52,669 bases of DNA from Chelativorans petroleitrophicus (GTDB lineage Bacteria; Pseudomonadota; Alphaproteobacteria; Rhizobiales; Rhizobiaceae), in the NCBI RefSeq assembly GCF_025398195.1, contig NZ_JAODNV010000021.1, forward strand, positions 1-52,669, written 5' to 3'. The stretch's first letter is position 1. Each line of letters opens with the position of its first letter. The notes under the pieces were generated by a model. The model did not search any database. It had not been told where the DNA came from and was given only the letters and a program-made list of their open reading frames with translations. Both the position numbers and the translations under genes were made by a program. Positions 1 through 52,669 of the stretch are shown here, in pieces.

Positions 1-2
1 CT

Positions 3-3000
3 ACGCTATGCTCGAAGAGCCGGCCATGGCAGCGTGACTCAAACCAAAATGCCTCCGGCAATCCCGGCGCGGTTCAGACCCTCCTCTGCGAAAGCAGTTC
101 CAGCGACGACGGGTGCCCGCATTGCGGGCCCGTTCGCAAGGATTCGCATCGCCGTGCGTTTCTCAGACCGCTCCGGTTCGGCGCACCATTCATGTTGACC
201 ACCGTCGCGCCCATCCTTTTGGAAGGAGTTGAACCGAAGGCCGAAACCTTGCCCGGCAGAGGGCGGCAGCTGCTTTCCTTCACGGACAGCCGGCAGGGTA
301 CTGCCCGAATGGCGGCCAAGCTTCAGATGGAGGCGGAACGAAACTTTGTCCGCTCCTTCATCTATCACCAGGTTCAGGCATCGAGAACGTATCAATCAGG
401 AAGCTCCGACGAGATCGAGGAACTCAAGAGGCGCATTGCAGCCCTTGAAGCGGCATGTGGGGCCGACCCGGACCCTGTAATTCAGGGCATGATCGAGGAT
501 TACAAACACCAGCTGCAACTGGCCAATGGCGGTGATGCGAACGGTATTGCATGGCCGGACCTCGTCAACCGGCTGGCGGAAAGAACTGAGGTCATAGAGT
601 GGATCTTGCCACTGTGGCAGCAGAGAGATGAGGAGGTGTTCACCGATCCTCACAAGGTCTCCGAATTCCTGCTTCTCCGGGAGTTTTCACGTCGTCCCAA
701 GCGTGCAAACTCGATCGAGACTTTGGGCCTTGCCAAGCTGCGCACCCCTCCACTTGAAAAAGTGCAGCTGCCGGAACCATTCCGGCGGAGAGGGAAGAGC
801 ATCGAAGACTGGCGTGCTTACCTGGATGCTGTGCTCACCCATTTTGTTCGCAACAACAACGCGGTGGCAATCGATCGTCGTCTATTGCACTGGATCGCAC
901 ACAGAAGCCGTCCTAGATCGTTCGTTGGCCCAGAAGAAGATACAAATGGCGACAAGCGTCGGCGCGCATGGCCTAACGGGTACGGGCGGGCAAGTCCCAA
1001 CTCCCGCCCTGTGGCACTGCTTGTTAGGGGGCTCGAATTGGATCTCGGTTCTCCAAGTGATCGGTCCGATCTCGACGAGTGTCTCCACGCAGCATGGCAC
1101 CAACTGCAGTCAACCTTCGCGCCAGACCCAGAACGGCGCATGTTTGATTTCAGCAAGACCTATGTCGCGCCTCTCACAAAGGGGTTCTATTGCCCGGTAA
1201 CGCGCCGCATCCTGGACGTGGCCCCATTCGGTCTCACCCCTTACGGTTTGCGGGCGGATGCACCCGAGCCCACCCGCGCCATCCCGATTGACCTGCCGGT
1301 CCATCCGACCCCCCTGCTGGGGGCGCAGGACACTTCCGAAAACCGCGGGATCATCCGGGAATGGCTCCGGAATGATCCGGCCATCCAGTGGCTCCAGGAC
1401 AAGGGGTGCTGGAACAATCTGTCTGACCGAATTGCTCTGTTCGCCGATTATGCACGGTCTGCAGAGCATTCAGCCCAGCAGGCTGACAGCCGCCTTCGCG
1501 AATACGAGAAGGACTTCAAGGACGGCAAGATCAACATCCTGAACTGCTCCACGACGATGGAAATGGGCGTGGACATTGGTTCGGTTTCGACCGTGATGAT
1601 GACCAATGTACCGCCCTCTATCGCCAATTACAGACAGCGCGTGGGTCGCGCAGGCCGCCGGCATCAATCGGTGGCGCTCGCGTTCACCTTCTGCAAGGAC
1701 CGCCCGCTCGATTGGGAAGCATTTCGTGATCCGGCCAGCTTCCTCGGAAGAGGCATGGCGGTCCCCAAGGTGACGCTCAACAGCCGGCCCATCGTCCAGC
1801 GCCACGTGAATGCCTATCTGCTCGCCGCATTCATGCGGGAATGGGCAGGCGATCCTCTGAAGATGCAGGTCGGCCCCTTCATGGGATGCCCCGTCAGTAC
1901 AAAGGAGCCTCGTCCGCTGAAGGCGGAAAGGCCTGTTGAGCGCTTCATGGAGTGGCTTGACCGGCCGACGACTGCCCACGCTCACCAGGACCAAATTGCC
2001 CGTCTCACCATAAGGTCAGTGTTGGAGGGTAACAGAACGCTCATTAAGCAGACACGGGAGGCCATTCGGGATGTCGCGGCGGACTTTGTGTCGGAATGGG
2101 AAAATCTCGTCGCCCTGGCCAAGGAAGAGCAGGCGCCGCAGCAAGCCATGAGCCGGCTCAACAAAGAGCTCAAGAGACTGTGCGGCGAGTTCCTGCTGAG
2201 CAGCCTAGCAGACAGAGGATTTCTGCCTGGGCATGGTTTCCCAAACAACGTGGTGACCTTCGTGCCCGGAAAGCAGTTCCGCGCGCAAGATGAGAACACG
2301 CAAGACGGGTCGCGGTTCAAGCGAGCGTCCGGCCCGCAGCGGTCGCTCGATCTGGCAATCCGGGATTACGCACCGGGTTCCGAAGTTGTCATCGATGGCC
2401 TTGTCTACAGGTCGGCGGGCGTCACCTTGAACTGGAAACGGCCGGCGAGTGTGGAACAGCTGGCAGAAATCCAAAACCTGCGCTTTCATTGGCAATGTCA
2501 GGATTGCCGAGCCTCAGACATCCAGAGGGGCAAGCCTCCACAGGAATGCAGCGCTTGCGGATCGCCCAACGTGAAGTGGACGGAGTTCCTCCGGCCCGCG
2601 GGTTTCAAGGTTGATCCCCGCGAAAAGGCTCATGCAGAAACCGACACCCCGACCTATGTCGAGCCGGAGGAGCCGGTTGTCTCCACTCGCGGGACCCCAT
2701 GGCGAAGTCTTCCCGCCCCGGAGTTGGGACGCTTCCGCAGCACGCGCGAGGGCCTCGTATATTTTTCGAACAAGGGTGGCGCTGGCGGTTCCGGGTATGC
2801 CATCTGCCTTCACTGCGGCCGGGCTGCAGCTCATTCTCTCGACGACAAGGGCGCTATTCCACTCGCGCTCGTCAACCACAAACCATTGAATTTCCTGAAG
2901 GGGGAGAGCTATTGTCAGGGCAACGAGCGTCCCTTCGCGATCAAGACGCGACTTGCGCTTGGGCATGAGATCACGACGGACGTTCTGGAGATTCAGCCAC

Positions 3001-4487
3001 GCCACGGACTGAAGCGTGCGGCTGCAAATGCTCTGGCCATCGCAATCAGGGAAGGCCTGGCGCAGGAGCTGGGCATCGAGGCTGACGAGATGGGATTTGC
3101 CGTCGGGCCCAGTACCAACGACCTTGGTGGCACGTCCACTTCAATCTTCATCTTTGACCGTACCGCCGGTGGCGGAGGTTTCTGCACGACCTTTGAGGCC
3201 CTGATGCGGCCTGTCCTCATGCGTGCCGAAGAAGTACTGGACTGCAAGACACCAGGGTGCATCGCCGGCTGCCCCGCGTGCGTGCTGACATCCGACGCGC
3301 CGGCGGAAAAGGATGGACTTGACCGGACGGCTGCTCTCGACTTCCTGCGCACCCATTTCAGACTGCCGAACGAACTCGAAGAGCAGGACATTTTCATGGG
3401 CGGGGCAGAGCTCTCCATCTCGCTGCTCGACGAGATCCAGCAGGAACTGGGGCGCGCAGCCTGTTCAAGCGTGACGATCTTCCTGCCGCGCTGGGATGCG
3501 CAGCAGGCAGCCGGAGCCTGGAGGCCCAGAGACCAGTTCTTGTCATGGTCAATGAAGGGTTACAAGGTCAGGCTTGCTCTCCCTGCCGGCGAACTCAATC
3601 AACTGACATCAGCAGAGAAACAGGCACTTCGGGACTTCGCTCTCGAACGTCAGGCCTCAATTGTGCAAGCTGAGCCACCCTCCTTTGCAAACGGATCGGT
3701 GGCCATCGCCGTGGTCGAAGGCCAGGGGCGCCAGGTCATCTGGGCCACAACGGAAGAGCATCCACGTTTGATGGGGCAAGGATGGGGAACGCCAGTCCGT
3801 CGTCCAGTGGCGAAAGCCAGAGGGCAGATCAGCATTTCCAGCGTGGAAGTGCCTCTCGACAGTCTGCTTGCTCCGTCCGATACCAAGATGAGGATCATCG
3901 GCAGGGAACTCGATAGTGACCTGGCATCGTTTGGCAACCGCGCAGCACGGGAGTTTATAGAATTGCTCAAGCAGTGCGGAGCCTGGCACGCCCATCCGAT
4001 CACCCGGATCACATATCTGGACGGCTATATCCGTTCTCCGCTGGTTGCACGTCTGCTGATCGATACGCTCGCTGCACTGGCAGCAGCCTCAGGCGCCCGG
4101 GACACGGCCGTGTCAATCCAGACGCGCCCGCCGCGGGAAGCCGATTCATCCAGAGAGCCGTGGCTTCTCTGGCATGACTGGCGGGATGCGGACGATCAGC
4201 GCGACGTGATCGAACGCCTTGGCACATTGCGCGAGCTTGACGTCAAGCTGCACCAGAAGGATGTGCCGCACGGCCGGTACCTGAGAATCCTTTTTGGAAA
4301 CGGGGCCGGTGCCACGATAGTGCTTGACCAGGGGTTCGGTGCTTGGGGGCCACCTCCCCATACCCGTCTGCGCCACGATTTCACCGCGGCAGCACATGAA
4401 CAGGCGCAAAGTCTGGCCCGGGCAAACATGGTGCTGGAGCAGAGGGGAAACAGCGTCACCTATTTTGTGGCCAGGGCCGATCGATAG
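3..4487 (+). CDS. Large DUF1998-type helicase, C-terminal part (DruE-like), 5' end outside window
   Basis: The frame is open from base 3, so the gene begins before the window and 1494 codons are visible. ATG 192 is only an internal methionine, because upstream codons include a natural-looking CPHCG zinc motif (114-128). Superfamily 2 helicase C-terminal motifs are visible: SFTDSRQG near 276, STTMEMGVDIG near 1550 and QRVGRAGRR at 1635-1661. A CxxC...CxxC pair lies near 2496-2560, and the DUF1998/MZB cysteine cluster CKTPGCIAGCPAC starts near 3243. About 390 residues follow, including DGYIRSP near 4020. A DEAD half must lie upstream, giving a total near 2000 residues, which fits Druantia DruE. 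DISARM DrmA/B split these domains, and MrfA-type helicases are far shorter. DpdJ remains an alternative. A role in phage defence is inferred from the family. The next genes downstream are not defence genes. Confidence 0.7.
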   Translation, partial: TLCSKSRPWQRDSNQNASGNPGAVQTLLCESSSSDDGCPHCGPVRKDSHRRAFLRPLRFGAPFMLTTVAPILLEGVEPKAETLPGRGRQLLSFTDSRQGTARMAAKLQMEAERNFVRSFIYHQVQASRTYQSGSSDEIEELKRRIAALEAACGADPDPVIQGMIEDYKHQLQLANGGDANGIAWPDLVNRLAERTEVIEWILPLWQQRDEEVFTDPHKVSEFLLLREFSRRPKRANSIETLGLAKLRTPPLEKVQLPEPFRRRGKSIEDWRAYLDAVLTHFVRNNNAVAIDRRLLHWIAHRSRPRSFVGPEEDTNGDKRRRAWPNGYGRASPNSRPVALLVRGLELDLGSPSDRSDLDECLHAAWHQLQSTFAPDPERRMFDFSKTYVAPLTKGFYCPVTRRILDVAPFGLTPYGLRADAPEPTRAIPIDLPVHPTPLLGAQDTSENRGIIREWLRNDPAIQWLQDKGCWNNLSDRIALFADYARSAEHSAQQADSRLREYEKDFKDGKINILNCSTTMEMGVDIGSVSTVMMTNVPPSIANYRQRVGRAGRRHQSVALAFTFCKDRPLDWEAFRDPASFLGRGMAVPKVTLNSRPIVQRHVNAYLLAAFMREWAGDPLKMQVGPFMGCPVSTKEPRPLKAERPVERFMEWLDRPTTAHAHQDQIARLTIRSVLEGNRTLIKQTREAIRDVAADFVSEWENLVALAKEEQAPQQAMSRLNKELKRLCGEFLLSSLADRGFLPGHGFPNNVVTFVPGKQFRAQDENTQDGSRFKRASGPQRSLDLAIRDYAPGSEVVIDGLVYRSAGVTLNWKRPASVEQLAEIQNLRFHWQCQDCRASDIQRGKPPQECSACGSPNVKWTEFLRPAGFKVDPREKAHAETDTPTYVEPEEPVVSTRGTPWRSLPAPELGRFRSTREGLVYFSNKGGAGGSGYAICLHCGRAAAHSLDDKGAIPLALVNHKPLNFLKGESYCQGNERPFAIKTRLALGHEITTDVLEIQPRHGLKRAAANALAIAIREGLAQELGIEADEMGFAVGPSTNDLGGTSTSIFIFDRTAGGGGFCTTFEALMRPVLMRAEEVLDCKTPGCIAGCPACVLTSDAPAEKDGLDRTAALDFLRTHFRLPNELEEQDIFMGGAELSISLLDEIQQELGRAACSSVTIFLPRWDAQQAAGAWRPRDQFLSWSMKGYKVRLALPAGELNQLTSAEKQALRDFALERQASIVQAEPPSFANGSVAIAVVEGQGRQVIWATTEEHPRLMGQGWGTPVRRPVAKARGQISISSVEVPLDSLLAPSDTKMRIIGRELDSDLASFGNRAAREFIELLKQCGAWHAHPITRITYLDGYIRSPLVARLLIDTLAALAAASGARDTAVSIQTRPPREADSSREPWLLWHDWRDADDQRDVIERLGTLRELDVKLHQKDVPHGRYLRILFGNGAGATIVLDQGFGAWGPPPHTRLRHDFTAAAHEQAQSLARANMVLEQRGNSVTYFVARADR

Positions 4488-4780
4488 TCAGATTCGGAAA
4501 GTTCCATTTACGCACCCGGTGTGACGTATAAGCTTTTCAAGAGGCAAGGAAGCCTTCGGCGGCCCTTCACATTTCGTGCCCGCATGCCCATATGAGAGGC
4601 ATGTGCATGGAAGTTTTTGTTCGCATATCGAGGCTTACTGATAAGGCGCGCTCCAAACCCGGAGCGGACGCCTTCATGAACCCGTAAGACCGCAACAAAC
4701 TTCGCCGCTCCGGGACCAGCCAAACAAAAGTGCGGTTCATTTCTGCAACGTCAGCCGCGTTGCTTTGATGGAGCGTGTCT

Positions 4781-4960
4781 ATGGCCCCGTTCAGATCCCG
4801 GTTGTTTTGCCAGCGCTGCAACCACCCTCTGCCCCTTGCCGCCAGTCATTGTCCCTGGTGCAGGGCTCCGATTTCTCTGCATACCGTCAAGCCGGCCAAT
4901 GCCGGATTTCCATCTATTCGCCGCTTTCCGTTCGGCGTGTTGGAAGGAGGCAGGCAGTGA
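4781..4960 (+). CDS. Small zinc-ribbon protein, overlaps the Nudix-like gene
   Basis: This is a 59-residue frame with four cysteines arranged CQRC (residues 10-13) and CPWC (24-27), the spacing of a zinc ribbon. A GGAG sits seven bases before ATG 4781, and GTG 4775 in the same frame is an alternative start. Its stop TGA (4958-4960) shares bases with the GTG start of the next gene (4957), a GTGA overlap typical of translational coupling. I do not recognise a named family. The cysteine pattern and the overlap are seen. Binding zinc and working with the Nudix-like protein are inferred. The 293 bases before it hold no convincing gene, only a short inverted repeat at 4649-4666. Confidence 0.55.
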   Translation: MAPFRSRLFCQRCNHPLPLAASHCPWCRAPISLHTVKPANAGFPSIRRFPFGVLEGGRQ

Positions 4961-5487
4961 CGTTAGACTTGTCGACCACGATACCGATGGCCGCAGCGCC
5001 CAGTCCGGCAATCGAGGAGTGTGGCGTGCTTCCCTGGCGGACAAGGCGCGACGGGTCCACGCGGATCATGCTCGTCGCCGCGCGCAATCAACGCGGATGG
5101 ACCATACCGAAAGAGCGCCCGAAAAAGAACGAGCCGGCGTTCCTCGCCGCGGCGCGGGCGGCATTCGAGGAGGCGGGCATCATCGGTGACACCTATCCCG
5201 AGCCGGTGGCCGACTACGAGCTCTCAACGACACTGGAGAACGGCTCGCGCGTTTCGCGCCGGATCACGGTCTTCAGCATGAAAGTCTACGGAACGCTGAG
5301 CCACTGGCCTGAGGAAGACCAGCGTCAGCGCCGCTGGTTTACGGTGGAAGACGCGGCCGCCCAGCTCGATGACGAAGAGCTTGCCTCCTTCATTCTGGAG
5401 CACGGTCCTTTCCCGAAAGGCAGGGATACGGGCAGCCGGCGGCAGCAGCCGCAACTCTACGATACCAGTGATGCTTTGTTCGAATAG
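4957..5487 (+). CDS. Nudix-like hydrolase with degenerate Nudix box
   Basis: Encodes 176 residues. The GTG start at 4957 is chosen because GGAAGGAGG (4942-4950) lies six bases upstream; the longer open frame upstream has no comparable site and overlaps the zinc-ribbon gene in another frame. The fold signature is clear: GVLPWR near residue 23, GWTIPKERP at 47-55 and RAAFEEAGI at 67-75, like the rhizobial group reading GWxxPKGxP...REAxEEAG. Nudix enzymes cleave nucleoside diphosphates linked to another moiety. Two changes stand out: the usual RE of the REUxEE core is RA, and the glycine and glutamate at the front of the box are not in place, although the EE metal pair remains. Activity may be altered. 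The substrate cannot be read from sequence. Confidence 0.8.
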   Translation: MTLDLSTTIPMAAAPSPAIEECGVLPWRTRRDGSTRIMLVAARNQRGWTIPKERPKKNEPAFLAAARAAFEEAGIIGDTYPEPVADYELSTTLENGSRVSRRITVFSMKVYGTLSHWPEEDQRQRRWFTVEDAAAQLDDEELASFILEHGPFPKGRDTGSRRQQPQLYDTSDALFE

Positions 5488-5521
5488 GGCTGTGCCCGAG
5501 GCGAAGGCCTCGGGCACAGCC
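5488..5521 (+). terminator. 15-bp perfect hairpin after the Nudix-like gene
   Basis: Arms 5488-5502 and 5507-5521 are exact reverse complements around a GAAG tetraloop, directly after the Nudix stop codon. No long T run follows, so it may end transcription with help or protect the 3' end. Confidence 0.7.
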
Positions 5522-5598
5522 TTCATGACAATCTTGAAAAGGGCACTATATTTGGACTGGAGTGAGAGCGAGCCTTTCAGCACTCCCCTGACATGAAG

Positions 5599-5641
5599 AG
5601 GACTCGGATTCGAAGTCGCCAGCTCGTCCGGGGTCCTTTTT
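5599..5641 (+). terminator. Possible second terminator with T tract
   Basis: AGGACTC (5599-5605) can pair with GGGTCCT (5631-5637, one G-T pair), and TTTTT follows at about 5637-5641. The loop is long, so this is weaker than the hairpin before it. Confidence 0.35.
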
Positions 5642-5650
5642 CGCGTCAAG

Positions 5651-5687
5651 GGTAATGCTAATCGGGAATAATCCCATCGGCATTACC
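5651..5687 (-). terminator. Nested hairpin downstream of the sulfolactate operon
   Basis: GGTAATGC (5651-5658) pairs with GCATTACC (5680-5687), and inside it GGGA (5664-5667) pairs with TCCC (5672-5675). It lies about 75 bases past the stop of the last gene of the minus-strand sulfolactate operon and could end it. It lacks a T run. Confidence 0.4.
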
Positions 5688-5760
5688 TCCTTGTGGGCGG
5701 AGCCGTCGCCATGGCCAAGCTGTGCTGACGGCGTGCAGATGTCCGCCCGCGCCCATGCGG

Positions 5761-6762
5761 TCAGCCGATGGCCCGGATCTGATCCAGCAGGGCCTGTTCG
5801 ACCGCGATACCTTCTTCAAGCAGCTTTGCCTTAAGGGTATGCCGGCGTTGGCCTGGAAGGCGGGCGCCCGGCGCACCGGCGACCAACTCTGCCATGGCGG
5901 CGAAACGCTCGACAATGGCGGAGCCGCCGAACGCGGCGGGATCGATGCAGATGATGGTCTGCCCGACGCCCGGCGGATCTCCCTTGTCGTCGAAGAACGA
6001 GCTTGCCTCATAGGCGTAGTTGGCGCCCGTCAGCCCGGCGGAGAGCAGTTCGACCATCAGCGCCAGCGCGGTGCCCTTGGCATCGCCGAGAGGCGCCATG
6101 GTGCCCGCCAAGGCTGCCTTGGGATCGGTGGTCGGCCGGCCAGCGGCATCGAAGGCCCAGTCTTCGGGAATCGGTGTGCCCTTCTGGGCGGCCGCCATGA
6201 TCTTCCCGCGCGCCACCCTGGAGAGCGACACGTCCACGACAACGGGATCCTTTCCCCCAAGCGGCGCGGCAAAAGCGATAGGATTTGTGCCGAAAAGGGG
6301 GCGGTTCGATCCCCATGGGGCCATGGCCGCCGGGGAATTGGCGAACATCAGTGCGACAAGTCCCGCGCGGGCGTAGCGCTCCACGATCACGCCCGCCACC
6401 CCGCAATGATGCGACCTGCGAAAGCCCGCCAGTGCGATGCCCTGGGTGCGCGCGCATTCGCTCAAAGGCTCGAAAGCAAGGTCGAGGGCGGGAAAGGCAA
6501 ATCCGTTGGCGGCATCGACGGCAAGCACCGCGGGGCGGGGTTTTTCAACGGAAGGGATTGCGAAGCCGTCAACCTTGCCGGCTCTCGCCTGGGCCGCATA
6601 GGCCGCAACGCGGCGCAGACCATGTCCGCTCTGTCCCGCAAGCTCCGCTTCCACGAGCGCGCTGGCAACCGAGGCGGCGTTCGGCTCCGACGTGCGGGAG
6701 CGTACGAGCGCGTCCTTGATGAGCGCGTGGACCTCCGCAGGAGAAAGCCGCACCTCACTCAT
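5761..6762 (-). CDS. comC: (R)-sulfolactate dehydrogenase, malate/L-lactate dehydrogenase 2 family
   Basis: Encodes 333 residues of the Ldh2/ComC family, NAD(P)H enzymes with a fold unlike ordinary lactate dehydrogenase. Visible family marks are SGHGLRRV near residue 45, FRRSHHCGVAG near 113 and GTNPIAFAAP near 157. In sulfolactate users, ComC interconverts (R)-3-sulfolactate and sulfopyruvate. Working with the (S)-specific SlcC, it in effect racemises sulfolactate so that SuyAB can cleave the (R) form. The start ATG overlaps the slcC stop by four bases, and this is the last gene of suyA-suyB-exporter-slcC-comC. Family membership is clear from sequence. The sulfolactate assignment rests on the operon, since other Ldh2 members act on malate, ureidoglycolate or diketogulonate. 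Confidence 0.85.
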   Translation of the reverse strand: MSEVRLSPAEVHALIKDALVRSRTSEPNAASVASALVEAELAGQSGHGLRRVAAYAAQARAGKVDGFAIPSVEKPRPAVLAVDAANGFAFPALDLAFEPLSECARTQGIALAGFRRSHHCGVAGVIVERYARAGLVALMFANSPAAMAPWGSNRPLFGTNPIAFAAPLGGKDPVVVDVSLSRVARGKIMAAAQKGTPIPEDWAFDAAGRPTTDPKAALAGTMAPLGDAKGTALALMVELLSAGLTGANYAYEASSFFDDKGDPPGVGQTIICIDPAAFGGSAIVERFAAMAELVAGAPGARLPGQRRHTLKAKLLEEGIAVEQALLDQIRAIG

Positions 6763-7694
6763 GCCGTACCCTCCAGCTCTGCCATGACCTTCTCCGCGAC
6801 GACCTGGCTGACGCGGACGTTCGATTCCTCCGTCACGCCTGCAATATGCGGCGTGAGCACGAGATTGGGAATGCCGGCGAATTTCGCCCCCGCCTCGGCG
6901 GTGAGCGGTTCGGTCTCGAACACGTCGAGAGCCGCGCCGCCGATCCTGCCGGCCTTCAGCGCTTCGGCAACGGCCTGTTCGTCCACGATGCCACCTCGCG
7001 CTGCGTTGATCAGGATGGCGCCCGGCCGCATGCGCGTGATCTGTTCCGCGCCGATCATTCTGGCCGTTCCCGGCGTGAGCGGGACATGGAGGCTGATGAC
7101 GTCGGCAAGGCCGAGAAGCTCGTCAAGGGAGGCCATTCTGCGAGCCTGTTGCCAGGCGGGGTCGTCCGCCGCAACATGCGGATCGAAGGCGGCAATCTCC
7201 ATGCCGAGCGCCCGCGCGCGGGTTGAGACCTCCCGGGCGATCGCGCCGAAGCCGATGAGGCCCATGGTGCGGCCGGAAAGCTCGCGGCCCATCAGCGCCT
7301 GCCGGGGCCACAGGCCTTGCGCCACCGCGGCCGAGGAGAACCAGGCTCCGCGCAGAAGAACGAGCGCCGCCGTGATCACATATTCGGTAACGGACAGGTT
7401 GTTCGCGCCCGTGGCCGGATGCACCGCGATGCCGCGCCGCCGGCATTCATCAAGATCGATATTGTCCAGGCCGACGCCCAAACGCCCCACGCAGCGCAGG
7501 CGAGGCGCGCGATCGAGCAGGTCCGCGCGCACCTGCGTGCGGTTACGGACGATGAGCGCGATCGCCTCGGCAAGCTCTGCGTGAAGCCGGTCCGACGCGT
7601 CCACTAGGCCGGGATCGTAAAGCACGCTGTAGCGCTGCTTGAGGCCGTCGAGTGCGGCCTCGTCCATGAATTCGCTGACCACGATTTCGGCCAT
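6759..7694 (-). CDS. slcC: (S)-sulfolactate dehydrogenase, D-isomer 2-hydroxyacid dehydrogenase family
   Basis: Encodes 311 residues with the standard layout of this family: substrate domain, then the NAD-binding motif GLIGFGAIARE near residue 145, catalytic Arg in AARGGIVDE near 231, Glu in DVFETEPL near 256 and His in LTPHIAG near 282. SlcC oxidises (S)-sulfolactate to sulfopyruvate, which ComC then reduces to the (R) isomer. The stop overlaps the comC start (ATGA), and the exporter stop lies two bases upstream of this ATG, so the three genes are tightly coupled. The sulfolactate role comes from the SuyAB neighbours; on sequence alone it could be another hydroxyacid dehydrogenase. Confidence 0.85.
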   Translation of the reverse strand: MAEIVVSEFMDEAALDGLKQRYSVLYDPGLVDASDRLHAELAEAIALIVRNRTQVRADLLDRAPRLRCVGRLGVGLDNIDLDECRRRGIAVHPATGANNLSVTEYVITAALVLLRGAWFSSAAVAQGLWPRQALMGRELSGRTMGLIGFGAIAREVSTRARALGMEIAAFDPHVAADDPAWQQARRMASLDELLGLADVISLHVPLTPGTARMIGAEQITRMRPGAILINAARGGIVDEQAVAEALKAGRIGGAALDVFETEPLTAEAGAKFAGIPNLVLTPHIAGVTEESNVRVSQVVAEKVMAELEGTA

Positions 7695-7696
7695 GG

Positions 7697-8719
7697 CTAG
7701 GTTCCCACAATGATTTCAACTGCAATGACGAAGGCCATCAGCGCGAGGGTTGCGCCCACGGGGACCACCAATGCCGACCATCCCATTCTGAGCGTCGCCG
7801 CAATAGAGGTCCGGATGCCGATCGCGGCGACGGCCGTTGCAAGACACCAACTCGAAACCAGGCTGCCGGCGTTCCGCAGACCTGCCGGAATGATACCTGC
7901 CGAATTGATGATCACCAGCACGGCGAAGGCGATGGCGAAAGGCGGCAGAAGCCAGGGGAGCTTTCCGTCCGTCGGGGCGCGCGAGCGCGTGAGGAGCGTG
8001 ATGGAAAGCACGGTCGGCAGAAGCAGGGCCACGCGGAACAGCTTGACGATGGTGGCCGTCTCGCCCGCTTCGTTCGAGACCGCATAGCCGGCGCCGACCA
8101 CCTGAGCCACGTCGTGAATGGTCGCGCCGAGAAAGATGCCGGTCTGGCGGTCGTTGAAGCCGAGCAGATGCGCGATCAGTGGATAGGCCACCATGGCGAT
8201 GGTCGAAAGCGTGGTGACCGCGACGATGACAAAGGCCGTGTCCCGATCCCGATGAGGGGAGGGCGGAAGCGTCGAGGAAATAGCGAGGGCAGCCGAGGCA
8301 CCGCAAATGCCCGTCGCCCCGCCTGCAAGCACGCCGAAGGCCCGCGGCAGGCCGGAGCAACGCGAGAGGGCAAGGCCGCTTGCAATCGAGACCGCGGTGC
8401 CTGCGGCCACCAGAAGAAGGGTTTGGCCGCCGAGGCTTGCCACCTGGGCGACCGAGATGTTGAGCCCCAGAAGGGCGACGCCGAACTGCAGCACTGGCCT
8501 CGATGCGAAGGAAAGCCCCGCATGAAAGCGAGCGTCCTCCGAAACGGTGCTGAGGGCGATCCCGATCACGAGCGCGAAGAGCATCACCGGCGCGCCGGTC
8601 GCCCCGGCCGCGAAGAAGGCGGCCGCGGCGACCGTCAGCGGAAGAACGAGCCCCGGCGTCAGCGCACAAAGCGTTCTCAGCCGGCCGCGCCCGGCCAGCG
8701 GCCACATCTGGACGGTCAT
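7697..8719 (-). CDS. YeiH-family (PSE) putative sulfate/sulfite exporter
   Basis: Encodes 340 residues of very hydrophobic protein with about ten predicted membrane spans, of the YeiH/UPF0324 family. Internal family marks include GGATGICGASAA near residue 134 and FLGATIHDVAQVVGAGYA near 196. In taurine, sulfoacetate and sulfolactate clusters this family sits beside the desulfonating enzyme and is thought to export the sulfite or sulfate released. Here it lies between suyB and slcC, which fits. Transport has not been shown directly for most members, so the substrate is inferred from context. Confidence 0.85.
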   Translation of the reverse strand: MTVQMWPLAGRGRLRTLCALTPGLVLPLTVAAAAFFAAGATGAPVMLFALVIGIALSTVSEDARFHAGLSFASRPVLQFGVALLGLNISVAQVASLGGQTLLLVAAGTAVSIASGLALSRCSGLPRAFGVLAGGATGICGASAALAISSTLPPSPHRDRDTAFVIVAVTTLSTIAMVAYPLIAHLLGFNDRQTGIFLGATIHDVAQVVGAGYAVSNEAGETATIVKLFRVALLLPTVLSITLLTRSRAPTDGKLPWLLPPFAIAFAVLVIINSAGIIPAGLRNAGSLVSSWCLATAVAAIGIRTSIAATLRMGWSALVVPVGATLALMAFVIAVEIIVGT

Positions 8720-8740
8720 TATCGAGGCCTTCTGCGGCGG

Positions 8741-9922
8741 TCAGGCGCTCCGATAGAGCTTGGTCATCACGAATTCGCGGTGACCCAGCGCCTCTGCGGA
8801 AGTGTGCCGGCCATTGGCGGTGCGGATGATGTTGTCGATCAGCAGATCGCCGGCCTGGTCAATGGTGAGCTCCCGCCGCAAAATGCCGGTAACGTCGACA
8901 TCGATATGCTCGCTCATCGTGCGGACGGTGCGCGGATTGGCCGAAATCTTGATGACCGGCACGATCGGATTGCCGATGACGTTTCCCTGGCCCGTGGGGA
9001 AGGTGTGGACCACATATCCGGCCGCCGCCATCAGCGTGACGCATTCCGCAGCCGCCGAGGACGTATCCATGAAATAGAGGCCGGGACCCGATTTAGGTGT
9101 CTCCGCCGGCTCCAGAACGTCGATATAGCGGGACGTGCGGCCGATCTTCTCCAGATTGCCGAGCGCCTTTTCCTCGATGGTCGTCAGGCCGCCTTCGATG
9201 TTGCCCTTGGTCGGCTGGCTCTCGGAAAGATCATCGACCTTGTGCGCCTCGATCACCTCGTCCTGATAGGCTTTCCACACCTTGTACCAGCGCTCGCCGA
9301 CCTCAGGATTGATGGCGCGGGCCTTAGCGATGTGTTCGGCGCCAGTGATCTCCGACGTCTCTCCGAAGACGCCATAGATGCCTTCGGGCAGCAGCTTGTC
9401 GTACATGTTGCCGACGGTGGGGCAGGAGCCGAGGCCCGTCGTCGTGTCGCTCTCGCCGCACTTAGTCGAAACCCACAGCTCCGAAATCGAGCACTCCTCG
9501 CGCTGCAGTTCGGTGGCGTAGTGCACGAATTCCTTGGCCTTGCGGGAGGCGTCCATGATCGTCTTCAGGTCGCCGTTCTGCTCGATGGAGAAGCCCGCCA
9601 CCGGCTTGCCCGTTTCGGCGATTCCGTCGACGATCTTCTTGGTCCAGCCGGGCTCGATGCCGATGACGACCACTGCCGCCACATTGGGGTTCGAGCCCGT
9701 GCCGATCATGGTTCGGAAATGCAGGTCGAGATCGGCGCCGAACTGGAGCCGCCCGTAGGCGTGCGGCAGGGCCAGCGTGCCCTTGATGTTGTTCGCCACG
9801 GCCTCGCAGGCCGCGTTGGAAATGTCGTCCACAGGCAGGATCACGACGTGGTTGCGCACGCCGACGCGGCCGTTTTCGCGCCGGTAGCCCTTGAAAGTGA
9901 GGTTGGAATATTTGGAAGGCAT
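8741..9922 (-). CDS. suyB: (R)-3-sulfolactate sulfo-lyase, large subunit SuyB
   Basis: Encodes 393 residues of the UxaA/altronate-dehydratase-type large subunit, with [14 protein letters not shown] near residue 13 and [18 protein letters not shown] near 154. With SuyA it splits (R)-3-sulfolactate into pyruvate and sulfite in the cytoplasm. In ordinary altronate dehydratases the SAF domain and this domain are similarly paired, but a separate 95-residue SAF subunit followed by a 393-residue partner and then a YeiH exporter is the sulfolactate arrangement. The 135-base gap to suyA holds a weak hairpin (10003-10022) and no gene. This is one of the best supported calls in the window. Confidence 0.92.
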
Positions 9923-10057
9923 CGTTCTATGTCCCGTATCGGTTGGGATTCTTCGGCTTCACTCCATTCCGCGGCGTCCGGCCTTAAGCGCGCCAACCAG
10001 TGGCCCGCTACCAAAAACGGGCTCTGCAACGCGGCTCGAGTGAAAGGCGCGTCTCCA

Positions 10058-10345
10058 TTACCAGCGCTTGGTCTTCAGGTTGTGGACATGGACATGTCCG
10101 CCCTTGGCGACGTCGGCGACGATGCGGCCGATGTCCTCGCCATACTTGATCGCCGTATCGCCGACCTTGAGGTCGGTCAGCGCCACCTTGTGCCCGATCG
10201 GCACGTCGTCGATCACTTTCAGCGTGAAGCTCGAATTGTCCTCCGTCACCACACAGAGCATTTCGGTACCGGCTTTCAGGCCCTCGACCACTACGACGCC
10301 GACATTGTCGCGCTTATCGTGAACCAAAAGATGCGGTGCGCTCAC
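10058..10345 (-). CDS. suyA: (R)-3-sulfolactate sulfo-lyase, small subunit SuyA (SAF domain)
   Basis: Encodes 95 residues, a single SAF domain with LLVHDKRDNVGVVV near residue 6 and IGHKVAL near 50. It is the small partner of SuyB in cleavage of (R)-sulfolactate to pyruvate and sulfite. The start is GTG 10345, preceded by an AGGGAGAG about five bases away. It is the first gene of the minus-strand operon. The operator shared with the second regulon promoter begins 24 bases upstream of the start, where a bound repressor would block transcription or early elongation. Confidence 0.9.
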   Translation of the reverse strand: MSAPHLLVHDKRDNVGVVVVEGLKAGTEMLCVVTEDNSSFTLKVIDDVPIGHKVALTDLKVGDTAIKYGEDIGRIVADVAKGGHVHVHNLKTKRW

Positions 10346-10368
10346 CCTTCTCTCCCTGGCTGCCTTAA

Positions 10369-10389
10369 TCTTATATAAGACATAAGATA
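10369..10389. promoter_or_regulatory. GntR operator between suyA and gntR
   Basis: A perfect 12-bp palindrome TCTTATATAAGA (10369-10380) is followed one base later by a further half-site ATAAGA (10382-10387). The whole 21-bp block occurs again, in inverse orientation and without mismatch, at 13144-13164. In this GC-rich DNA such an AT-rich exact repeat is unlikely by chance. It is presumably bound by the adjacent GntR/UTRA protein. Confidence 0.8.
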
Positions 10390-10457
10390 CGAAACTGTAG
10401 CGTTGTCAATCGGACTTCGCTATTGCTAAATGAATAATTCGGAGGTGGTTGACGCGG

Positions 10458-11189
10458 ATGGACGCACGCGCGGATTCGAAACTGGGCTTCCGCCCACTCT
10501 ATCAGCAGGTGCGCGAGGAGATCACCCGGCATCTGGCGAGCGGGCGCTGGCAGCCGGGGACCATGCTCCCGAGCGAGCAGGAGCTTGCGCGCGAGCTTGG
10601 CGTAAGCCAGGGCACTGTCCGCAAGGCGCTTGACGCGATGACGGCTGAGCGCATTCTGGTGCGCCGGCAGGGCAGAGGCACCTTCGTTGCGGAATATGAG
10701 GAGAGCCGCATCCTGTTTCAGTTCTTCCGGCTCTACCCCGATTCCGGCGAGCGGCTTTTCCCGGTCTCAAAGGTGCTGGATGTGCGCTCGGCCGCTCCGA
10801 GCGAGGAGGAGCGCGAGGCGCTGGAGCTTGAACCGAAGGCCGAGGTCTGGCGCATCTCGCGCCTGCGCTATCACGGATCGGAGCTCATCATGCGCGAGAT
10901 CCTCTCGCTGCCCGTGGCGCAGTTTGTGGATCTCGGGGAGCTCGAGGAAATCCCGAACAATGTCTACCGCCTCTATTCGCAGCGCTGGGGCATCACGATC
11001 ACCCGCATCTCCGAAAAGCTGAAGGCGGTGGCCGCCGGCGAGGCCGACCTCGCCGAGCTTGGCTGCGCGATCGGGGCGCCCCTTCTGGAAATCAGGCGCG
11101 TCGCCTTCGATCTTAACAAGCGTCCGGTGGAGTATCGCCGGTCACGCTGCCTCACCGATTCGATGCACTACGCATCCGACCTGAGCTGA
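10458..11189 (+). CDS. GntR/HutC-type (UTRA) regulator of the sulfonate regulon
   Basis: Encodes 243 residues. An N-terminal winged helix covers roughly residues 10-75 (SEQELARELGVSQGTVRKAL), and a UTRA ligand-binding domain follows. ATG 10458 is preferred. TTG 10449 in the same frame is possible but lies too close to the GGAGGT at 10441. The gene is divergent from suyA, and both promoters flank the 21-bp operator. UTRA regulators usually repress and are released by a pathway intermediate; here sulfolactate or a sulfo-sugar acid would be logical. That ligand is inferred. The exact repeat of the operator at 13144 suggests this one protein controls both gene blocks. Confidence 0.85.
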   Translation: MDARADSKLGFRPLYQQVREEITRHLASGRWQPGTMLPSEQELARELGVSQGTVRKALDAMTAERILVRRQGRGTFVAEYEESRILFQFFRLYPDSGERLFPVSKVLDVRSAAPSEEEREALELEPKAEVWRISRLRYHGSELIMREILSLPVAQFVDLGELEEIPNNVYRLYSQRWGITITRISEKLKAVAAGEADLAELGCAIGAPLLEIRRVAFDLNKRPVEYRRSRCLTDSMHYASDLS

Positions 11190-11262
11190 ATGGCCGGGAG
11201 TTGGTGACATCTCCGTTAGTCCCCGCTCTGGACTTAGCTCCGCTAAGCCCAAGAAGATGCTT

Positions 11263-11286
11263 TCTCCCCCGCAAAAAGGGGGGAGA
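11263..11286. terminator. C/G hairpin after gntR and the lactonase gene
   Basis: TCTCCCCC (11263-11270) pairs with GGGGGAGA (11279-11286). It lies between the convergent gntR and SMP-30 genes and resembles the hairpin at 38449-38475. It may serve both directions, but it has no clear T run. Confidence 0.4.
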
Positions 11287-11360
11287 TATTGGCAAGACAT
11301 GTCGGCTTCCGCAAACCATTGGCGTTGGTCATTGGCGGAACGGAACGCGCCAGCTTATTC

Positions 11361-12278
11361 CTAGGCTGGGGCAAAACCTTCAACCCCCGGCGTAGCGAAC
11401 TCCGTGGGCGGCAGGCCCTGGATGCCGAGATCCAGCGCCAGAAGGCTGCCATCGAGCGGGCCTTTCTCCTCGGGCGCAAGACCGTCGCTGAGCGATGTGA
11501 CGAACATCGTCTTCATGTCGGAGCCGCCAAAGGCGATTTTTGTCGGGCGCGCCACGGGCAGGCGGACGGTGAGGTCGAGCTTTCCTTCGGGCGTGTATCT
11601 AAGCAGCTGCGATCCCCGCACCGCGGCGAGCCAGTAGCATCCGCTGGCATCGACCGTCGCGCCATCAGGGCGACCGCCTCCCTCCGGCAGCTTAACGAAA
11701 AGCTCCTTTTCGCCCGGCATCCCAGTCTCCGGATCGTAGCGAGCACGCCAGACCTGGAAGGGTGTCAGAGGCGTGTCGGCCCAATAGACGGTCCGGCCGT
11801 CCGGGCTGAAGGCGATGCCGTTGGGAATGGTCAATCCGCTTTCGATCAGGGTGATGCTGCCATCGCTGTCGATCCGGAAGAGCTTTCCCACGGGCTTGAG
11901 CCCGGTCTCGGGCAGCGGCATGGTGCCGAGCCAAAGTCGGCCTTGCACGTCGCAGCATGCATCGTTGGTGCGGTTGCCCGAGACGGAGGCCTCCAGTCGG
12001 GTGAACAGGCGCCGGCTTCCATCGGCCGGATCGAACTTCAGGATCGTGTCGTGCTGGCCGACGAGCAGGGTTCCGTCATCGGCGGGCTGAACGAACCCCG
12101 TCATTTCGGGGAAGTCCCAGCTTTCTGTTTCTCCGCTCGTGGGCCGTGTGCGCAGCACCTTTCGCCCCATGATATCAACCCACAGCAGAGCCTCCTCGCG
12201 CCTATCCCAGATCGCGCTTTCTCCGACAAGGGCGGTGTAGGAGGCAATCCGCTCCACCTTCGGCGTCAGGGTCCGCAT
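11361..12278 (-). CDS. SMP-30/gluconolactonase-family sugar lactonase
   Basis: Encodes 305 residues of the six-bladed propeller lactonase family, with ERIASYTALVGESAIWD near the N-terminus (metal-binding Glu), LWVDI, a central NRTNDACCDVQGRLW segment (metal-binding Asn) and SPDGRTVYWADT (metal-binding Asp region). These enzymes open aldonolactones to aldonic acids. ATG 12278 is chosen because it lies just after the aldolase stop; the longer frame would overlap that gene by about 80 bases. It forms a two-gene operon with the aldolase under the shared operator. In the proposed pathway it would open a sulfo-sugar lactone, as in the sulfo-Entner-Doudoroff route. The substrate is inferred. Confidence 0.85.
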   Translation of the reverse strand: MRTLTPKVERIASYTALVGESAIWDRREEALLWVDIMGRKVLRTRPTSGETESWDFPEMTGFVQPADDGTLLVGQHDTILKFDPADGSRRLFTRLEASVSGNRTNDACCDVQGRLWLGTMPLPETGLKPVGKLFRIDSDGSITLIESGLTIPNGIAFSPDGRTVYWADTPLTPFQVWRARYDPETGMPGEKELFVKLPEGGGRPDGATVDASGCYWLAAVRGSQLLRYTPEGKLDLTVRLPVARPTKIAFGGSDMKTMFVTSLSDGLAPEEKGPLDGSLLALDLGIQGLPPTEFATPGVEGFAPA

Positions 12279-12283
12279 GGCGT

Positions 12284-13051
12284 TCAAGCGCTCCTCAAAG
12301 TTGCAAGCTCGCTGCGGGCGTTTGACATCAGCAAGCCAAGGTCGGAGCCCGAGGCCACCCAACTGTAGCCGTAGGCGAGATAATCGCGAGCCTGCGCCGC
12401 ATTCGCCGCGAGGATTCCGCAGGGCTTGCCGAGCTCGGCGCAGCGGGCGGCGGCATCGGCAAGAACCTTCTGAACCTCGCCATGGCCCGGCTGGCCGATG
12501 AAGCCCATGTCGGCGGAGAGGTCACCCGGCCCTATGAAGATGCAGTCAACGCCGGGAACGGCTGCGATCTCCCTGATGTTGCCAAGCGCCTTTTGCGTTT
12601 CGATCTGAACGATGACGCAGATCCCGTCCACCGCCCTGCGGGCATAATCCTTCACGCCGCCATAGCGCGTGGCGCGGCTCATGCCGGCAAAGCCGCGTAT
12701 ACCCTCCGGGGGATAGCGCGTCGCCGCGACGGCCTTTCGCGCCTCCTCCGCATTCTGGACATAGGGGAACATGACCGTCTCAGCGCCGAAATCAAGCACC
12801 TGCTTGACGATCACCGGGTCGTTCCACGGCAGACGCACCACGGCGCTGGAGGGCGTGCCCGCGACGGCCTGGAGAAGTCCCAGCGTGCGCGGCGGGTCGT
12901 TGGGCGCATGCTCCATGTCGAGGACGATGAAATCGTAGCCCGCATAGCCCAGCGCCTCGGCGGCCACCGCACTGCCGCTCATGGCCCAGACGCCAATCAT
13001 CGGCGGTTTGCGCGTCATATTTTCTTTGAAAGCGTTCAGCGGCAAATCCAA
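12284..13051 (-). CDS. HpcH/HpaI-family 2-keto-3-deoxy acid aldolase
   Basis: Encodes 255 residues of the class II metal-dependent aldolase family. Visible marks are VLDMEHAPND near residue 40, VVRLPWND near 67 (substrate-binding Arg), VQIET near 145 (metal Glu) and GPGDLSADMG near 170 (metal Asp). TTG 13051 is chosen because GAGGGAG lies about eight bases upstream and the product then begins MDLPLNAFK, the usual start of this family. Such enzymes cleave 2-keto-3-deoxy acids to pyruvate plus an aldehyde. HpcH-type enzymes are the KDSG aldolases of sulfo-Entner-Doudoroff users, giving pyruvate and sulfolactaldehyde. The shared operator with suyAB supports that role here, but the substrate is not proven. 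Confidence 0.85.
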   Translation of the reverse strand: MDLPLNAFKENMTRKPPMIGVWAMSGSAVAAEALGYAGYDFIVLDMEHAPNDPPRTLGLLQAVAGTPSSAVVRLPWNDPVIVKQVLDFGAETVMFPYVQNAEEARKAVAATRYPPEGIRGFAGMSRATRYGGVKDYARRAVDGICVIVQIETQKALGNIREIAAVPGVDCIFIGPGDLSADMGFIGQPGHGEVQKVLADAAARCAELGKPCGILAANAAQARDYLAYGYSWVASGSDLGLLMSNARSELATLRSA

Positions 13052-13143
13052 TTTTTCTTCTCCCTCTCGGACCCTTGGCGCCAAAATCCCGTTGGCTTTC
13101 AGAAATGGCTTTAACGCCGTCCAAAGCGCATTGCCACAACTTA

Positions 13144-13164
13144 TATCTTATGTCTTATATAAGA
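13144..13164. promoter_or_regulatory. Second exact copy of the GntR operator
   Basis: This 21-bp block is identical, on the opposite strand, to 10369-10389: half-site TCTTAT (13146-13151), then the palindrome TCTTATATAAGA (13153-13164). It lies between divergent genes, 93 bases before the aldolase TTG start and 61 bases before the solute-binding protein ATG, so one bound regulator could control both operons. Confidence 0.8.
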
Positions 13165-13225
13165 AAGTGGGCGACGGCGGAGGCGGGGTGCTTCCGGCTG
13201 GTCGCATTCGTCCAGGGAGGTTGGA

Positions 13226-14506
13226 ATGATTCGAAACCGCAAAAGCGTTCTGAAGCTCCTCGCCGCGGTCTCCGTTGCGGGCATTGCTGCGGGAATGGCC
13301 GTGACGGCTTCCGCCCAGGAAAAGATCACGATCACCTTTGCCAATTGGGCGGCAGCCGAAGGAACCACCAAGCCCGGCATCGAGAAGGTAATTGCCGATT
13401 TCGAGGCCGCGAACCCGGATATTGACATCGTCAGCGAGGCGATTTCCTTCTCCGAGATCGCGCGGCAGCTCGTCCTGCGCGCCCGGTCGGGCAACCCGCC
13501 GGATGTGGCGCAGATCGCCGGCAACGATACGGTCCTGCTTGGCTCCACCGGGGCGCTCGAGCCGCTCGACAGCTATGTCAGCGACGAGCTTGCTGCCAAT
13601 CTGAAGTCTGGCGCCGACGCCGGTCTTCGCGACAAGGACGGATCGCTGTTCGCCTTCCCTTGGAATCAGTCGCCAGCCGGCTTCTGGTACAACAAGAAGA
13701 TCATGGAACAAGCCGGTCTCGATCCCGAGAACCCGCCCCGCACCATCGACGAGCTGAATGAGGCCCTGGCGGCGATCAAGTCGAGCCAGCCGGATGTCAT
13801 TCCCCTTGCGATCGACACGACCAACCGTCCCTTCGCGCTGAGCTCCAACTGGCCGTGGATGCAGTCCTTCGGTGCGGTGCCCGTGGGCGAGGGCGCGACC
13901 GGTGCCGAATCTGAGGAGATGAAGGCCTATCTTAACTGGATGCGCGAGATCGCGCAGGCCGGCTACATCGATCCGGGCCGCCGCATTGGCGAGTTCCGCC
14001 CGCTTGCAGCGCAGGGCAATGTCGCCTTCATCTGGGACCAGGTGCTGCTCAAGGGCGTGATGCAGGCGGCAAGCGGCATGTCCGACGAGGAGTTCTACGA
14101 GACCTGGGGTGTGACGACCTTGCCCGTGGGTGGCGGCAAGGCCACGACCTTCGAGGGCGGGCACCAGCTCATCATGTTCTCCGCCAGCAAGAACAAGGAA
14201 GCGGCCTGGAAGTTCATCGAGTATCTGGCGACCTCGCCCGATACGATCGCCAACTACACGACGAGCGTGAATTCCTCGCTGCCTTCGATCAAGTCGACGG
14301 GCAATGCCGAGCTTGACGAAGTGCTGAGCGCGCCGGTCTTCAAGGCGTTCTCCGAGGAAATTATTCCGACGCTGGCGCCGCAGCCCTACGGGCCCGAGTT
14401 CGCCGCCGCCGCGACGGCGGTGATGGCTGGCGTGCAGGAGGCCGTCACGGGTACGAAGCCGATCGACGAGATTGCCGCTTCGATCCAGCAGCAGCTCCCG
14501 CAGTAA
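13226..14506 (+). CDS. ABC transporter sugar-type solute-binding protein
   Basis: Encodes 426 residues of the MalE-like family. A signal peptide runs through residues 1-30, with basic residues, a hydrophobic stretch and likely cleavage after ASA. The mature protein has IEKVIADFEAANPDIDI and GALEPLDSYV, typical of CUT1 binding proteins. GGGAGG lies five bases before ATG 13226. It is the first gene of a six-gene operon (binding protein, two permeases, SDR, ATPase, dehydratase). The protein would capture the pathway substrate in the periplasm. Given the operator shared with the sulfolactate genes, a sulfonated sugar such as sulfoquinovose or a glycoside is a reasonable guess, not a demonstrated ligand. 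Confidence 0.9.
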   Translation: MIRNRKSVLKLLAAVSVAGIAAGMAVTASAQEKITITFANWAAAEGTTKPGIEKVIADFEAANPDIDIVSEAISFSEIARQLVLRARSGNPPDVAQIAGNDTVLLGSTGALEPLDSYVSDELAANLKSGADAGLRDKDGSLFAFPWNQSPAGFWYNKKIMEQAGLDPENPPRTIDELNEALAAIKSSQPDVIPLAIDTTNRPFALSSNWPWMQSFGAVPVGEGATGAESEEMKAYLNWMREIAQAGYIDPGRRIGEFRPLAAQGNVAFIWDQVLLKGVMQAASGMSDEEFYETWGVTTLPVGGGKATTFEGGHQLIMFSASKNKEAAWKFIEYLATSPDTIANYTTSVNSSLPSIKSTGNAELDEVLSAPVFKAFSEEIIPTLAPQPYGPEFAAAATAVMAGVQEAVTGTKPIDEIAASIQQQLPQ

Positions 14507-14508
14507 AG

Positions 14509-15426
14509 ATGACTGCCGACGTTATCACGACAAATGCTCGCGCCCGGCCCCGTGCCCGGCGCGAGCCATGGCTCGACTGGATGGTCCTGCCGACGCTCAT
14601 CGTCATGGCGGTGGTCGTGGGCTATCCCGTCGTCTACACGATCCTTCTGTCGGTGCAGGATTACAACCTGCTCGACTTCACTCCGGCCAACTATGTCGGC
14701 GCGCAGAACTACGCGAAGCTGGCCGCCGATTCCGTCTTCTGGCAGTCGCTCCTCAACACTGCGATCTACACATTCGGCAGTGTCGGCATTGCCGCGCTGC
14801 TTGGGCTCGTCCTAGCCCTGCTTACCGAAAACCTCGGCGGCGCGCGCTTCCGTGCCGTGCGCACGCTGCTTCTGATGCCCTGGGCCGTGCCGTTCGTCGT
14901 GGTGGCGTTCCTGTTCCGCTACATGTATCTGCAGAACGGCGGCATCATCAACGCCGTGCTTCTTTGGGCGGGCATTATCAACGACCCGGTGCCATGGCTC
15001 AATTCGGCGATGCTCGCACTGCCGGCGGTGATGGTCGCCAACATCTGGGCGATGGCGCCGTTCTTCTTCCTGCTCGTCAGTGCCGCGCTTTCGGCCATCC
15101 CCAATGAGGTGATCGAGTCGGCGCGCGTGGACCGGGCGGGCACCTGGGGCATGATCTGGCACATCAAGCTGCCGTTCCTGCGCAATCCGCTGCTGATCAG
15201 CAGCCTCCTCATGGTCATTTCCAATTTCAACGATTTCGCCAAGATCTGGGCAATGACCCAGGGCGGTCCCGGATATTCGACCAGCACGCTGGTGATCTAT
15301 GTCTACCGGCTGGCCTTCGAGAGCTTCGAGTTCGGCTATGCATCGGCCGTCGGAGTCATCTGGCTCGTGATGCTGATGGCGCTCGCCTGGCTCTACATGC
15401 GAGCGCTGCGGATGGAAAAACGATGA
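14509..15426 (+). CDS. ABC transporter permease, MalF/UgpA type
   Basis: Encodes 305 residues with about six membrane spans and the inner-membrane EAA-like loop VIESARVDRAGTWGMIWHIKLPFLRNPL near residue 203, which contacts the ATPase. It starts two bases after the binding-protein stop and overlaps the next permease by four bases. It is the first of the paired CUT1-family permeases that form the sugar channel. Confidence 0.9.
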   Translation: MTADVITTNARARPRARREPWLDWMVLPTLIVMAVVVGYPVVYTILLSVQDYNLLDFTPANYVGAQNYAKLAADSVFWQSLLNTAIYTFGSVGIAALLGLVLALLTENLGGARFRAVRTLLLMPWAVPFVVVAFLFRYMYLQNGGIINAVLLWAGIINDPVPWLNSAMLALPAVMVANIWAMAPFFFLLVSAALSAIPNEVIESARVDRAGTWGMIWHIKLPFLRNPLLISSLLMVISNFNDFAKIWAMTQGGPGYSTSTLVIYVYRLAFESFEFGYASAVGVIWLVMLMALAWLYMRALRMEKR

Positions 15427-16286
15427 GTACGGCAACAAAAATCTCGCGCCCGCGTCTGGCGCCGGGAAGCATCGTGCGCTGGACGGCGATCGCCTTCGCG
15501 CTCTTCTGGAGCCTGGCGCCGATCTACTGGATGCTTTCGACGTCGCTCAAGACGGAGCTGGAGGCGACGCGCCTCCACCCGACGCTATGGCCGGAGGCAC
15601 CGACATTCGCCAACTATATCGGCCTGACGGGCACCTCGCTGCCTTTCGTCGCCTTCTTCTTTAACACGGTCCTGAGCTGCCTGTTGACGGCGGTCGTCTG
15701 CGTCGTCATCGCAACACCCGCGGCCTACGCGCTGTCGCGGGCTCGCTTCCGGCTTGCCGGGACGGTGGGATACACCATCCTCGCCTTCCGCATGCTGCCA
15801 ATGGTAGTGGTGCTGGCGCCGCTCTATCTTCTCCTGCTCAACGCACGCCTTCTCGACACCGGAACCGGCCTCGTGGTGGGCTTCACCACGTTCGGCCTGC
15901 CCTTCGCGGTCTGGATGATGAAGAGCTTCGTGGATGCGGTGCCGATCGAGGTGGAGGAAGCCGCTCGCGTCGATGGCTATCCGCGCTGGCAGATCCTGCT
16001 TAGGGTCGTCGTGCCACTCATCATGCCAGGCATTCTTACCACCGGGACGTTCGTGTTCATGGAAGCCTGGAACAATCTGATTTACCCGCTGACCTTCATC
16101 ACCACGATGGAGAAGCAGACCCTGCCGGCCGCGCTGGTGCTTACCTTTACCGGCCAGTTCAAGACGGACTGGGGCGGCATGATGGCTGCGGCGACGATCA
16201 CCACCCTGCCGCTGATGATCGCCTTCTTCGCCGTGCAGCGGTCTATGGTGCGCGGGCTTACCTCGGGAGCCGTCGCCGGTGCCTGA
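15423..16286 (+). CDS. ABC transporter permease, MalG/UgpE type
   Basis: Encodes 287 residues with about six spans. The loop EVEEAARVDGYPRWQIL near residue 178 is the EAA motif that docks on the ATPase. Its start overlaps the first permease (ATGA), and its end overlaps the SDR gene by eight bases. It forms the second half of the sugar channel. Confidence 0.9.
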   Translation: MSTATKISRPRLAPGSIVRWTAIAFALFWSLAPIYWMLSTSLKTELEATRLHPTLWPEAPTFANYIGLTGTSLPFVAFFFNTVLSCLLTAVVCVVIATPAAYALSRARFRLAGTVGYTILAFRMLPMVVVLAPLYLLLLNARLLDTGTGLVVGFTTFGLPFAVWMMKSFVDAVPIEVEEAARVDGYPRWQILLRVVVPLIMPGILTTGTFVFMEAWNNLIYPLTFITTMEKQTLPAALVLTFTGQFKTDWGGMMAAATITTLPLMIAFFAVQRSMVRGLTSGAVAGA

Positions 16287-17127
16287 CGTGAGTCCAGACA
16301 GAAAGGTTGCCGGGCGGTTCGGCGGCCAGGTTGCGCTTGTCACCGGAGCGGCAGGCGGCATCGGCTTTGCCATCGCAGGACGGCTTGCCTCGGAAGGGGC
16401 TGCGGTCCTGATGACGGATGTGGATGAAGTCCGCCTTGCCGACGCCGCCGAAGCGCTGCGCGCGGAAGGGGCGGAGGTTGAAACGGCCGCGGCGGATCTC
16501 GCCAGCGCGCAGGACCGCGCGCGACTGGTGCCGGTCGCGCTCGCGCACTGGAACCGGCTCGACATCCTTGTCAACAACGCGGCTTTTCATGGCGAGCGGC
16601 GTGCCTTCACGGAGGCGTCCGAGGAGGAATTCGAGCGGATTTTCGCGGTGAACGTAACGGCGACGGCCGTCCTCTGCCGCGCGGCGGCGGGACCCATGCA
16701 GGAGCAGGGTGCGGGCGCGATCATCAATATCGGCTCGATCCAGGCGGATCTTCCCGTGCCCACCTATGCGGCCTATGTCGCAAGCAAGGGGGCCATCGCT
16801 GCGCTCACCCGCGCGCTTGCGGTCGAGCTTGCGCCGCGCATCCGCGTCAACGCGGTGCTGCCGGGCGTGATTGCGACGGATTCCTTCAAACAGACCCTGG
16901 CCGAGGGGGCAACCGTCAGTAAACCCGCATCCATGACCGCCGCGCTGCTTGGCCGCGAGGGCCACGCTTCGGAAGTGGCCGCGGCCGTCGCCTTTCTGGC
17001 TTCTGCCGAAGCCGCCTTCATCACCGGTGCGGCGCTGCCTGTCGATGGCGGCCGCAGCATCAGCCGCAGGCCGGACCCGTTCCAGTCGTCCTTCGGCGAG
17101 CAAGAACAATCAGGAAATCCCGAATGA
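16279..17127 (+). CDS. SDR-family oxidoreductase, candidate sugar 1-dehydrogenase
   Basis: Encodes 282 residues of the classical short-chain dehydrogenase family. [14 protein letters not shown] (near residue 20) is the cofactor motif, NNAA follows near 100, and the catalytic YVASK is near 170. It starts at GTG 16279, inside the end of the permease gene, and overlaps the ATPase gene by four bases, so it is embedded in the transport operon. An SDR is the first enzyme (sulfoquinovose dehydrogenase) of the sulfo-Entner-Doudoroff pathway, oxidising the sugar to a lactone for the SMP-30 protein. That step is inferred from context. The family also contains acyl-carrier-protein and polyol dehydrogenases. 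Confidence 0.85.
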
Positions 17128-18209
17128 CCAGAATCGTGCTGCGCAATGTCGAGAAGCACTACGGCAATGTGCCGGTTCTTCGCGACTGCAACCTGGAGAT
17201 AAAGAACGGCGAATTCATCGTGCTGGTCGGGCCTTCCGGCTCGGGCAAGACGACGCTGCTGCGCATCATAGCGGGTCTGGAGCACATCACCGCGGGTGAT
17301 CTCTATTTCGACGATACGCTCGTCAACGATGTCGATGTGGGCGACCGGGACATCGCGATGGTCTTCCAGAATTACGGGCTCTACCCGCACATGACGGTGT
17401 ACGAAAACATGGCCTTCGGCCTCAAGCGACGGAAGATGCCGAAGGACGAGATCGACCGGCGCGTGCGCAGGGCCTCGGAAATGCTCAACATCGCCCCCTA
17501 TCTGGCGCGCCGGCCGCGCCAGCTCTCGGGCGGCCAGCGTCAGCGCGTGGCGCTCGGGCGGGCCATCGTGCGCGATCCCAAGGTCTTCCTCCTGGATGAG
17601 CCGCTGTCGAACCTCGATGCGCATCTGCGCGTCCAGATGCGCACCGAAATCCTGAAGGTGCACCGCGCGGTCGCCGCGACGGCGGTATATGTGACCCACG
17701 ACCAGGTGGAGGCGCTGACGATGGGCGACCGCATCGTGGTCATGGCCGATGGGCGCATCCATCAGGTCGGCACGCCGGACGAGCTCTACGACAACCCGGA
17801 CAACAAGTTCGTCGCCTCCTTCATCGGGACGCCGGCCATGGGCTTCTTCGACTGCCCGGTCGCCTCGGCCGAGGCGAAGCCCTCCGCAGGGCGCGTGCGC
17901 CTGACCGAGGCACAGCGCACGCTTCTTCACAGGAACTGCAAGGCCAAGGTGACGGTGGGCATTCGCCCGGAACGCCTCTCGCTGACGAACAAGGAGGACG
18001 ATACGGCCGACATCCTGCTTCACGGGACCGTGGAGGCGGTGGAGATGCTGGGTTCGGAGCAATACGTCCATTTCGTTGTGGACGGCGGCGCGCTGACGGC
18101 GCGCGTGCCGCGCGAGCAGCAGGTGAGGGCAGGGGATTCCGTGACATTCCGCGCGGACGCGAAGCATCTCTATCTTTTCGATCCGGAAAGCAGCGTGACG
18201 CTGCGCTGA
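17124..18209 (+). CDS. ABC transporter ATP-binding protein, MsmK/UgpC type
   Basis: Encodes 361 residues. The Walker A motif GPSGSGKTT is near residue 36, the signature [14 protein letters not shown] near 134, Walker B VFLLDEP near 155 and the switch His in [10 protein letters not shown] near 190. A C-terminal MalK-type regulatory domain ([12 protein letters not shown] near 280) identifies the sugar-transporter subgroup. It energises the permeases encoded just upstream and overlaps the SDR gene by four bases. Confidence 0.92.
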
Positions 18210-18270
18210 TCCGCGCCGCCGCACGAACGGCATTGCGGATCTGAACGGCCAATTCGACAGGGAGCAGGTC

Positions 18271-19437
18271 ATGGCGCGTATCGCCAGCATCGAGACGTTC
18301 CGCGTTCCGCCGCGGTGGATCTTCGTCCGAGTGACCACGGATGACGGCCTCACCGGCTGGGGCGAATCCATCATCCCGAAACGGGCGCGCGCCGTGGTGG
18401 GCGCCATCGAGGACATGGCGGCCAATCTTGCGGGCGTCGATGCCTCGCGGATCGAGGATATCGCGCAGCGGCTGCGGCGCGGTGCATTCTTTCGCCACGG
18501 CCCGGTGCTCGCCACCGCTGCGGCGGGCATCGAGCAGGCGCTGTGGGACATCAAGGGGCAGCGGGCGGGAATGCCCGTCCACGAATTCCTAGGCGGCCTC
18601 GTGCGCAAGCATGTCCGCGCCTATGCGTGGATCGGCGGCGACAGCCCCAATGATGTCGTCGAGCATGCGCGCAAGCGCATCGAGGAGGGCTTCTCGGCCG
18701 TCAAGATGAACGCGACGCCCGCGCTCGGCCATGTCGGCGAGCGGGACCTGATCGATGCCGCAGCCGCGCGCATGGGAGCGCTGCGGGACGCTTTCGGCAA
18801 CAAGCTTGATATCGCGCTGGACCTACATGGGCGCGTCCACCGCGCCGCGCTGAAGCCGTTGCTGGCGGAGCTGGAGCAGTTCCATCCCATGTGGGTGGAG
18901 GAGAGCTCGACGCCGGAGAACGAGGAAACGCTGAAGATGCTGGCGCGCGCGGCGCGCTCCATTCCCGTCGCCACTGGCGAGCGGCTGGTCTCGCGCTGGG
19001 AGTTCAAGCGGGTTCTGGATACGGGGGCGATCGACATCATCCAGCCGGACGTGTCGATCACCGGCCTGTTCGAGCTGGAGAAGATCGCCCGCATGGCCGA
19101 GGTCTACGACGTGGCCGTCGCGCCGCACTGTCCGAACGGGCCGGTTTCGCTGGCGGCCTCCCTGCAGGTGGCCTTCTGCTGCCCCAATGTGGTGATTCAG
19201 GAACAGAGCCTGGGCCTGCATTACCACGCCGGATTTGCAGGGTTGCCCAAGGCCGATCTGCTGGACTACCTCAAGGATCCTACGCCGCTTACGACGGTGG
19301 ACGGCGTTTTTGCGGTTAACGACGCTCCGGGGCTGGGTATCACGCTCGACACCGATGCGATCGAAGCCAAGCAGCAGGACTGGCGCCTGCCCGACGCCGA
19401 CTGGACGCATCCGGACGGCACCTATGCGGAATGGTGA
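18271..19437 (+). CDS. Enolase-superfamily sugar-acid dehydratase, DgoD (galactonate dehydratase)-like
   Basis: Encodes 388 residues of the mandelate-racemase subgroup. It is close to E. coli DgoD along its whole length as I recall that sequence, including the PPRW start and the DGTYAEW end. Functional residues are in place: LDLHGR near 188 (metal Asp, catalytic His), WVEES near 208, ATGERL near 236, QPDVS near 259, APHCPNG near 287 (catalytic His) and IQEQSLG near 309. It would dehydrate an aldonate to a 2-keto-3-deoxy acid, the substrate of the HpcH aldolase. Known sulfo-Entner-Doudoroff clusters use an IlvD/Edd dehydratase at this step, so an enolase-type enzyme would be a non-orthologous replacement. 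Plain galactonate remains possible. It closes the operon, 61 bases after the ATPase gene. Confidence 0.85.
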   Translation: MARIASIETFRVPPRWIFVRVTTDDGLTGWGESIIPKRARAVVGAIEDMAANLAGVDASRIEDIAQRLRRGAFFRHGPVLATAAAGIEQALWDIKGQRAGMPVHEFLGGLVRKHVRAYAWIGGDSPNDVVEHARKRIEEGFSAVKMNATPALGHVGERDLIDAAAARMGALRDAFGNKLDIALDLHGRVHRAALKPLLAELEQFHPMWVEESSTPENEETLKMLARAARSIPVATGERLVSRWEFKRVLDTGAIDIIQPDVSITGLFELEKIARMAEVYDVAVAPHCPNGPVSLAASLQVAFCCPNVVIQEQSLGLHYHAGFAGLPKADLLDYLKDPTPLTTVDGVFAVNDAPGLGITLDTDAIEAKQQDWRLPDADWTHPDGTYAEW

Positions 19438-19486
19438 GGGATTTCAGTCCTCGGCTACGCCGTCGCGTTGGCGCCTGTTCCGTCCG

Positions 19487-20653
19487 TCAGAGCGTGCGGT
19501 AGCGCGCGATCGTCTCCTCACGAGGGACGATCCCTAGGCCCGGCTCCGATGGCAGCTTCACGCTTCCGTCCGCGATTTCCGGGAAGGGCGGCAGAAGCTC
19601 GCGCTGCAGCGGGTTGTCGTTGACATCGACCTCCAACATCCCGTCGCCGCCTGCCGCTTTCAGCAGATGCGCGGAGGCAAGAAGCCCAACGCCCGCGCCG
19701 AGGAAGTGGGGGCAATAGCGCCTGCCTGCCTCGAGAATGCGCTGGGCGGCGCGCCGGCAGCCGGAGACGCCGCCCCATTTCGCAAGGTCCGGCTGGATGA
19801 CACCCACTGCGTTGCTTTGAACCATCTCGTCGAAGCTGGAGAGCCCGCGCAGATTTTCTCCCGCGGCCAGCGGGATCGTCGTCTTCTGCGCGAGGGTCTG
19901 CCATTCGGACAGAGGCCGGTCCGCCGCAAGCGGCTCTTCCAGCCATTGCGGTGCGAAAGGCTCGAGCGCGCGGGCCATCTCGATTGCCTTGTCCAAATCC
20001 CAAGCCTGGTTCGCGTCAACCATGAAAGGCATGTCCGGACCGATGACCGCGCGCACGCGGGCGGCATTTTCAAGATCAGTCTCCCGGCTGAAACCGACCT
20101 TCAGCTTGAACGCCCTGAAGCCGCGCGCGTGTTGAGCTTCCACGACCCTCTCTGGCGCCTCCGGATTGATGCCGCTGGCATAGGCGGGAACCTGCGGCGC
20201 TCCCCTGCCGCCGAGCACCTGCCAGAGAGGCTTGCCGAGCCTTTTGGCGGCAATGTCCCACAAGGCAATATCCACTCCGGCGATGGCTTGCGCGAATGGG
20301 CCTGCTTCCCCCGACTGAAGAGCAAGCAGCCGCGTGCGGGAGGAGAGTTCGGCAAAGATGGCTTCCGGATTCTCCACCGTCCTGCCTTTGAGCAGCGGCA
20401 GCAGGATCGAATTTATGAGGCGTGCGCGGTGCTCGGCGCCGACCGAGGGAAAATTGCACCAGACTTCTCCCCAACCGACCGTTCCCGTCTCATCGGTTAT
20501 ACGGATGAGTACGGCGGGGCGGTCGTGCATCGTGCCGAAGGCGGTGCGGATCGGATAGGGCGTCGGTGCGCGCAACACGAGCGCCTCTCCATCCATGACG
20601 GTGAAGGTGCGGAAGCCTGTCGCCTCGCGGGCGGCGGAAACGGAGGTATTCAT
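19487..20653 (-). CDS. Mandelate racemase/muconate lactonising enzyme family protein
   Basis: Encodes 388 residues of the enolase superfamily. The catalytic KxK is in FKLKVGF near residue 180, metal ligands are in MVDANQAWD near 211, EEPL near 237 and AAGENL near 262, and the C-terminal QPDLAKWGG and CPHFLGAG (His) are visible. These enzymes racemise, cycloisomerise or dehydrate carboxylic acids by removing the alpha proton. It is the last gene of a minus-strand operon with a tripartite tricarboxylate transporter and overlaps tctB by four bases. The transporter probably brings in its substrate, an organic or sugar acid. It is convergent with, and only distantly like, the DgoD-type gene. The exact reaction is unknown. 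Confidence 0.85.
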   Translation of the reverse strand: MNTSVSAAREATGFRTFTVMDGEALVLRAPTPYPIRTAFGTMHDRPAVLIRITDETGTVGWGEVWCNFPSVGAEHRARLINSILLPLLKGRTVENPEAIFAELSSRTRLLALQSGEAGPFAQAIAGVDIALWDIAAKRLGKPLWQVLGGRGAPQVPAYASGINPEAPERVVEAQHARGFRAFKLKVGFSRETDLENAARVRAVIGPDMPFMVDANQAWDLDKAIEMARALEPFAPQWLEEPLAADRPLSEWQTLAQKTTIPLAAGENLRGLSSFDEMVQSNAVGVIQPDLAKWGGVSGCRRAAQRILEAGRRYCPHFLGAGVGLLASAHLLKAAGGDGMLEVDVNDNPLQRELLPPFPEIADGSVKLPSEPGLGIVPREETIARYRTL

Positions 20654-21108
20654 AGGGGAAGCAATCCCTTCGGCAGGGGCACGTTCAACAGCTGCGAGAA
20701 TATGAAGCAGAAAAGTCCGACACTGATCACCGTAGCCAGGGCGAAGGAAAGCCAGCGGCGGACGGACCAGTCATCATATTTCGCCACCATTCCCACGGCG
20801 GCAAATCCCAACAGGGAGGCAACCAGGAATCCGGCGACGGGAACGAGGGCAAGCCAGGCGACCATGGAAACCACCAGCGCCAGCCGTCTTGCATTCGAGC
20901 CGGTGCCGGATTTCGGCGGCTTCTGACGACCGAGGAAAATCAAGAGGGTGAGCGCGGCTGCCGCGACGATGAGCACGATGGCAATGAATCGCGGGAACAC
21001 CGAGGCGAGCGGCGAAAAGCGCTGAGCCTCCCAAACTACATAGACTGCAAGGCCTGCCGAGCCGGCCGCCAGCACGAGCCCGGAACGGTCCATTTCACGC
21101 GCCTTCAT
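20650..21108 (-). CDS. Tripartite tricarboxylate transporter small membrane subunit TctB
   Basis: Encodes 152 residues with four hydrophobic spans, the size and layout of TctB. ATG 21108 follows AAGGAGG by seven bases and overlaps the tctA end by 14 bases. Its stop overlaps the racemase-family start (ATGA). It supports the large TctA subunit in proton- or sodium-driven uptake. Confidence 0.85.
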   Translation of the reverse strand: MKAREMDRSGLVLAAGSAGLAVYVVWEAQRFSPLASVFPRFIAIVLIVAAAALTLLIFLGRQKPPKSGTGSNARRLALVVSMVAWLALVPVAGFLVASLLGFAAVGMVAKYDDWSVRRWLSFALATVISVGLFCFIFSQLLNVPLPKGLLPL

Positions 21109-22606
21109 CGGGCACCCTCCTTGCGAAACGTGCGGTTATGGCCGGATAGAACAAGACCAGGAGTGCGACGCAGATGATCGCGATCGAGATCGGCCGTCCA
21201 AAAAACATGCCGAGGACGTTGCCGGTGGCGTTGCCGATCAGCCATGCCTGGACGAAGCCCTGTTCGGCAATGGGGCCGAGCACGAGGCCGAGGACGATCG
21301 GGGCGGGAGGCACGCCCATCTTCTGCAGTATCCAACCGACGCCGCCGAGCCCGAGCATCAGCCAGACCTCATAAATGTTGTTGTGAACGGCATAGGTACC
21401 GAGGATGGTGAGGAAGGCGATGCCCGGCGCTAGAATGGCCTTGGGAATGACGATGATGGAGCGGTAGAAGTAGCGGCCCAGGATCAGACCGACGGGCAGC
21501 ATCATGATCGTCGCGATGATCAGCCCGAACATGAAAGTGTAGACGATCGAACTCTGATTGCTGAACAGGTTCGGTCCGATGCGCACGCCGTGGACAAGAA
21601 GCGCTCCCAGGATGATCGCATCCGCCGGGGTGCCGGGGATGCCGAGCGTCAGGGTCGGTATCAGGCCGCCGCCCACCGTAGCATTGTTGGCGCTCTCGGA
21701 GGCGATAAGCCCGTCAGGCTCGCCCTTGCCGAAATTCTGCGGGCGCTTCGAGGCGCGCCGCGCTTCGGCATAGGCGATCAGCGAGGCGACAGGCCCACCG
21801 GCCGCCGGCAGGATGCCGATAATCGTGCCGAGCGCGGAGCTGCGCAGCATGTTCCATTTGCTTTTCCAGGCGATCGAGAGCGCTTCCTTCAGCCGGAATC
21901 CGCGCACATCGGAACTCATCTTCAGATGCGCCTCCGGCGTGGCGACCAGGTCGATCAGGACGGGGATACAGAAAAGGCCGATGAGCCCCACGATCACATC
22001 AACGCCGCCAAGCAGGGTCGTCGTGCCGAAGACAAATCGGGTATCGCCGCCAACGATGGCCGTTCCCACCAATGCGATGAGCAGTCCGAAGCAGCACCCG
22101 ATCAGGCCCTTGATAAGGCTGCCTTCCGACAGGGCCGCGACCAGCGTGAGGCCGAGAATGGCGAGCCAGAAATATTCAACCGGCCCGAAAGCAAGCGCCA
22201 CCTTCGCAAGCAGGGGACTGATGAACAGCAGGGCGAGAGCGCCGACTATGCCGCCAAAGACGGATGCCAGAACGGCCAGTGTCAGGGCGAGGTCGCCGTC
22301 GCCGCGTTTCGCCATCGGAAAGCCGTCCAGCGTCGTGGCGATGGAGGAGGGCGTTCCCGGCGTGTTGATGAGAATTGCTGCGTAGCATCCTCCATAGATG
22401 CCGCCCGTGTAGATAGCACCGAGCGCGATGAGCGCCGAGGAGGGCTCCAGCGTGAAGGTGAGGGGAGTCAGCACCGCTATGGCCATCGTCGCCGTCAGGC
22501 CGGGCAGCGCGCCGATGACGGTGCCGGCGGTAACGCCGGCAAGCGCCAGAAGGAGATTGGCCACCGAGAGGGAGGCGGCAAGGTGCTCCAAGATCATGAT
22601 TGCCAC
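21095..22606 (-). CDS. Tripartite tricarboxylate transporter large subunit TctA
   Basis: Encodes about 503 residues with many membrane spans. The family signature GALPGLTATMAIAVLTPLTF is near residue 33, and YGGCYAAILINTPGTPSSI follows near 70. A second GIPGTPADAIILGALLVHG repeat lies near 324. GTG 22606 is the longest start and ATG 22597 is equally possible; neither has a strong ribosome site. It is the main channel of the transporter whose binding protein is encoded upstream. The substrate is likely a carboxylate or sulfonate acid. A transporter of this type takes up sulfolactate in some marine bacteria, but I cannot decide that here. Confidence 0.9.
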   Translation of the reverse strand: MAIMILEHLAASLSVANLLLALAGVTAGTVIGALPGLTATMAIAVLTPLTFTLEPSSALIALGAIYTGGIYGGCYAAILINTPGTPSSIATTLDGFPMAKRGDGDLALTLAVLASVFGGIVGALALLFISPLLAKVALAFGPVEYFWLAILGLTLVAALSEGSLIKGLIGCCFGLLIALVGTAIVGGDTRFVFGTTTLLGGVDVIVGLIGLFCIPVLIDLVATPEAHLKMSSDVRGFRLKEALSIAWKSKWNMLRSSALGTIIGILPAAGGPVASLIAYAEARRASKRPQNFGKGEPDGLIASESANNATVGGGLIPTLTLGIPGTPADAIILGALLVHGVRIGPNLFSNQSSIVYTFMFGLIIATIMMLPVGLILGRYFYRSIIVIPKAILAPGIAFLTILGTYAVHNNIYEVWLMLGLGGVGWILQKMGVPPAPIVLGLVLGPIAEQGFVQAWLIGNATGNVLGMFFGRPISIAIICVALLVLFYPAITARFARRVPDEGA

Positions 22607-22621
22607 AGGGTCTCGGTTGAT

Positions 22622-22656
22622 GCCTCCGGCCGGATTCCCGCGCCGGAGGCTTTTTT
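22622..22656. terminator. Hairpin between tctC and tctA
   Basis: GCCTCCGGC (22622-22630) pairs exactly with GCCGGAGGC (22642-22650). The six T bases (22651-22656) lie on the plus-strand side, so for the minus-strand operon this is an internal hairpin after the binding-protein gene. Such structures often stabilise the binding-protein mRNA and lower permease expression. Confidence 0.55.
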
Positions 22657-22665
22657 CGGTTGCGA

Positions 22666-23628
22666 TTACTTCACGAGCCCGAGGAGCTTGCCAACCTCGA
22701 TATATTCCGCGCCGAGCTCGCTCATGAACTCGTCCATCACCTCATAGCCGATATCAACGAGCACATAGCCGCCCTCTTCCATCCTGCTGCGGAAGTCCGG
22801 GTCGCTGTTGATCTGGGAAAAGATGTCAGAAAGCTGCTGGCGCAGTTCCTCCGGCGTGTCCTTCGGCACGGCGATGCCGCGATGGGCGCCGCCGACGAGA
22901 TCGATGCCCTTCTCCTTGAAGGTGGGCACGTCGGGGAACAGCGGATGGCGTTCCTCCATGGCGACGGCGAGCATCCGCACATTCTCGCCCTGTTCCGCCG
23001 CGACGGTCGTGAAGCCCCATTGCGCGCGGACCTGATTGCCGAGAAGGGCGGCTGTGGTCGCGGCGGTGCCGGTGAAGGGAACATAGGTCGTCACGATGCC
23101 TGCGGCCTTGTCGAAGGTGAGCTGCGCCACCTGGTTTGCCGAGTTCGAGCCCGTTCCGGCGACGGTAATCGCGCCGGGCGCCGCCTTGGCCTCGGCGATG
23201 TAGTCCTCAAGGGTCTCAATCGGGCTGTCCGCCGGAACGATGAGCGCATGGGGCGTAAGCTGGAAGACATTGAGAACAGTAATGTCTTCCGTCTTGTAGC
23301 CGACGGTGCCCTCCATGGGCTGAAGGAAGAGGTGAGGCAGGTTGATCCCCATGATGAGGTGCCCATCGGCCTGCATGCCGTTGAGCTGCGACCAGGCGGT
23401 GGCTCCGCCCGCACCGACCATGTACTGGATCACGAAATTCTGGCCGGTGATCTTCTGAAAGGGCCCTTCCTGTAGGCGGGCCGTCACATCGGACTCGCCG
23501 CCCGCGTTGAAGGGGATGATGTAGGTCACTTCCCTGTCAGGGAACGCAGCGGCCGGCTGAGCCACACCCAGGCCCAGCGCGAGCAGCGCCGAGAAGGTCA
23601 AGGTCTTGCAGAAGTCAAAATATGCCAT
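22666..23628 (-). CDS. Bug/TctC-family periplasmic binding protein
   Basis: Encodes 320 residues. The signal peptide spans residues 1-28 with likely cleavage after AAA. The mature start FPDREVTYIIPFNAGGESDVTAR matches the usual FP-x-(K/R)-P-I-x-x-I-VPF-x-AGG-x-D opening of Bug proteins, although this one has IIPFNAGGESD. GGAGG lies just before ATG 23628. It binds the transported acid in the periplasm for TctA/TctB. It is the first structural gene after the regulator, 24 bases away. Confidence 0.9.
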   Translation of the reverse strand: MAYFDFCKTLTFSALLALGLGVAQPAAAFPDREVTYIIPFNAGGESDVTARLQEGPFQKITGQNFVIQYMVGAGGATAWSQLNGMQADGHLIMGINLPHLFLQPMEGTVGYKTEDITVLNVFQLTPHALIVPADSPIETLEDYIAEAKAAPGAITVAGTGSNSANQVAQLTFDKAAGIVTTYVPFTGTAATTAALLGNQVRAQWGFTTVAAEQGENVRMLAVAMEERHPLFPDVPTFKEKGIDLVGGAHRGIAVPKDTPEELRQQLSDIFSQINSDPDFRSRMEEGGYVLVDIGYEVMDEFMSELGAEYIEVGKLLGLVK

Positions 23629-23652
23629 CAGTTCCTCCCGGTTTGAAAAAGG

Positions 23653-24402
23653 TCAGGTCCGTCCCCGATTGAGAAGGTCGATCTCCAGCCGCACCGCGTC
23701 GCCGCGATAGATAAGGTCCGCGCAGTAGATCGCGACCCCTTCCTCGTCCTGGATGACGCGGCGAACCTCGGCGGTCGGAGCGTTGAGAGGCAATCCCAGA
23801 TGGGGGGCGGTTTCCACATCCGCCGTGCCGATCGTAAGCGTCTGGCGTGCCCTGCCAATCCTCACGCCGCCGATGGTTTCGAGCAGGGGCAGGACGATGT
23901 GGTTCCGGAACGTTTCGGGCGCGTGGTCGTAGACGCGCTTGTCGAGATAGACGTCCAGCAGGCAGTAGGGCTCGCCGTTCCGGCTGTGAACGCGCCGCAT
24001 GTATTGGTAGCCGGGCGCCAGGATGCCCTCGCCGGGCTCTATCTTCGGCGGCCGTTCGGCGTCTTCAAGCGCGAGCATGCGGGGCGACAGCTCCCGGACG
24101 CTTGCCAGAATATCCGCCCAATCGGCGCCCAGTTGCAGCCAGCGCCGCTCCGGCAGGATCTTGGCCACAAACGTGCCGCGCCCCTGCTGCCGGATCAGGA
24201 GGCCCTCCATCTCGAGGATCTCGACGGCCTGCCGGACCGTCACTCTGGCCACGTCGAAGGCGCGTACCAGTTCCTCAAGAGACGGTATCCGGCTGCCCGG
24301 CGCCCATTCTCCCGACTCGATGCGCCTGCGCATGAGCGACGCGATCTGGCTGTAGAGAGGCTTTCCATCCAGCCTGAATTTCAGCGGGGCAACGGCCGAC
24401 AC
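23653..24402 (-). CDS. GntR/HutC-type (UTRA) regulator of the TctCAB operon
   Basis: Encodes 249 residues. The winged helix occupies residues 12-80 (SLEELVRAFDVARVTVRQAV, QQGRGTFVA), and a UTRA effector domain follows. GTG 24402 is chosen because it places the first helix at the usual distance from the N-terminus. The longer open frame upstream is arginine- and proline-rich and has no homology I recognise. It is transcribed in the same direction as tctC-tctA-tctB and the racemase-family gene, so it probably controls its own operon. An 8-bp palindrome at 24421-24428 could be part of its operator. Confidence 0.8.
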   Translation of the reverse strand: MSAVAPLKFRLDGKPLYSQIASLMRRRIESGEWAPGSRIPSLEELVRAFDVARVTVRQAVEILEMEGLLIRQQGRGTFVAKILPERRWLQLGADWADILASVRELSPRMLALEDAERPPKIEPGEGILAPGYQYMRRVHSRNGEPYCLLDVYLDKRVYDHAPETFRNHIVLPLLETIGGVRIGRARQTLTIGTADVETAPHLGLPLNAPTAEVRRVIQDEEGVAIYCADLIYRGDAVRLEIDLLNRGRT

Positions 24403-24420
24403 GATCCCGTCACAAAAATA

Positions 24421-24428
24421 AGACGTCT
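24421..24428. promoter_or_regulatory. Possible operator before the TctCAB-operon regulator
   Basis: The palindrome AGACGTCT lies about 20 bases upstream of the GTG start, inside an AT-rich stretch (24411-24450) that stands out from its surroundings. It differs from the 21-bp sulfonate operator. No second copy was seen. Confidence 0.3.
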
Positions 24429-24562
24429 GCAAAATAGTATGACTTTGAGAGGGAGGAGTCAAATTCCGGCCGGCCGGGCAATGCAGTGACCCGGCTTCAG
24501 GTTCCCTGAATAGTGAATGGATGGACTGCGGCTTCAGCGGAGCGCTGTCGCTGAAGAAGCTG

Positions 24563-25519
24563 TCAGGCGTCATAGCCAATGCGAAAGCCAGCGTGCGAGC
24601 TCGACGTGTCCGGCGGGCGGCCCATCCGGGCGGCGATGCGGTAGCGGTGGCAATAGGTGCGGTGGCAGAGGAAAGACCCGCCTTTGAGCAGCCTTTCACC
24701 GTCCCGCCGCGCGGCGGCGTCGCGCGCCTTGCCAGCCGCACTTAGGGAGCGCACGCGGAACGGGTCCGCGCACCATTCCCAACAATTCCCGGCCATGTTG
24801 AAGAGGCCGTAGCCGTTCGGTTCGAAAGCGTCTACAGGTGCGGTCGTCTCATAGCCGTCGGTGACCAGATTGTGGTCGGGGAACCGCCCCTGCCAGATAT
24901 TGCAGCGCGGCGCATCGTCGGGCGGGTCTTCGTTTCCCCAGGGATAGATGACGTCCTTTCCTCCGCGGGCGGCGAATTCCCATTCGGCTTCCGTAAGCAG
25001 CCGCCCGCCCGCCCATTGGGCAAAAGCCGCCGCGTCATTCCAGCTGACGTGGACCACCGGGTGGTCCAGGATGTCGTCAATGGACGATCCGGGACCGGCA
25101 GGATGCCGCCAGTCGGCGCCATCCACCCTGTGCCACCAGGGCACTTCGGCCACACGGAGCGTGTTGGCGCGCTGCTCCGGGTCGAGGGCGTCCTTGAAGA
25201 CGAAGGACCAGCCGAAGGTTTCCGCCTCCGTCCTGTAGCCGGTGGCTTCCACGAACTCGGCGAAGCGCCTGTTGGTGACGGCGAACCGCTCGATGCCGAA
25301 CGGGCGCACTCTTGCTGGCCGGCGCTCCTCGCCATCTCCTTTTATGACCACCCGGGTCGTGCCGCAGTAGCTGCGCCCCCCTTCAAGCCAGACGATGTCT
25401 TCCGAAGGGGGCTTGCCTTTCGACCCGCACGCGCGCTGCTGTTGCTTTTCCGGCCCCGACTGCACCTTGGCCTCAGCAGGCTGGCTCTGACGGCCTGGGG
25501 CACAGCAGCTGTCTTTCAT
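24563..25519 (-). CDS. Formylglycine-generating enzyme (sulfatase-modifying factor)
   Basis: Encodes 318 residues of the SUMF1/FGE family. Two catalytic cysteines are in [18 protein letters not shown] near residue 285, matching true FGEs rather than catalysis-dead SUMF1-domain proteins. Other marks are [28 protein letters not shown] and GNCWEWC. The N-terminal MKDSCCAPG is also typical of bacterial FGEs. Using oxygen and copper, it converts the active-site cysteine of type I sulfatases to formylglycine. No sulfatase lies in the window, so its client is encoded elsewhere. ATG 25519 is preferred to the longer frame, which lacks FGE similarity. Confidence 0.88.
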
Positions 25520-25769
25520 CGATCCGCCCTTTGATTGGTACCTTTCACGGCCGGACGGCCATTCTGCAAACAGGTTTGGCCGGTCGCGGCCAAAGTCAAG
25601 CCGGGCATGCCCGCTGCTCGCGGTTACCAAGAGCGCACCCGCTTCGAATTTGCAACCGCCAAAGATGCGGCAGAGAACCATAGAGGGCGGCACACTCGCT
25701 GGCATTTATCCCCGCGTCCACGGTAAGCCTTATCCTTTTTGCGGAGCCGAACGCGAGAGGAAATCCGTC

Positions 25770-26840
25770 ATGGAAGAGACCGCAAATCTCAAACTGCCCT
25801 TCATCCTGCCTTCCCAGGCGCAGAAGCACGTCACCCACAATGAAAGCCTGCAGCTTCTCGACGCGATCGTGCAGCTTGGCGTGCTCGACCGCGATCTGAC
25901 TGCGCCTCCCGCCGAACCTGCCGAGGGTGACCGGTACATCATCGCATCCCCAGCCACCGGAGCATGGGAAGGCCGCGAGGGCGAGATCGCGGCGTTTCAG
26001 GACGGAGCCTGGAACTTCCTTTCGCCACGCCCCGGCTGGCGCGCATGGATTGTGGACGAGCAGGCCCTTCTGGTCTGGGACGGGAGCAGCTGGATCGATA
26101 TCCTGAAGCAGATTCAGCATGTGGAGCTCCTGGGTATCGGAACCGAGGCGGACGCGCAGAACGTCTTCGCCGCCAAGCTGAACAAGGCGTTGTGGGCCGC
26201 GCGCATCGAGGCCGAAGGAGGTGACGGCAATCTGCGTTACACGCTGAACAAAGAGGGCCCCCAGAAGGTGCTTTCCTTGCTTATGCAATCCGGGTGGTCC
26301 GGGCGCGCGGAGGTCGGCCTTGCAGGTTCCGACGATCTTTCGATCAGGGTCAGCCCGGACGGCAGCCAGTGGCACGAGGCGCTTCATGTGGACCGGCAAA
26401 GCGGCATCGTCTCCACGCAGGCCCTGCCGCGCTTCAAGGCCTACACCAATTACGACAACTATGTGGGCGTAGGGGTGTGGACGAAGATCGGCATCAACAA
26501 CGCCGACTATAATGAACAGGGTTGTTTCGATGCGGGCACGAACCGGTTTATTGCGCCGGTCGATGGTACGTATCTGTTCGGGGCATCGCTGCTCTACAAG
26601 ATCAATTACAGTGCGGACGCGCGCATGAGCGCGAGGCTGGTGTTGAACGGCGCCACGGAAGTCAAAGGTTCGCGGGGAGAGATTTCAGGCCCGCATGAGT
26701 CCCTTCTAACGGCATTGTGCCTTTCCACCCTCGTTACTCTGGAGAAGGACGATGCGGTTGAACTGCAGGGCTGTTTCCGCGGAGCGGACGGCTATTTTGC
26801 AGCCGACGGCACAACCTTCTGGGGTTTGAAGGTGGGTTAG
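25770..26840 (+). CDS. DUF2793 protein with C1q-like C-terminal domain
   Basis: Encodes 356 residues. Residues 5-105 match DUF2793 (LPFILPSQAQKHVTHNESLQ, then RPGWRAWIVDEQ), a domain found in phage-tail and gene-transfer-agent-related proteins of alphaproteobacteria. The last 130 residues read as a C1q/TNF-like jelly roll, with FIAPVDGTYLFGASLL near 271 and a terminal FWGLKVG. Such trimeric tips bind surfaces, so a receptor- or capsule-binding role is inferred. ATG 25770 has GAGG about ten bases upstream; earlier methionines lack a site. No other phage or agent gene is present, so it is either an orphan or part of a dispersed system. Confidence 0.75.
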   Translation: MEETANLKLPFILPSQAQKHVTHNESLQLLDAIVQLGVLDRDLTAPPAEPAEGDRYIIASPATGAWEGREGEIAAFQDGAWNFLSPRPGWRAWIVDEQALLVWDGSSWIDILKQIQHVELLGIGTEADAQNVFAAKLNKALWAARIEAEGGDGNLRYTLNKEGPQKVLSLLMQSGWSGRAEVGLAGSDDLSIRVSPDGSQWHEALHVDRQSGIVSTQALPRFKAYTNYDNYVGVGVWTKIGINNADYNEQGCFDAGTNRFIAPVDGTYLFGASLLYKINYSADARMSARLVLNGATEVKGSRGEISGPHESLLTALCLSTLVTLEKDDAVELQGCFRGADGYFAADGTTFWGLKVG

Positions 26841-26847
26841 CCGAATA

Positions 26848-26871
26848 GGGGCCCTCCCGCAGGAGGGCCCC
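26848..26871. terminator. Bidirectional hairpin between convergent genes
   Basis: GGGGCCCTCC (26848-26857) pairs perfectly with GGAGGGCCCC (26862-26871) around a CGCA loop, in the 44 bases between the DUF2793 gene and the phosphomannomutase gene. It can end transcription from both sides. Confidence 0.7.
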
Positions 26872-26884
26872 CGATTACGCATTT

Positions 26885-28243
26885 CTAATGGCCTTCGATC
26901 AGTCCGCGCAGCTCTGCGACTTTTTCCTCAAGCAGCGTCCTGTTCGCGCGCGTTTCGACATTGAGGCGCAGAAGCGGCTCGGTGTTGGAGGCGCGGAGAT
27001 TGAAGCGCCAATCGTCGAAGACCATGCCGAGGCCGTCGATCGTCTCCACTGTGGGATTGTAGCGCCCATAGTGGTCGGCCACCTTCTCCTGCACCCTTTT
27101 GGCGTCGTCCACCTTGAAGTTGATCTCGCCGGAGCAGGGGAATTTGGCGATGCGCTCTTCCAGAAGGTCCGCAAGCTGCGCGCCGCTAGAGGAGAGTTCC
27201 GACACGACGTTGAGCCAGGCAAGCATGCCGGAGTCGCAGTAGGCGAAGTCGCGGAAATAATGGTGAGCGCTCATCTCGCCGCCATAGATGGCATTTTCCT
27301 CGCGCATCATGGCCTTGAAATAGGCGTGTCCCGTGCGGCAGGGTTTGGCTACGCCGCCGGCGCTCTCGACGATGTCGATCGTGTTCCAGGTCAGGCGTGG
27401 ATCGTAGAGGATGGCGCTGCCCGGAGCTTTCTTCAGCATCCGCTGCGCGATCATGCCCACGAGATAGTAGCCTTCCACGAAACGGCCCTTGTGGTCGTAG
27501 AGGAAGCAGCGGTCGAAATCGCCGTCCCACGCGATGGCGAGATCAGCACCATGCTCGACCACGGCACGGCTCGCCTTCTCGCGCTTTTCCGGCAGGAGAG
27601 GATTGGGCACTCCGTTGGGCAGGCGCGGGTCCGGTTCGTGGTCCACCTTGATGAAGGTGAAGGGCAGGTGCTTTTCCAGAAGGTCGATAATCGGGCCTGC
27701 GCAGCCATTGCCGGCGTGGCAGACGATCTTGAGCGGCTTCAGCTCTTCATCCGCCACTTCCCCGAGCAGGCGCTCGATATAGGTGTTCCGGTCGCAGGCA
27801 GGATGGAGGGTCCCCCGTTCGCCATAGCTGGAAGCGGAGGGGAACTGGCGATCGGCGCGCATCAGCTCCTCGATCGCGTTGAAGGCGTTATCGGGCGTAG
27901 CCGCGGCTGCACCCTTCAGCACCATCTTTATGCCGTTGTAATCGGGCGGATTGTGGCTCGCGGTCACCATGAGGCCTGCATCGGCGCCAGTACGCGCGGT
28001 GTGGAAGTAGACTTCCTCCGTGCCGCACATGCCGATGGGCAGCACGTCCACGCCACTGTCGAGCAGGCCCTGTGTCAGGGCGCCGGCGAGCGCCGGACTG
28101 TCGAGCCGCATGTCGTGGCCCACGACCACCGATTTGGGTGAAAGCGCCTGGCTGGTTGCCTGAGCGAAGCGATATGCAAATGGCACATTGAGTTCGCCGG
28201 GAATCTGGCCGCGAATATCATATGCCTTAAAAGGAGCACCCAT
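26885..28243 (-). CDS. Phosphomannomutase/phosphoglucomutase
   Basis: Encodes 452 residues of the alpha-D-phosphohexomutase family. The phosphoserine loop is TASHNPPDYNG near residue 95, the magnesium loop DGDFDR near 243, the sugar loop GEMSAHH near 323 and the phosphate loop RASNTEPLLR near 420. It interconverts hexose 6- and 1-phosphates, giving mannose-1- or glucose-1-phosphate for surface polysaccharide (ManB/ExoC type). All four loops are intact and the length is normal. It stands alone, divergent from cysD. Confidence 0.92.
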   Translation of the reverse strand: MGAPFKAYDIRGQIPGELNVPFAYRFAQATSQALSPKSVVVGHDMRLDSPALAGALTQGLLDSGVDVLPIGMCGTEEVYFHTARTGADAGLMVTASHNPPDYNGIKMVLKGAAAATPDNAFNAIEELMRADRQFPSASSYGERGTLHPACDRNTYIERLLGEVADEELKPLKIVCHAGNGCAGPIIDLLEKHLPFTFIKVDHEPDPRLPNGVPNPLLPEKREKASRAVVEHGADLAIAWDGDFDRCFLYDHKGRFVEGYYLVGMIAQRMLKKAPGSAILYDPRLTWNTIDIVESAGGVAKPCRTGHAYFKAMMREENAIYGGEMSAHHYFRDFAYCDSGMLAWLNVVSELSSSGAQLADLLEERIAKFPCSGEINFKVDDAKRVQEKVADHYGRYNPTVETIDGLGMVFDDWRFNLRASNTEPLLRLNVETRANRTLLEEKVAELRGLIEGH

Positions 28244-28582
28244 ACTGTCTCTCCTGCTCTTTCGTTCGTTGTAGTACTTCGGCAGTCATTGCGACGCAAA
28301 TGGGGTGACCGGTATCCAAATTCACGGGTGCACAATGCCCGCGACAGATTGACGTTCCTTTGCTCTCGCTGCGGTCCGCCGCCGGGGCCTGACCGGCCTG
28401 AAAGGGGAACGGCGCGCATCTCCGGAAGAACATTCCTCCTGAGCCCGCGATTAAGCAAAATCAAGATCATGCGGCTTCAGCCTTTAGGCTAGGCCGCCTT
28501 GAGAGAGCGGGGAAGCGGGTGGTATCCCGTGATCAGTGACATCGGGCGGCGGCGTTGGTTTCGCAAAGGTTTATTTCAGAAA
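28244..28582. other. Divergent promoter region between phosphomannomutase and cysD
   Basis: These 339 bases hold no convincing gene. A nested hairpin at 28471-28497 (GCGGC with GCCGC, inside it AGCCT with AGGCT) lies about 85 bases before cysD and could act in the cysD leader. I recognise no known riboswitch or CysB box. Confidence 0.5.
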
Positions 28583-29488
28583 ATGCCGGCAGAGCTTACT
28601 CACCTCCAGCGGCTCGAAGCCGAGTCGATACATATCATCCGCGAAGTAGCGGCAAGTTTCTCAAGACCGGTAATGCTTTATTCTATTGGGAAAGACTCAT
28701 CGGTGCTTCTGCACCTGGCCATGAAAGCCTTCTATCCGGCCAAGCCTCCATTCCCGTTTCTCCATGTGGATACCACTTGGAAGTTCCGCGACATGATCGC
28801 GTTTCGCGACAGAATGGCGGCGGAGAAAGGCATCGAGCTTCTGGTGCATGTCAATGAGGAGGGGGTGAGGCAGGGCATCAATCCTTTCGAGCACGGCTCC
28901 AATGTGCATACACATGTGATGAAAACGGTGGCTCTGCGCCAGGCCCTGGACAAGTACGGCTTCGACGCCGCCTTCGGCGGGGCACGGCGCGACGAGGAAA
29001 AGAGCCGCGCCAAAGAGCGCATCTTTTCCTTCCGCAATGCGAGCCACGCCTGGGACCCGAAGAACCAGCGCCCGGAAATGTGGAAGATCTACAACACGCG
29101 GATCGGGAGGGGCGAGTCGATCCGCGTCTTCCCGCTATCCAACTGGACCGAGCTCGACATCTGGCAATACATTCTCCAGGAAGACATTCCCATCGTGCCG
29201 CTCTATTTCGCCAGGAAACGCCCGGTAGTGAATCGCGGCGGCATGCTGATCATGGTCGACGACGATCGCATGAAGCTCCTGCCCGGCGAGAAGGTGGAAG
29301 AGCGCATGGTGCGTTTCCGCACGCTGGGCTGCTTCCCGCTTACGGGCGCCATCGAATCCGATGCGGAGACGTTGGAAGATATCGTGGCTGAAATGCTGAC
29401 GGCGCGTACCTCCGAGCGCCAGGGCCGGCTGATCGACCATGACGAGGCCGGTTCCATGGAAAAGAAGAAGCGCGAGGGGTATTTCTGA
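28583..29488 (+). CDS. cysD: Sulfate adenylyltransferase subunit 2
   Basis: Encodes 301 residues of the PAPS-reductase/ATP-PPase superfamily. The PP-loop [13 protein letters not shown] is near residue 36, [15 protein letters not shown] near 131 and [13 protein letters not shown] near 205. It adenylates sulfate to APS with the CysN GTPase. ATG 28583 is preferred because the product then begins [18 protein letters not shown], the family start. The 84 additional upstream codons-worth of bases in frame are not family-like. The stop shares one base with the cysNC start. Confidence 0.93.
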
Positions 29489-31401
29489 TGCTGACGCTTG
29501 CCGAAAAGCCGCTCGCCGAGCTCGAAGTGGTGGACGTTCGCGGCTATCTAGCCAGCCAGGAGAACAAGACCCTTCTGCGTTTTCTGACCTGCGGCTCGGT
29601 GGATGACGGCAAGTCCACGCTGATCGGTCGGCTTCTCTACGACACGAAGCTCATCTTCGAGGATCAGCTCGCGGCGCTGGAGCGGGATTCGAGACGGCAC
29701 GGCACGACGGGCGAGGGCATCGACCTGGCGCTGCTGGTGGACGGGCTGGAGGCCGAGCGCGAGCAGGGCATCACCATCGATGTCGCCTACCGCTTCTTCG
29801 CCACGCCAAGGCGCAAGTTCATCGTCGCGGATACGCCGGGCCACGAGCAGTATACGAGGAACATGGCCACCGGAGCCTCTACGGCGGACCTGGCGGTGGT
29901 TCTCGTGGATGCGCGCAAGGGCGTGCTCGAACAGACCAGGCGGCACTCCATCATCGCCTCGCTTCTGGGCATCCGGCATATCGTGCTGGCGGTGAACAAG
30001 ATCGATCTCGTCGGTTTTGACGAGGAGGTTTTCCGGCGTATCGCCGCGGATTACGAGGCGTTCGCCAAGAATGTGGGCTTTGCCACGATCCAGCCCATCC
30101 CATTGTCCGCGCGCCATGGGGACAATGTCACCGCGGTTTCAGAAAACACGCCGTGGTATACCGGCCCGTCGCTCATCGAGCATCTGGAAACGGTAGATGT
30201 GGAGAGCGAGGCGGCGGCGCAGCCGTTCCGCTTCCCCGTGCAATACGTAAACCGTCCGAACCCAGACTTCCGCGGCTTTGCGGGAACCATCGCTTCCGGG
30301 GCCATTTCGGTAAACGACGAGGTTGTGGTCGCCAAGTCCGGTAAGCGTACGCGCGTGAAGCGTATCGTCACCTATGACGGCGATCTCGAAACAGCGGTGG
30401 CGGGACAAGCGGTCACGCTGCTTTTGGCTGACGAGGTGGAGGTCTCGCGCGGCAACATGCTCGTGGCGCCCGAGGCTCAACCGCACGTGGCCGACCAGTT
30501 CGCCGCCAATGTCGTCTGGTTTGGGGAACAACCGCTGCTGCCTGGCCGCACCTATCTCCTGCGTACAGAAACCGACGAGGTGAGCGCGACGGTAAGCCAT
30601 CTGAAGCACCGGCTGAATGTCGGCAACCTTGCGCGGGAGGCCGCCAAGTGCCTGGAACTGAACGAAGTGGGGGTCTGCAATTTCTCGCTTCAGGCGCCGA
30701 TCGCATTCGATCCCTTTGCGCAGAACCGCACCACCGGCTCCTTCATCCTGATCGACCGGCTCACCAACGCCACGGTGGGCGCGGGCATGATCCTGCATCC
30801 GCTGCGCCGCGCGGAGAACATCTACTGGCAGGCGCTCGACGTGACGAAAGCCTCGCGCGCCGCGCTCAAGCACCAGAAGCCGGCGGTGCTGTGGTTCACC
30901 GGGCTTTCCGGCTCCGGCAAATCGACCATAGCCAACCTTCTGGAGAAGAGGCTGCACGCGGCTGGGCGCCATACCTATATCCTTGACGGCGATAATGTGC
31001 GCCATGGGCTGAACCGCGATCTCGGTTTCACCGAGGAGGATCGCGTGGAGAACATCCGCCGGGTGGCCGAGGTGGCGCGGCTGATGGCCGATGCGGGGCT
31101 GATCGTGCTCGTCTCCTTCATCTCCCCGTTCCGTGCTGAGCGGCGCATGGCGCGCGATCTGATGAACGAGGGCGAGTTCGTGGAGGTTTTCGTCGACACG
31201 CCCTTCGAGGAATGTGCTAAGCGTGACCCGAAGGGACTTTATGCGCGTGCAATGAAAGGGGAGATCAAGAATTTCACCGGCGTGGATTCCCCCTATGAGG
31301 TGCCGGAAGAGCCCGACGTCCACTTGCGGACGGTGGGCCGTTCACCGGTGGAGCTCGCGGACGAACTGGAGCGCTGGCTGAGGGAGCGCGGCTATTGCTG
31401 A
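29488..31401 (+). CDS. cysNC: Bifunctional sulfate adenylyltransferase subunit 1 / APS kinase
   Basis: Encodes 637 residues. The N-terminal GTPase domain carries [18 protein letters not shown] (P-loop) near residue 35, [12 protein letters not shown] near 113 and NKIDL near 170. The C-terminal APS kinase carries GLSGSGKST near 475 and [11 protein letters not shown] near 500. The GTPase drives APS formation with CysD, and the kinase makes PAPS. This fused form, also called NodQ in rhizobia, supplies PAPS for assimilation or for sulfating surface or signal molecules. No PAPS reductase or sulfotransferase lies nearby. It starts one base inside the end of cysD. Confidence 0.95.
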
Positions 31402-32213
31402 ACAGGGTGACATCCCTTCTTGAAGACGAAGCGGCGGTTCTGGCGCTCCTTGAGTCCCTTGCGCTTGCCGCGGGCCGCGAGATCATGCGGCATCGTGAGG
31501 CCGGAGTGCATGTGGAGCACAAGGCGGATGCCTCGCCGGTGACGGCGGCCGACCGTGAGGCGGAGCGCGTCATCCTCTCGGGCCTGCGTACCGAGCTTGC
31601 GGGCGTGGCTTGCGTGTCGGAAGAGGAAGCCTCGGACGGCCTGCTGCGGGCCTGCGAGGAAGAGGACTTCTTTCTGGTCGATCCGCTTGACGGCACGCGA
31701 GAATTTATCGCCGGCCGGCCCGATTTCACCGTCAATATCGCTCTGATCAGGCGAGGCATCCCTCGCATCGGCGTGGTCTATGCGCCGGCTCATGCACTGC
31801 TTTATTCCGGGCGTCCGGGTGTGGCATCCGAGGTACGGGTGGAAGGACAGTCCGCGCTCGCCCGTCGGGCCATCAGCACACGGCCGGGACGTACGCCACC
31901 GACCATCGTTGCCAGCCGCTCCCACTCCACACCGGAGACGGCGGGCTTCATCGCCCGTTATCCGGATGCCGAAACGGTATCGGTGGGCTCGTCGCTGAAG
32001 TTCTGCATCATTGCCCGGGGGGATGCCGATCTCTATCCGCGCTTTGGCCGGACCATGCAATGGGACACTGCTGCGGGCGACGCGGTTCTGAGGGCCGCGG
32101 GCGGACACACGCGGACGCTGGAGGGTGCGCCGCTCACCTACGGTGTGCAGGCGGGTGGCGAGCTTGCGACCTTTGCCAATCCCTTTTTCATCGCAGAAGG
32201 GTGGGCGGCGTAG
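31395..32213 (+). CDS. cysQ: 3'(2'),5'-bisphosphate nucleotidase
   Basis: Encodes 272 residues of the lithium-sensitive inositol-monophosphatase family. Metal-site motifs are SEEEA near residue 76, [10 protein letters not shown] near 95 and [10 protein letters not shown] near 222. It hydrolyses PAP to AMP, removing the by-product of PAPS use and recycling sulfate intermediates. TTG 31395 has GAGGGAG nine bases upstream and overlaps cysNC; GTG 31407 is the alternative. Together cysD-cysNC-cysQ form one sulfate-activation operon. Confidence 0.9.
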
Positions 32214-32219
32214 CGCCGT

Positions 32220-33140
32220 TCAAAGCTCGTTGCGCCAGGGCGGATTGGCCCCCGCACGCGAAACGGTAACGGCCGCCACGCGGGCGGCGAAGGACAGGGC
32301 GGCCCTTATTTCGTTCTCCGTGAGCGCGGCGACGCGTTCTTTCGACAAGCGGCCAGCCTCATGCAGGGCGGCAAGCAGGCCGGCATTGAAGGTATCGCCT
32401 GCGCCCACCGTATCGACGACCTCGACTTTCACGGCTTCCACCTGAAGGCTGCCGCCCCGCCAATGGACCGTGGCGCCCTTGTCGCCGCCGGTGATCACGA
32501 CGAGCTTCGCGCCTGCATCCAGCATATTGCGGGCGGCTTTTTGAGGCGAGGCGGCACCCCGAAGCCAGTCGAGATCGTCTTCCGAGATCTTCACGATGTC
32601 GGCCATCGCCGTCATGCGTTTGAGGCGCGCCCTGTGCCGGGCTTCGTCGTTGATGAAGAGGGGACGGATGTTGGGATCGATCATGACGACGCGGTGGCCG
32701 CTCTCGCGTGCCATCAATCTCTCGTAAGTGGTGCCGCAGGGCTCGGCCACGAGGCTGATGCCGCCGAAAAGAAGCGCCTCCACATCATCATCAAGGGCGG
32801 GAAGATCGGCTTCGCCCAGCATGCGCCCCGCCGAGTTCTCGTCGTAGAAGACGTAGCTTGCATGACCGGCATCGAGGGTGACGAAGGCAAGGGTCGTCGG
32901 CCGGTCGGACAGCCGGGCGTGGCGCAGGTCCACCTGACTTTCGGCCAGCGCGTTCTGAAGCTTCTTGCCGAACAGGTCGTTCGACAGGCCCGAGAAGAAC
33001 GAGACGGGCGCGCCCAGGCGCCCTAGCGCGATCGCACTGTTGAAGATCGAGCCGCCCACATGGGGGACGAAGGCCGTTTCGCCATCCGCCGTCTTACGCG
33101 GCAGCATGTCGATAAGCGCTTCCCCGCAGCACAAAATCAT
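32220..33140 (-). CDS. PfkB-family sugar kinase (fructokinase-like)
   Basis: Encodes 306 residues. GGSIFNSAIALGRLG near residue 29 is the first PfkB signature, and DTVGAGDTFNAGLL near 244 is the second, with the catalytic Asp. The N-terminal MILCCGEALIDMLP is common in fructokinases. ATG 33140 follows GGGAG. The longer frame upstream has no family similarity. It phosphorylates a sugar with ATP; fructose is likely, but 2-keto-3-deoxygluconate is an alternative. It is convergent with cysQ, leaving only six bases between them, and divergent from the AraD1 gene. Confidence 0.85.
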   Translation of the reverse strand: MILCCGEALIDMLPRKTADGETAFVPHVGGSIFNSAIALGRLGAPVSFFSGLSNDLFGKKLQNALAESQVDLRHARLSDRPTTLAFVTLDAGHASYVFYDENSAGRMLGEADLPALDDDVEALLFGGISLVAEPCGTTYERLMARESGHRVVMIDPNIRPLFINDEARHRARLKRMTAMADIVKISEDDLDWLRGAASPQKAARNMLDAGAKLVVITGGDKGATVHWRGGSLQVEAVKVEVVDTVGAGDTFNAGLLAALHEAGRLSKERVAALTENEIRAALSFAARVAAVTVSRAGANPPWRNEL

Positions 33141-33303
33141 GGCCTTTTCTCCCTTGCTCAACTCCTCTGGCGTTCGTTCGGCGCTTATAACCGCTGGCGG
33201 TGCGTAACACACCAGACTTTCAGCGGGCAGACCTTGCGCTGCGTGTGGCGGTGGTCTTTGATGCGGGTAGGGAACGGAAACGGTCAGCGCAGCGGAGCAT
33301 TGC

Positions 33304-34275
33304 ATGCATCTATCGCAGTTGAAGAAGGGCGGCGTCATCTGCCGCCGGGGTGAAGAGGCGCGTCTGGTCAATGGTGCCGAAAGCACCTACGGCCTGGCGT
33401 TCGAGGCGGTCGAGGCAGGCCTCGAGCTTGCCGCTGTTATCGAGCGCCACGGGCTGGGCGAGGTGGTGGAGCTGGAAAGGCTTGCCGCTGACGGCGCGCT
33501 TGACGTGCCCGTGCGCCATCCCGATCCGGCGCACATGTATCTTACCGGCACAGGGCTGACCCATCTTGGATCCGCCTCGGCGCGCGACGCCATGCACGCC
33601 GAGGCCGATACGGAGGGCATGACCGATTCCATGAAGATGTTCCGCATGGGAATAGAAGGTGGCAAACCAGCGCCTGGCAAGGAAGGAGTGCAACCCGAAT
33701 GGTTCTACAAGGGAACGGGTATCGCTGCCGTCGCGAGCGGCGATCCGCTGGTCTCGCCCGGTTGCGCGCTCGACGGAGGAGAGGAGCCGGAGATCGCAGG
33801 TTTCTATGTGATCGGCAAGGATGGCCGCCCCTATCGCATCGGCTTCTCGCTTGCCAACGAGTTTTCCGACCACGTGACCGAACGCATCAACTATCTCTAT
33901 CTTGCGCACTCCAAGCTGCGGCCTGCGTCCTTCGGGCCGGAACTTCTGGTGGGCGACCTTCCGGCCGATATCCGGGGCATGTCGCGTATCTGGCGCGACG
34001 GCAAGGTGATCTGGGAGAAGGAGTTCCTATCCGGCGAAGACAACATGTCCCATACGATCGCCAATCTGGAGCATCACCACTTCAAATATGCGCTATTCCG
34101 CCAGCCGGGTGACCTGCATGTGCACATGTTCGGCACGGCCACGCTCTCTTTCGCCGATGGCATTGCCTGCCGCGAGGGAGACGTGTTCGAAATTTCTGCC
34201 CCGGATTTCGGCCTTCCGCTCAAGAATCGCTTGGGCCAGGAGGAGAAGCGGCAGGTCGCGGTCACGGCGCTCTGA
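33304..34275 (+). CDS. AraD1/GguC-family protein (FAH superfamily)
   Basis: Encodes 323 residues of the fumarylacetoacetate-hydrolase fold, AraD1/GguC subgroup. Visible marks are PEWFYKGTG near residue 135, GEEPEIAGFYVIGKDGRP near 160 and GFSLANEFSDHVTE near 180 (metal-binding Glu). In sugar-acid clusters this protein is annotated as a 2-keto-3-deoxy-L-arabonate dehydratase, which would give ketoglutarate semialdehyde for the dehydrogenase encoded 1 kb downstream. The exact reaction of many members is not settled. ATG 33304 has GGAG six bases upstream. It heads a plus-strand galactose/arabinose cluster. Confidence 0.8.
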   Translation: MHLSQLKKGGVICRRGEEARLVNGAESTYGLAFEAVEAGLELAAVIERHGLGEVVELERLAADGALDVPVRHPDPAHMYLTGTGLTHLGSASARDAMHAEADTEGMTDSMKMFRMGIEGGKPAPGKEGVQPEWFYKGTGIAAVASGDPLVSPGCALDGGEEPEIAGFYVIGKDGRPYRIGFSLANEFSDHVTERINYLYLAHSKLRPASFGPELLVGDLPADIRGMSRIWRDGKVIWEKEFLSGEDNMSHTIANLEHHHFKYALFRQPGDLHVHMFGTATLSFADGIACREGDVFEISAPDFGLPLKNRLGQEEKRQVAVTAL

Positions 34276-34359
34276 GGGAAAGCCGCCGGAGCACCACCAA
34301 CTTTCCGGCGTGCGTGACAAGCCACTGCGCCGGTCTTAGCCGTGAGCAGGAGGTCTGGG

Positions 34360-35283
34360 ATGGCCGCAACGAAAATTGCCGTCGTCGGTATCGGCAAGAT
34401 CGCGCGCGATCAGCATCTGCCCGCGATCGCCCGTTCCGGCGCATTCGAGCTTGCCGCCGCAATCAGCCGTAACGAGCGGGTTGAAGGCGTGGAGAACTTC
34501 ACGGACATCCAGGCCTTTCTGCGCAACCGTCCGGATGTCGCCGCCGTCTCGCTCTGCGCGCCGCCCCGGCCGCGGCTGCAAATGGCTGTGTCGGCGCTTG
34601 AGGCCGGCCGTCACGTGCTGCTCGAAAAGCCGCCGGGCGCCACGGTGGGGGAGGTGGAGGCGCTCGTCGCCCTTGCCCGCAAGAAGGGTGTCGTTCTGTT
34701 CGCCACGTGGCATTCGCGCTTTGCGTCCTGTGTCGAGCCCGCGCGGCGGTGGCTTTCGGGAAAGACGATCCGCCATGTGGAGATCGTCTGGAAGGAAGAT
34801 GTGCGGCGCTGGCACCCGGGGCAGGCGTGGATCTGGGAGGCGGGCGGCTTCGGCGTGTTCGATCCCGGCATCAACGCGCTTTCCATTTTGACGGCCATCG
34901 CGCCGCCCGTCTTCGTGACGGACGCGACCCTTGAGGTGCCGGAAAATTGCCAGACGCCCATTGCCGCTCAGCTCACCATGCGCGGCGTGACAGGGTTTGA
35001 AGTCACGGCCGACTTCGACTGGAGGCAGGAAGGGCCGCAGACCTGGGAAATCCGCGTCGATACGGATGCGGGCCTGCTCGTGCTTGCCGACGGCGGCAGC
35101 CGCATGTCGATCGATGGAGAGCAGCGGCCGGGCGGCCTCGAAGCCGAGTATGACGGAATTTACGCGCGCTTCGCCGGGCTTCTCGCTTCGGGCGAGAGCG
35201 ATGTGGACCTTGCGCCGCTCAAGCTCGTTTCCGATGCATTTATGATCGGGCGGACAGTGGACGTGGACGCTTTTCACGACTAG
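34360..35283 (+). CDS. D-galactose/L-arabinose 1-dehydrogenase, Gfo/Idh/MocA family
   Basis: Encodes 307 residues. The N-terminal Rossmann motif VVGIGKIARDQHLPAIA is the Pseudomonas Gal-type signature, and LLEKPPGAT near residue 88 carries the EKP catalytic lysine. Length and pattern match galactose dehydrogenase, which oxidises D-galactose and L-arabinose to lactones. ATG 34360 is chosen because AGGAGG lies about seven bases upstream; the earlier ATG 34342 has none. Neighbours AraD1, the semialdehyde dehydrogenase, DgoK and DgoA supply the later steps. Confidence 0.85.
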   Translation: MAATKIAVVGIGKIARDQHLPAIARSGAFELAAAISRNERVEGVENFTDIQAFLRNRPDVAAVSLCAPPRPRLQMAVSALEAGRHVLLEKPPGATVGEVEALVALARKKGVVLFATWHSRFASCVEPARRWLSGKTIRHVEIVWKEDVRRWHPGQAWIWEAGGFGVFDPGINALSILTAIAPPVFVTDATLEVPENCQTPIAAQLTMRGVTGFEVTADFDWRQEGPQTWEIRVDTDAGLLVLADGGSRMSIDGEQRPGGLEAEYDGIYARFAGLLASGESDVDLAPLKLVSDAFMIGRTVDVDAFHD

Positions 35284-35330
35284 AGAACAGGTTCCTCACC
35301 CAGCAATCCTCAGTTTCTCAGGAGCGCATC

Positions 35331-36857
35331 ATGTCGCAAGATTTCAAGCCACGCGGAAAACATCTGATTGCCGGGGAGTGGGTGGGAAGCGAGACGACCT
35401 TCACCTCCGACCCGGTAACGGGACCCTCATACGAATTTGCCGCGGGCGGGGCGGCCGAGATCGACAGCGCGGTGAAAGCGGCGGAAGAGGCCTTCGCGGT
35501 TTACGGCGCCTCGAGCCGTGCCGAGCGTGCAGCCTTCCTGAACGCCATCGCCGACGAGATCGAGGCGCGCGCGGAGGCGATCACAGCCATGGCCACGCGC
35601 GAATCCGGCCTTCCTGAGGCCCGTATCAACGGTGAGCGCGGCCGCACGACGGGCCAACTTCGTTTCTTTGCCAAACATATTGAGAAGGGCGACTATCTCG
35701 ACCGCCGCCACGATCCTGCGGACCCGCAGCGCCAGCCGCAGCCCAAGCCGGACCTGAAGCTCATGCAGTTTCCCGTGGGGCCTGTGGGCGTTTTCGGTGC
35801 GTCGAATTTCCCGCTGGCCTTTTCGACGGCGGGCGGCGACACCGCTTCCGCGCTGGCGGCCGGCTGCCCAGTGGTCGTGAAGGGCCATCAGGCGCATCCC
35901 GGTACCGGCGAACTGGTGGCTGAGGCGATCCATGAAGCCATCAAGAAGACCGGCCAGCACCCCGGTGTCTTCTCGCTTGTCCAAAGCAACCGCCGCGAGG
36001 CAGGCGAGGCGCTCGTGACCCATCCGCTGATCCGCGCCGTCGGATTTACGGGATCGACAGGAGGCGGACGCGCGCTCTTTAATCTGGCGGCCAGCCGGCC
36101 AGACCCCATTCCCTTCTACGGCGAACTGGGCTCCGTCAACCCGGTCTTCCTGCTGCCGGCGGCACTTGCCAGCCGCGCACAGAAGATCGGCGAGGGCTGG
36201 GCAGCCTCCCTAACCCTGGGTGTCGGGCAGTTCTGCACCAATCCGGGCGTGGCCGTCGCAATCGACAGCGGCGACGTCGAGACATTCATGAGTGCCGCGC
36301 AAAAGGCGCTCGAACAGATCACCGAACAGCCCATGCTGACGGCTGGCATCGCCGAGGCTTACCGGAAGGGCCGCGACCGCGTCGTTGGCCTCAACTGTGT
36401 TCGCGTGCGGCTGACCTCCAAGGCGGAGGGGCGCTACGTGGGTCCCGATCTTCTGGAGACCACGGGCGAGGAATGGCTGGCCAATCCCGAACTCCACAAC
36501 GAGGTTTTCGGGCCGTTCGGCATCGTCGTGCGCGTTAAGGACGAGGAGGAGATGCGCCAGATCGCGCGGGGCGTCGAAGGCCAGCTTACCTGCACGCTGC
36601 ATATGGACGATGCCGACACCGCGCTTGCTGCATCGCTGATGCCGATCCTGCAGCGCAAGGCGGGACGGCTGATCGCCAACGGCTTCCCGACGGGCGTGGA
36701 GGTGAGCGACGCCATGATGCATGGCGGGCCCTATCCGGCAAGTACGAATGCCTCCACCACCTCCGTGGGTTCGCTTGCGATCCGGCGTTTCCTGCGACCC
36801 GTGGCTTTCCAGGACATGCCGACGAGCCTGCTGCCCGCTGACCTGAAAAACGCCTAA
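35331..36857 (+). CDS. 2-Ketoglutarate semialdehyde dehydrogenase (aldehyde dehydrogenase family)
   Basis: Encodes 508 residues. GASNFPLAFSTAGGDTASAL near residue 161 and the catalytic Cys in GQFCTNPG near 300 match the NADP-dependent 2,5-dioxovalerate dehydrogenase branch; the catalytic Glu is in ELGSVNP near 265. It oxidises ketoglutarate semialdehyde from L-arabinose (after AraD1) to 2-ketoglutarate for the TCA cycle. ATG 35331 has AGGAG upstream. It is the only aldehyde dehydrogenase in the window, so it is also the only local candidate for oxidising sulfolactaldehyde, but nothing in sequence supports that. Confidence 0.85.
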   Translation: MSQDFKPRGKHLIAGEWVGSETTFTSDPVTGPSYEFAAGGAAEIDSAVKAAEEAFAVYGASSRAERAAFLNAIADEIEARAEAITAMATRESGLPEARINGERGRTTGQLRFFAKHIEKGDYLDRRHDPADPQRQPQPKPDLKLMQFPVGPVGVFGASNFPLAFSTAGGDTASALAAGCPVVVKGHQAHPGTGELVAEAIHEAIKKTGQHPGVFSLVQSNRREAGEALVTHPLIRAVGFTGSTGGGRALFNLAASRPDPIPFYGELGSVNPVFLLPAALASRAQKIGEGWAASLTLGVGQFCTNPGVAVAIDSGDVETFMSAAQKALEQITEQPMLTAGIAEAYRKGRDRVVGLNCVRVRLTSKAEGRYVGPDLLETTGEEWLANPELHNEVFGPFGIVVRVKDEEEMRQIARGVEGQLTCTLHMDDADTALAASLMPILQRKAGRLIANGFPTGVEVSDAMMHGGPYPASTNASTTSVGSLAIRRFLRPVAFQDMPTSLLPADLKNA

Positions 36858-36865
36858 GACGGAAC

Positions 36866-37789
36866 ATGACGTCCGCTCCCTTTTGCGCGGCGGTCGATTG
36901 GGGCACGACCAATTTCCGCCTGTGGTTGCTCGACGCGCAGGGTTCGGTGCTTGGCGAGCGGTCGAGCGGCGAGGGGATGCGCGCCTGCCTGCCGGACCGT
37001 TTCGGGCCGGTGCTGGAGGCGCATCTCAGCGCGCTTCAGGCGCCTGCCGAGCTGCCGGTGATCGTGGCCGGCATGGCGGGTGCGCGCGGGGGTTGGCGCG
37101 AGGCCGCCTATCTGGATACGCCCGCGCCGCTGGACGCCCTGCATGCCCATGCCGTGCAGGTTGAGGGCTTCGGACGCGATGTGCGGATTCTCCCGGGCGT
37201 GTGCCAGCGCGAAGGGGGCCGCGAGGACGTCATGCGCGGCGAGGAGACACAGCTTGCAGGGGCTTGGGCGGAAAGCCGCGCCTCCGGTCTCTTCTGCCTT
37301 CCCGGCACCCATTCCAAATGGGCGCGTGTGGAGGAGGGCCGGCTTTTATCCTTCACCACCTATATGACCGGCGAGCTCTTCGCGCTTTTAAGCCAGCATT
37401 CGACCCTGCACGACATGGTGGCGGCAGGAAAGGGCGATGAAACATCGCCGGCCTTCCGCGACGCGGTGGCCGAAATGCTGGACGGCGCGGGCCTGACGGG
37501 AAAGCTCTTTTCCATCCGCGCGGCCTCGCTGCTTTCGGGCGATGCCGCGCCCGATGCAAAGGCACGGCTTTCCGGCCTTCTAATCGGGGCCGAGGTGGCT
37601 GCAATGCGGAAGGATCTCGACGCTGGAGCGGAGGTAACGCTCATTGCCGGCGGCTCCACGGCGAGAGCCTACGAGACCGCCTTTTCCAACGCGGGGCTGG
37701 CCTGCCGCACGCTTGACGGGCAGGATCTGGTGCGCCGGGGCCTTTTTGCCGCCGCTCGGGCGCTATGGCCGGAAAGGAAAGCCGCATGA
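36866..37789 (+). CDS. dgoK: 2-Keto-3-deoxygalactonate kinase
   Basis: Encodes 307 residues. VDWGTTNFRLWLLD near residue 10 is the phosphate-binding start of this kinase family, and LPGTHSKWARV near 145 carries the expected central motif. It phosphorylates 2-keto-3-deoxygalactonate to the 6-phosphate in the De Ley-Doudoroff galactose route. The gene starts nine bases after the aldehyde dehydrogenase stop and overlaps dgoA by four bases, so kinase and aldolase are coupled. Confidence 0.92.
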   Translation: MTSAPFCAAVDWGTTNFRLWLLDAQGSVLGERSSGEGMRACLPDRFGPVLEAHLSALQAPAELPVIVAGMAGARGGWREAAYLDTPAPLDALHAHAVQVEGFGRDVRILPGVCQREGGREDVMRGEETQLAGAWAESRASGLFCLPGTHSKWARVEEGRLLSFTTYMTGELFALLSQHSTLHDMVAAGKGDETSPAFRDAVAEMLDGAGLTGKLFSIRAASLLSGDAAPDAKARLSGLLIGAEVAAMRKDLDAGAEVTLIAGGSTARAYETAFSNAGLACRTLDGQDLVRRGLFAAARALWPERKAA

Positions 37790-38418
37790 AACGGGTGGAA
37801 TGGCCCAGGCTCAGCCGCGAGCTTGTCGCTATCTTGCGCGGACTGAAGCCGGAGGAGGCGCCAGGCGTCGTCACCGCGCTCCTGGAGGCGGGCTTCGAGG
37901 CGATCGAGGTGCCGCTCAATTCGCCGGAGCCTTTCCGCTCGATCGAAATCGCGCGCGGACTTGCGCCGGACAAAGTGCTGATCGGTGCGGGGACGGTGCT
38001 GACGGTCGAGGAGGTTGACCGGCTGAGGGACGCCGGCGGCAACCTGCTCGTGAGCCCCAATGTGGAGCCGGCCGTCATCGAGCGCGCGGCGGGCTACGGC
38101 ATGGTGACCATGCCGGGCGTCTTCACGCCGACCGAAGCGCTTGCAGCGCTGCGGGCGGGCGCCTCCGCGCTGAAGTTCTTCCCCGCTTCCGTTCTTGGCC
38201 CATCGGGCATCAAGGCCATCCGGGCCGTTCTGCCGCCCGATGTGCCGGTTGGCGCGGTGGGCGGCGTCTCCGAAAGCGATTTTGCCGCCTACTATGCAGT
38301 GGGGGTCCGGACTTTCGGTCTTGGCTCCAGCCTCTATAAACCGGGCGCGAGCGCGGCCGAAGTGGCCCAGAAGGCGCGGGCCGCAGTCGCGGCCTATGAC
38401 GACGTGTTCGGGCGGTAG
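37786..38418 (+). CDS. dgoA: 2-Keto-3-deoxy-6-phosphogalactonate aldolase
   Basis: Encodes 210 residues of the class I KDPG/KDPGal aldolase family. Marks are AILRGLKPEEA near residue 13, GAGTVLTVEEV near 66 and the Schiff-base Lys in LKFFPAS near 130. It splits the phosphorylated keto-deoxy acid into pyruvate and glyceraldehyde-3-phosphate. ATG 37786 overlaps the dgoK stop (ATGA); the ATG 21 bases earlier is less likely. It ends the operon; a hairpin follows. Confidence 0.92.
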   Translation: MKRVEWPRLSRELVAILRGLKPEEAPGVVTALLEAGFEAIEVPLNSPEPFRSIEIARGLAPDKVLIGAGTVLTVEEVDRLRDAGGNLLVSPNVEPAVIERAAGYGMVTMPGVFTPTEALAALRAGASALKFFPASVLGPSGIKAIRAVLPPDVPVGAVGGVSESDFAAYYAVGVRTFGLGSSLYKPGASAAEVAQKARAAVAAYDDVFGR

Positions 38419-38448
38419 AACTTAAAGGACTTGTTGTCGAAGCGAGGG

Positions 38449-38475
38449 TTCTCTCCCCTTGAGTCGGGGAGAGAA
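38449..38475 (+). terminator. Hairpin after the dgo operon
   Basis: TTCTCTCCCC (38449-38458) pairs perfectly with GGGGAGAGAA (38466-38475) over a 7-base loop, 30 bases after dgoA. There is no T run. It resembles the element at 11263-11286, so it may belong to an intergenic palindrome family. Confidence 0.5.
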
Positions 38476-38491
38476 TGATCACCAGAGCGGT

Positions 38492-38536
38492 CTTGGATCC
38501 GTTCATTGTTTCATGGAAAGAAGGAAAGGATCCAAG
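38492..38536. repeat. 9-bp inverted repeat
   Basis: CTTGGATCC (38492-38500) and GGATCCAAG (38528-38536) are exact reverse complements 27 bases apart, between dgoA and the lipoprotein gene. Its role is unknown. Confidence 0.4.
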
Positions 38537-38641
38537 TTAATGTTTTTGGGCAATTACGGACGGAAAGCCGGCCTCCGTTTTTGAATTGCGCTAAGCGGTT
38601 GCCGCACCGTCCGCGCAGCTCAGAGAGGCCGCCTATTCTTT

Positions 38642-38851
38642 CTAGAGATTGCGGCCGATCATGCCGCCCGCGAGGGCACCGCCGATGCCGCCGATCAGCG
38701 CGCCGCCGCTGCCGGCAATGGCGTTGCCCGCGACCGCACCGCCGACACCGCCCACGGCTGCTCCCGTGATCGTCTTTTCAGTGGTCGAGCAGCCGGCGGT
38801 TGCGACCATGAGGCTACCCAGGAGGCAGAACATTCCAAGCTTCTTGATCAT
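38642..38851 (-). CDS. Small glycine-zipper lipoprotein
   Basis: Encodes 69 residues. The lipobox VATAGC (cysteine at residue 21) follows a short hydrophobic signal, and the mature part is a repeated glycine/alanine zipper (GGVGGAVAGNAIAGSGG...GGALAGGMIG). Proteins of this type are outer-membrane-anchored and common in rhizobia, often stress-induced. No partner is nearby. It would be missed as too short by length alone but reads as real. Confidence 0.8.
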   Translation of the reverse strand: MIKKLGMFCLLGSLMVATAGCSTTEKTITGAAVGGVGGAVAGNAIAGSGGALIGGIGGALAGGMIGRNL

Positions 38852-39214
38852 GGTTTTCCAAATGCGATTTCCGAAGACCGTTTAGCGGTTTCGGAAAAAT
38901 GGGTAAAAATTTAATGAAACGGGAAAGGCAGCGTCTGGCGGCGAAACGAAGGTTTTGCATTGCCCCAAAAAGGGTGCAGATTGCGGGGCGTATTATCCCT
39001 TGCTGGTTATTCGATGCCGGCCACGTTTCAAGGCCCGGACGAGCGGCCATTCCGAAACAGAACGAACAGAAAATTGGCCGCGAAAAACGCCGCCAATTGA
39101 TCTGACAGAGGTCAGAACTTGTAGTTCACACCGATCCTGAAGGTGTGGAAGGCCACGTCATTCTAAGGCAGATGCTAGCCCGAATCTGAAAGCTGCTCTC
39201 GATAATTTTGAAGC
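38852..39214. other. Intergenic region with porin remnant and lipoprotein promoter
   Basis: Of the 363 bases, the left part is AT-rich and probably carries the minus-strand promoter of the lipoprotein gene. The right part holds the outer-membrane protein scrap at 39112-39162. I see no other gene. Confidence 0.5.
39112..39162 (-). pseudogene. Remnant 3' end of an Omp25/31-like outer-membrane protein
   Basis: Read on the minus strand, 39162 to 39112 gives NDVAFHTFRIGVNYKF then TGA. This is the closing beta strand of Rhizobiales Omp25/Omp31-type barrels, ending in the phenylalanine recognised by the BAM machinery. A TAG directly precedes it in frame, and no barrel sequence lies upstream, so only the last strand survives. 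This suggests a deletion that removed the porin gene body. Confidence 0.5.
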
Positions 39215-40228
39215 TCACACCCGCCGCGTGCTGGCGCCGGGGGTGAGTGCTGAAGCGAAGGTGACGGATTGCCCGGCTGCGGAGCGGGCGGAAGACGGTT
39301 CCGTTTCGCGGATCCTGCGCAGCAGGAATTCGCCGCAGGCCAGCGCTATATCGCGCACCGGCAGCGAAATGGTCGTGAGATTCGGGTTCCACCATGGCGC
39401 GTCGCCATAGCCGACGACCGAAAGATCGGCAGGGATGGCCACGCCAAGCCGGGTTGCGGCCTGCAAAAGCCCGACCGTAAGCCGCGCGCCGGCGGCGACG
39501 ATGGCGGTGGGCCTTTCGCCATCCGTCCAAAGGGATTCGAACGCCTCCGCGGCGAAGGCGGCGCGCGGCCGGCCAAGCCGCACGAATTCGCGAGGGACCT
39601 CAAGTCCCGCCTCTGTAAAGGCGCGCTCGAACCCGGCTAGCCGGCTGCGGCCGGTGGAGAGGGTGGTGCTTGCGCCGAGATAGCCGATCCGGCGATGCCC
39701 CAGTTCGATCAGGTGCGCGGTTCCGCTGTGGATTGCCGCTTCCTCGTCGATACCGAACCAGGGCACCTCGAGCTGGCCCGTGCGGCGTATGAGCTGGACG
39801 CAGGTGCTGCGCGAAAGCAGTGACAAGGTCTCGCGCGTGGGCCGCGGCGAAGCGGTGATGACAAGCCCGGAAGCGCGCGCTTCCAGAAGACCCCGCACCT
39901 GCCGCTCCTCTGATTCGGGATCGTCCTCCGTGATGCCGAGGACGAGTTGGAAGCCCGCGTTGGCGCAGATTTCGGCCAGGGCCTTGGCGAGGGTGCCGTA
40001 AAACTCGTTCTGAATGTCGGGAATGATGAGGCCGATCAGCGTGCTGCGTCCGCTGCGCATCGCACGTGCGCCAGAATGGGCCACGTAGCCGAGCTCGCCG
40101 GCAACCGCCTTGACGCGCTCCCGCGTGGCAAGGCTGATCTGCGGATCGTCGGCAAGCGCTCGCCCGATTGTGGAGATGGAGAGGTTGAGCCGCTCTGCGA
40201 TGTGCTTGAGGGTTACGGCGCCGCTCAT
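39215..40228 (-). CDS. LacI-family transcriptional regulator
   Basis: Encodes 337 residues. The N-terminal helix-turn-helix TLKHIAERLNLSISTIGRAL starts at residue 6, followed by hinge RSGRSTLIGLIIPDIQNEFY and a periplasmic-binding-protein-like effector domain (FGIDEEAAIHSGTAHLIELGHRRIGY). It overlaps the FAH-family gene by four bases on the minus strand. Two strong LacI-type palindromes lie in the divergent promoter beyond that gene, so it very likely represses both directions. Its inducer is unknown. Confidence 0.88.
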   Translation of the reverse strand: MSGAVTLKHIAERLNLSISTIGRALADDPQISLATRERVKAVAGELGYVAHSGARAMRSGRSTLIGLIIPDIQNEFYGTLAKALAEICANAGFQLVLGITEDDPESEERQVRGLLEARASGLVITASPRPTRETLSLLSRSTCVQLIRRTGQLEVPWFGIDEEAAIHSGTAHLIELGHRRIGYLGASTTLSTGRSRLAGFERAFTEAGLEVPREFVRLGRPRAAFAAEAFESLWTDGERPTAIVAAGARLTVGLLQAATRLGVAIPADLSVVGYGDAPWWNPNLTTISLPVRDIALACGEFLLRRIRETEPSSARSAAGQSVTFASALTPGASTRRV

Positions 40229-40998
40229 GTCTCCTCGGCGACAACCGGATTTCGCAAGACGCCCGCTTCGGGAATCTCGATTTCAACCACATCGCCTGGC
40301 GCGATCGGTCCCACGCCTTCCGGCGTGCCGCTCATGATCACGTCGCCGGGATAGAGCGTGATCGCCTGGCTCAGATAGGAAACCAGCTTCCGGATCGAAT
40401 AGACAAGGTCGCTCGTGTTGCTCGACTGGCGCACCTCGCCGTTCACGCGGCCGATGATATCAATGTTTTCCGGATCGAGCCCGGTCGCGATGGCAGGGCC
40501 CAAGGGATTGAACGTGTCGAAGGCCTTACCGACAAGAAGCGTTCCCTGGTCCATCTCCTTACCCTGGATCACGCGCTCGCTGACATCGTTACCGCAAGTA
40601 TAGCCGAAAATGCACTCACCGGCAGTGCGCTCGTCGACGCGGCGCGCTACCCGACCGATGACCACGGCCACCTCCGCCTCGAAGTGTACGATGCCGCCTT
40701 CCTTGGGAAGAACGATGGGGGCCTGGGGGCCGACGACCGTGCCAACCGGCTTCATGAACAGCATGGGCACGGTGGGGAGCGGCTTATTCACCTCACGCGC
40801 GTGCTTCACGTAGTTGAGGCCGACACCATAGATCGAGCGCGGATCGAGCGGCGAAAGCAGTTGCACCCGGTCAAGGTGCGTGGCCTGCCCGTAGGGCTTA
40901 AGGCCGTCGAACAGCCCGCCGAGGACGGGCTGAATGGTGCCGTCATCCTCCAGGATACCATGCCGCACCGCACCGTCGTGATAACGAATGACCCGCAT
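40225..40998 (-). CDS. Fumarylacetoacetate-hydrolase-family protein
   Basis: Encodes 257 residues. YGVGLNYVKHARE near residue 57, FEAEVAVVIGR near 106 (metal Glu), GYTCGNDVSERVIQ near 132 and LVSYLSQAITLYPGDVIMSGTPEGVGP near 210 are the usual FAH signatures. Members hydrolyse or decarboxylate beta-diketo acids and oxaloacetate-like compounds. It is coupled to the LacI regulator (ATGA overlap) and divergent from the 41-50 kb catabolic operon under the same operators, so it probably acts on an intermediate of that pathway. Confidence 0.85.
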   Translation of the reverse strand: MRVIRYHDGAVRHGILEDDGTIQPVLGGLFDGLKPYGQATHLDRVQLLSPLDPRSIYGVGLNYVKHAREVNKPLPTVPMLFMKPVGTVVGPQAPIVLPKEGGIVHFEAEVAVVIGRVARRVDERTAGECIFGYTCGNDVSERVIQGKEMDQGTLLVGKAFDTFNPLGPAIATGLDPENIDIIGRVNGEVRQSSNTSDLVYSIRKLVSYLSQAITLYPGDVIMSGTPEGVGPIAPGDVVEIEIPEAGVLRNPVVAEET

Positions 40999-41036
40999 TT
41001 GTCCACCCTCACTCCTGAGAACTTACGCTCTTTAAC

Positions 41037-41052
41037 ACGCAAACGTTTGCGT
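41037..41052. promoter_or_regulatory. LacI-type operator 1
   Basis: ACGCAAACGTTTGCGT is a perfect 16-bp palindrome with the central CG and flanking AA/TT typical of LacI-family sites. It lies 39 bases before the FAH-family start and 134 bases before the oxidoreductase start. Confidence 0.85.
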
Positions 41053-41103
41053 CACAAGTGTTCTAATTTGGGCGGGAGTCTATGCTCCAAATACATCGTA
41101 TTG

Positions 41104-41119
41104 ACGCAAACGTTCGCGC
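41104..41119. promoter_or_regulatory. LacI-type operator 2
   Basis: ACGCAAACGTTCGCGC repeats operator 1 with two differences. The two centres are 67 bases apart, which could allow looping by a LacI-type tetramer or independent control of the two divergent promoters. Confidence 0.75.
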
Positions 41120-41185
41120 TGGATATAGTCATTTCCGGGCTGCCGGGTTTGAGGAGGGCGGACCCTGTCCCACGGAGGAGGAAAT

Positions 41186-42337
41186 ATGGCCGAACGTCGC
41201 CTTGGCATCATCATGAACGGCGTGACCGGACGGATGGGCGGCACCCAGCATCTGAAGATGTCGATTGCCGCGATCCGCAACGACGGCGGGGTGCCGTTGC
41301 GCGATGGCAGCTCCGTCATTCCTGATCCCATTCTGGTCGGCCGAGATGCGGAGAAGGTCAGCCGGCTCGCCGCCATGCACGGCATCGAGAAGTGGACGAC
41401 CGATCTCGACGCGGCGCTCTCGGACAAGAATTACGAAGTCTATTTCGATGGCGTGACGACGAAGGCCCGCCCTGGCAATCTTCGGAAAGCCATTGAGGCC
41501 GGCAAGCACATCTATACCGAGAAGCCGACGGCGGAGACTTTCAGCGAGGCTCTGGAGCTCTACCGGCTTGCGGAGGCCAAGGGCATCAAGCACGCGGTGG
41601 TCTCCGACAAGCTCTGGGCGCCGGGCATCGCGAAGCTGCGCATGCTCAAGGAGACCGGCTTCTTCGGCAGGATACTGATGGTCCGCATCGAAGGCTGCTA
41701 CTGGGTTTTCGAGGGCAACCACCAGCCGGCCCAGCGGCCTTCCTGGAACTATCGCAAGGCGGACGGCGGCGGAATGATCCTCGATATGCAGCCGCACTAT
41801 GCCTACATGTTGAACGCGATCGGGGGACGCCCGCTGGATGTCGTCTGTCATGCCGACACGCTGATCCGCAAGCGGTGGGACGAGAACGGCGAGCCCTATA
41901 CGGCGGATGCCGACGATTCCTTCATGTCCATCTCTAGGCTCGAGTGCGGCGCCATGGCTCAGATCATGAGCTCCTGGTGCGTGCGGGTGAAGAAGGAAGA
42001 CATCATCGTCATGCAGGTGGACGGCACCGATGGCTCCGCCATCGCCGGCCTTGCTGGCTGCTGGACGCAGCGCAAGGAGAACACACCGCGCGGCGCCTGG
42101 AGCCTCGACGTCGCCGAACCCGTGGACTTCTACCGCGACTGGCAGCGCGTTCCCGAAACGTCGCCCTACAAAAACGCCTTCCGTATCCAGTGGGAGCTCT
42201 TCATCAAGCACCTTCACGGGGAAGGCGACTTCCCGTGGAATCTCAGAGCCGGCGCCATGGGTGTGCAGTTCGCCGAAGCGAGCTACCAAAGCTGGCATGA
42301 GCGCCGCTGGATGGACCTGCCCGCCATTACGAACTGA
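41186..42337 (+). CDS. Gfo/Idh/MocA-family oxidoreductase
   Basis: Encodes 383 residues. The N-terminal nucleotide fold is present, and IYTEKPTAET near residue 109 carries the EKP motif. The C-terminal part has DMQPHYAYMLNAIGG near 199. The N-terminus is unusual in reading MNGVTGRMG, like the group annotated as NAD-dependent oxidoreductases of sugar-lactone type. It oxidises a sugar, inositol or sugar acid. It is the first gene of the LacI-controlled operon, with only two bases to the TIM-barrel gene. Confidence 0.85.
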   Translation: MAERRLGIIMNGVTGRMGGTQHLKMSIAAIRNDGGVPLRDGSSVIPDPILVGRDAEKVSRLAAMHGIEKWTTDLDAALSDKNYEVYFDGVTTKARPGNLRKAIEAGKHIYTEKPTAETFSEALELYRLAEAKGIKHAVVSDKLWAPGIAKLRMLKETGFFGRILMVRIEGCYWVFEGNHQPAQRPSWNYRKADGGGMILDMQPHYAYMLNAIGGRPLDVVCHADTLIRKRWDENGEPYTADADDSFMSISRLECGAMAQIMSSWCVRVKKEDIIVMQVDGTDGSAIAGLAGCWTQRKENTPRGAWSLDVAEPVDFYRDWQRVPETSPYKNAFRIQWELFIKHLHGEGDFPWNLRAGAMGVQFAEASYQSWHERRWMDLPAITN

Positions 42338-42339
42338 CC

Positions 42340-43203
42340 ATGCGCGACTTTTCCAGGGATCATCGCTGGCTGTCGATCAACACGACCACGGTGCGCAAGC
42401 AGGGCGACTTGCTTGCCATCATCGAAGCGTGCAGGCGGCACGGCATCAGGGGGCTTTCTCCCTGGCGCGATCAGGTGGCCGAAGTGGGCCTGGAACGCGC
42501 CGCCCGCGCCATCAGGGACGGCGGCTTCGAGCTCTCCGGTTATTGTCGAGGCGGCATGTTCACCGGAGATGCATCTCGGCGCCAGGAAATCATTGATGAC
42601 AATCGCCGTGCGGTGGACGAGGCAGCAACGCTTGGTGCGGCGTGTCTGGTGCTCGTGGTGGGCGGGCTTCCGCAGTTTTCAAGGCCGGGCAGCAGCCCCA
42701 GCAAGGATATCGGCGTGGCGCGGGAGATGGTCGCGGAGCAGCTCGGGCTTCTGCTCGAATATGCGCGGCAGGCGCAGGTGCCACTCGCCATCGAACCGCT
42801 TCATCCCATGTATGCCGCGGACCGCGCATGCGTGAACACAATGCGGCAGGCGCTCGATCTCTGCGATACCCTCGACCCCGAGGGGCAGGGCGGCATCGGC
42901 GTGGCGGTGGATGTCTACCATACCTGGTGGGACCCGGAGCTCGAGGAGCAGATCAGGCGCGCCGGGAAATCCCGCCTCCTCGCCTTCCATGTCTGCGACT
43001 GGCTCGTGCCGACCAGGGACTTGCTCAACGATCGGGGCATGATGGGCGACGGCGTGATCGACATTCCGCGCATCCGCGGCTGGGTCGAGGCGGCGGGCTT
43101 TGCCGGATACTCGGAGGTAGAAATCTTCTCCCACGACTGGTGGAAGCAGCCGATCGACCATGTGCTCTCCACCTGCGTGGAGAGGCATCGCACGTCCGTC
43201 TGA
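42340..43203 (+). CDS. Sugar phosphate isomerase/epimerase-like TIM barrel
   Basis: Encodes 287 residues of the xylose-isomerase-like AP endonuclease 2 fold. Metal ligands are readable: Glu in LAIEPLHPMY near residue 149, Asp/His in VAVDVYHTWWD near 190, His in LAFHVCDW near 216 and Glu in YSEVEIFS near 260. It would isomerise, epimerise or dehydrate the keto-sugar made by the upstream oxidoreductase, a pairing seen in inositol and rare-sugar routes. The substrate is unknown. Confidence 0.82.
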   Translation: MRDFSRDHRWLSINTTTVRKQGDLLAIIEACRRHGIRGLSPWRDQVAEVGLERAARAIRDGGFELSGYCRGGMFTGDASRRQEIIDDNRRAVDEAATLGAACLVLVVGGLPQFSRPGSSPSKDIGVAREMVAEQLGLLLEYARQAQVPLAIEPLHPMYAADRACVNTMRQALDLCDTLDPEGQGGIGVAVDVYHTWWDPELEEQIRRAGKSRLLAFHVCDWLVPTRDLLNDRGMMGDGVIDIPRIRGWVEAAGFAGYSEVEIFSHDWWKQPIDHVLSTCVERHRTSV

Positions 43204-43215
43204 GAGCAAGCGGCG

Positions 43216-44157
43216 ATGAAGGCGGTTCTCCATCACGACATAGGTTCGGGCATCCGGCGGCTCGTGTCGGCAGTGGACCTGTCCGTCGTTGAGATCGTTG
43301 TGGTGGGTGCGACCGACGAAGAGGCTCTACGGCGCGAGCTGAGCGATGCGGAAGTGCTCCTCCACGTCCTCACTCCGGTGGGAGCGGCCACCATGGACAT
43401 CGGACCGCGGCTTCGTCTGATTCAGAAGATCGGGGTCGGCGTAGACACCATCGATATCGAGGCGGCAAAGGCCCGCGGTATCGCCGTCTGCAACATGCCC
43501 GGCACCAACACCCAGGCGGTCGTCGAGATGACGCTCGCGCTGCTGTTCGCATGCCTGCGGCGCATCGTACCGATCGACGCGGAGACACGCGCCGGGCGCG
43601 GTTGGCCGATTGATTCCCGCTTCATCGAGGGCGTGGGCGAGGTCAGTGGCAAGACCGTCGGTCTCGTCGGTTACGGTGCGGTGTCGCAGCGGCTCACGCC
43701 CGTATTGCAGGCGCTCGGCGCGCGCGTCGTCGCATCAACGCGTAGGGCCGCCGAAACACCCGTTGAGGTCTTGCCGCTGGAAGAACTGCTGCGCCAGGCC
43801 GAGATCGTCTCGCTCCATGTGCCCTTGACGCCGGAGACGAAAGGGCTGCTCGACGCCGGCCGGATCGGCCTCATGAAATCCGGAGCAATCCTCGTCAACA
43901 CGGCGCGAGGGCCGCTGGTCGAGGAGGCGGCACTGGTCGCGGCGCTGAAGAGCGGCCACATTGCGGCCGCGGGGCTCGATGTGTTTCCGCAGGAGCCGCC
44001 TGCGCCCGACAGTGAGCTTCTGAAACTGCCCAATGTGGTGGCGACGCCCCATCTCGCCTGGCTGACGGAGGGTACGTGGCAGCGCAGCCTGGAGGTTGTC
44101 GTTGAACAATGCCGCCGCCTCGCTGCCGGCGGTGAGCTTCTTCATCGGGTGGCCTGA
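43216..44157 (+). CDS. D-isomer-specific 2-hydroxyacid dehydrogenase
   Basis: Encodes 313 residues. The NAD motif GLVGYGAVSQRL is near residue 149, catalytic Arg in NTARGPLVEE near 230, Glu in DVFPQEPP near 255 and His in ATPHLAW near 278. It interconverts a 2-keto acid and a D-2-hydroxyacid such as glycerate or phosphoglycerate. It lies one base from the kinase gene, so a hydroxyacid product phosphorylated by the kinase is a reasonable inference. Confidence 0.88.
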   Translation: MKAVLHHDIGSGIRRLVSAVDLSVVEIVVVGATDEEALRRELSDAEVLLHVLTPVGAATMDIGPRLRLIQKIGVGVDTIDIEAAKARGIAVCNMPGTNTQAVVEMTLALLFACLRRIVPIDAETRAGRGWPIDSRFIEGVGEVSGKTVGLVGYGAVSQRLTPVLQALGARVVASTRRAAETPVEVLPLEELLRQAEIVSLHVPLTPETKGLLDAGRIGLMKSGAILVNTARGPLVEEAALVAALKSGHIAAAGLDVFPQEPPAPDSELLKLPNVVATPHLAWLTEGTWQRSLEVVVEQCRRLAAGGELLHRVA

Positions 44158-44158
44158 G

Positions 44159-45184
44159 ATGGAAGGCGTTGAGGATACCGCCTGGCTTGGCGCGGTGGCG
44201 GACGAGCTGAAACAGCGCGGCATCCTCGCGCCCTCCGGGGATTGCGCCTTCGAGCGGCTGACGGGAGGCGTGTCGTCCGACATCTGGACCATCGCGCAGG
44301 GCGATCGGCGCGTGGCGGTGAAAAGGGCCTTGCCGAAGCTTCGGGTGGAGCAGGACTGGCAGGCGCCGGTCAGCCGCAACGCGGCCGATGCCCGATGGCT
44401 TCAGACGGTGCGCGGGATCATGCCCGAAGCCGTTCCGGAAATCCTCCATCATGACGAGGCGGCCCATTTCTTCGTCATGAGCTACATCGAGCCTGAGCGG
44501 GCGCCGGTCTGGAAAAGTCAGTTGCTTTCAGGAACCGTCAGCGCGAGCTTCGCAGCCGCGGTCGGACGGGCGATCGGCCGCATTCACGCGGCAACCGCCG
44601 GCCGGGCGGACATTCGGGCCGCGTTCGACAATGGCGAGACGTTTCATGCGATCCGGTTGTCCCCCTATCTGGAGTCGACGGCGCTGCGCCACCCTCCCCT
44701 CGCGCCACGCATCCGAGAGGTTATCGAAATCACCGCCGCGCGGCGCGAATGCCTGATCCATGGCGACATGAGCCCCAAGAACATCCTCGCCGCGGACACG
44801 GGGCCGATCTTTCTCGACGCCGAATGCGCCACCTGTGGCGACCCGGCCTTCGATCTTGCCTTCTGCCTCAACCACCTTCTCCTGAAGCGGCTGCGCGCAG
44901 CCGATCCAGCCCCGCTTTTCGACGCCTTCGAGGCAATGGCGAGTGGCTACTTCGAGACCGCACGGTTCGCCGGGGCCGAGCACGTCGAGCGGCGGGCTGC
45001 CGCGCTTCTTCCAATGCTTTTTCTCGCCCGCGTCGATGGCAAGTCGCCGGTCGAATACATCACCGAGGAAAGCGAGCGCGATCTGATCCGCCGCGTCGCT
45101 GCCCCTCTCATCACCACGCCGGTGGAAACCCTGCGCGAAATCAACGAGCGCTGGCAAAGAGCGCTGAACGAAGGAAAGACATGA
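44159..45184 (+). CDS. Aminoglycoside phosphotransferase (APH)-fold small-molecule kinase
   Basis: Encodes 341 residues. The catalytic loop LIHGDMSPKNIL is near residue 198 and the metal loop FLDAECATCGDPAFDLA near 217, so it looks active. The APH fold includes choline, methylthioribose, homoserine and hydroxylysine kinases. Nothing suggests antibiotic resistance, since it sits inside a catabolic operon. ATG 44159 lies one base after the dehydrogenase stop, and the gene overlaps the enolase-like gene (ATGA), so its phosphorylated product is probably the enolase-like enzyme's substrate. Confidence 0.8.
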   Translation: MEGVEDTAWLGAVADELKQRGILAPSGDCAFERLTGGVSSDIWTIAQGDRRVAVKRALPKLRVEQDWQAPVSRNAADARWLQTVRGIMPEAVPEILHHDEAAHFFVMSYIEPERAPVWKSQLLSGTVSASFAAAVGRAIGRIHAATAGRADIRAAFDNGETFHAIRLSPYLESTALRHPPLAPRIREVIEITAARRECLIHGDMSPKNILAADTGPIFLDAECATCGDPAFDLAFCLNHLLLKRLRAADPAPLFDAFEAMASGYFETARFAGAEHVERRAAALLPMLFLARVDGKSPVEYITEESERDLIRRVAAPLITTPVETLREINERWQRALNEGKT

Positions 45185-46479
45185 AAACCGAAATCAGACA
45201 CGTACGAGCCCGGGCAGTCTGGGATTCCAGAGGCAGACCGACAGTGGAGGCGGAAGTCGAGTTGGCCGACGGTTCCGTGGGGCGCGCGATAGCGCCGGCC
45301 GGCGCTTCGGTGGGCTCGGGCGAGGCGCTCGATCTGCGCGACGGGGGCGATGCACTCGGCGGCTTCGGTGTCGATCGGGCCGTGGGGAACGTGAAGGGCG
45401 AAATCGCCGCCGCCCTCGCCGGGCACGACGCAGCCGACCAGCAGGCGATCGACAAACTGCTGACCGAACTCGACGGCACGCCGCAGAAGTCGCGTCTCGG
45501 CGGCAACGCAATGGTCGCGACCTCGATGGCGGTACTCAAGGCAGCCGCCGCGTCCGCCGGCCTGCCGCTTTATCTCTATCTAGCACAGGGCCGCGGGATG
45601 AGTGTGCCCCTGCCACAGATCCAGATCTTCGGCGGAGGCAGTCACGCGGCAGGGCGCGTGGACATCCAGGATTTCCTGGTCGTCTGTGCCAACGCGGGCA
45701 GCGTTGCCGATGCGTTTCGCAAAACGGCCGAGGTCTATCGGTCGGCTGGCGAGTTGATGGCAGCCGCCGGCAAGCGTCACGGGGTTGCCGACGAAGGGGG
45801 TTGGTGGCCCGATTTCGACAGCAACGAGCAGGTGCTGGACGCGCTGATGCGCGCAATCGAAGGCGCGGGGCTCATGCCGGGCGACGATGTTTTCATCGTC
45901 CTCGATATCGCGGCGTCGGAGTTCGGCTCCAAGGGCCGGTATACGCTCGGGCTCGAACGGAGAACCCTGGATACGGACGGGCTTGGCGAGCTACTTGGCC
46001 GCTGGATCGAGCGCTATCCGATCGTCTCCATCGAGGACCCGTTTGCGGAGGATGACGAGGCCGGCTTCCGGGCTTTCACTGCCGCATATGGCCACCGGGT
46101 GCAGATTGTCGGGGACGATCTGCTGGTCACCAACGCGGAGCGGGTGAAGGCTGCCGCGTCGAAAGGCCTTGCGACGTGCGTGCTGCTCAAGCCGAACCAG
46201 GCGGGCACGGTGTCCGAGGCGGTGGCTGCATTGGAGGCTGCGAGGGAAGCCGGGTTTGCGACGATCGTGTCGGCGCGGTCGGGCGAAAGCGAGGATACAA
46301 CCATCGCTCACCTCGCAACCGGCTGGAACGCCGGACAGATCAAGGTCGGCTCCATGAGCCGCGGCGAGCGCACCGCCAAGTGGAATGAGCTTATCCGGAT
46401 CGAGGAAGCACTGGCAGGAAGCGCTCGCTTTGCCGGCTGGGAAGGGCTCAAGATTGAAAGAAGGGGCGCCCTGAGATGA
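45181..46479 (+). CDS. Divergent enolase paralogue
   Basis: Encodes 432 residues, full enolase length and architecture. Metal ligands remain in VLDIAASEFG, SIEDPFAED and QIVGDDLLV. The general base lysine is in LLKPNQAGT, the second lysine in GQIKVGS, the Glu in ADEGGWWPDF and the active-site His in GGSHAAGRVDIQ. Two active-site positions differ from glycolytic enolase: the QEF glutamate is Asp (VDIQDF), and the strongly conserved SHRSGE is SARSGE, losing the substrate-contacting His. It is embedded in a catabolic operon behind a kinase, so it is not the housekeeping enzyme. It probably dehydrates a related phospho-acid. Confidence 0.82.
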   Translation: MKTEIRHVRARAVWDSRGRPTVEAEVELADGSVGRAIAPAGASVGSGEALDLRDGGDALGGFGVDRAVGNVKGEIAAALAGHDAADQQAIDKLLTELDGTPQKSRLGGNAMVATSMAVLKAAAASAGLPLYLYLAQGRGMSVPLPQIQIFGGGSHAAGRVDIQDFLVVCANAGSVADAFRKTAEVYRSAGELMAAAGKRHGVADEGGWWPDFDSNEQVLDALMRAIEGAGLMPGDDVFIVLDIAASEFGSKGRYTLGLERRTLDTDGLGELLGRWIERYPIVSIEDPFAEDDEAGFRAFTAAYGHRVQIVGDDLLVTNAERVKAAASKGLATCVLLKPNQAGTVSEAVAALEAAREAGFATIVSARSGESEDTTIAHLATGWNAGQIKVGSMSRGERTAKWNELIRIEEALAGSARFAGWEGLKIERRGALR

Positions 46480-46580
46480 GCCCGAAGCCCGCAATCGAGA
46501 ACGGTTTCAGGCACTACGGCAGGCATGCTGCCGCAATGGGTTGCCTGCGGCGATAGCCTGAGAGCTGGGAGGAGAAGAGC

Positions 46581-47510
46581 ATGGGCCAGCAGGAATTCGC
46601 GCTCTTAGAGGAAAGGCTCGATCTTCCAAAGGGGGCGTGGGCGCGCGCCTTGCGCAAGACATTGCGGCGCGGGGGGCAAGCGGTGCTCGGGCTGACGCAG
46701 GGCCGCCAGCGCTGCTATGTCTATCCCCTCTATACGCCTGCGGGCTTTGCGGTGACATCCGAAAGCCCCGCCGACCATCCGCATCACAATTCCTTCTGGA
46801 TCGCGGCCGACCACCTGCACTGTCGCATGCCCGTCGCCGACGGCAAATGGGAGGAATACACCTACAATTTCTATGTGGACGAGACGTTTCAGGGCCGCGC
46901 GCCGGGGCGGCTGATCGAGATCGACTCCAGGCTCGCCGCCGAGGGCCCCGGAGGCTGCCGCATCGAACAGGAGATCGAATGGCGCGGTCCGGTCGAATGG
47001 GCGGCACCGGCGGGACGGCTCGCAGCGGTCGAGCAGCGCACCATTCGACTTTCCGTGGAGGAGCGCTGCCACGTGATCGACGTGGAATCGCGGCTCGAAG
47101 CGCGCGAGTTCGACTTTTCGCTGGGCCCCACACGCCACGCCTATTTCAACCTGCGCGTCGCCGACTCCATGACCGTGGCCAATGGCGGCACTGTTCGGGA
47201 CGATCAGGGACGGACGGGCGGAAGCGGCGTTACCGGTGCAGATGCGAAATGGGTCTGTTACGAAGGACCGGTCGGCGGCGGGCACCGCGCCGGGGTAGCC
47301 GTGTTTCCGCACCCTACCGATCACGCCGACCTTTCCTGGTTCGTGACGGACTGGGGCGTGATCACCGTTGGGCCGTTCCGCCTGAAGGGCACAGTTGTGC
47401 TGCGCGGGGAGGCGCTTATTGCCCGGTACCGGGTGATCGTATTCGACGGGGAGATGAAAGTGGAAGAGGTTGCCGGACGCTTCCTCCAGTACGTCAAGGA
47501 GGGGGCATGA
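46581..47510 (+). CDS. DUF6807 (PmoA-like) family protein
   Basis: Encodes 309 residues. ESPADHPHHNSFWIAADHLH near residue 60 is the conserved histidine stretch of this family, with GPTRHAYFNLRVADSM near 187 and VAVFPHPTDHADLSWFVTDWG near 231. The family was named for methane oxygenase similarity but is common in sugar catabolic clusters beside Gfo/Idh proteins. Its chemistry is unknown, and a metal or sugar-binding role is only suggested by the histidines. A strong GGGAGGAG precedes the ATG at 46581. It is followed by the TRAP genes. Confidence 0.8.
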   Translation: MGQQEFALLEERLDLPKGAWARALRKTLRRGGQAVLGLTQGRQRCYVYPLYTPAGFAVTSESPADHPHHNSFWIAADHLHCRMPVADGKWEEYTYNFYVDETFQGRAPGRLIEIDSRLAAEGPGGCRIEQEIEWRGPVEWAAPAGRLAAVEQRTIRLSVEERCHVIDVESRLEAREFDFSLGPTRHAYFNLRVADSMTVANGGTVRDDQGRTGGSGVTGADAKWVCYEGPVGGGHRAGVAVFPHPTDHADLSWFVTDWGVITVGPFRLKGTVVLRGEALIARYRVIVFDGEMKVEEVAGRFLQYVKEGA

Positions 47511-47552
47511 ATTTTCGCGCTTCCGGCGCAGTGCGCTGCTTGTGCGGGGCTG

Positions 47553-47567
47553 CGTATTCTAGTATCC
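47553..47567. promoter_or_regulatory. Putative GntR/FCD operator before the TRAP genes
   Basis: CGTATTCTAGTATCC here is, read on the other strand, one mismatch from GGATACTAGCATACG at 51490-51504. The motif has an imperfect CTAG-centred symmetry. It lies about 57 bases before the TRAP binding-protein gene and may be bound by the FCD regulator at 50579-51361. Confidence 0.6.
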
Positions 47568-47582
47568 CAACCATGGAAAGCT

Positions 47583-47606
47583 GGCTTCGGAATGGGCTCC
47601 GAAGCC
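47583..47606 (+). other. Hairpin in the TRAP leader
   Basis: GGCTTCGG (47583-47590) pairs perfectly with CCGAAGCC (47599-47606), just before the GGGAGGAG ribosome site and followed by TTTC. It could attenuate transcription or protect the TRAP mRNA. Confidence 0.4.
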
Positions 47607-47623
47607 TTTCGGGAGGAGAAGAC

Positions 47624-48646
47624 ATGACCATCAATACGAAGATCAACAGGCGTTTTGTGCTTAGCGCAGGGGCCGCGGTTCTCGCCGCGCCGGCTCTTGT
47701 TGGCCGGGCCTTCGGCCAGGACGTTTACGAGATGCGCATTGCGCATACGGAGGGCATCGGCACGCCGATCACCAATGCGTTCGACAAGTAGGCCACGGTG
47801 CTGAACGAGCGCAGCGGCGGCCGCATCAACGCCCAGCATTTCCCGGCGGCTCAGCTCGGGGGCCTGTCGGAGCTTCTGGAAGGCAGCCGCATCGGCACCA
47901 TCCAGGTCACCACGGCAGGTCCCGACAGCGAGGAGGCCATCGCTCCTGAAATCGCCGCCTTCGGTGGTGCGCCCGGCTTCATCTACAAGAGCGAGGAGCA
48001 TGTGGATGCCGTGCTGCAGGGCGAACTCGGCCAGCAGGTCTCGGACATTGCCCGGGCCAAGACCGGTGTCGAATTCGTCGCCTACGGCGAAACAGGCTTC
48101 CGCCACATCCTCTCCAAGAACCCAGTGCATTCGCTCGACGATCTCAACGGGCTCAAGATCCGCGTGCCGGAGCTCAAGATCTGGGTGGATTTCTGGACGC
48201 TTCTCGGCGCTGCGCCGACCCCGCTGCCCTACTCGGAGCAGTATTCGGCCCTTTCGACGGGGATCATCGACGCGATCGATTCTGACGTGTTCTCCATCGT
48301 AGGCTTCAAGTTCTATGAACAGGCGCCGCATCTGACGCTCACCGGCCACTGGTTCCTGCCCAAGGCGGTTCGCGTCAACGCCGCCTGGTTGGATAGCCTG
48401 CCGGAGGATCTGCAGACGCTGGTTCGCGAGAGCGCGAAGGAAGTCTTCGCCGAACAGCGCGCCATCAACCGCGCAAATGCCGATAAGACGCTCGAGGAAC
48501 TCAAGACGCTTGGGGTCCAAGTCTATGAACTGCCGGCGGAGGAGCGGGCGCGCATGGAAGAGCTGACCGCGCCGCTTTTCGACGAGTTCGGCTCAAAGAG
48601 TCCCGAAACCGCTGAGATGATCAAGAAGATCCGCGATCTGGGCTGA
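47624..48646 (+). pseudogene. TRAP transporter binding protein DctP, interrupted by one in-frame amber codon
   Basis: The frame from ATG 47624 to the stop at 48646 is 340 codons. It is broken only by TAG at 47789-47791, codon 56, and reading continues in the same frame without any shift. Codons 1-31 form a twin-arginine-like signal peptide (NRRFVLSAGAAVLAAPALVG). The rest is a complete DctP, with INAQHFPAAQLGG, ETGFRHILSKNPVHSLDDLNGLKIRVPE and YSEQYSALSTGIIDAID. A one-base change from TGG (Trp) would explain the stop, as would a sequencing error. If real, the gene gives only a short peptide; restarting at GTG 47798 would lose the signal. The permease gene after it is intact. Confidence 0.75.
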
Positions 48647-48675
48647 CCGTCGCGCTCTGGATGCGGGGAGACCTG

Positions 48676-50556
48676 ATGGGCATGTCCTATGCGGATAGCG
48701 ATGCCACACCTGCGGGTGTGGCATCGGAAAAGACATTGACAGGCGTGGCCGGGGTTCTCGACCGCATCCTGGAAACGATCTGCGTCGCGCTGCTTGTGGT
48801 GGCGATCAGCGTGTCCCTGCTGCAGGTGACGATGCGCTATGGTTTCCATGCGGCGCTGCCGTGGCCCGAGGAGCTGGCCGTCTGGGCTTTCGCCTGGGCG
48901 ACCTTCCTCGGCATGGCGCTTGCGACGGGGCGTGAGGCCCATATACGCATTGACATTCTTGCGAACCGCCTGCCTGCCGGAGTGCAGCGATGGCACCCGC
49001 CAGCGGTCAACGCGGTCATCGCCGCGGCGAGCTTCATGCTGGTCGTTCACGGCACCGAATATGTCATGCGGGCGATTCAGGTGTCGCCGGCCCTGCAATG
49101 GCCCATGCGGTGGTTCTTTCTGGCCGTTCCCGTGGGCGGTGCGCTGAACCTCCTCTTCCTTCTCCTCCCGCGTTCCGACCGGTCGCTGGCGCAGAGCGTG
49201 TCGGCCGTCATTCTGGGCCTGGCGATCTATCTCGCCGTTCGCCACGGCGCAGGCTATGTCTTCGACCAGAAAGACAGCGGCGCGGTGCTGCTCATCACAG
49301 CACTAATTCTGGTTTGCCTCGGCGTTCCCATTGCCTTTGCGATGGCGTTCGGAACCTTCGCCGCCTTCGCGCCGCTCGCGAACATTCTGCTGGTCACCGT
49401 CAGCCAGAACATGGCGGCGTCACTGAACTCCTTCACGCTTCTGGCCATTCCCTTCTTCATTCTTGCGGCGGCGGTCATGAATGCGGGCGGCATCACGCCC
49501 CGTCTCATCGAGCTCGCAACAAAGCTCGTGGGGCATTTCCGCGGCGGGCTCGGCCAGGCGAATGTGGTCACCAACACGCTTCTGGCGGGCGTTTCGGGCT
49601 CGTCCACGGCGGATGCCTCCACCGTTGCCAAGCTGATGGTTCCCGAAATGGCCGAGCGGGGCTATTCGCGGCCCTTCGGCGCCGCGCTGACGGCTTCAGG
49701 CGCGACCATCGCCAATCTGATCCCGCCAAGCCTCGGGCTCATCATCTACGGGTCTCTGGCCTCCGTATCCGTCGGCGCGCTGTTCGTGGCGACGATCGTA
49801 CCCGGCCTCCTGGTTGCGGCAGGCTTGATAAGCACGGTCTATGTGATTTCACGCCGGCGCGGCTTCGGCGGCGATCTGCCCAAGGCATCGCTGCCAGACC
49901 GCATGAGCTCGTTTTTCGTTGCGATTCCCGCGCTGATCCTGCCGCTGCTGATCGTGGGCGGCGTGCGGTTCGGCGTCTTCACCGCGACGGAAGCGGGTGC
50001 CGCGGCTTTCGCCTATGCCCTCGTTTGCGGTTTCCTGTTCTACCGGAAGCTGACGCCCGGAAACCTGCTCGCCGCCATCCGCGAGTCGGTGATGGATACG
50101 GTCGTAATCGTCGTCATCATTGCCGCTGCCGCACCCTTTGCCTGGGTGCTTGCATTCGAGCAGGTGCCGCAGAAGATCGCCCGCTCTTTCGCGCTTCTGT
50201 CAGACAGCCCCATCATCCTCATGCTCATCGTCAACCTGTTCCTGCTCGTCGTGGGGCTGTTCATGGAGATGATCGCATCGCTGATCATTCTCGTGCCGAT
50301 TTTGGTTCCCATCGTCACGGCGGCGGGGGTCGATCCGATCCATTTCGGTATCGTGATCGTCATGAACCTCGTCATCGGCGCGCTGACGCCGCCGCTCGGG
50401 GTGCTGATCTTCACCACGGCGCGCGTGAGCCGGGCCAACCTGAACGAGACATTCAAGGCCGTTGTGCCCTTCGTACTCGTTCTCGTCTTTGTTCTGATGC
50501 TGGTGACCTACGTGCCTGCCTTCTCCCTGGTTCCACTTGAGTGGCTGGGTCCGTAG
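48676..50556 (+). CDS. Fused TRAP transporter permease DctQ-DctM
   Basis: Encodes 626 residues in one frame. The first 180 or so are the four-span DctQ-type small subunit (PWPEELAVWAFAWATFLGMA near 60). The remainder is the many-span DctM large subunit (GVSGSSTADASTVAKLMVPEM near 310, with IPPSLGLIIYGS near 350). TRAP systems use ion gradients to import acids or sugars captured by a binding protein. ATG 48676 follows GGGGAG, with ATG 48661 an alternative. It is convergent with the FCD regulator gene. Confidence 0.9.
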   Translation: MGMSYADSDATPAGVASEKTLTGVAGVLDRILETICVALLVVAISVSLLQVTMRYGFHAALPWPEELAVWAFAWATFLGMALATGREAHIRIDILANRLPAGVQRWHPPAVNAVIAAASFMLVVHGTEYVMRAIQVSPALQWPMRWFFLAVPVGGALNLLFLLLPRSDRSLAQSVSAVILGLAIYLAVRHGAGYVFDQKDSGAVLLITALILVCLGVPIAFAMAFGTFAAFAPLANILLVTVSQNMAASLNSFTLLAIPFFILAAAVMNAGGITPRLIELATKLVGHFRGGLGQANVVTNTLLAGVSGSSTADASTVAKLMVPEMAERGYSRPFGAALTASGATIANLIPPSLGLIIYGSLASVSVGALFVATIVPGLLVAAGLISTVYVISRRRGFGGDLPKASLPDRMSSFFVAIPALILPLLIVGGVRFGVFTATEAGAAAFAYALVCGFLFYRKLTPGNLLAAIRESVMDTVVIVVIIAAAAPFAWVLAFEQVPQKIARSFALLSDSPIILMLIVNLFLLVVGLFMEMIASLIILVPILVPIVTAAGVDPIHFGIVIVMNLVIGALTPPLGVLIFTTARVSRANLNETFKAVVPFVLVLVFVLMLVTYVPAFSLVPLEWLGP

Positions 50557-50578
50557 GGACGGGAAGGTCGCTTCAGCC

Positions 50579-51361
50579 TCAGCCCAGGCTTTCGGCCGCC
50601 GGCTGGGCGGCCGGAGTGCCGGGCTGATCCGCAGAGGGCGCTTTGGCAAGAGGGGAGTCTGCGAGCTTGTCCAGCGCATCGAAGACCGTGCTCACGTGAG
50701 CGCGCATGAGGCGCACGACCTCGATGCGGTCGCCCTCTGAGGCCGCCCGGAGGATTTCGACATGCTCCCGGTAAGCTTGCTCCGACCGCCCCGGGATCGA
50801 GCCCATGAGCTGCAGCCGGGCGCGGTCGACATGGGGCTTGACGATCTGCACCAGCCGCCAGGCGGCGGGCACACCTGCGACTTCAGCCAAAAGGGCGTGG
50901 AAGCGGTCGTCATGGCGATAGAAGGCCAGGTAGTCGTCGCGCTTGCAGGCCTCCCTTTGAGCCGCCAGTACCGCCTCGAAACGCGCGGGGTGGAACGGTG
51001 CCGAGGCAAGCCGCTCCGCAACCTGGCATTCGAGGGCGCTGCGGCAGAACACCGCCTCCACGATCTTGCCCACATTCACGGGAGCAACCACCGAACCCAC
51101 CTGCGGCCGGGTCTCGATCAGATCCTCGGCGGCCAGACGCTGGAGCGCGGCGCGGAGGGGCGTGCGGCTTATGCGGAGGAGGGCGGCAAGATCGGCCTCC
51201 ACAAGCGGCGCCTCGGGCGGCAGCCGGTTGTCGATGATCCTCTCGCGCAGCAGGCTGTAGACCTGAGCGACAATGGGGAGGCTCCGATCCAGATCGGCAC
51301 CGGCGAGCGCCTCCCCGATATCAAAACCCGCCAGGGTCCTTTTCCTGCGCGGCATCTGCAT
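50579..51361 (-). CDS. GntR/FadR-type (FCD domain) regulator
   Basis: Encodes 260 residues. A winged helix lies at residues 28-90 (VEADLAALLRISRTPLRAAL), followed by an FCD effector domain (RHDDRFHALLAEVAG, HVDRARLQLM, YREHVEIL) with the histidines that usually bind a metal and acid ligand. GAGG precedes ATG 51361. It is divergent from the Gfo/Idh gene, with the shared 15-bp motif in between, and convergent with the TRAP permease gene. Regulation of transporter and oxidoreductase together is inferred from the motif copies. Confidence 0.85.
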   Translation of the reverse strand: MQMPRRKRTLAGFDIGEALAGADLDRSLPIVAQVYSLLRERIIDNRLPPEAPLVEADLAALLRISRTPLRAALQRLAAEDLIETRPQVGSVVAPVNVGKIVEAVFCRSALECQVAERLASAPFHPARFEAVLAAQREACKRDDYLAFYRHDDRFHALLAEVAGVPAAWRLVQIVKPHVDRARLQLMGSIPGRSEQAYREHVEILRAASEGDRIEVVRLMRAHVSTVFDALDKLADSPLAKAPSADQPGTPAAQPAAESLG

Positions 51362-51489
51362 TATCCTCGTCTTTCAGGCCCGGATCGTCGCTGTTCCCGC
51401 TTCAACGGCGTACGCCTTGCATGGCCAGTTCCAAGGCGGCGTGTACAACAGGCGAAACCACGATCACGCGCCTTGCCACCAGACACACT

Positions 51490-51504
51490 GGATACTAGCA
51501 TACG
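51490..51504. promoter_or_regulatory. Second copy of the putative FCD operator
   Basis: GGATACTAGCATACG matches the reverse strand of 47553-47567 with one mismatch. It lies 34 bases upstream of the Gfo/Idh ATG and about 130 bases upstream of the regulator start, so it could control both. Confidence 0.6.
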
Positions 51505-51537
51505 ATTAAACTTGCTGCCGAGGGAAGAGACGCAAGC

Positions 51538-52554
51538 ATGATCAAGGTCGGCATTGTCGGCGCTGGAATGGTGGCCGGCACGCATGTGCGCGCTTTGCAG
51601 GATCTGCAGGACATCGCGACGGTGGTAGGCGTCCATGCCCGGAACACGGAGCGGCTCACACGCTTCTGCGAGGCGCACAGGCTGCAGGCGGCGGTCACGC
51701 TCGACGATCTCTTCGACCGAGGTGTCGATGCGCTGATCGTTCTCACGCCGCCCAACGCGCGGCGGGAGATCGTGGCGCGCGCCGCCGAGGCATCGAAGCA
51801 CGTGCTCCTGGAAAAGCCGATCGAGCGGAATACCGAAAACGCGACGGAACTGGTGGAGCTGTGCGAGCGTGCTGGCGTGACGCTCGGAGTCGTGTTTCAG
51901 AATCGGTTTCGCGAATCCTCGCAAAAGCTCCTGTCTTTTCTCGCGGAAAAGCGGTTCGGGGAGCTCGCCAGCGCGCAGGCGCTGGTGCCGTGGTGGCGTC
52001 CGCAAAGCTATTATGACGAGCCGGGACGCGGCACCTATGCGCGCGACGGCGGCGGCGTCCTGATCAGCCAGGCGATCCACACGCTCGATCTTCTCCAGGT
52101 CTTTACGGGGCCGGTTGCGTCCGTTCAGGCGATGGCCGGAACGACCAAGCTCCATCGCATGGAGGCGGAAGATTTCGTCGCCGGCGGGGTGATGTTCGCC
52201 TCGGGCGCGATCGGCGCCGTGGTGGCGACTACGGCCTCCTATCCCGGCCAGGCCGAAACGATCGTGCTCGACTATGAAACCGCGTCGGTGCGGCTGCAAT
52301 CCGGCGTGCTGGAAATCAACCATCACGACGGGCGGACCGAACGGTTCGGCGAGCCCTCGGGAACGGGCGGCGGCGCCGATCCGATGGCGTTTCCGCACCA
52401 CTGGCACGCCGCGGCGCTGCGCGATTTCCTGGAAGCCATACGCGACGGCGGCCAGCCGGTGGTGACCGGGCGGGAGGGCCTGAAGGTGCACCGCCTCATC
52501 GATGCGCTCGTTACCTCGGCAAGACTCGGCAAGCGCGTCGAGATCGCGGGCTGA
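51538..52554 (+). CDS. Gfo/Idh/MocA-family oxidoreductase
   Basis: Encodes 338 residues. The N-terminal IKVGIVGAGMVAGTHVRAL is the cofactor fold, VLLEKPIERN near residue 91 the EKP motif, and GGGVLISQAIHTLDLLQ near 172 the substrate-domain motif. It oxidises or reduces a sugar-type substrate with NAD(P). Its promoter shares a motif with the TRAP genes, so transporter and enzyme probably serve the same substrate as the 41-50 kb cluster or a close relative of it. Confidence 0.87.
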   Translation: MIKVGIVGAGMVAGTHVRALQDLQDIATVVGVHARNTERLTRFCEAHRLQAAVTLDDLFDRGVDALIVLTPPNARREIVARAAEASKHVLLEKPIERNTENATELVELCERAGVTLGVVFQNRFRESSQKLLSFLAEKRFGELASAQALVPWWRPQSYYDEPGRGTYARDGGGVLISQAIHTLDLLQVFTGPVASVQAMAGTTKLHRMEAEDFVAGGVMFASGAIGAVVATTASYPGQAETIVLDYETASVRLQSGVLEINHHDGRTERFGEPSGTGGGADPMAFPHHWHAAALRDFLEAIRDGGQPVVTGREGLKVHRLIDALVTSARLGKRVEIAG

Positions 52555-52575
52555 ATATACCAAGTCCCGGCAGAC

Positions 52576-52669
52576 TTTGCGCACCCGCGGGTGAGCCTGT
52601 AGGTCTTCTTCCGATTGATGGCCCAGCCCTCCCGCCGCAGCAGGACATGCACGCGCCGGTAGCCGAAGC
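52576..52669 (-). mobile_element. Degenerate fragment of an IS3-family transposase (orfB)
   Basis: Minus-strand reading from the window edge gives FGYRRVHVLLRREGWAINRK then KTYRL, the HTH_21 region of IS3-family OrfB. The typical continuation YREEGLxVRK is broken: RLTR is followed by an apparent short deletion and frame change to VRK (52584-52576), after which similarity stops close to the oxidoreductase end. The element is cut by the window edge and already decayed here. Confidence 0.7.

Follow-up and report, generated by a model that had tools for sequence, protein, structure and literature searches.

A GntR-type regulator and an identical operator pair probably link sulfolactate desulfonation with sulfofucose-type sugar breakdown in Chelativorans petroleitrophicus

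The window, meaning the whole 52,669-nucleotide stretch of contig NZ_JAODNV010000021.1 of Chelativorans petroleitrophicus that was analysed, contains two adjoining gene sets (Table 1). The first consists of a leftward operon for a predicted sulfolactate sulfo-lyase (suyAB), a putative exporter and two candidate sulfolactate dehydrogenases, and of a divergent regulator gene. With an N-terminal GntR HTH and a C-terminal UTRA domain, the regulator, here called SuyR, belongs to the HutC subfamily. The top NCBIfam model for the comC-like gene is L-sulfolactate dehydrogenase, with a score below the cut-off of that model. Across suyA-linked loci, suyB directly follows suyA in 21 of 22, and a contig end falls there in the remaining one. 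The second set, named here after its sfc homologs, encodes a sugar ABC importer and four catabolic enzymes in two divergent operons. For the sfcE-like aldolase, the ATG is at 13018, while an in-frame TTG at 13051 would fit the longer N-terminus of its homologs.

Table 1. Genes and operators of the suy and sfc region in the window.
Feature	Position	Strand	Basis or remark
comC-like Ldh_2 dehydrogenase, candidate (R)-sulfolactate dehydrogenase	5761..6762	-	PF02615
slcC-like 2-hydroxyacid dehydrogenase, candidate (S)-sulfolactate dehydrogenase	6759..7694	-	PF02826/PF00389; near suyAB in relatives
YeiH-type putative sulfate/sulfite exporter	7697..8719	-	PF03601; TIGR00698 below cut-off
suyB, sulfolactate sulfo-lyase large subunit (UxaA/GarD family)	8741..9922	-	PF04295 + PF20629
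suyA, sulfolactate sulfo-lyase small subunit (SAF-like)	10058..10345	-	PF08666, borderline
Operator 1, suyA/gntR divergon	10369..10389	+	palindrome TCTTATATAAGA (12 bp) + third half-site on the gntR side
GntR/HutC-type regulator, here SuyR	10458..11189	+	PF00392 + PF07702 (GntR HTH + UTRA); homologs adjoin suyA
sfcD-like SMP-30 lactonase	11361..12278	-	PF08450 (scanned as 11361-12362)
sfcE-like HpcH/HpaI aldolase	12284..13018	-	PF03328
Operator 2, sfcE/ABC divergon	13140..13164	-	inverted exact copy 13144-13164 + partial fourth half-site
ABC sugar-binding protein, sfc uptake operon gene 1	13226..14506	+	models below cut-off
Two ABC sugar permeases (14509-15426, 15423-16286)	14509..16286	+	
sfcH-like SDR dehydrogenase	16279..17127	+	PF13561
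ABC sugar ATPase, UgpC/MalK type	17124..18209	+	
sfcF-like enolase-superfamily dehydratase, galactonate dehydratase type	18271..19437	+	PF13378 + PF02746; PRK14017 above cut-off

An Entner-Doudoroff (ED) pathway for sulfofucose (6-deoxy-6-sulfogalactose), encoded by sfc genes and feeding into SlcC, ComC and SuyAB, was described in 2025 (PMC12421959). The protein families of the window match SfcH, SfcD, SfcF and SfcE as well as SlcC, ComC and SuyAB of that work: dehydrogenase, lactonase, aldolase and importer genes lie in one cluster, an enolase-superfamily dehydratase stands in for the PF00920 type, and the slcC, comC and suyAB genes adjoin the cluster at 5761-10345. By these families the sugar operon matches the sulfofucose pathway; the preliminary description had spoken of a sulfo-sugar regulon and of sulfoquinovose, and while the regulon is supported by the comparisons below, its putative substrate is refined to sulfofucose. 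That one regulon serves another sugar instead, sulfoquinovose or a further sulfosugar handled by the enolase-type dehydratase, is unlikely. The SDR, lactonase and HpcH/HpaI aldolase families, as assigned in the window, are common to the sulfoquinovose ED pathway too, but the PF13378/PF02746 dehydratase is the key difference of sulfofucolysis from that route with its PF00920 enzyme (PMC12421959). Homologs with 77-91% identity occur in strains listed in the same paper, a list that includes S. mexicanum ITTG R7, 65-79, SCN18 R4_B_69_13 and FW021_bin.52. The cluster contains no PF00920 dehydratase, and a search of the 99.97% complete genome for GH31 (PF01055; GH188 was outside the search) gave no match, with controls matched in 6/14 genomes. 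GH31 is the usual sulfoquinovosidase family. The canonical sulfoquinovose ED pathway is disfavoured by the dehydratase type and the lack of GH31. PDB neighbours of the ABC binding protein, a fucose-isomerase-like protein and the SDR were uninformative. An SfcF search across the class (385 genomes, E <= 1e-130) had the genome under study as its sole hit and so did not capture the sfc clusters of Paracoccus.

Each of the two divergent promoters carries the 21-mer TCTTATATAAGACATAAGATA, read on the forward strand at operator 1 and as its exact reverse complement at operator 2, with the palindrome at 10369-10380 and 13153-13164. The preliminary description had reported this inverted repeat, and both copies are present where it placed them, each between divergently oriented genes. 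Its account of a palindrome with a third half-site 7 bp away also holds, in a refined form: half-sites recur every 7 bp at both operators, and operator 2 possesses a partial fourth one in phase (CTTATA, 13140-13145). Of this fourth half-site, TTATAT is common to all four records having this sfc promoter. Operator 1 lies about 23 bp upstream of the suyA start. No third match to the palindrome with up to two mismatches was found in the window (shuffled mean 0.12), no further exact match in the whole genome, and no third copy of the 21-mer with up to three mismatches in the 3.96-Mb genome (reversed-pattern control, 0). The operators form the window's only inverted pair of at least 18 bases (starts more than 100 bp apart), and direct repeats of at least 18 bases are absent from it. 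A chance repeat was rejected on the palindrome shuffles, the genome search and the repeat search. A scan for sigma-70-like promoters at both operators found nothing.

The motif search in relatives, suggested in the preliminary description as a check, located the operator upstream of suyA and next to the same GntR/HutC regulator in all 22 suyA-linked loci (the host genome and 21 relatives), at a distance of 16-128 bp from suyA and with gntR divergent in every case. The exact palindrome is present in 17/24 genomes with the GntR gene versus 7/97 without it (Fisher 3e-10), the reversed-word control giving 1/24 and 10/97, respectively. Because the 26 training sites of the operator matrix come from the GntR loci and are mostly suyA sites, scores at suyA involve some circularity, which affects neither the exact-word counts nor the sfc sites. 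Among the genomes with the palindrome and without the GntR gene, five were scored (G001, G026, G079, G094 and G104, leaving out G021 and G075), and four of them reach at most 15.5 over their stretch. The exception, G001, has a strong site (33.3) without a GntR gene or a sulfonate context. A weaker site without sulfonate context occurs in G012 (C1:2162760), and in G047 a 21-mer identical to the window's precedes a sugar-ABC operon that adjoins uxuAB-like genes and has no known sulfonate link.

At the sfc promoter, the operator recurs in the same place in three further records (L091, L092 and L217; two near-identical Sinorhizobium and one MAG), and thus in all four records of the window's sfc clade, which has 96/99 support in the SfcF tree. 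Since L091 and L217 are near-identical, this footprint represents three independent lines at most. In the sfc intergenic alignment (mean column identity 75%) the operator corresponds to 24 consecutive invariant columns (TTATATCTTATGTCTTATATAAGA), the best conserved block of a diverged promoter region. None of the five other sfc clusters examined, which are more distant versions, has the operator; at the ABC promoter each of the five has a gene for a GntR-FCD regulator, which is absent there from the four operator clusters, and its top-scoring homologs in G000, G503 and G504 are 27-29% identical. A conserved palindrome, TATCTGGAATATCAGATA, is found exactly in 4/5 FCD-type clusters and in no operator cluster. 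Because of this GntR-FCD gene in five clusters and the palindrome in four, the window's sfc clade most likely replaced its own regulator and operator by the pair that serves sulfolactate breakdown. Operator 2 could instead be a recent copy, made by local rearrangement and without regulatory effect on the sugar operon. Only 2.8 kb separate the two operators, whose 21 bp are identical, as would fit such a copy. However, the site occupies this position in three further records, in one of which (L092, genome G504) suy is found on a different contig; it forms the best conserved block of the region and is present exactly where the FCD gene and its palindrome are missing, which makes a recent copy highly improbable. 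Co-regulation by the operator is no general rule, since sfc and suy are neighbours in G012 and G048 and yet have no operator in common; the link between sfc and the operator is seen in one sfc clade only.

The operator is not wholly new, as the HutC-subfamily regulator SdhR has a published predicted operator, TCTTATGTCTTATATAAGACATAAGA, which holds the window's palindrome and third half-site (PMC4494728). Both window sites match 19/26 bp of it (TCTTATATAAGACATAAGA); its outer half-site at the opposite end is missing from them. SdhR and SuyR share the GntR-UTRA architecture (PMC4494728). An SdhR-like locus in G046 encodes a protein 40% identical to SuyR; its gene lies between succinate and malate dehydrogenase genes, whereas the window gene lies at suyA, and the host genome has, at up to three mismatches, no site before succinate or malate dehydrogenase genes or elsewhere outside suy and sfc. 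Adjacency of gntR is no proof of the binder, since another HutC protein is conceivable as reader, either SdhR-like or the product of a second GntR-UTRA gene in the window (23653-24402). The shared SdhR operator and a site of this kind between sdh and mdh in G046 speak for such a reader. We nevertheless consider it very unlikely, as the genome's only two sites (up to three mismatches) both lie within 2 kb of this gntR, the genome has a single GntR gene at E <= 1e-40, and the pairing of GntR and operator recurs across families. In the regulator tree, suy-linked proteins do not form one clade (six label changes, four forced by starred branches), and SuyR is thus a functional label.

The operators are identical, and their position and the gene sets are conserved. 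The same switch before the sulfite-releasing and the sugar-breakdown operons means that one repressor probably turns on the whole route together. The preliminary description had proposed one GntR regulator for two divergent promoters and, judged by gene orientation, four transcription units, and the 22/22 suyA loci and 4/4 sfc-clade records lend weight to this proposal. In the full explanation, to which we assign a probability of about 0.82 on comparative sequence evidence, both blocks would be operators of the neighbouring SuyR, a putative repressor that would bind both promoters and shut suyAB-exporter-slcC-comC, gntR itself, sfcE-sfcD, and ABC-sfcH-ATPase-sfcF. A sulfonate of intracellular origin, in the simplest case sulfolactate (a malate analogue carrying a sulfonate) or an intermediate of the sulfosugar route, would bind the UTRA domain and release SuyR. 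Sulfofucose uptake, its breakdown into pyruvate and sulfolactaldehyde, the oxidation of the latter to sulfolactate, and the desulfonation step would thereby be induced jointly. The ancestor of the sfc clade would have exchanged a dedicated GntR-FCD regulator with its palindromic site for the SuyR operator.

Sites resembling the operator are found beside a sulfo-EMP-like module as well (three genomes) and, in a weak form, beside a unit of a sulfonate-type ABC and an aldehyde dehydrogenase in the two Sinorhizobium. The sulfolactaldehyde dehydrogenase was left without identification in the 2025 paper (PMC12421959). A GabD-like dehydrogenase lies in or under putatively SuyR-controlled units and has an 80% identical homolog in the host genome (C44:230109-231533), before which no operator was found at a matrix score of at least 10. 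We tentatively suggest, at somewhat less than even odds, that SuyR is a modular switch for the metabolism that forms sulfolactate, its operator being acquired by the promoters of any sulfosugar route present upstream, be it the sulfofucose ED, EMP-like kinase/aldolase or sulfonate-type ABC plus aldehyde dehydrogenase unit, and that the GabD-like protein is the missing sulfolactaldehyde dehydrogenase. The idea of the aldehyde dehydrogenase as a suy-specific gene is weakened by the presence of its clade in 46/121 genomes. In 26/34 loci of this clade the aldehyde dehydrogenase gene has a permease gene next to it; in G047 these two are separated by the suy cluster.

Sulfosugars are a large organic sulfur pool, and how bacteria coordinate sugar cleavage with the release of sulfite has, to our knowledge, been little studied. 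The locus yields a candidate regulator and a precise operator for this coordination, with a predicted effector at the level of sulfolactate or an intermediate close to it, and allows a clean natural comparison between homologous sfc operons with a SuyR site and those with an FCD gene and a different palindrome. Searches with the motif may uncover more sulfosugar genes, perhaps with the missing sulfolactaldehyde dehydrogenase among them; if the modular-switch reading is true, the operator, read backwards, would find missing genes. CsqR/YihW of E. coli is likewise a local regulator of a sulfosugar operon. It belongs to the DeoR family, unlike the window's GntR, and we know of no desulfonation operon in its regulon.

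The sulfoquinovose sulfo-ED pathway of P. putida SQ1 and R. leguminosarum shares oxidation, lactone hydrolysis, dehydration, and aldol cleavage to pyruvate and sulfolactaldehyde with the predicted route (PMC12421959, PMC12890257), but uses a PF00920 dehydratase, whereas the window encodes an enolase-superfamily one in a genome without GH31. A close likeness is to the tandem sulfofucolytic ED - sulfolactate sulfo-lyase pathway of Paracoccus wurundjeri Merri (PMC12421959); the main text of that paper makes no mention of GntR, a regulator or an operator. The two share the dehydrogenase, lactonase, dehydratase and aldolase families as well as those of the ABC importer, SlcC, ComC, SuyA and SuyB; they differ in the exporter, which is YeiH-type within the suy operon in the window and a proposed TauE homolog located elsewhere in P. 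wurundjeri. S. mexicanum ITTG R7, listed in the same paper, has the same architecture as the window.

The sulfolactate desulfonation (suy) genes and the neighbouring, putatively sulfofucose-degrading Entner-Doudoroff (sfc) sugar operon are predicted, with good support from operator conservation, to form a single regulon under the GntR/UTRA regulator encoded beside suyA (here SuyR, a functional label), as the preliminary description had proposed. The repeat that suggested this was found in the window: a 21-bp block, TCTTATATAAGACATAAGATA, is located at 10369-10389 (site 1) and recurs as an inverted copy at 13144-13164 (site 2). This pair is the sole inverted repeat of at least 18 bases in the window (starts more than 100 bp apart), and no third copy is present in the 3.96-Mb genome at up to three mismatches. 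Its palindrome, TCTTATATAAGA, has no further match in the window at up to two mismatches and no further exact match in the genome. The described palindrome and third half-site hold; the half-sites (ATAAG/CTTAT) recur with a 7-bp phasing, and site 2 is extended by a partial fourth one, CTTATA (13140-13145). Scans at both sites recognised no sigma-70-like promoter. Judged by orientation, the genes at the two sites would comprise four transcription units (see table).

Operator-linked units and other features of the window and related loci
Location	Content	Remark
Left of site 1	suyA, suyB, YeiH-type exporter, SlcC-like 2-hydroxyacid dehydrogenase, ComC-like Ldh_2 dehydrogenase	minus strand
Right of site 1	GntR/UTRA regulator	
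Left of site 2	HpcH/HpaI aldolase, SMP-30 lactonase	
Right of site 2	binding protein, two permeases, SDR dehydrogenase, ATPase, enolase-superfamily dehydratase	
19487-24402	second enolase-superfamily enzyme, TctABC transporter, second GntR-UTRA regulator	no SuyR-type site within
24563-25705	formylglycine-generating-enzyme-like gene (FGE-sulfatase domain)	no sulfatase recognised among scanned window genes
28499-32213	PAPS-reductase-like, CysNC-like (GTPase and APS kinase), inositol-monophosphatase-family genes	sulfate assimilation set near desulfonation genes
34342-38418	Gfo/Idh, aldehyde dehydrogenase, 2-keto-3-deoxygalactonokinase, KDPG-type aldolase	resembles ordinary galactonate route
44749-46479	enolase-type gene (Enolase_N and Enolase_C) near TRAP transporter and Gfo/Idh genes	may be a second enolase, within a catabolic cluster
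L045:10268-19667; L050:958-9748; L041:3184-8316	sulfo-EMP-like module: fucose-isomerase-like protein, PfkB kinase most similar to sulfofructose kinase, Gfo/Idh; SuyR-type operators precede units	LacD-type aldolase; TRAP transporter and SDR included in L045 and L050
L091:12196-16462; L217:16204-20470	third-operator unit: sulfonate-type binding protein, ABC genes, GabD-like gene	
L079:8280-12428 (G047:C1)	sugar-ABC operon	
L074:7516-7664; L093:4829-4994; L094:4854-5001; L031:16509-16717	sfc promoters with GntR-FCD gene	bear TATCTGGAATATCAGATA

A motif search in relatives bears out the suy part of the regulon. The GntR gene (E <= 1e-40) was found in 24 of 121 genomes, comprising its own and 120 relatives, with 28 matches in total, and the stretch includes suyA at 22 of these loci (own genome and 21 relatives). 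All 22, including one (L006) whose contig stops inside suyA, display a divergent gntR and a site 16-128 bp upstream of suyA scoring at least 23.5, a score that is partly circular because 26 sites of the GntR loci, mostly these suyA sites, served to train the matrix. A non-circular count is provided by the exact 12-mer, which is present in 17 of the 24 genomes with the regulator versus 7 of the 97 without it (Fisher 3e-10); the reversed word occurs in 1 of 24 and 10 of 97, respectively. Among the six GntR loci without suyA in the stretch, four (L018, L025, L028, L029) have the palindrome at up to one mismatch, and two (L027, L030) have none at up to two. Six of 13 plasmid records with SuyB were inspected: the Sinorhizobium mexicanum plasmid carries a full site, two Paracoccus plasmids and one from Methylobacterium have weaker sites before suyA (scores 13-22), and the Cupriavidus and Rhodobacteraceae plasmids have no site at score 12. 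The suy-linked regulators do not form a single clade.

Relatives of the dehydratase were found at 42 loci in genome contigs, with gene content inspected in nine (L091-L098, L102), and in 71 plasmid records, S. mexicanum being the one inspected. Clusters with ABC, SDR and dehydratase genes are present in the window, Sinorhizobium sp. 6-70 (L091), S. mexicanum ITTG R7 (L217), a Hyphomicrobiales MAG (L092, genome G504), L093, L094, L095, and the genomes G048 (L042/L074), G012 (L031) and G111 (L096/L165); L095 ends before the promoter and was left out of the promoter comparison. In the window, L091, L217 and L092 the operator precedes the binding-protein gene, and in the dehydratase tree these four group together as a single clade (96/99). 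Their aligned intergenic regions show 75% mean column identity, the longest invariant run, TTATATCTTATGTCTTATATAAGA, being the operator with the partial fourth half-site; this conservation represents at most three independent lines, because L091 and L217 are near-identical. In G504, suyAB is located on a separate contig from sfc, where it and a divergent ABC operon share another, weaker site (24.6), with gntR at the opposite end. No site was found in the five other readable clusters (L093, L094, G048, G012, G111; best matrix scores -8.5 to 5.9), and in G012 and G048 sfc lies beside suy yet lacks a shared operator, which counts against general co-regulation.

In these five clusters a GntR-FCD gene (domains scanned in G048 and G012) adjoins the ABC promoter, with identities to the G048 copy of 44-100%. 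In G048, L093 and L094 this gene separates sfcE from the binding-protein gene, and sfcE is non-adjacent in G012 and G111; the G111 assignment is the least sure, a closer homolog (53%) being encoded elsewhere in that genome. The palindrome TATCTGGAATATCAGATA, exact in four of the five promoter regions (G048, L094, L093, G012) and diverged in G111, is likely the site of the FCD regulator. It has no match in the window at up to three mismatches, nor at the sfc promoters of L091, L092 and L217 at up to four, and the FCD gene is missing from the operator clusters, the best-scoring homologs in the own genome, G503 and G504 being 27-29% identical. Most simply, this pattern reflects a single exchange of regulator and operator, which would then be part of the history of the predicted regulon.

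SuyR-type operators were also found at other units. G064 and G112 carry sites (scores 24-31) before each of the three units of a module encoding an SDR, a TRAP transporter, a PfkB kinase, a DeoC/LacD aldolase, an L-fucose-isomerase-like protein and a Gfo/Idh protein, and G047 has one (30.8) before the kinase unit of the corresponding module (domains scanned in G064; G112 and G047 assigned by gene order and sequence start); shuffled loci gave no site at a score of at least 18. The best PDB match of the kinase is sulfofructose kinase (1.8e-61). For the aldolase, a DUF2090 protein ranks first, ahead of tagatose-bisphosphate aldolases, and YihT matches less well. A weaker operator (30.3 in L091, 25.3 in L217) precedes a unit of binding protein, ABC and GabD-like aldehyde dehydrogenase genes. 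A GabD-like gene also follows comC in the suy operon at 4 of 23 distinct suyB loci (L040, L041, L045, L162), some stretches stopping shortly past comC, and adjoins the sfc binding protein in G111. For the missing sulfolactaldehyde dehydrogenase its product is no more than a candidate. An unlinked gene in the own genome encodes a protein 80% identical to it, and both the occurrence of the clade in 46 of 121 genomes and a tree mixing suy-linked and unlinked copies argue against a special role. A 21-mer identical to that of the window precedes a sugar-ABC operon in G047 with uxuAB-like neighbours (mannonate dehydratase and mannitol dehydrogenase-family genes), and sites without sulfonate context occur in G012 (C1:2162760) and G001 (C23); these sites, the lack of a recognised promoter and the scattered suy-linked regulators weigh against the proposal.

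The proposed sulfo-sugar can be better defined. According to PMC12421959, sulfofucose is degraded by SfcH (PF13561), SfcD, SfcF (PF13378/PF02746) and SfcE (PF03328), followed by SlcC/ComC/SuyAB, the sulfolactaldehyde dehydrogenase being left unidentified there. Among the strains named in that paper, S. mexicanum ITTG R7, Hyphomicrobiales SCN_18_10_11_15_R4_B_69_13, Rhizobiales 65-79 and FW021_bin.52 match by name L217, L092, L093 and L095, whose dehydratases are ~91%, ~90%, ~78% and ~77% identical to that of the window. Given these Sfc-type families, including the SfcF-like dehydratase, the listed strains and a genome without a GH31 enzyme, sulfofucose is the likeliest candidate substrate of the sugar operon.

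The component parts of this regulon are already known; their combination was not found in literature searches on the regulation of suyAB or of sulfofucose breakdown, and subscription papers could still describe the regulator. A gene named suyR appears in PMC6018796, and "regulator" and "repressor" are absent from the main text of the review PMC12890257. Searching the literature for the operator sequence led to PMC4494728, which describes SdhR, a HutC-subfamily factor with the site TCTTATGTCTTATATAAGACATAAGA, attributed to a 2012 paper. Additional half-sites, at 7-12 nt from the centres of FadR, HutC and YtrA sites, are also reported there and give a precedent for those of the window operator. 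An SdhR-like locus bearing the same operator type is present in G046 (L076, G046:C77), with succinate dehydrogenase genes, a GntR-UTRA gene, and malate dehydrogenase and citrate synthase family genes; this contig may, at a guess, be foreign to its assembly. The SdhR-like protein is 40% identical to the window regulator. Sulfolactate is a sulfonate analogue of malate, and by this analogy it is plausible that the effector of SuyR would be related to that of SdhR.
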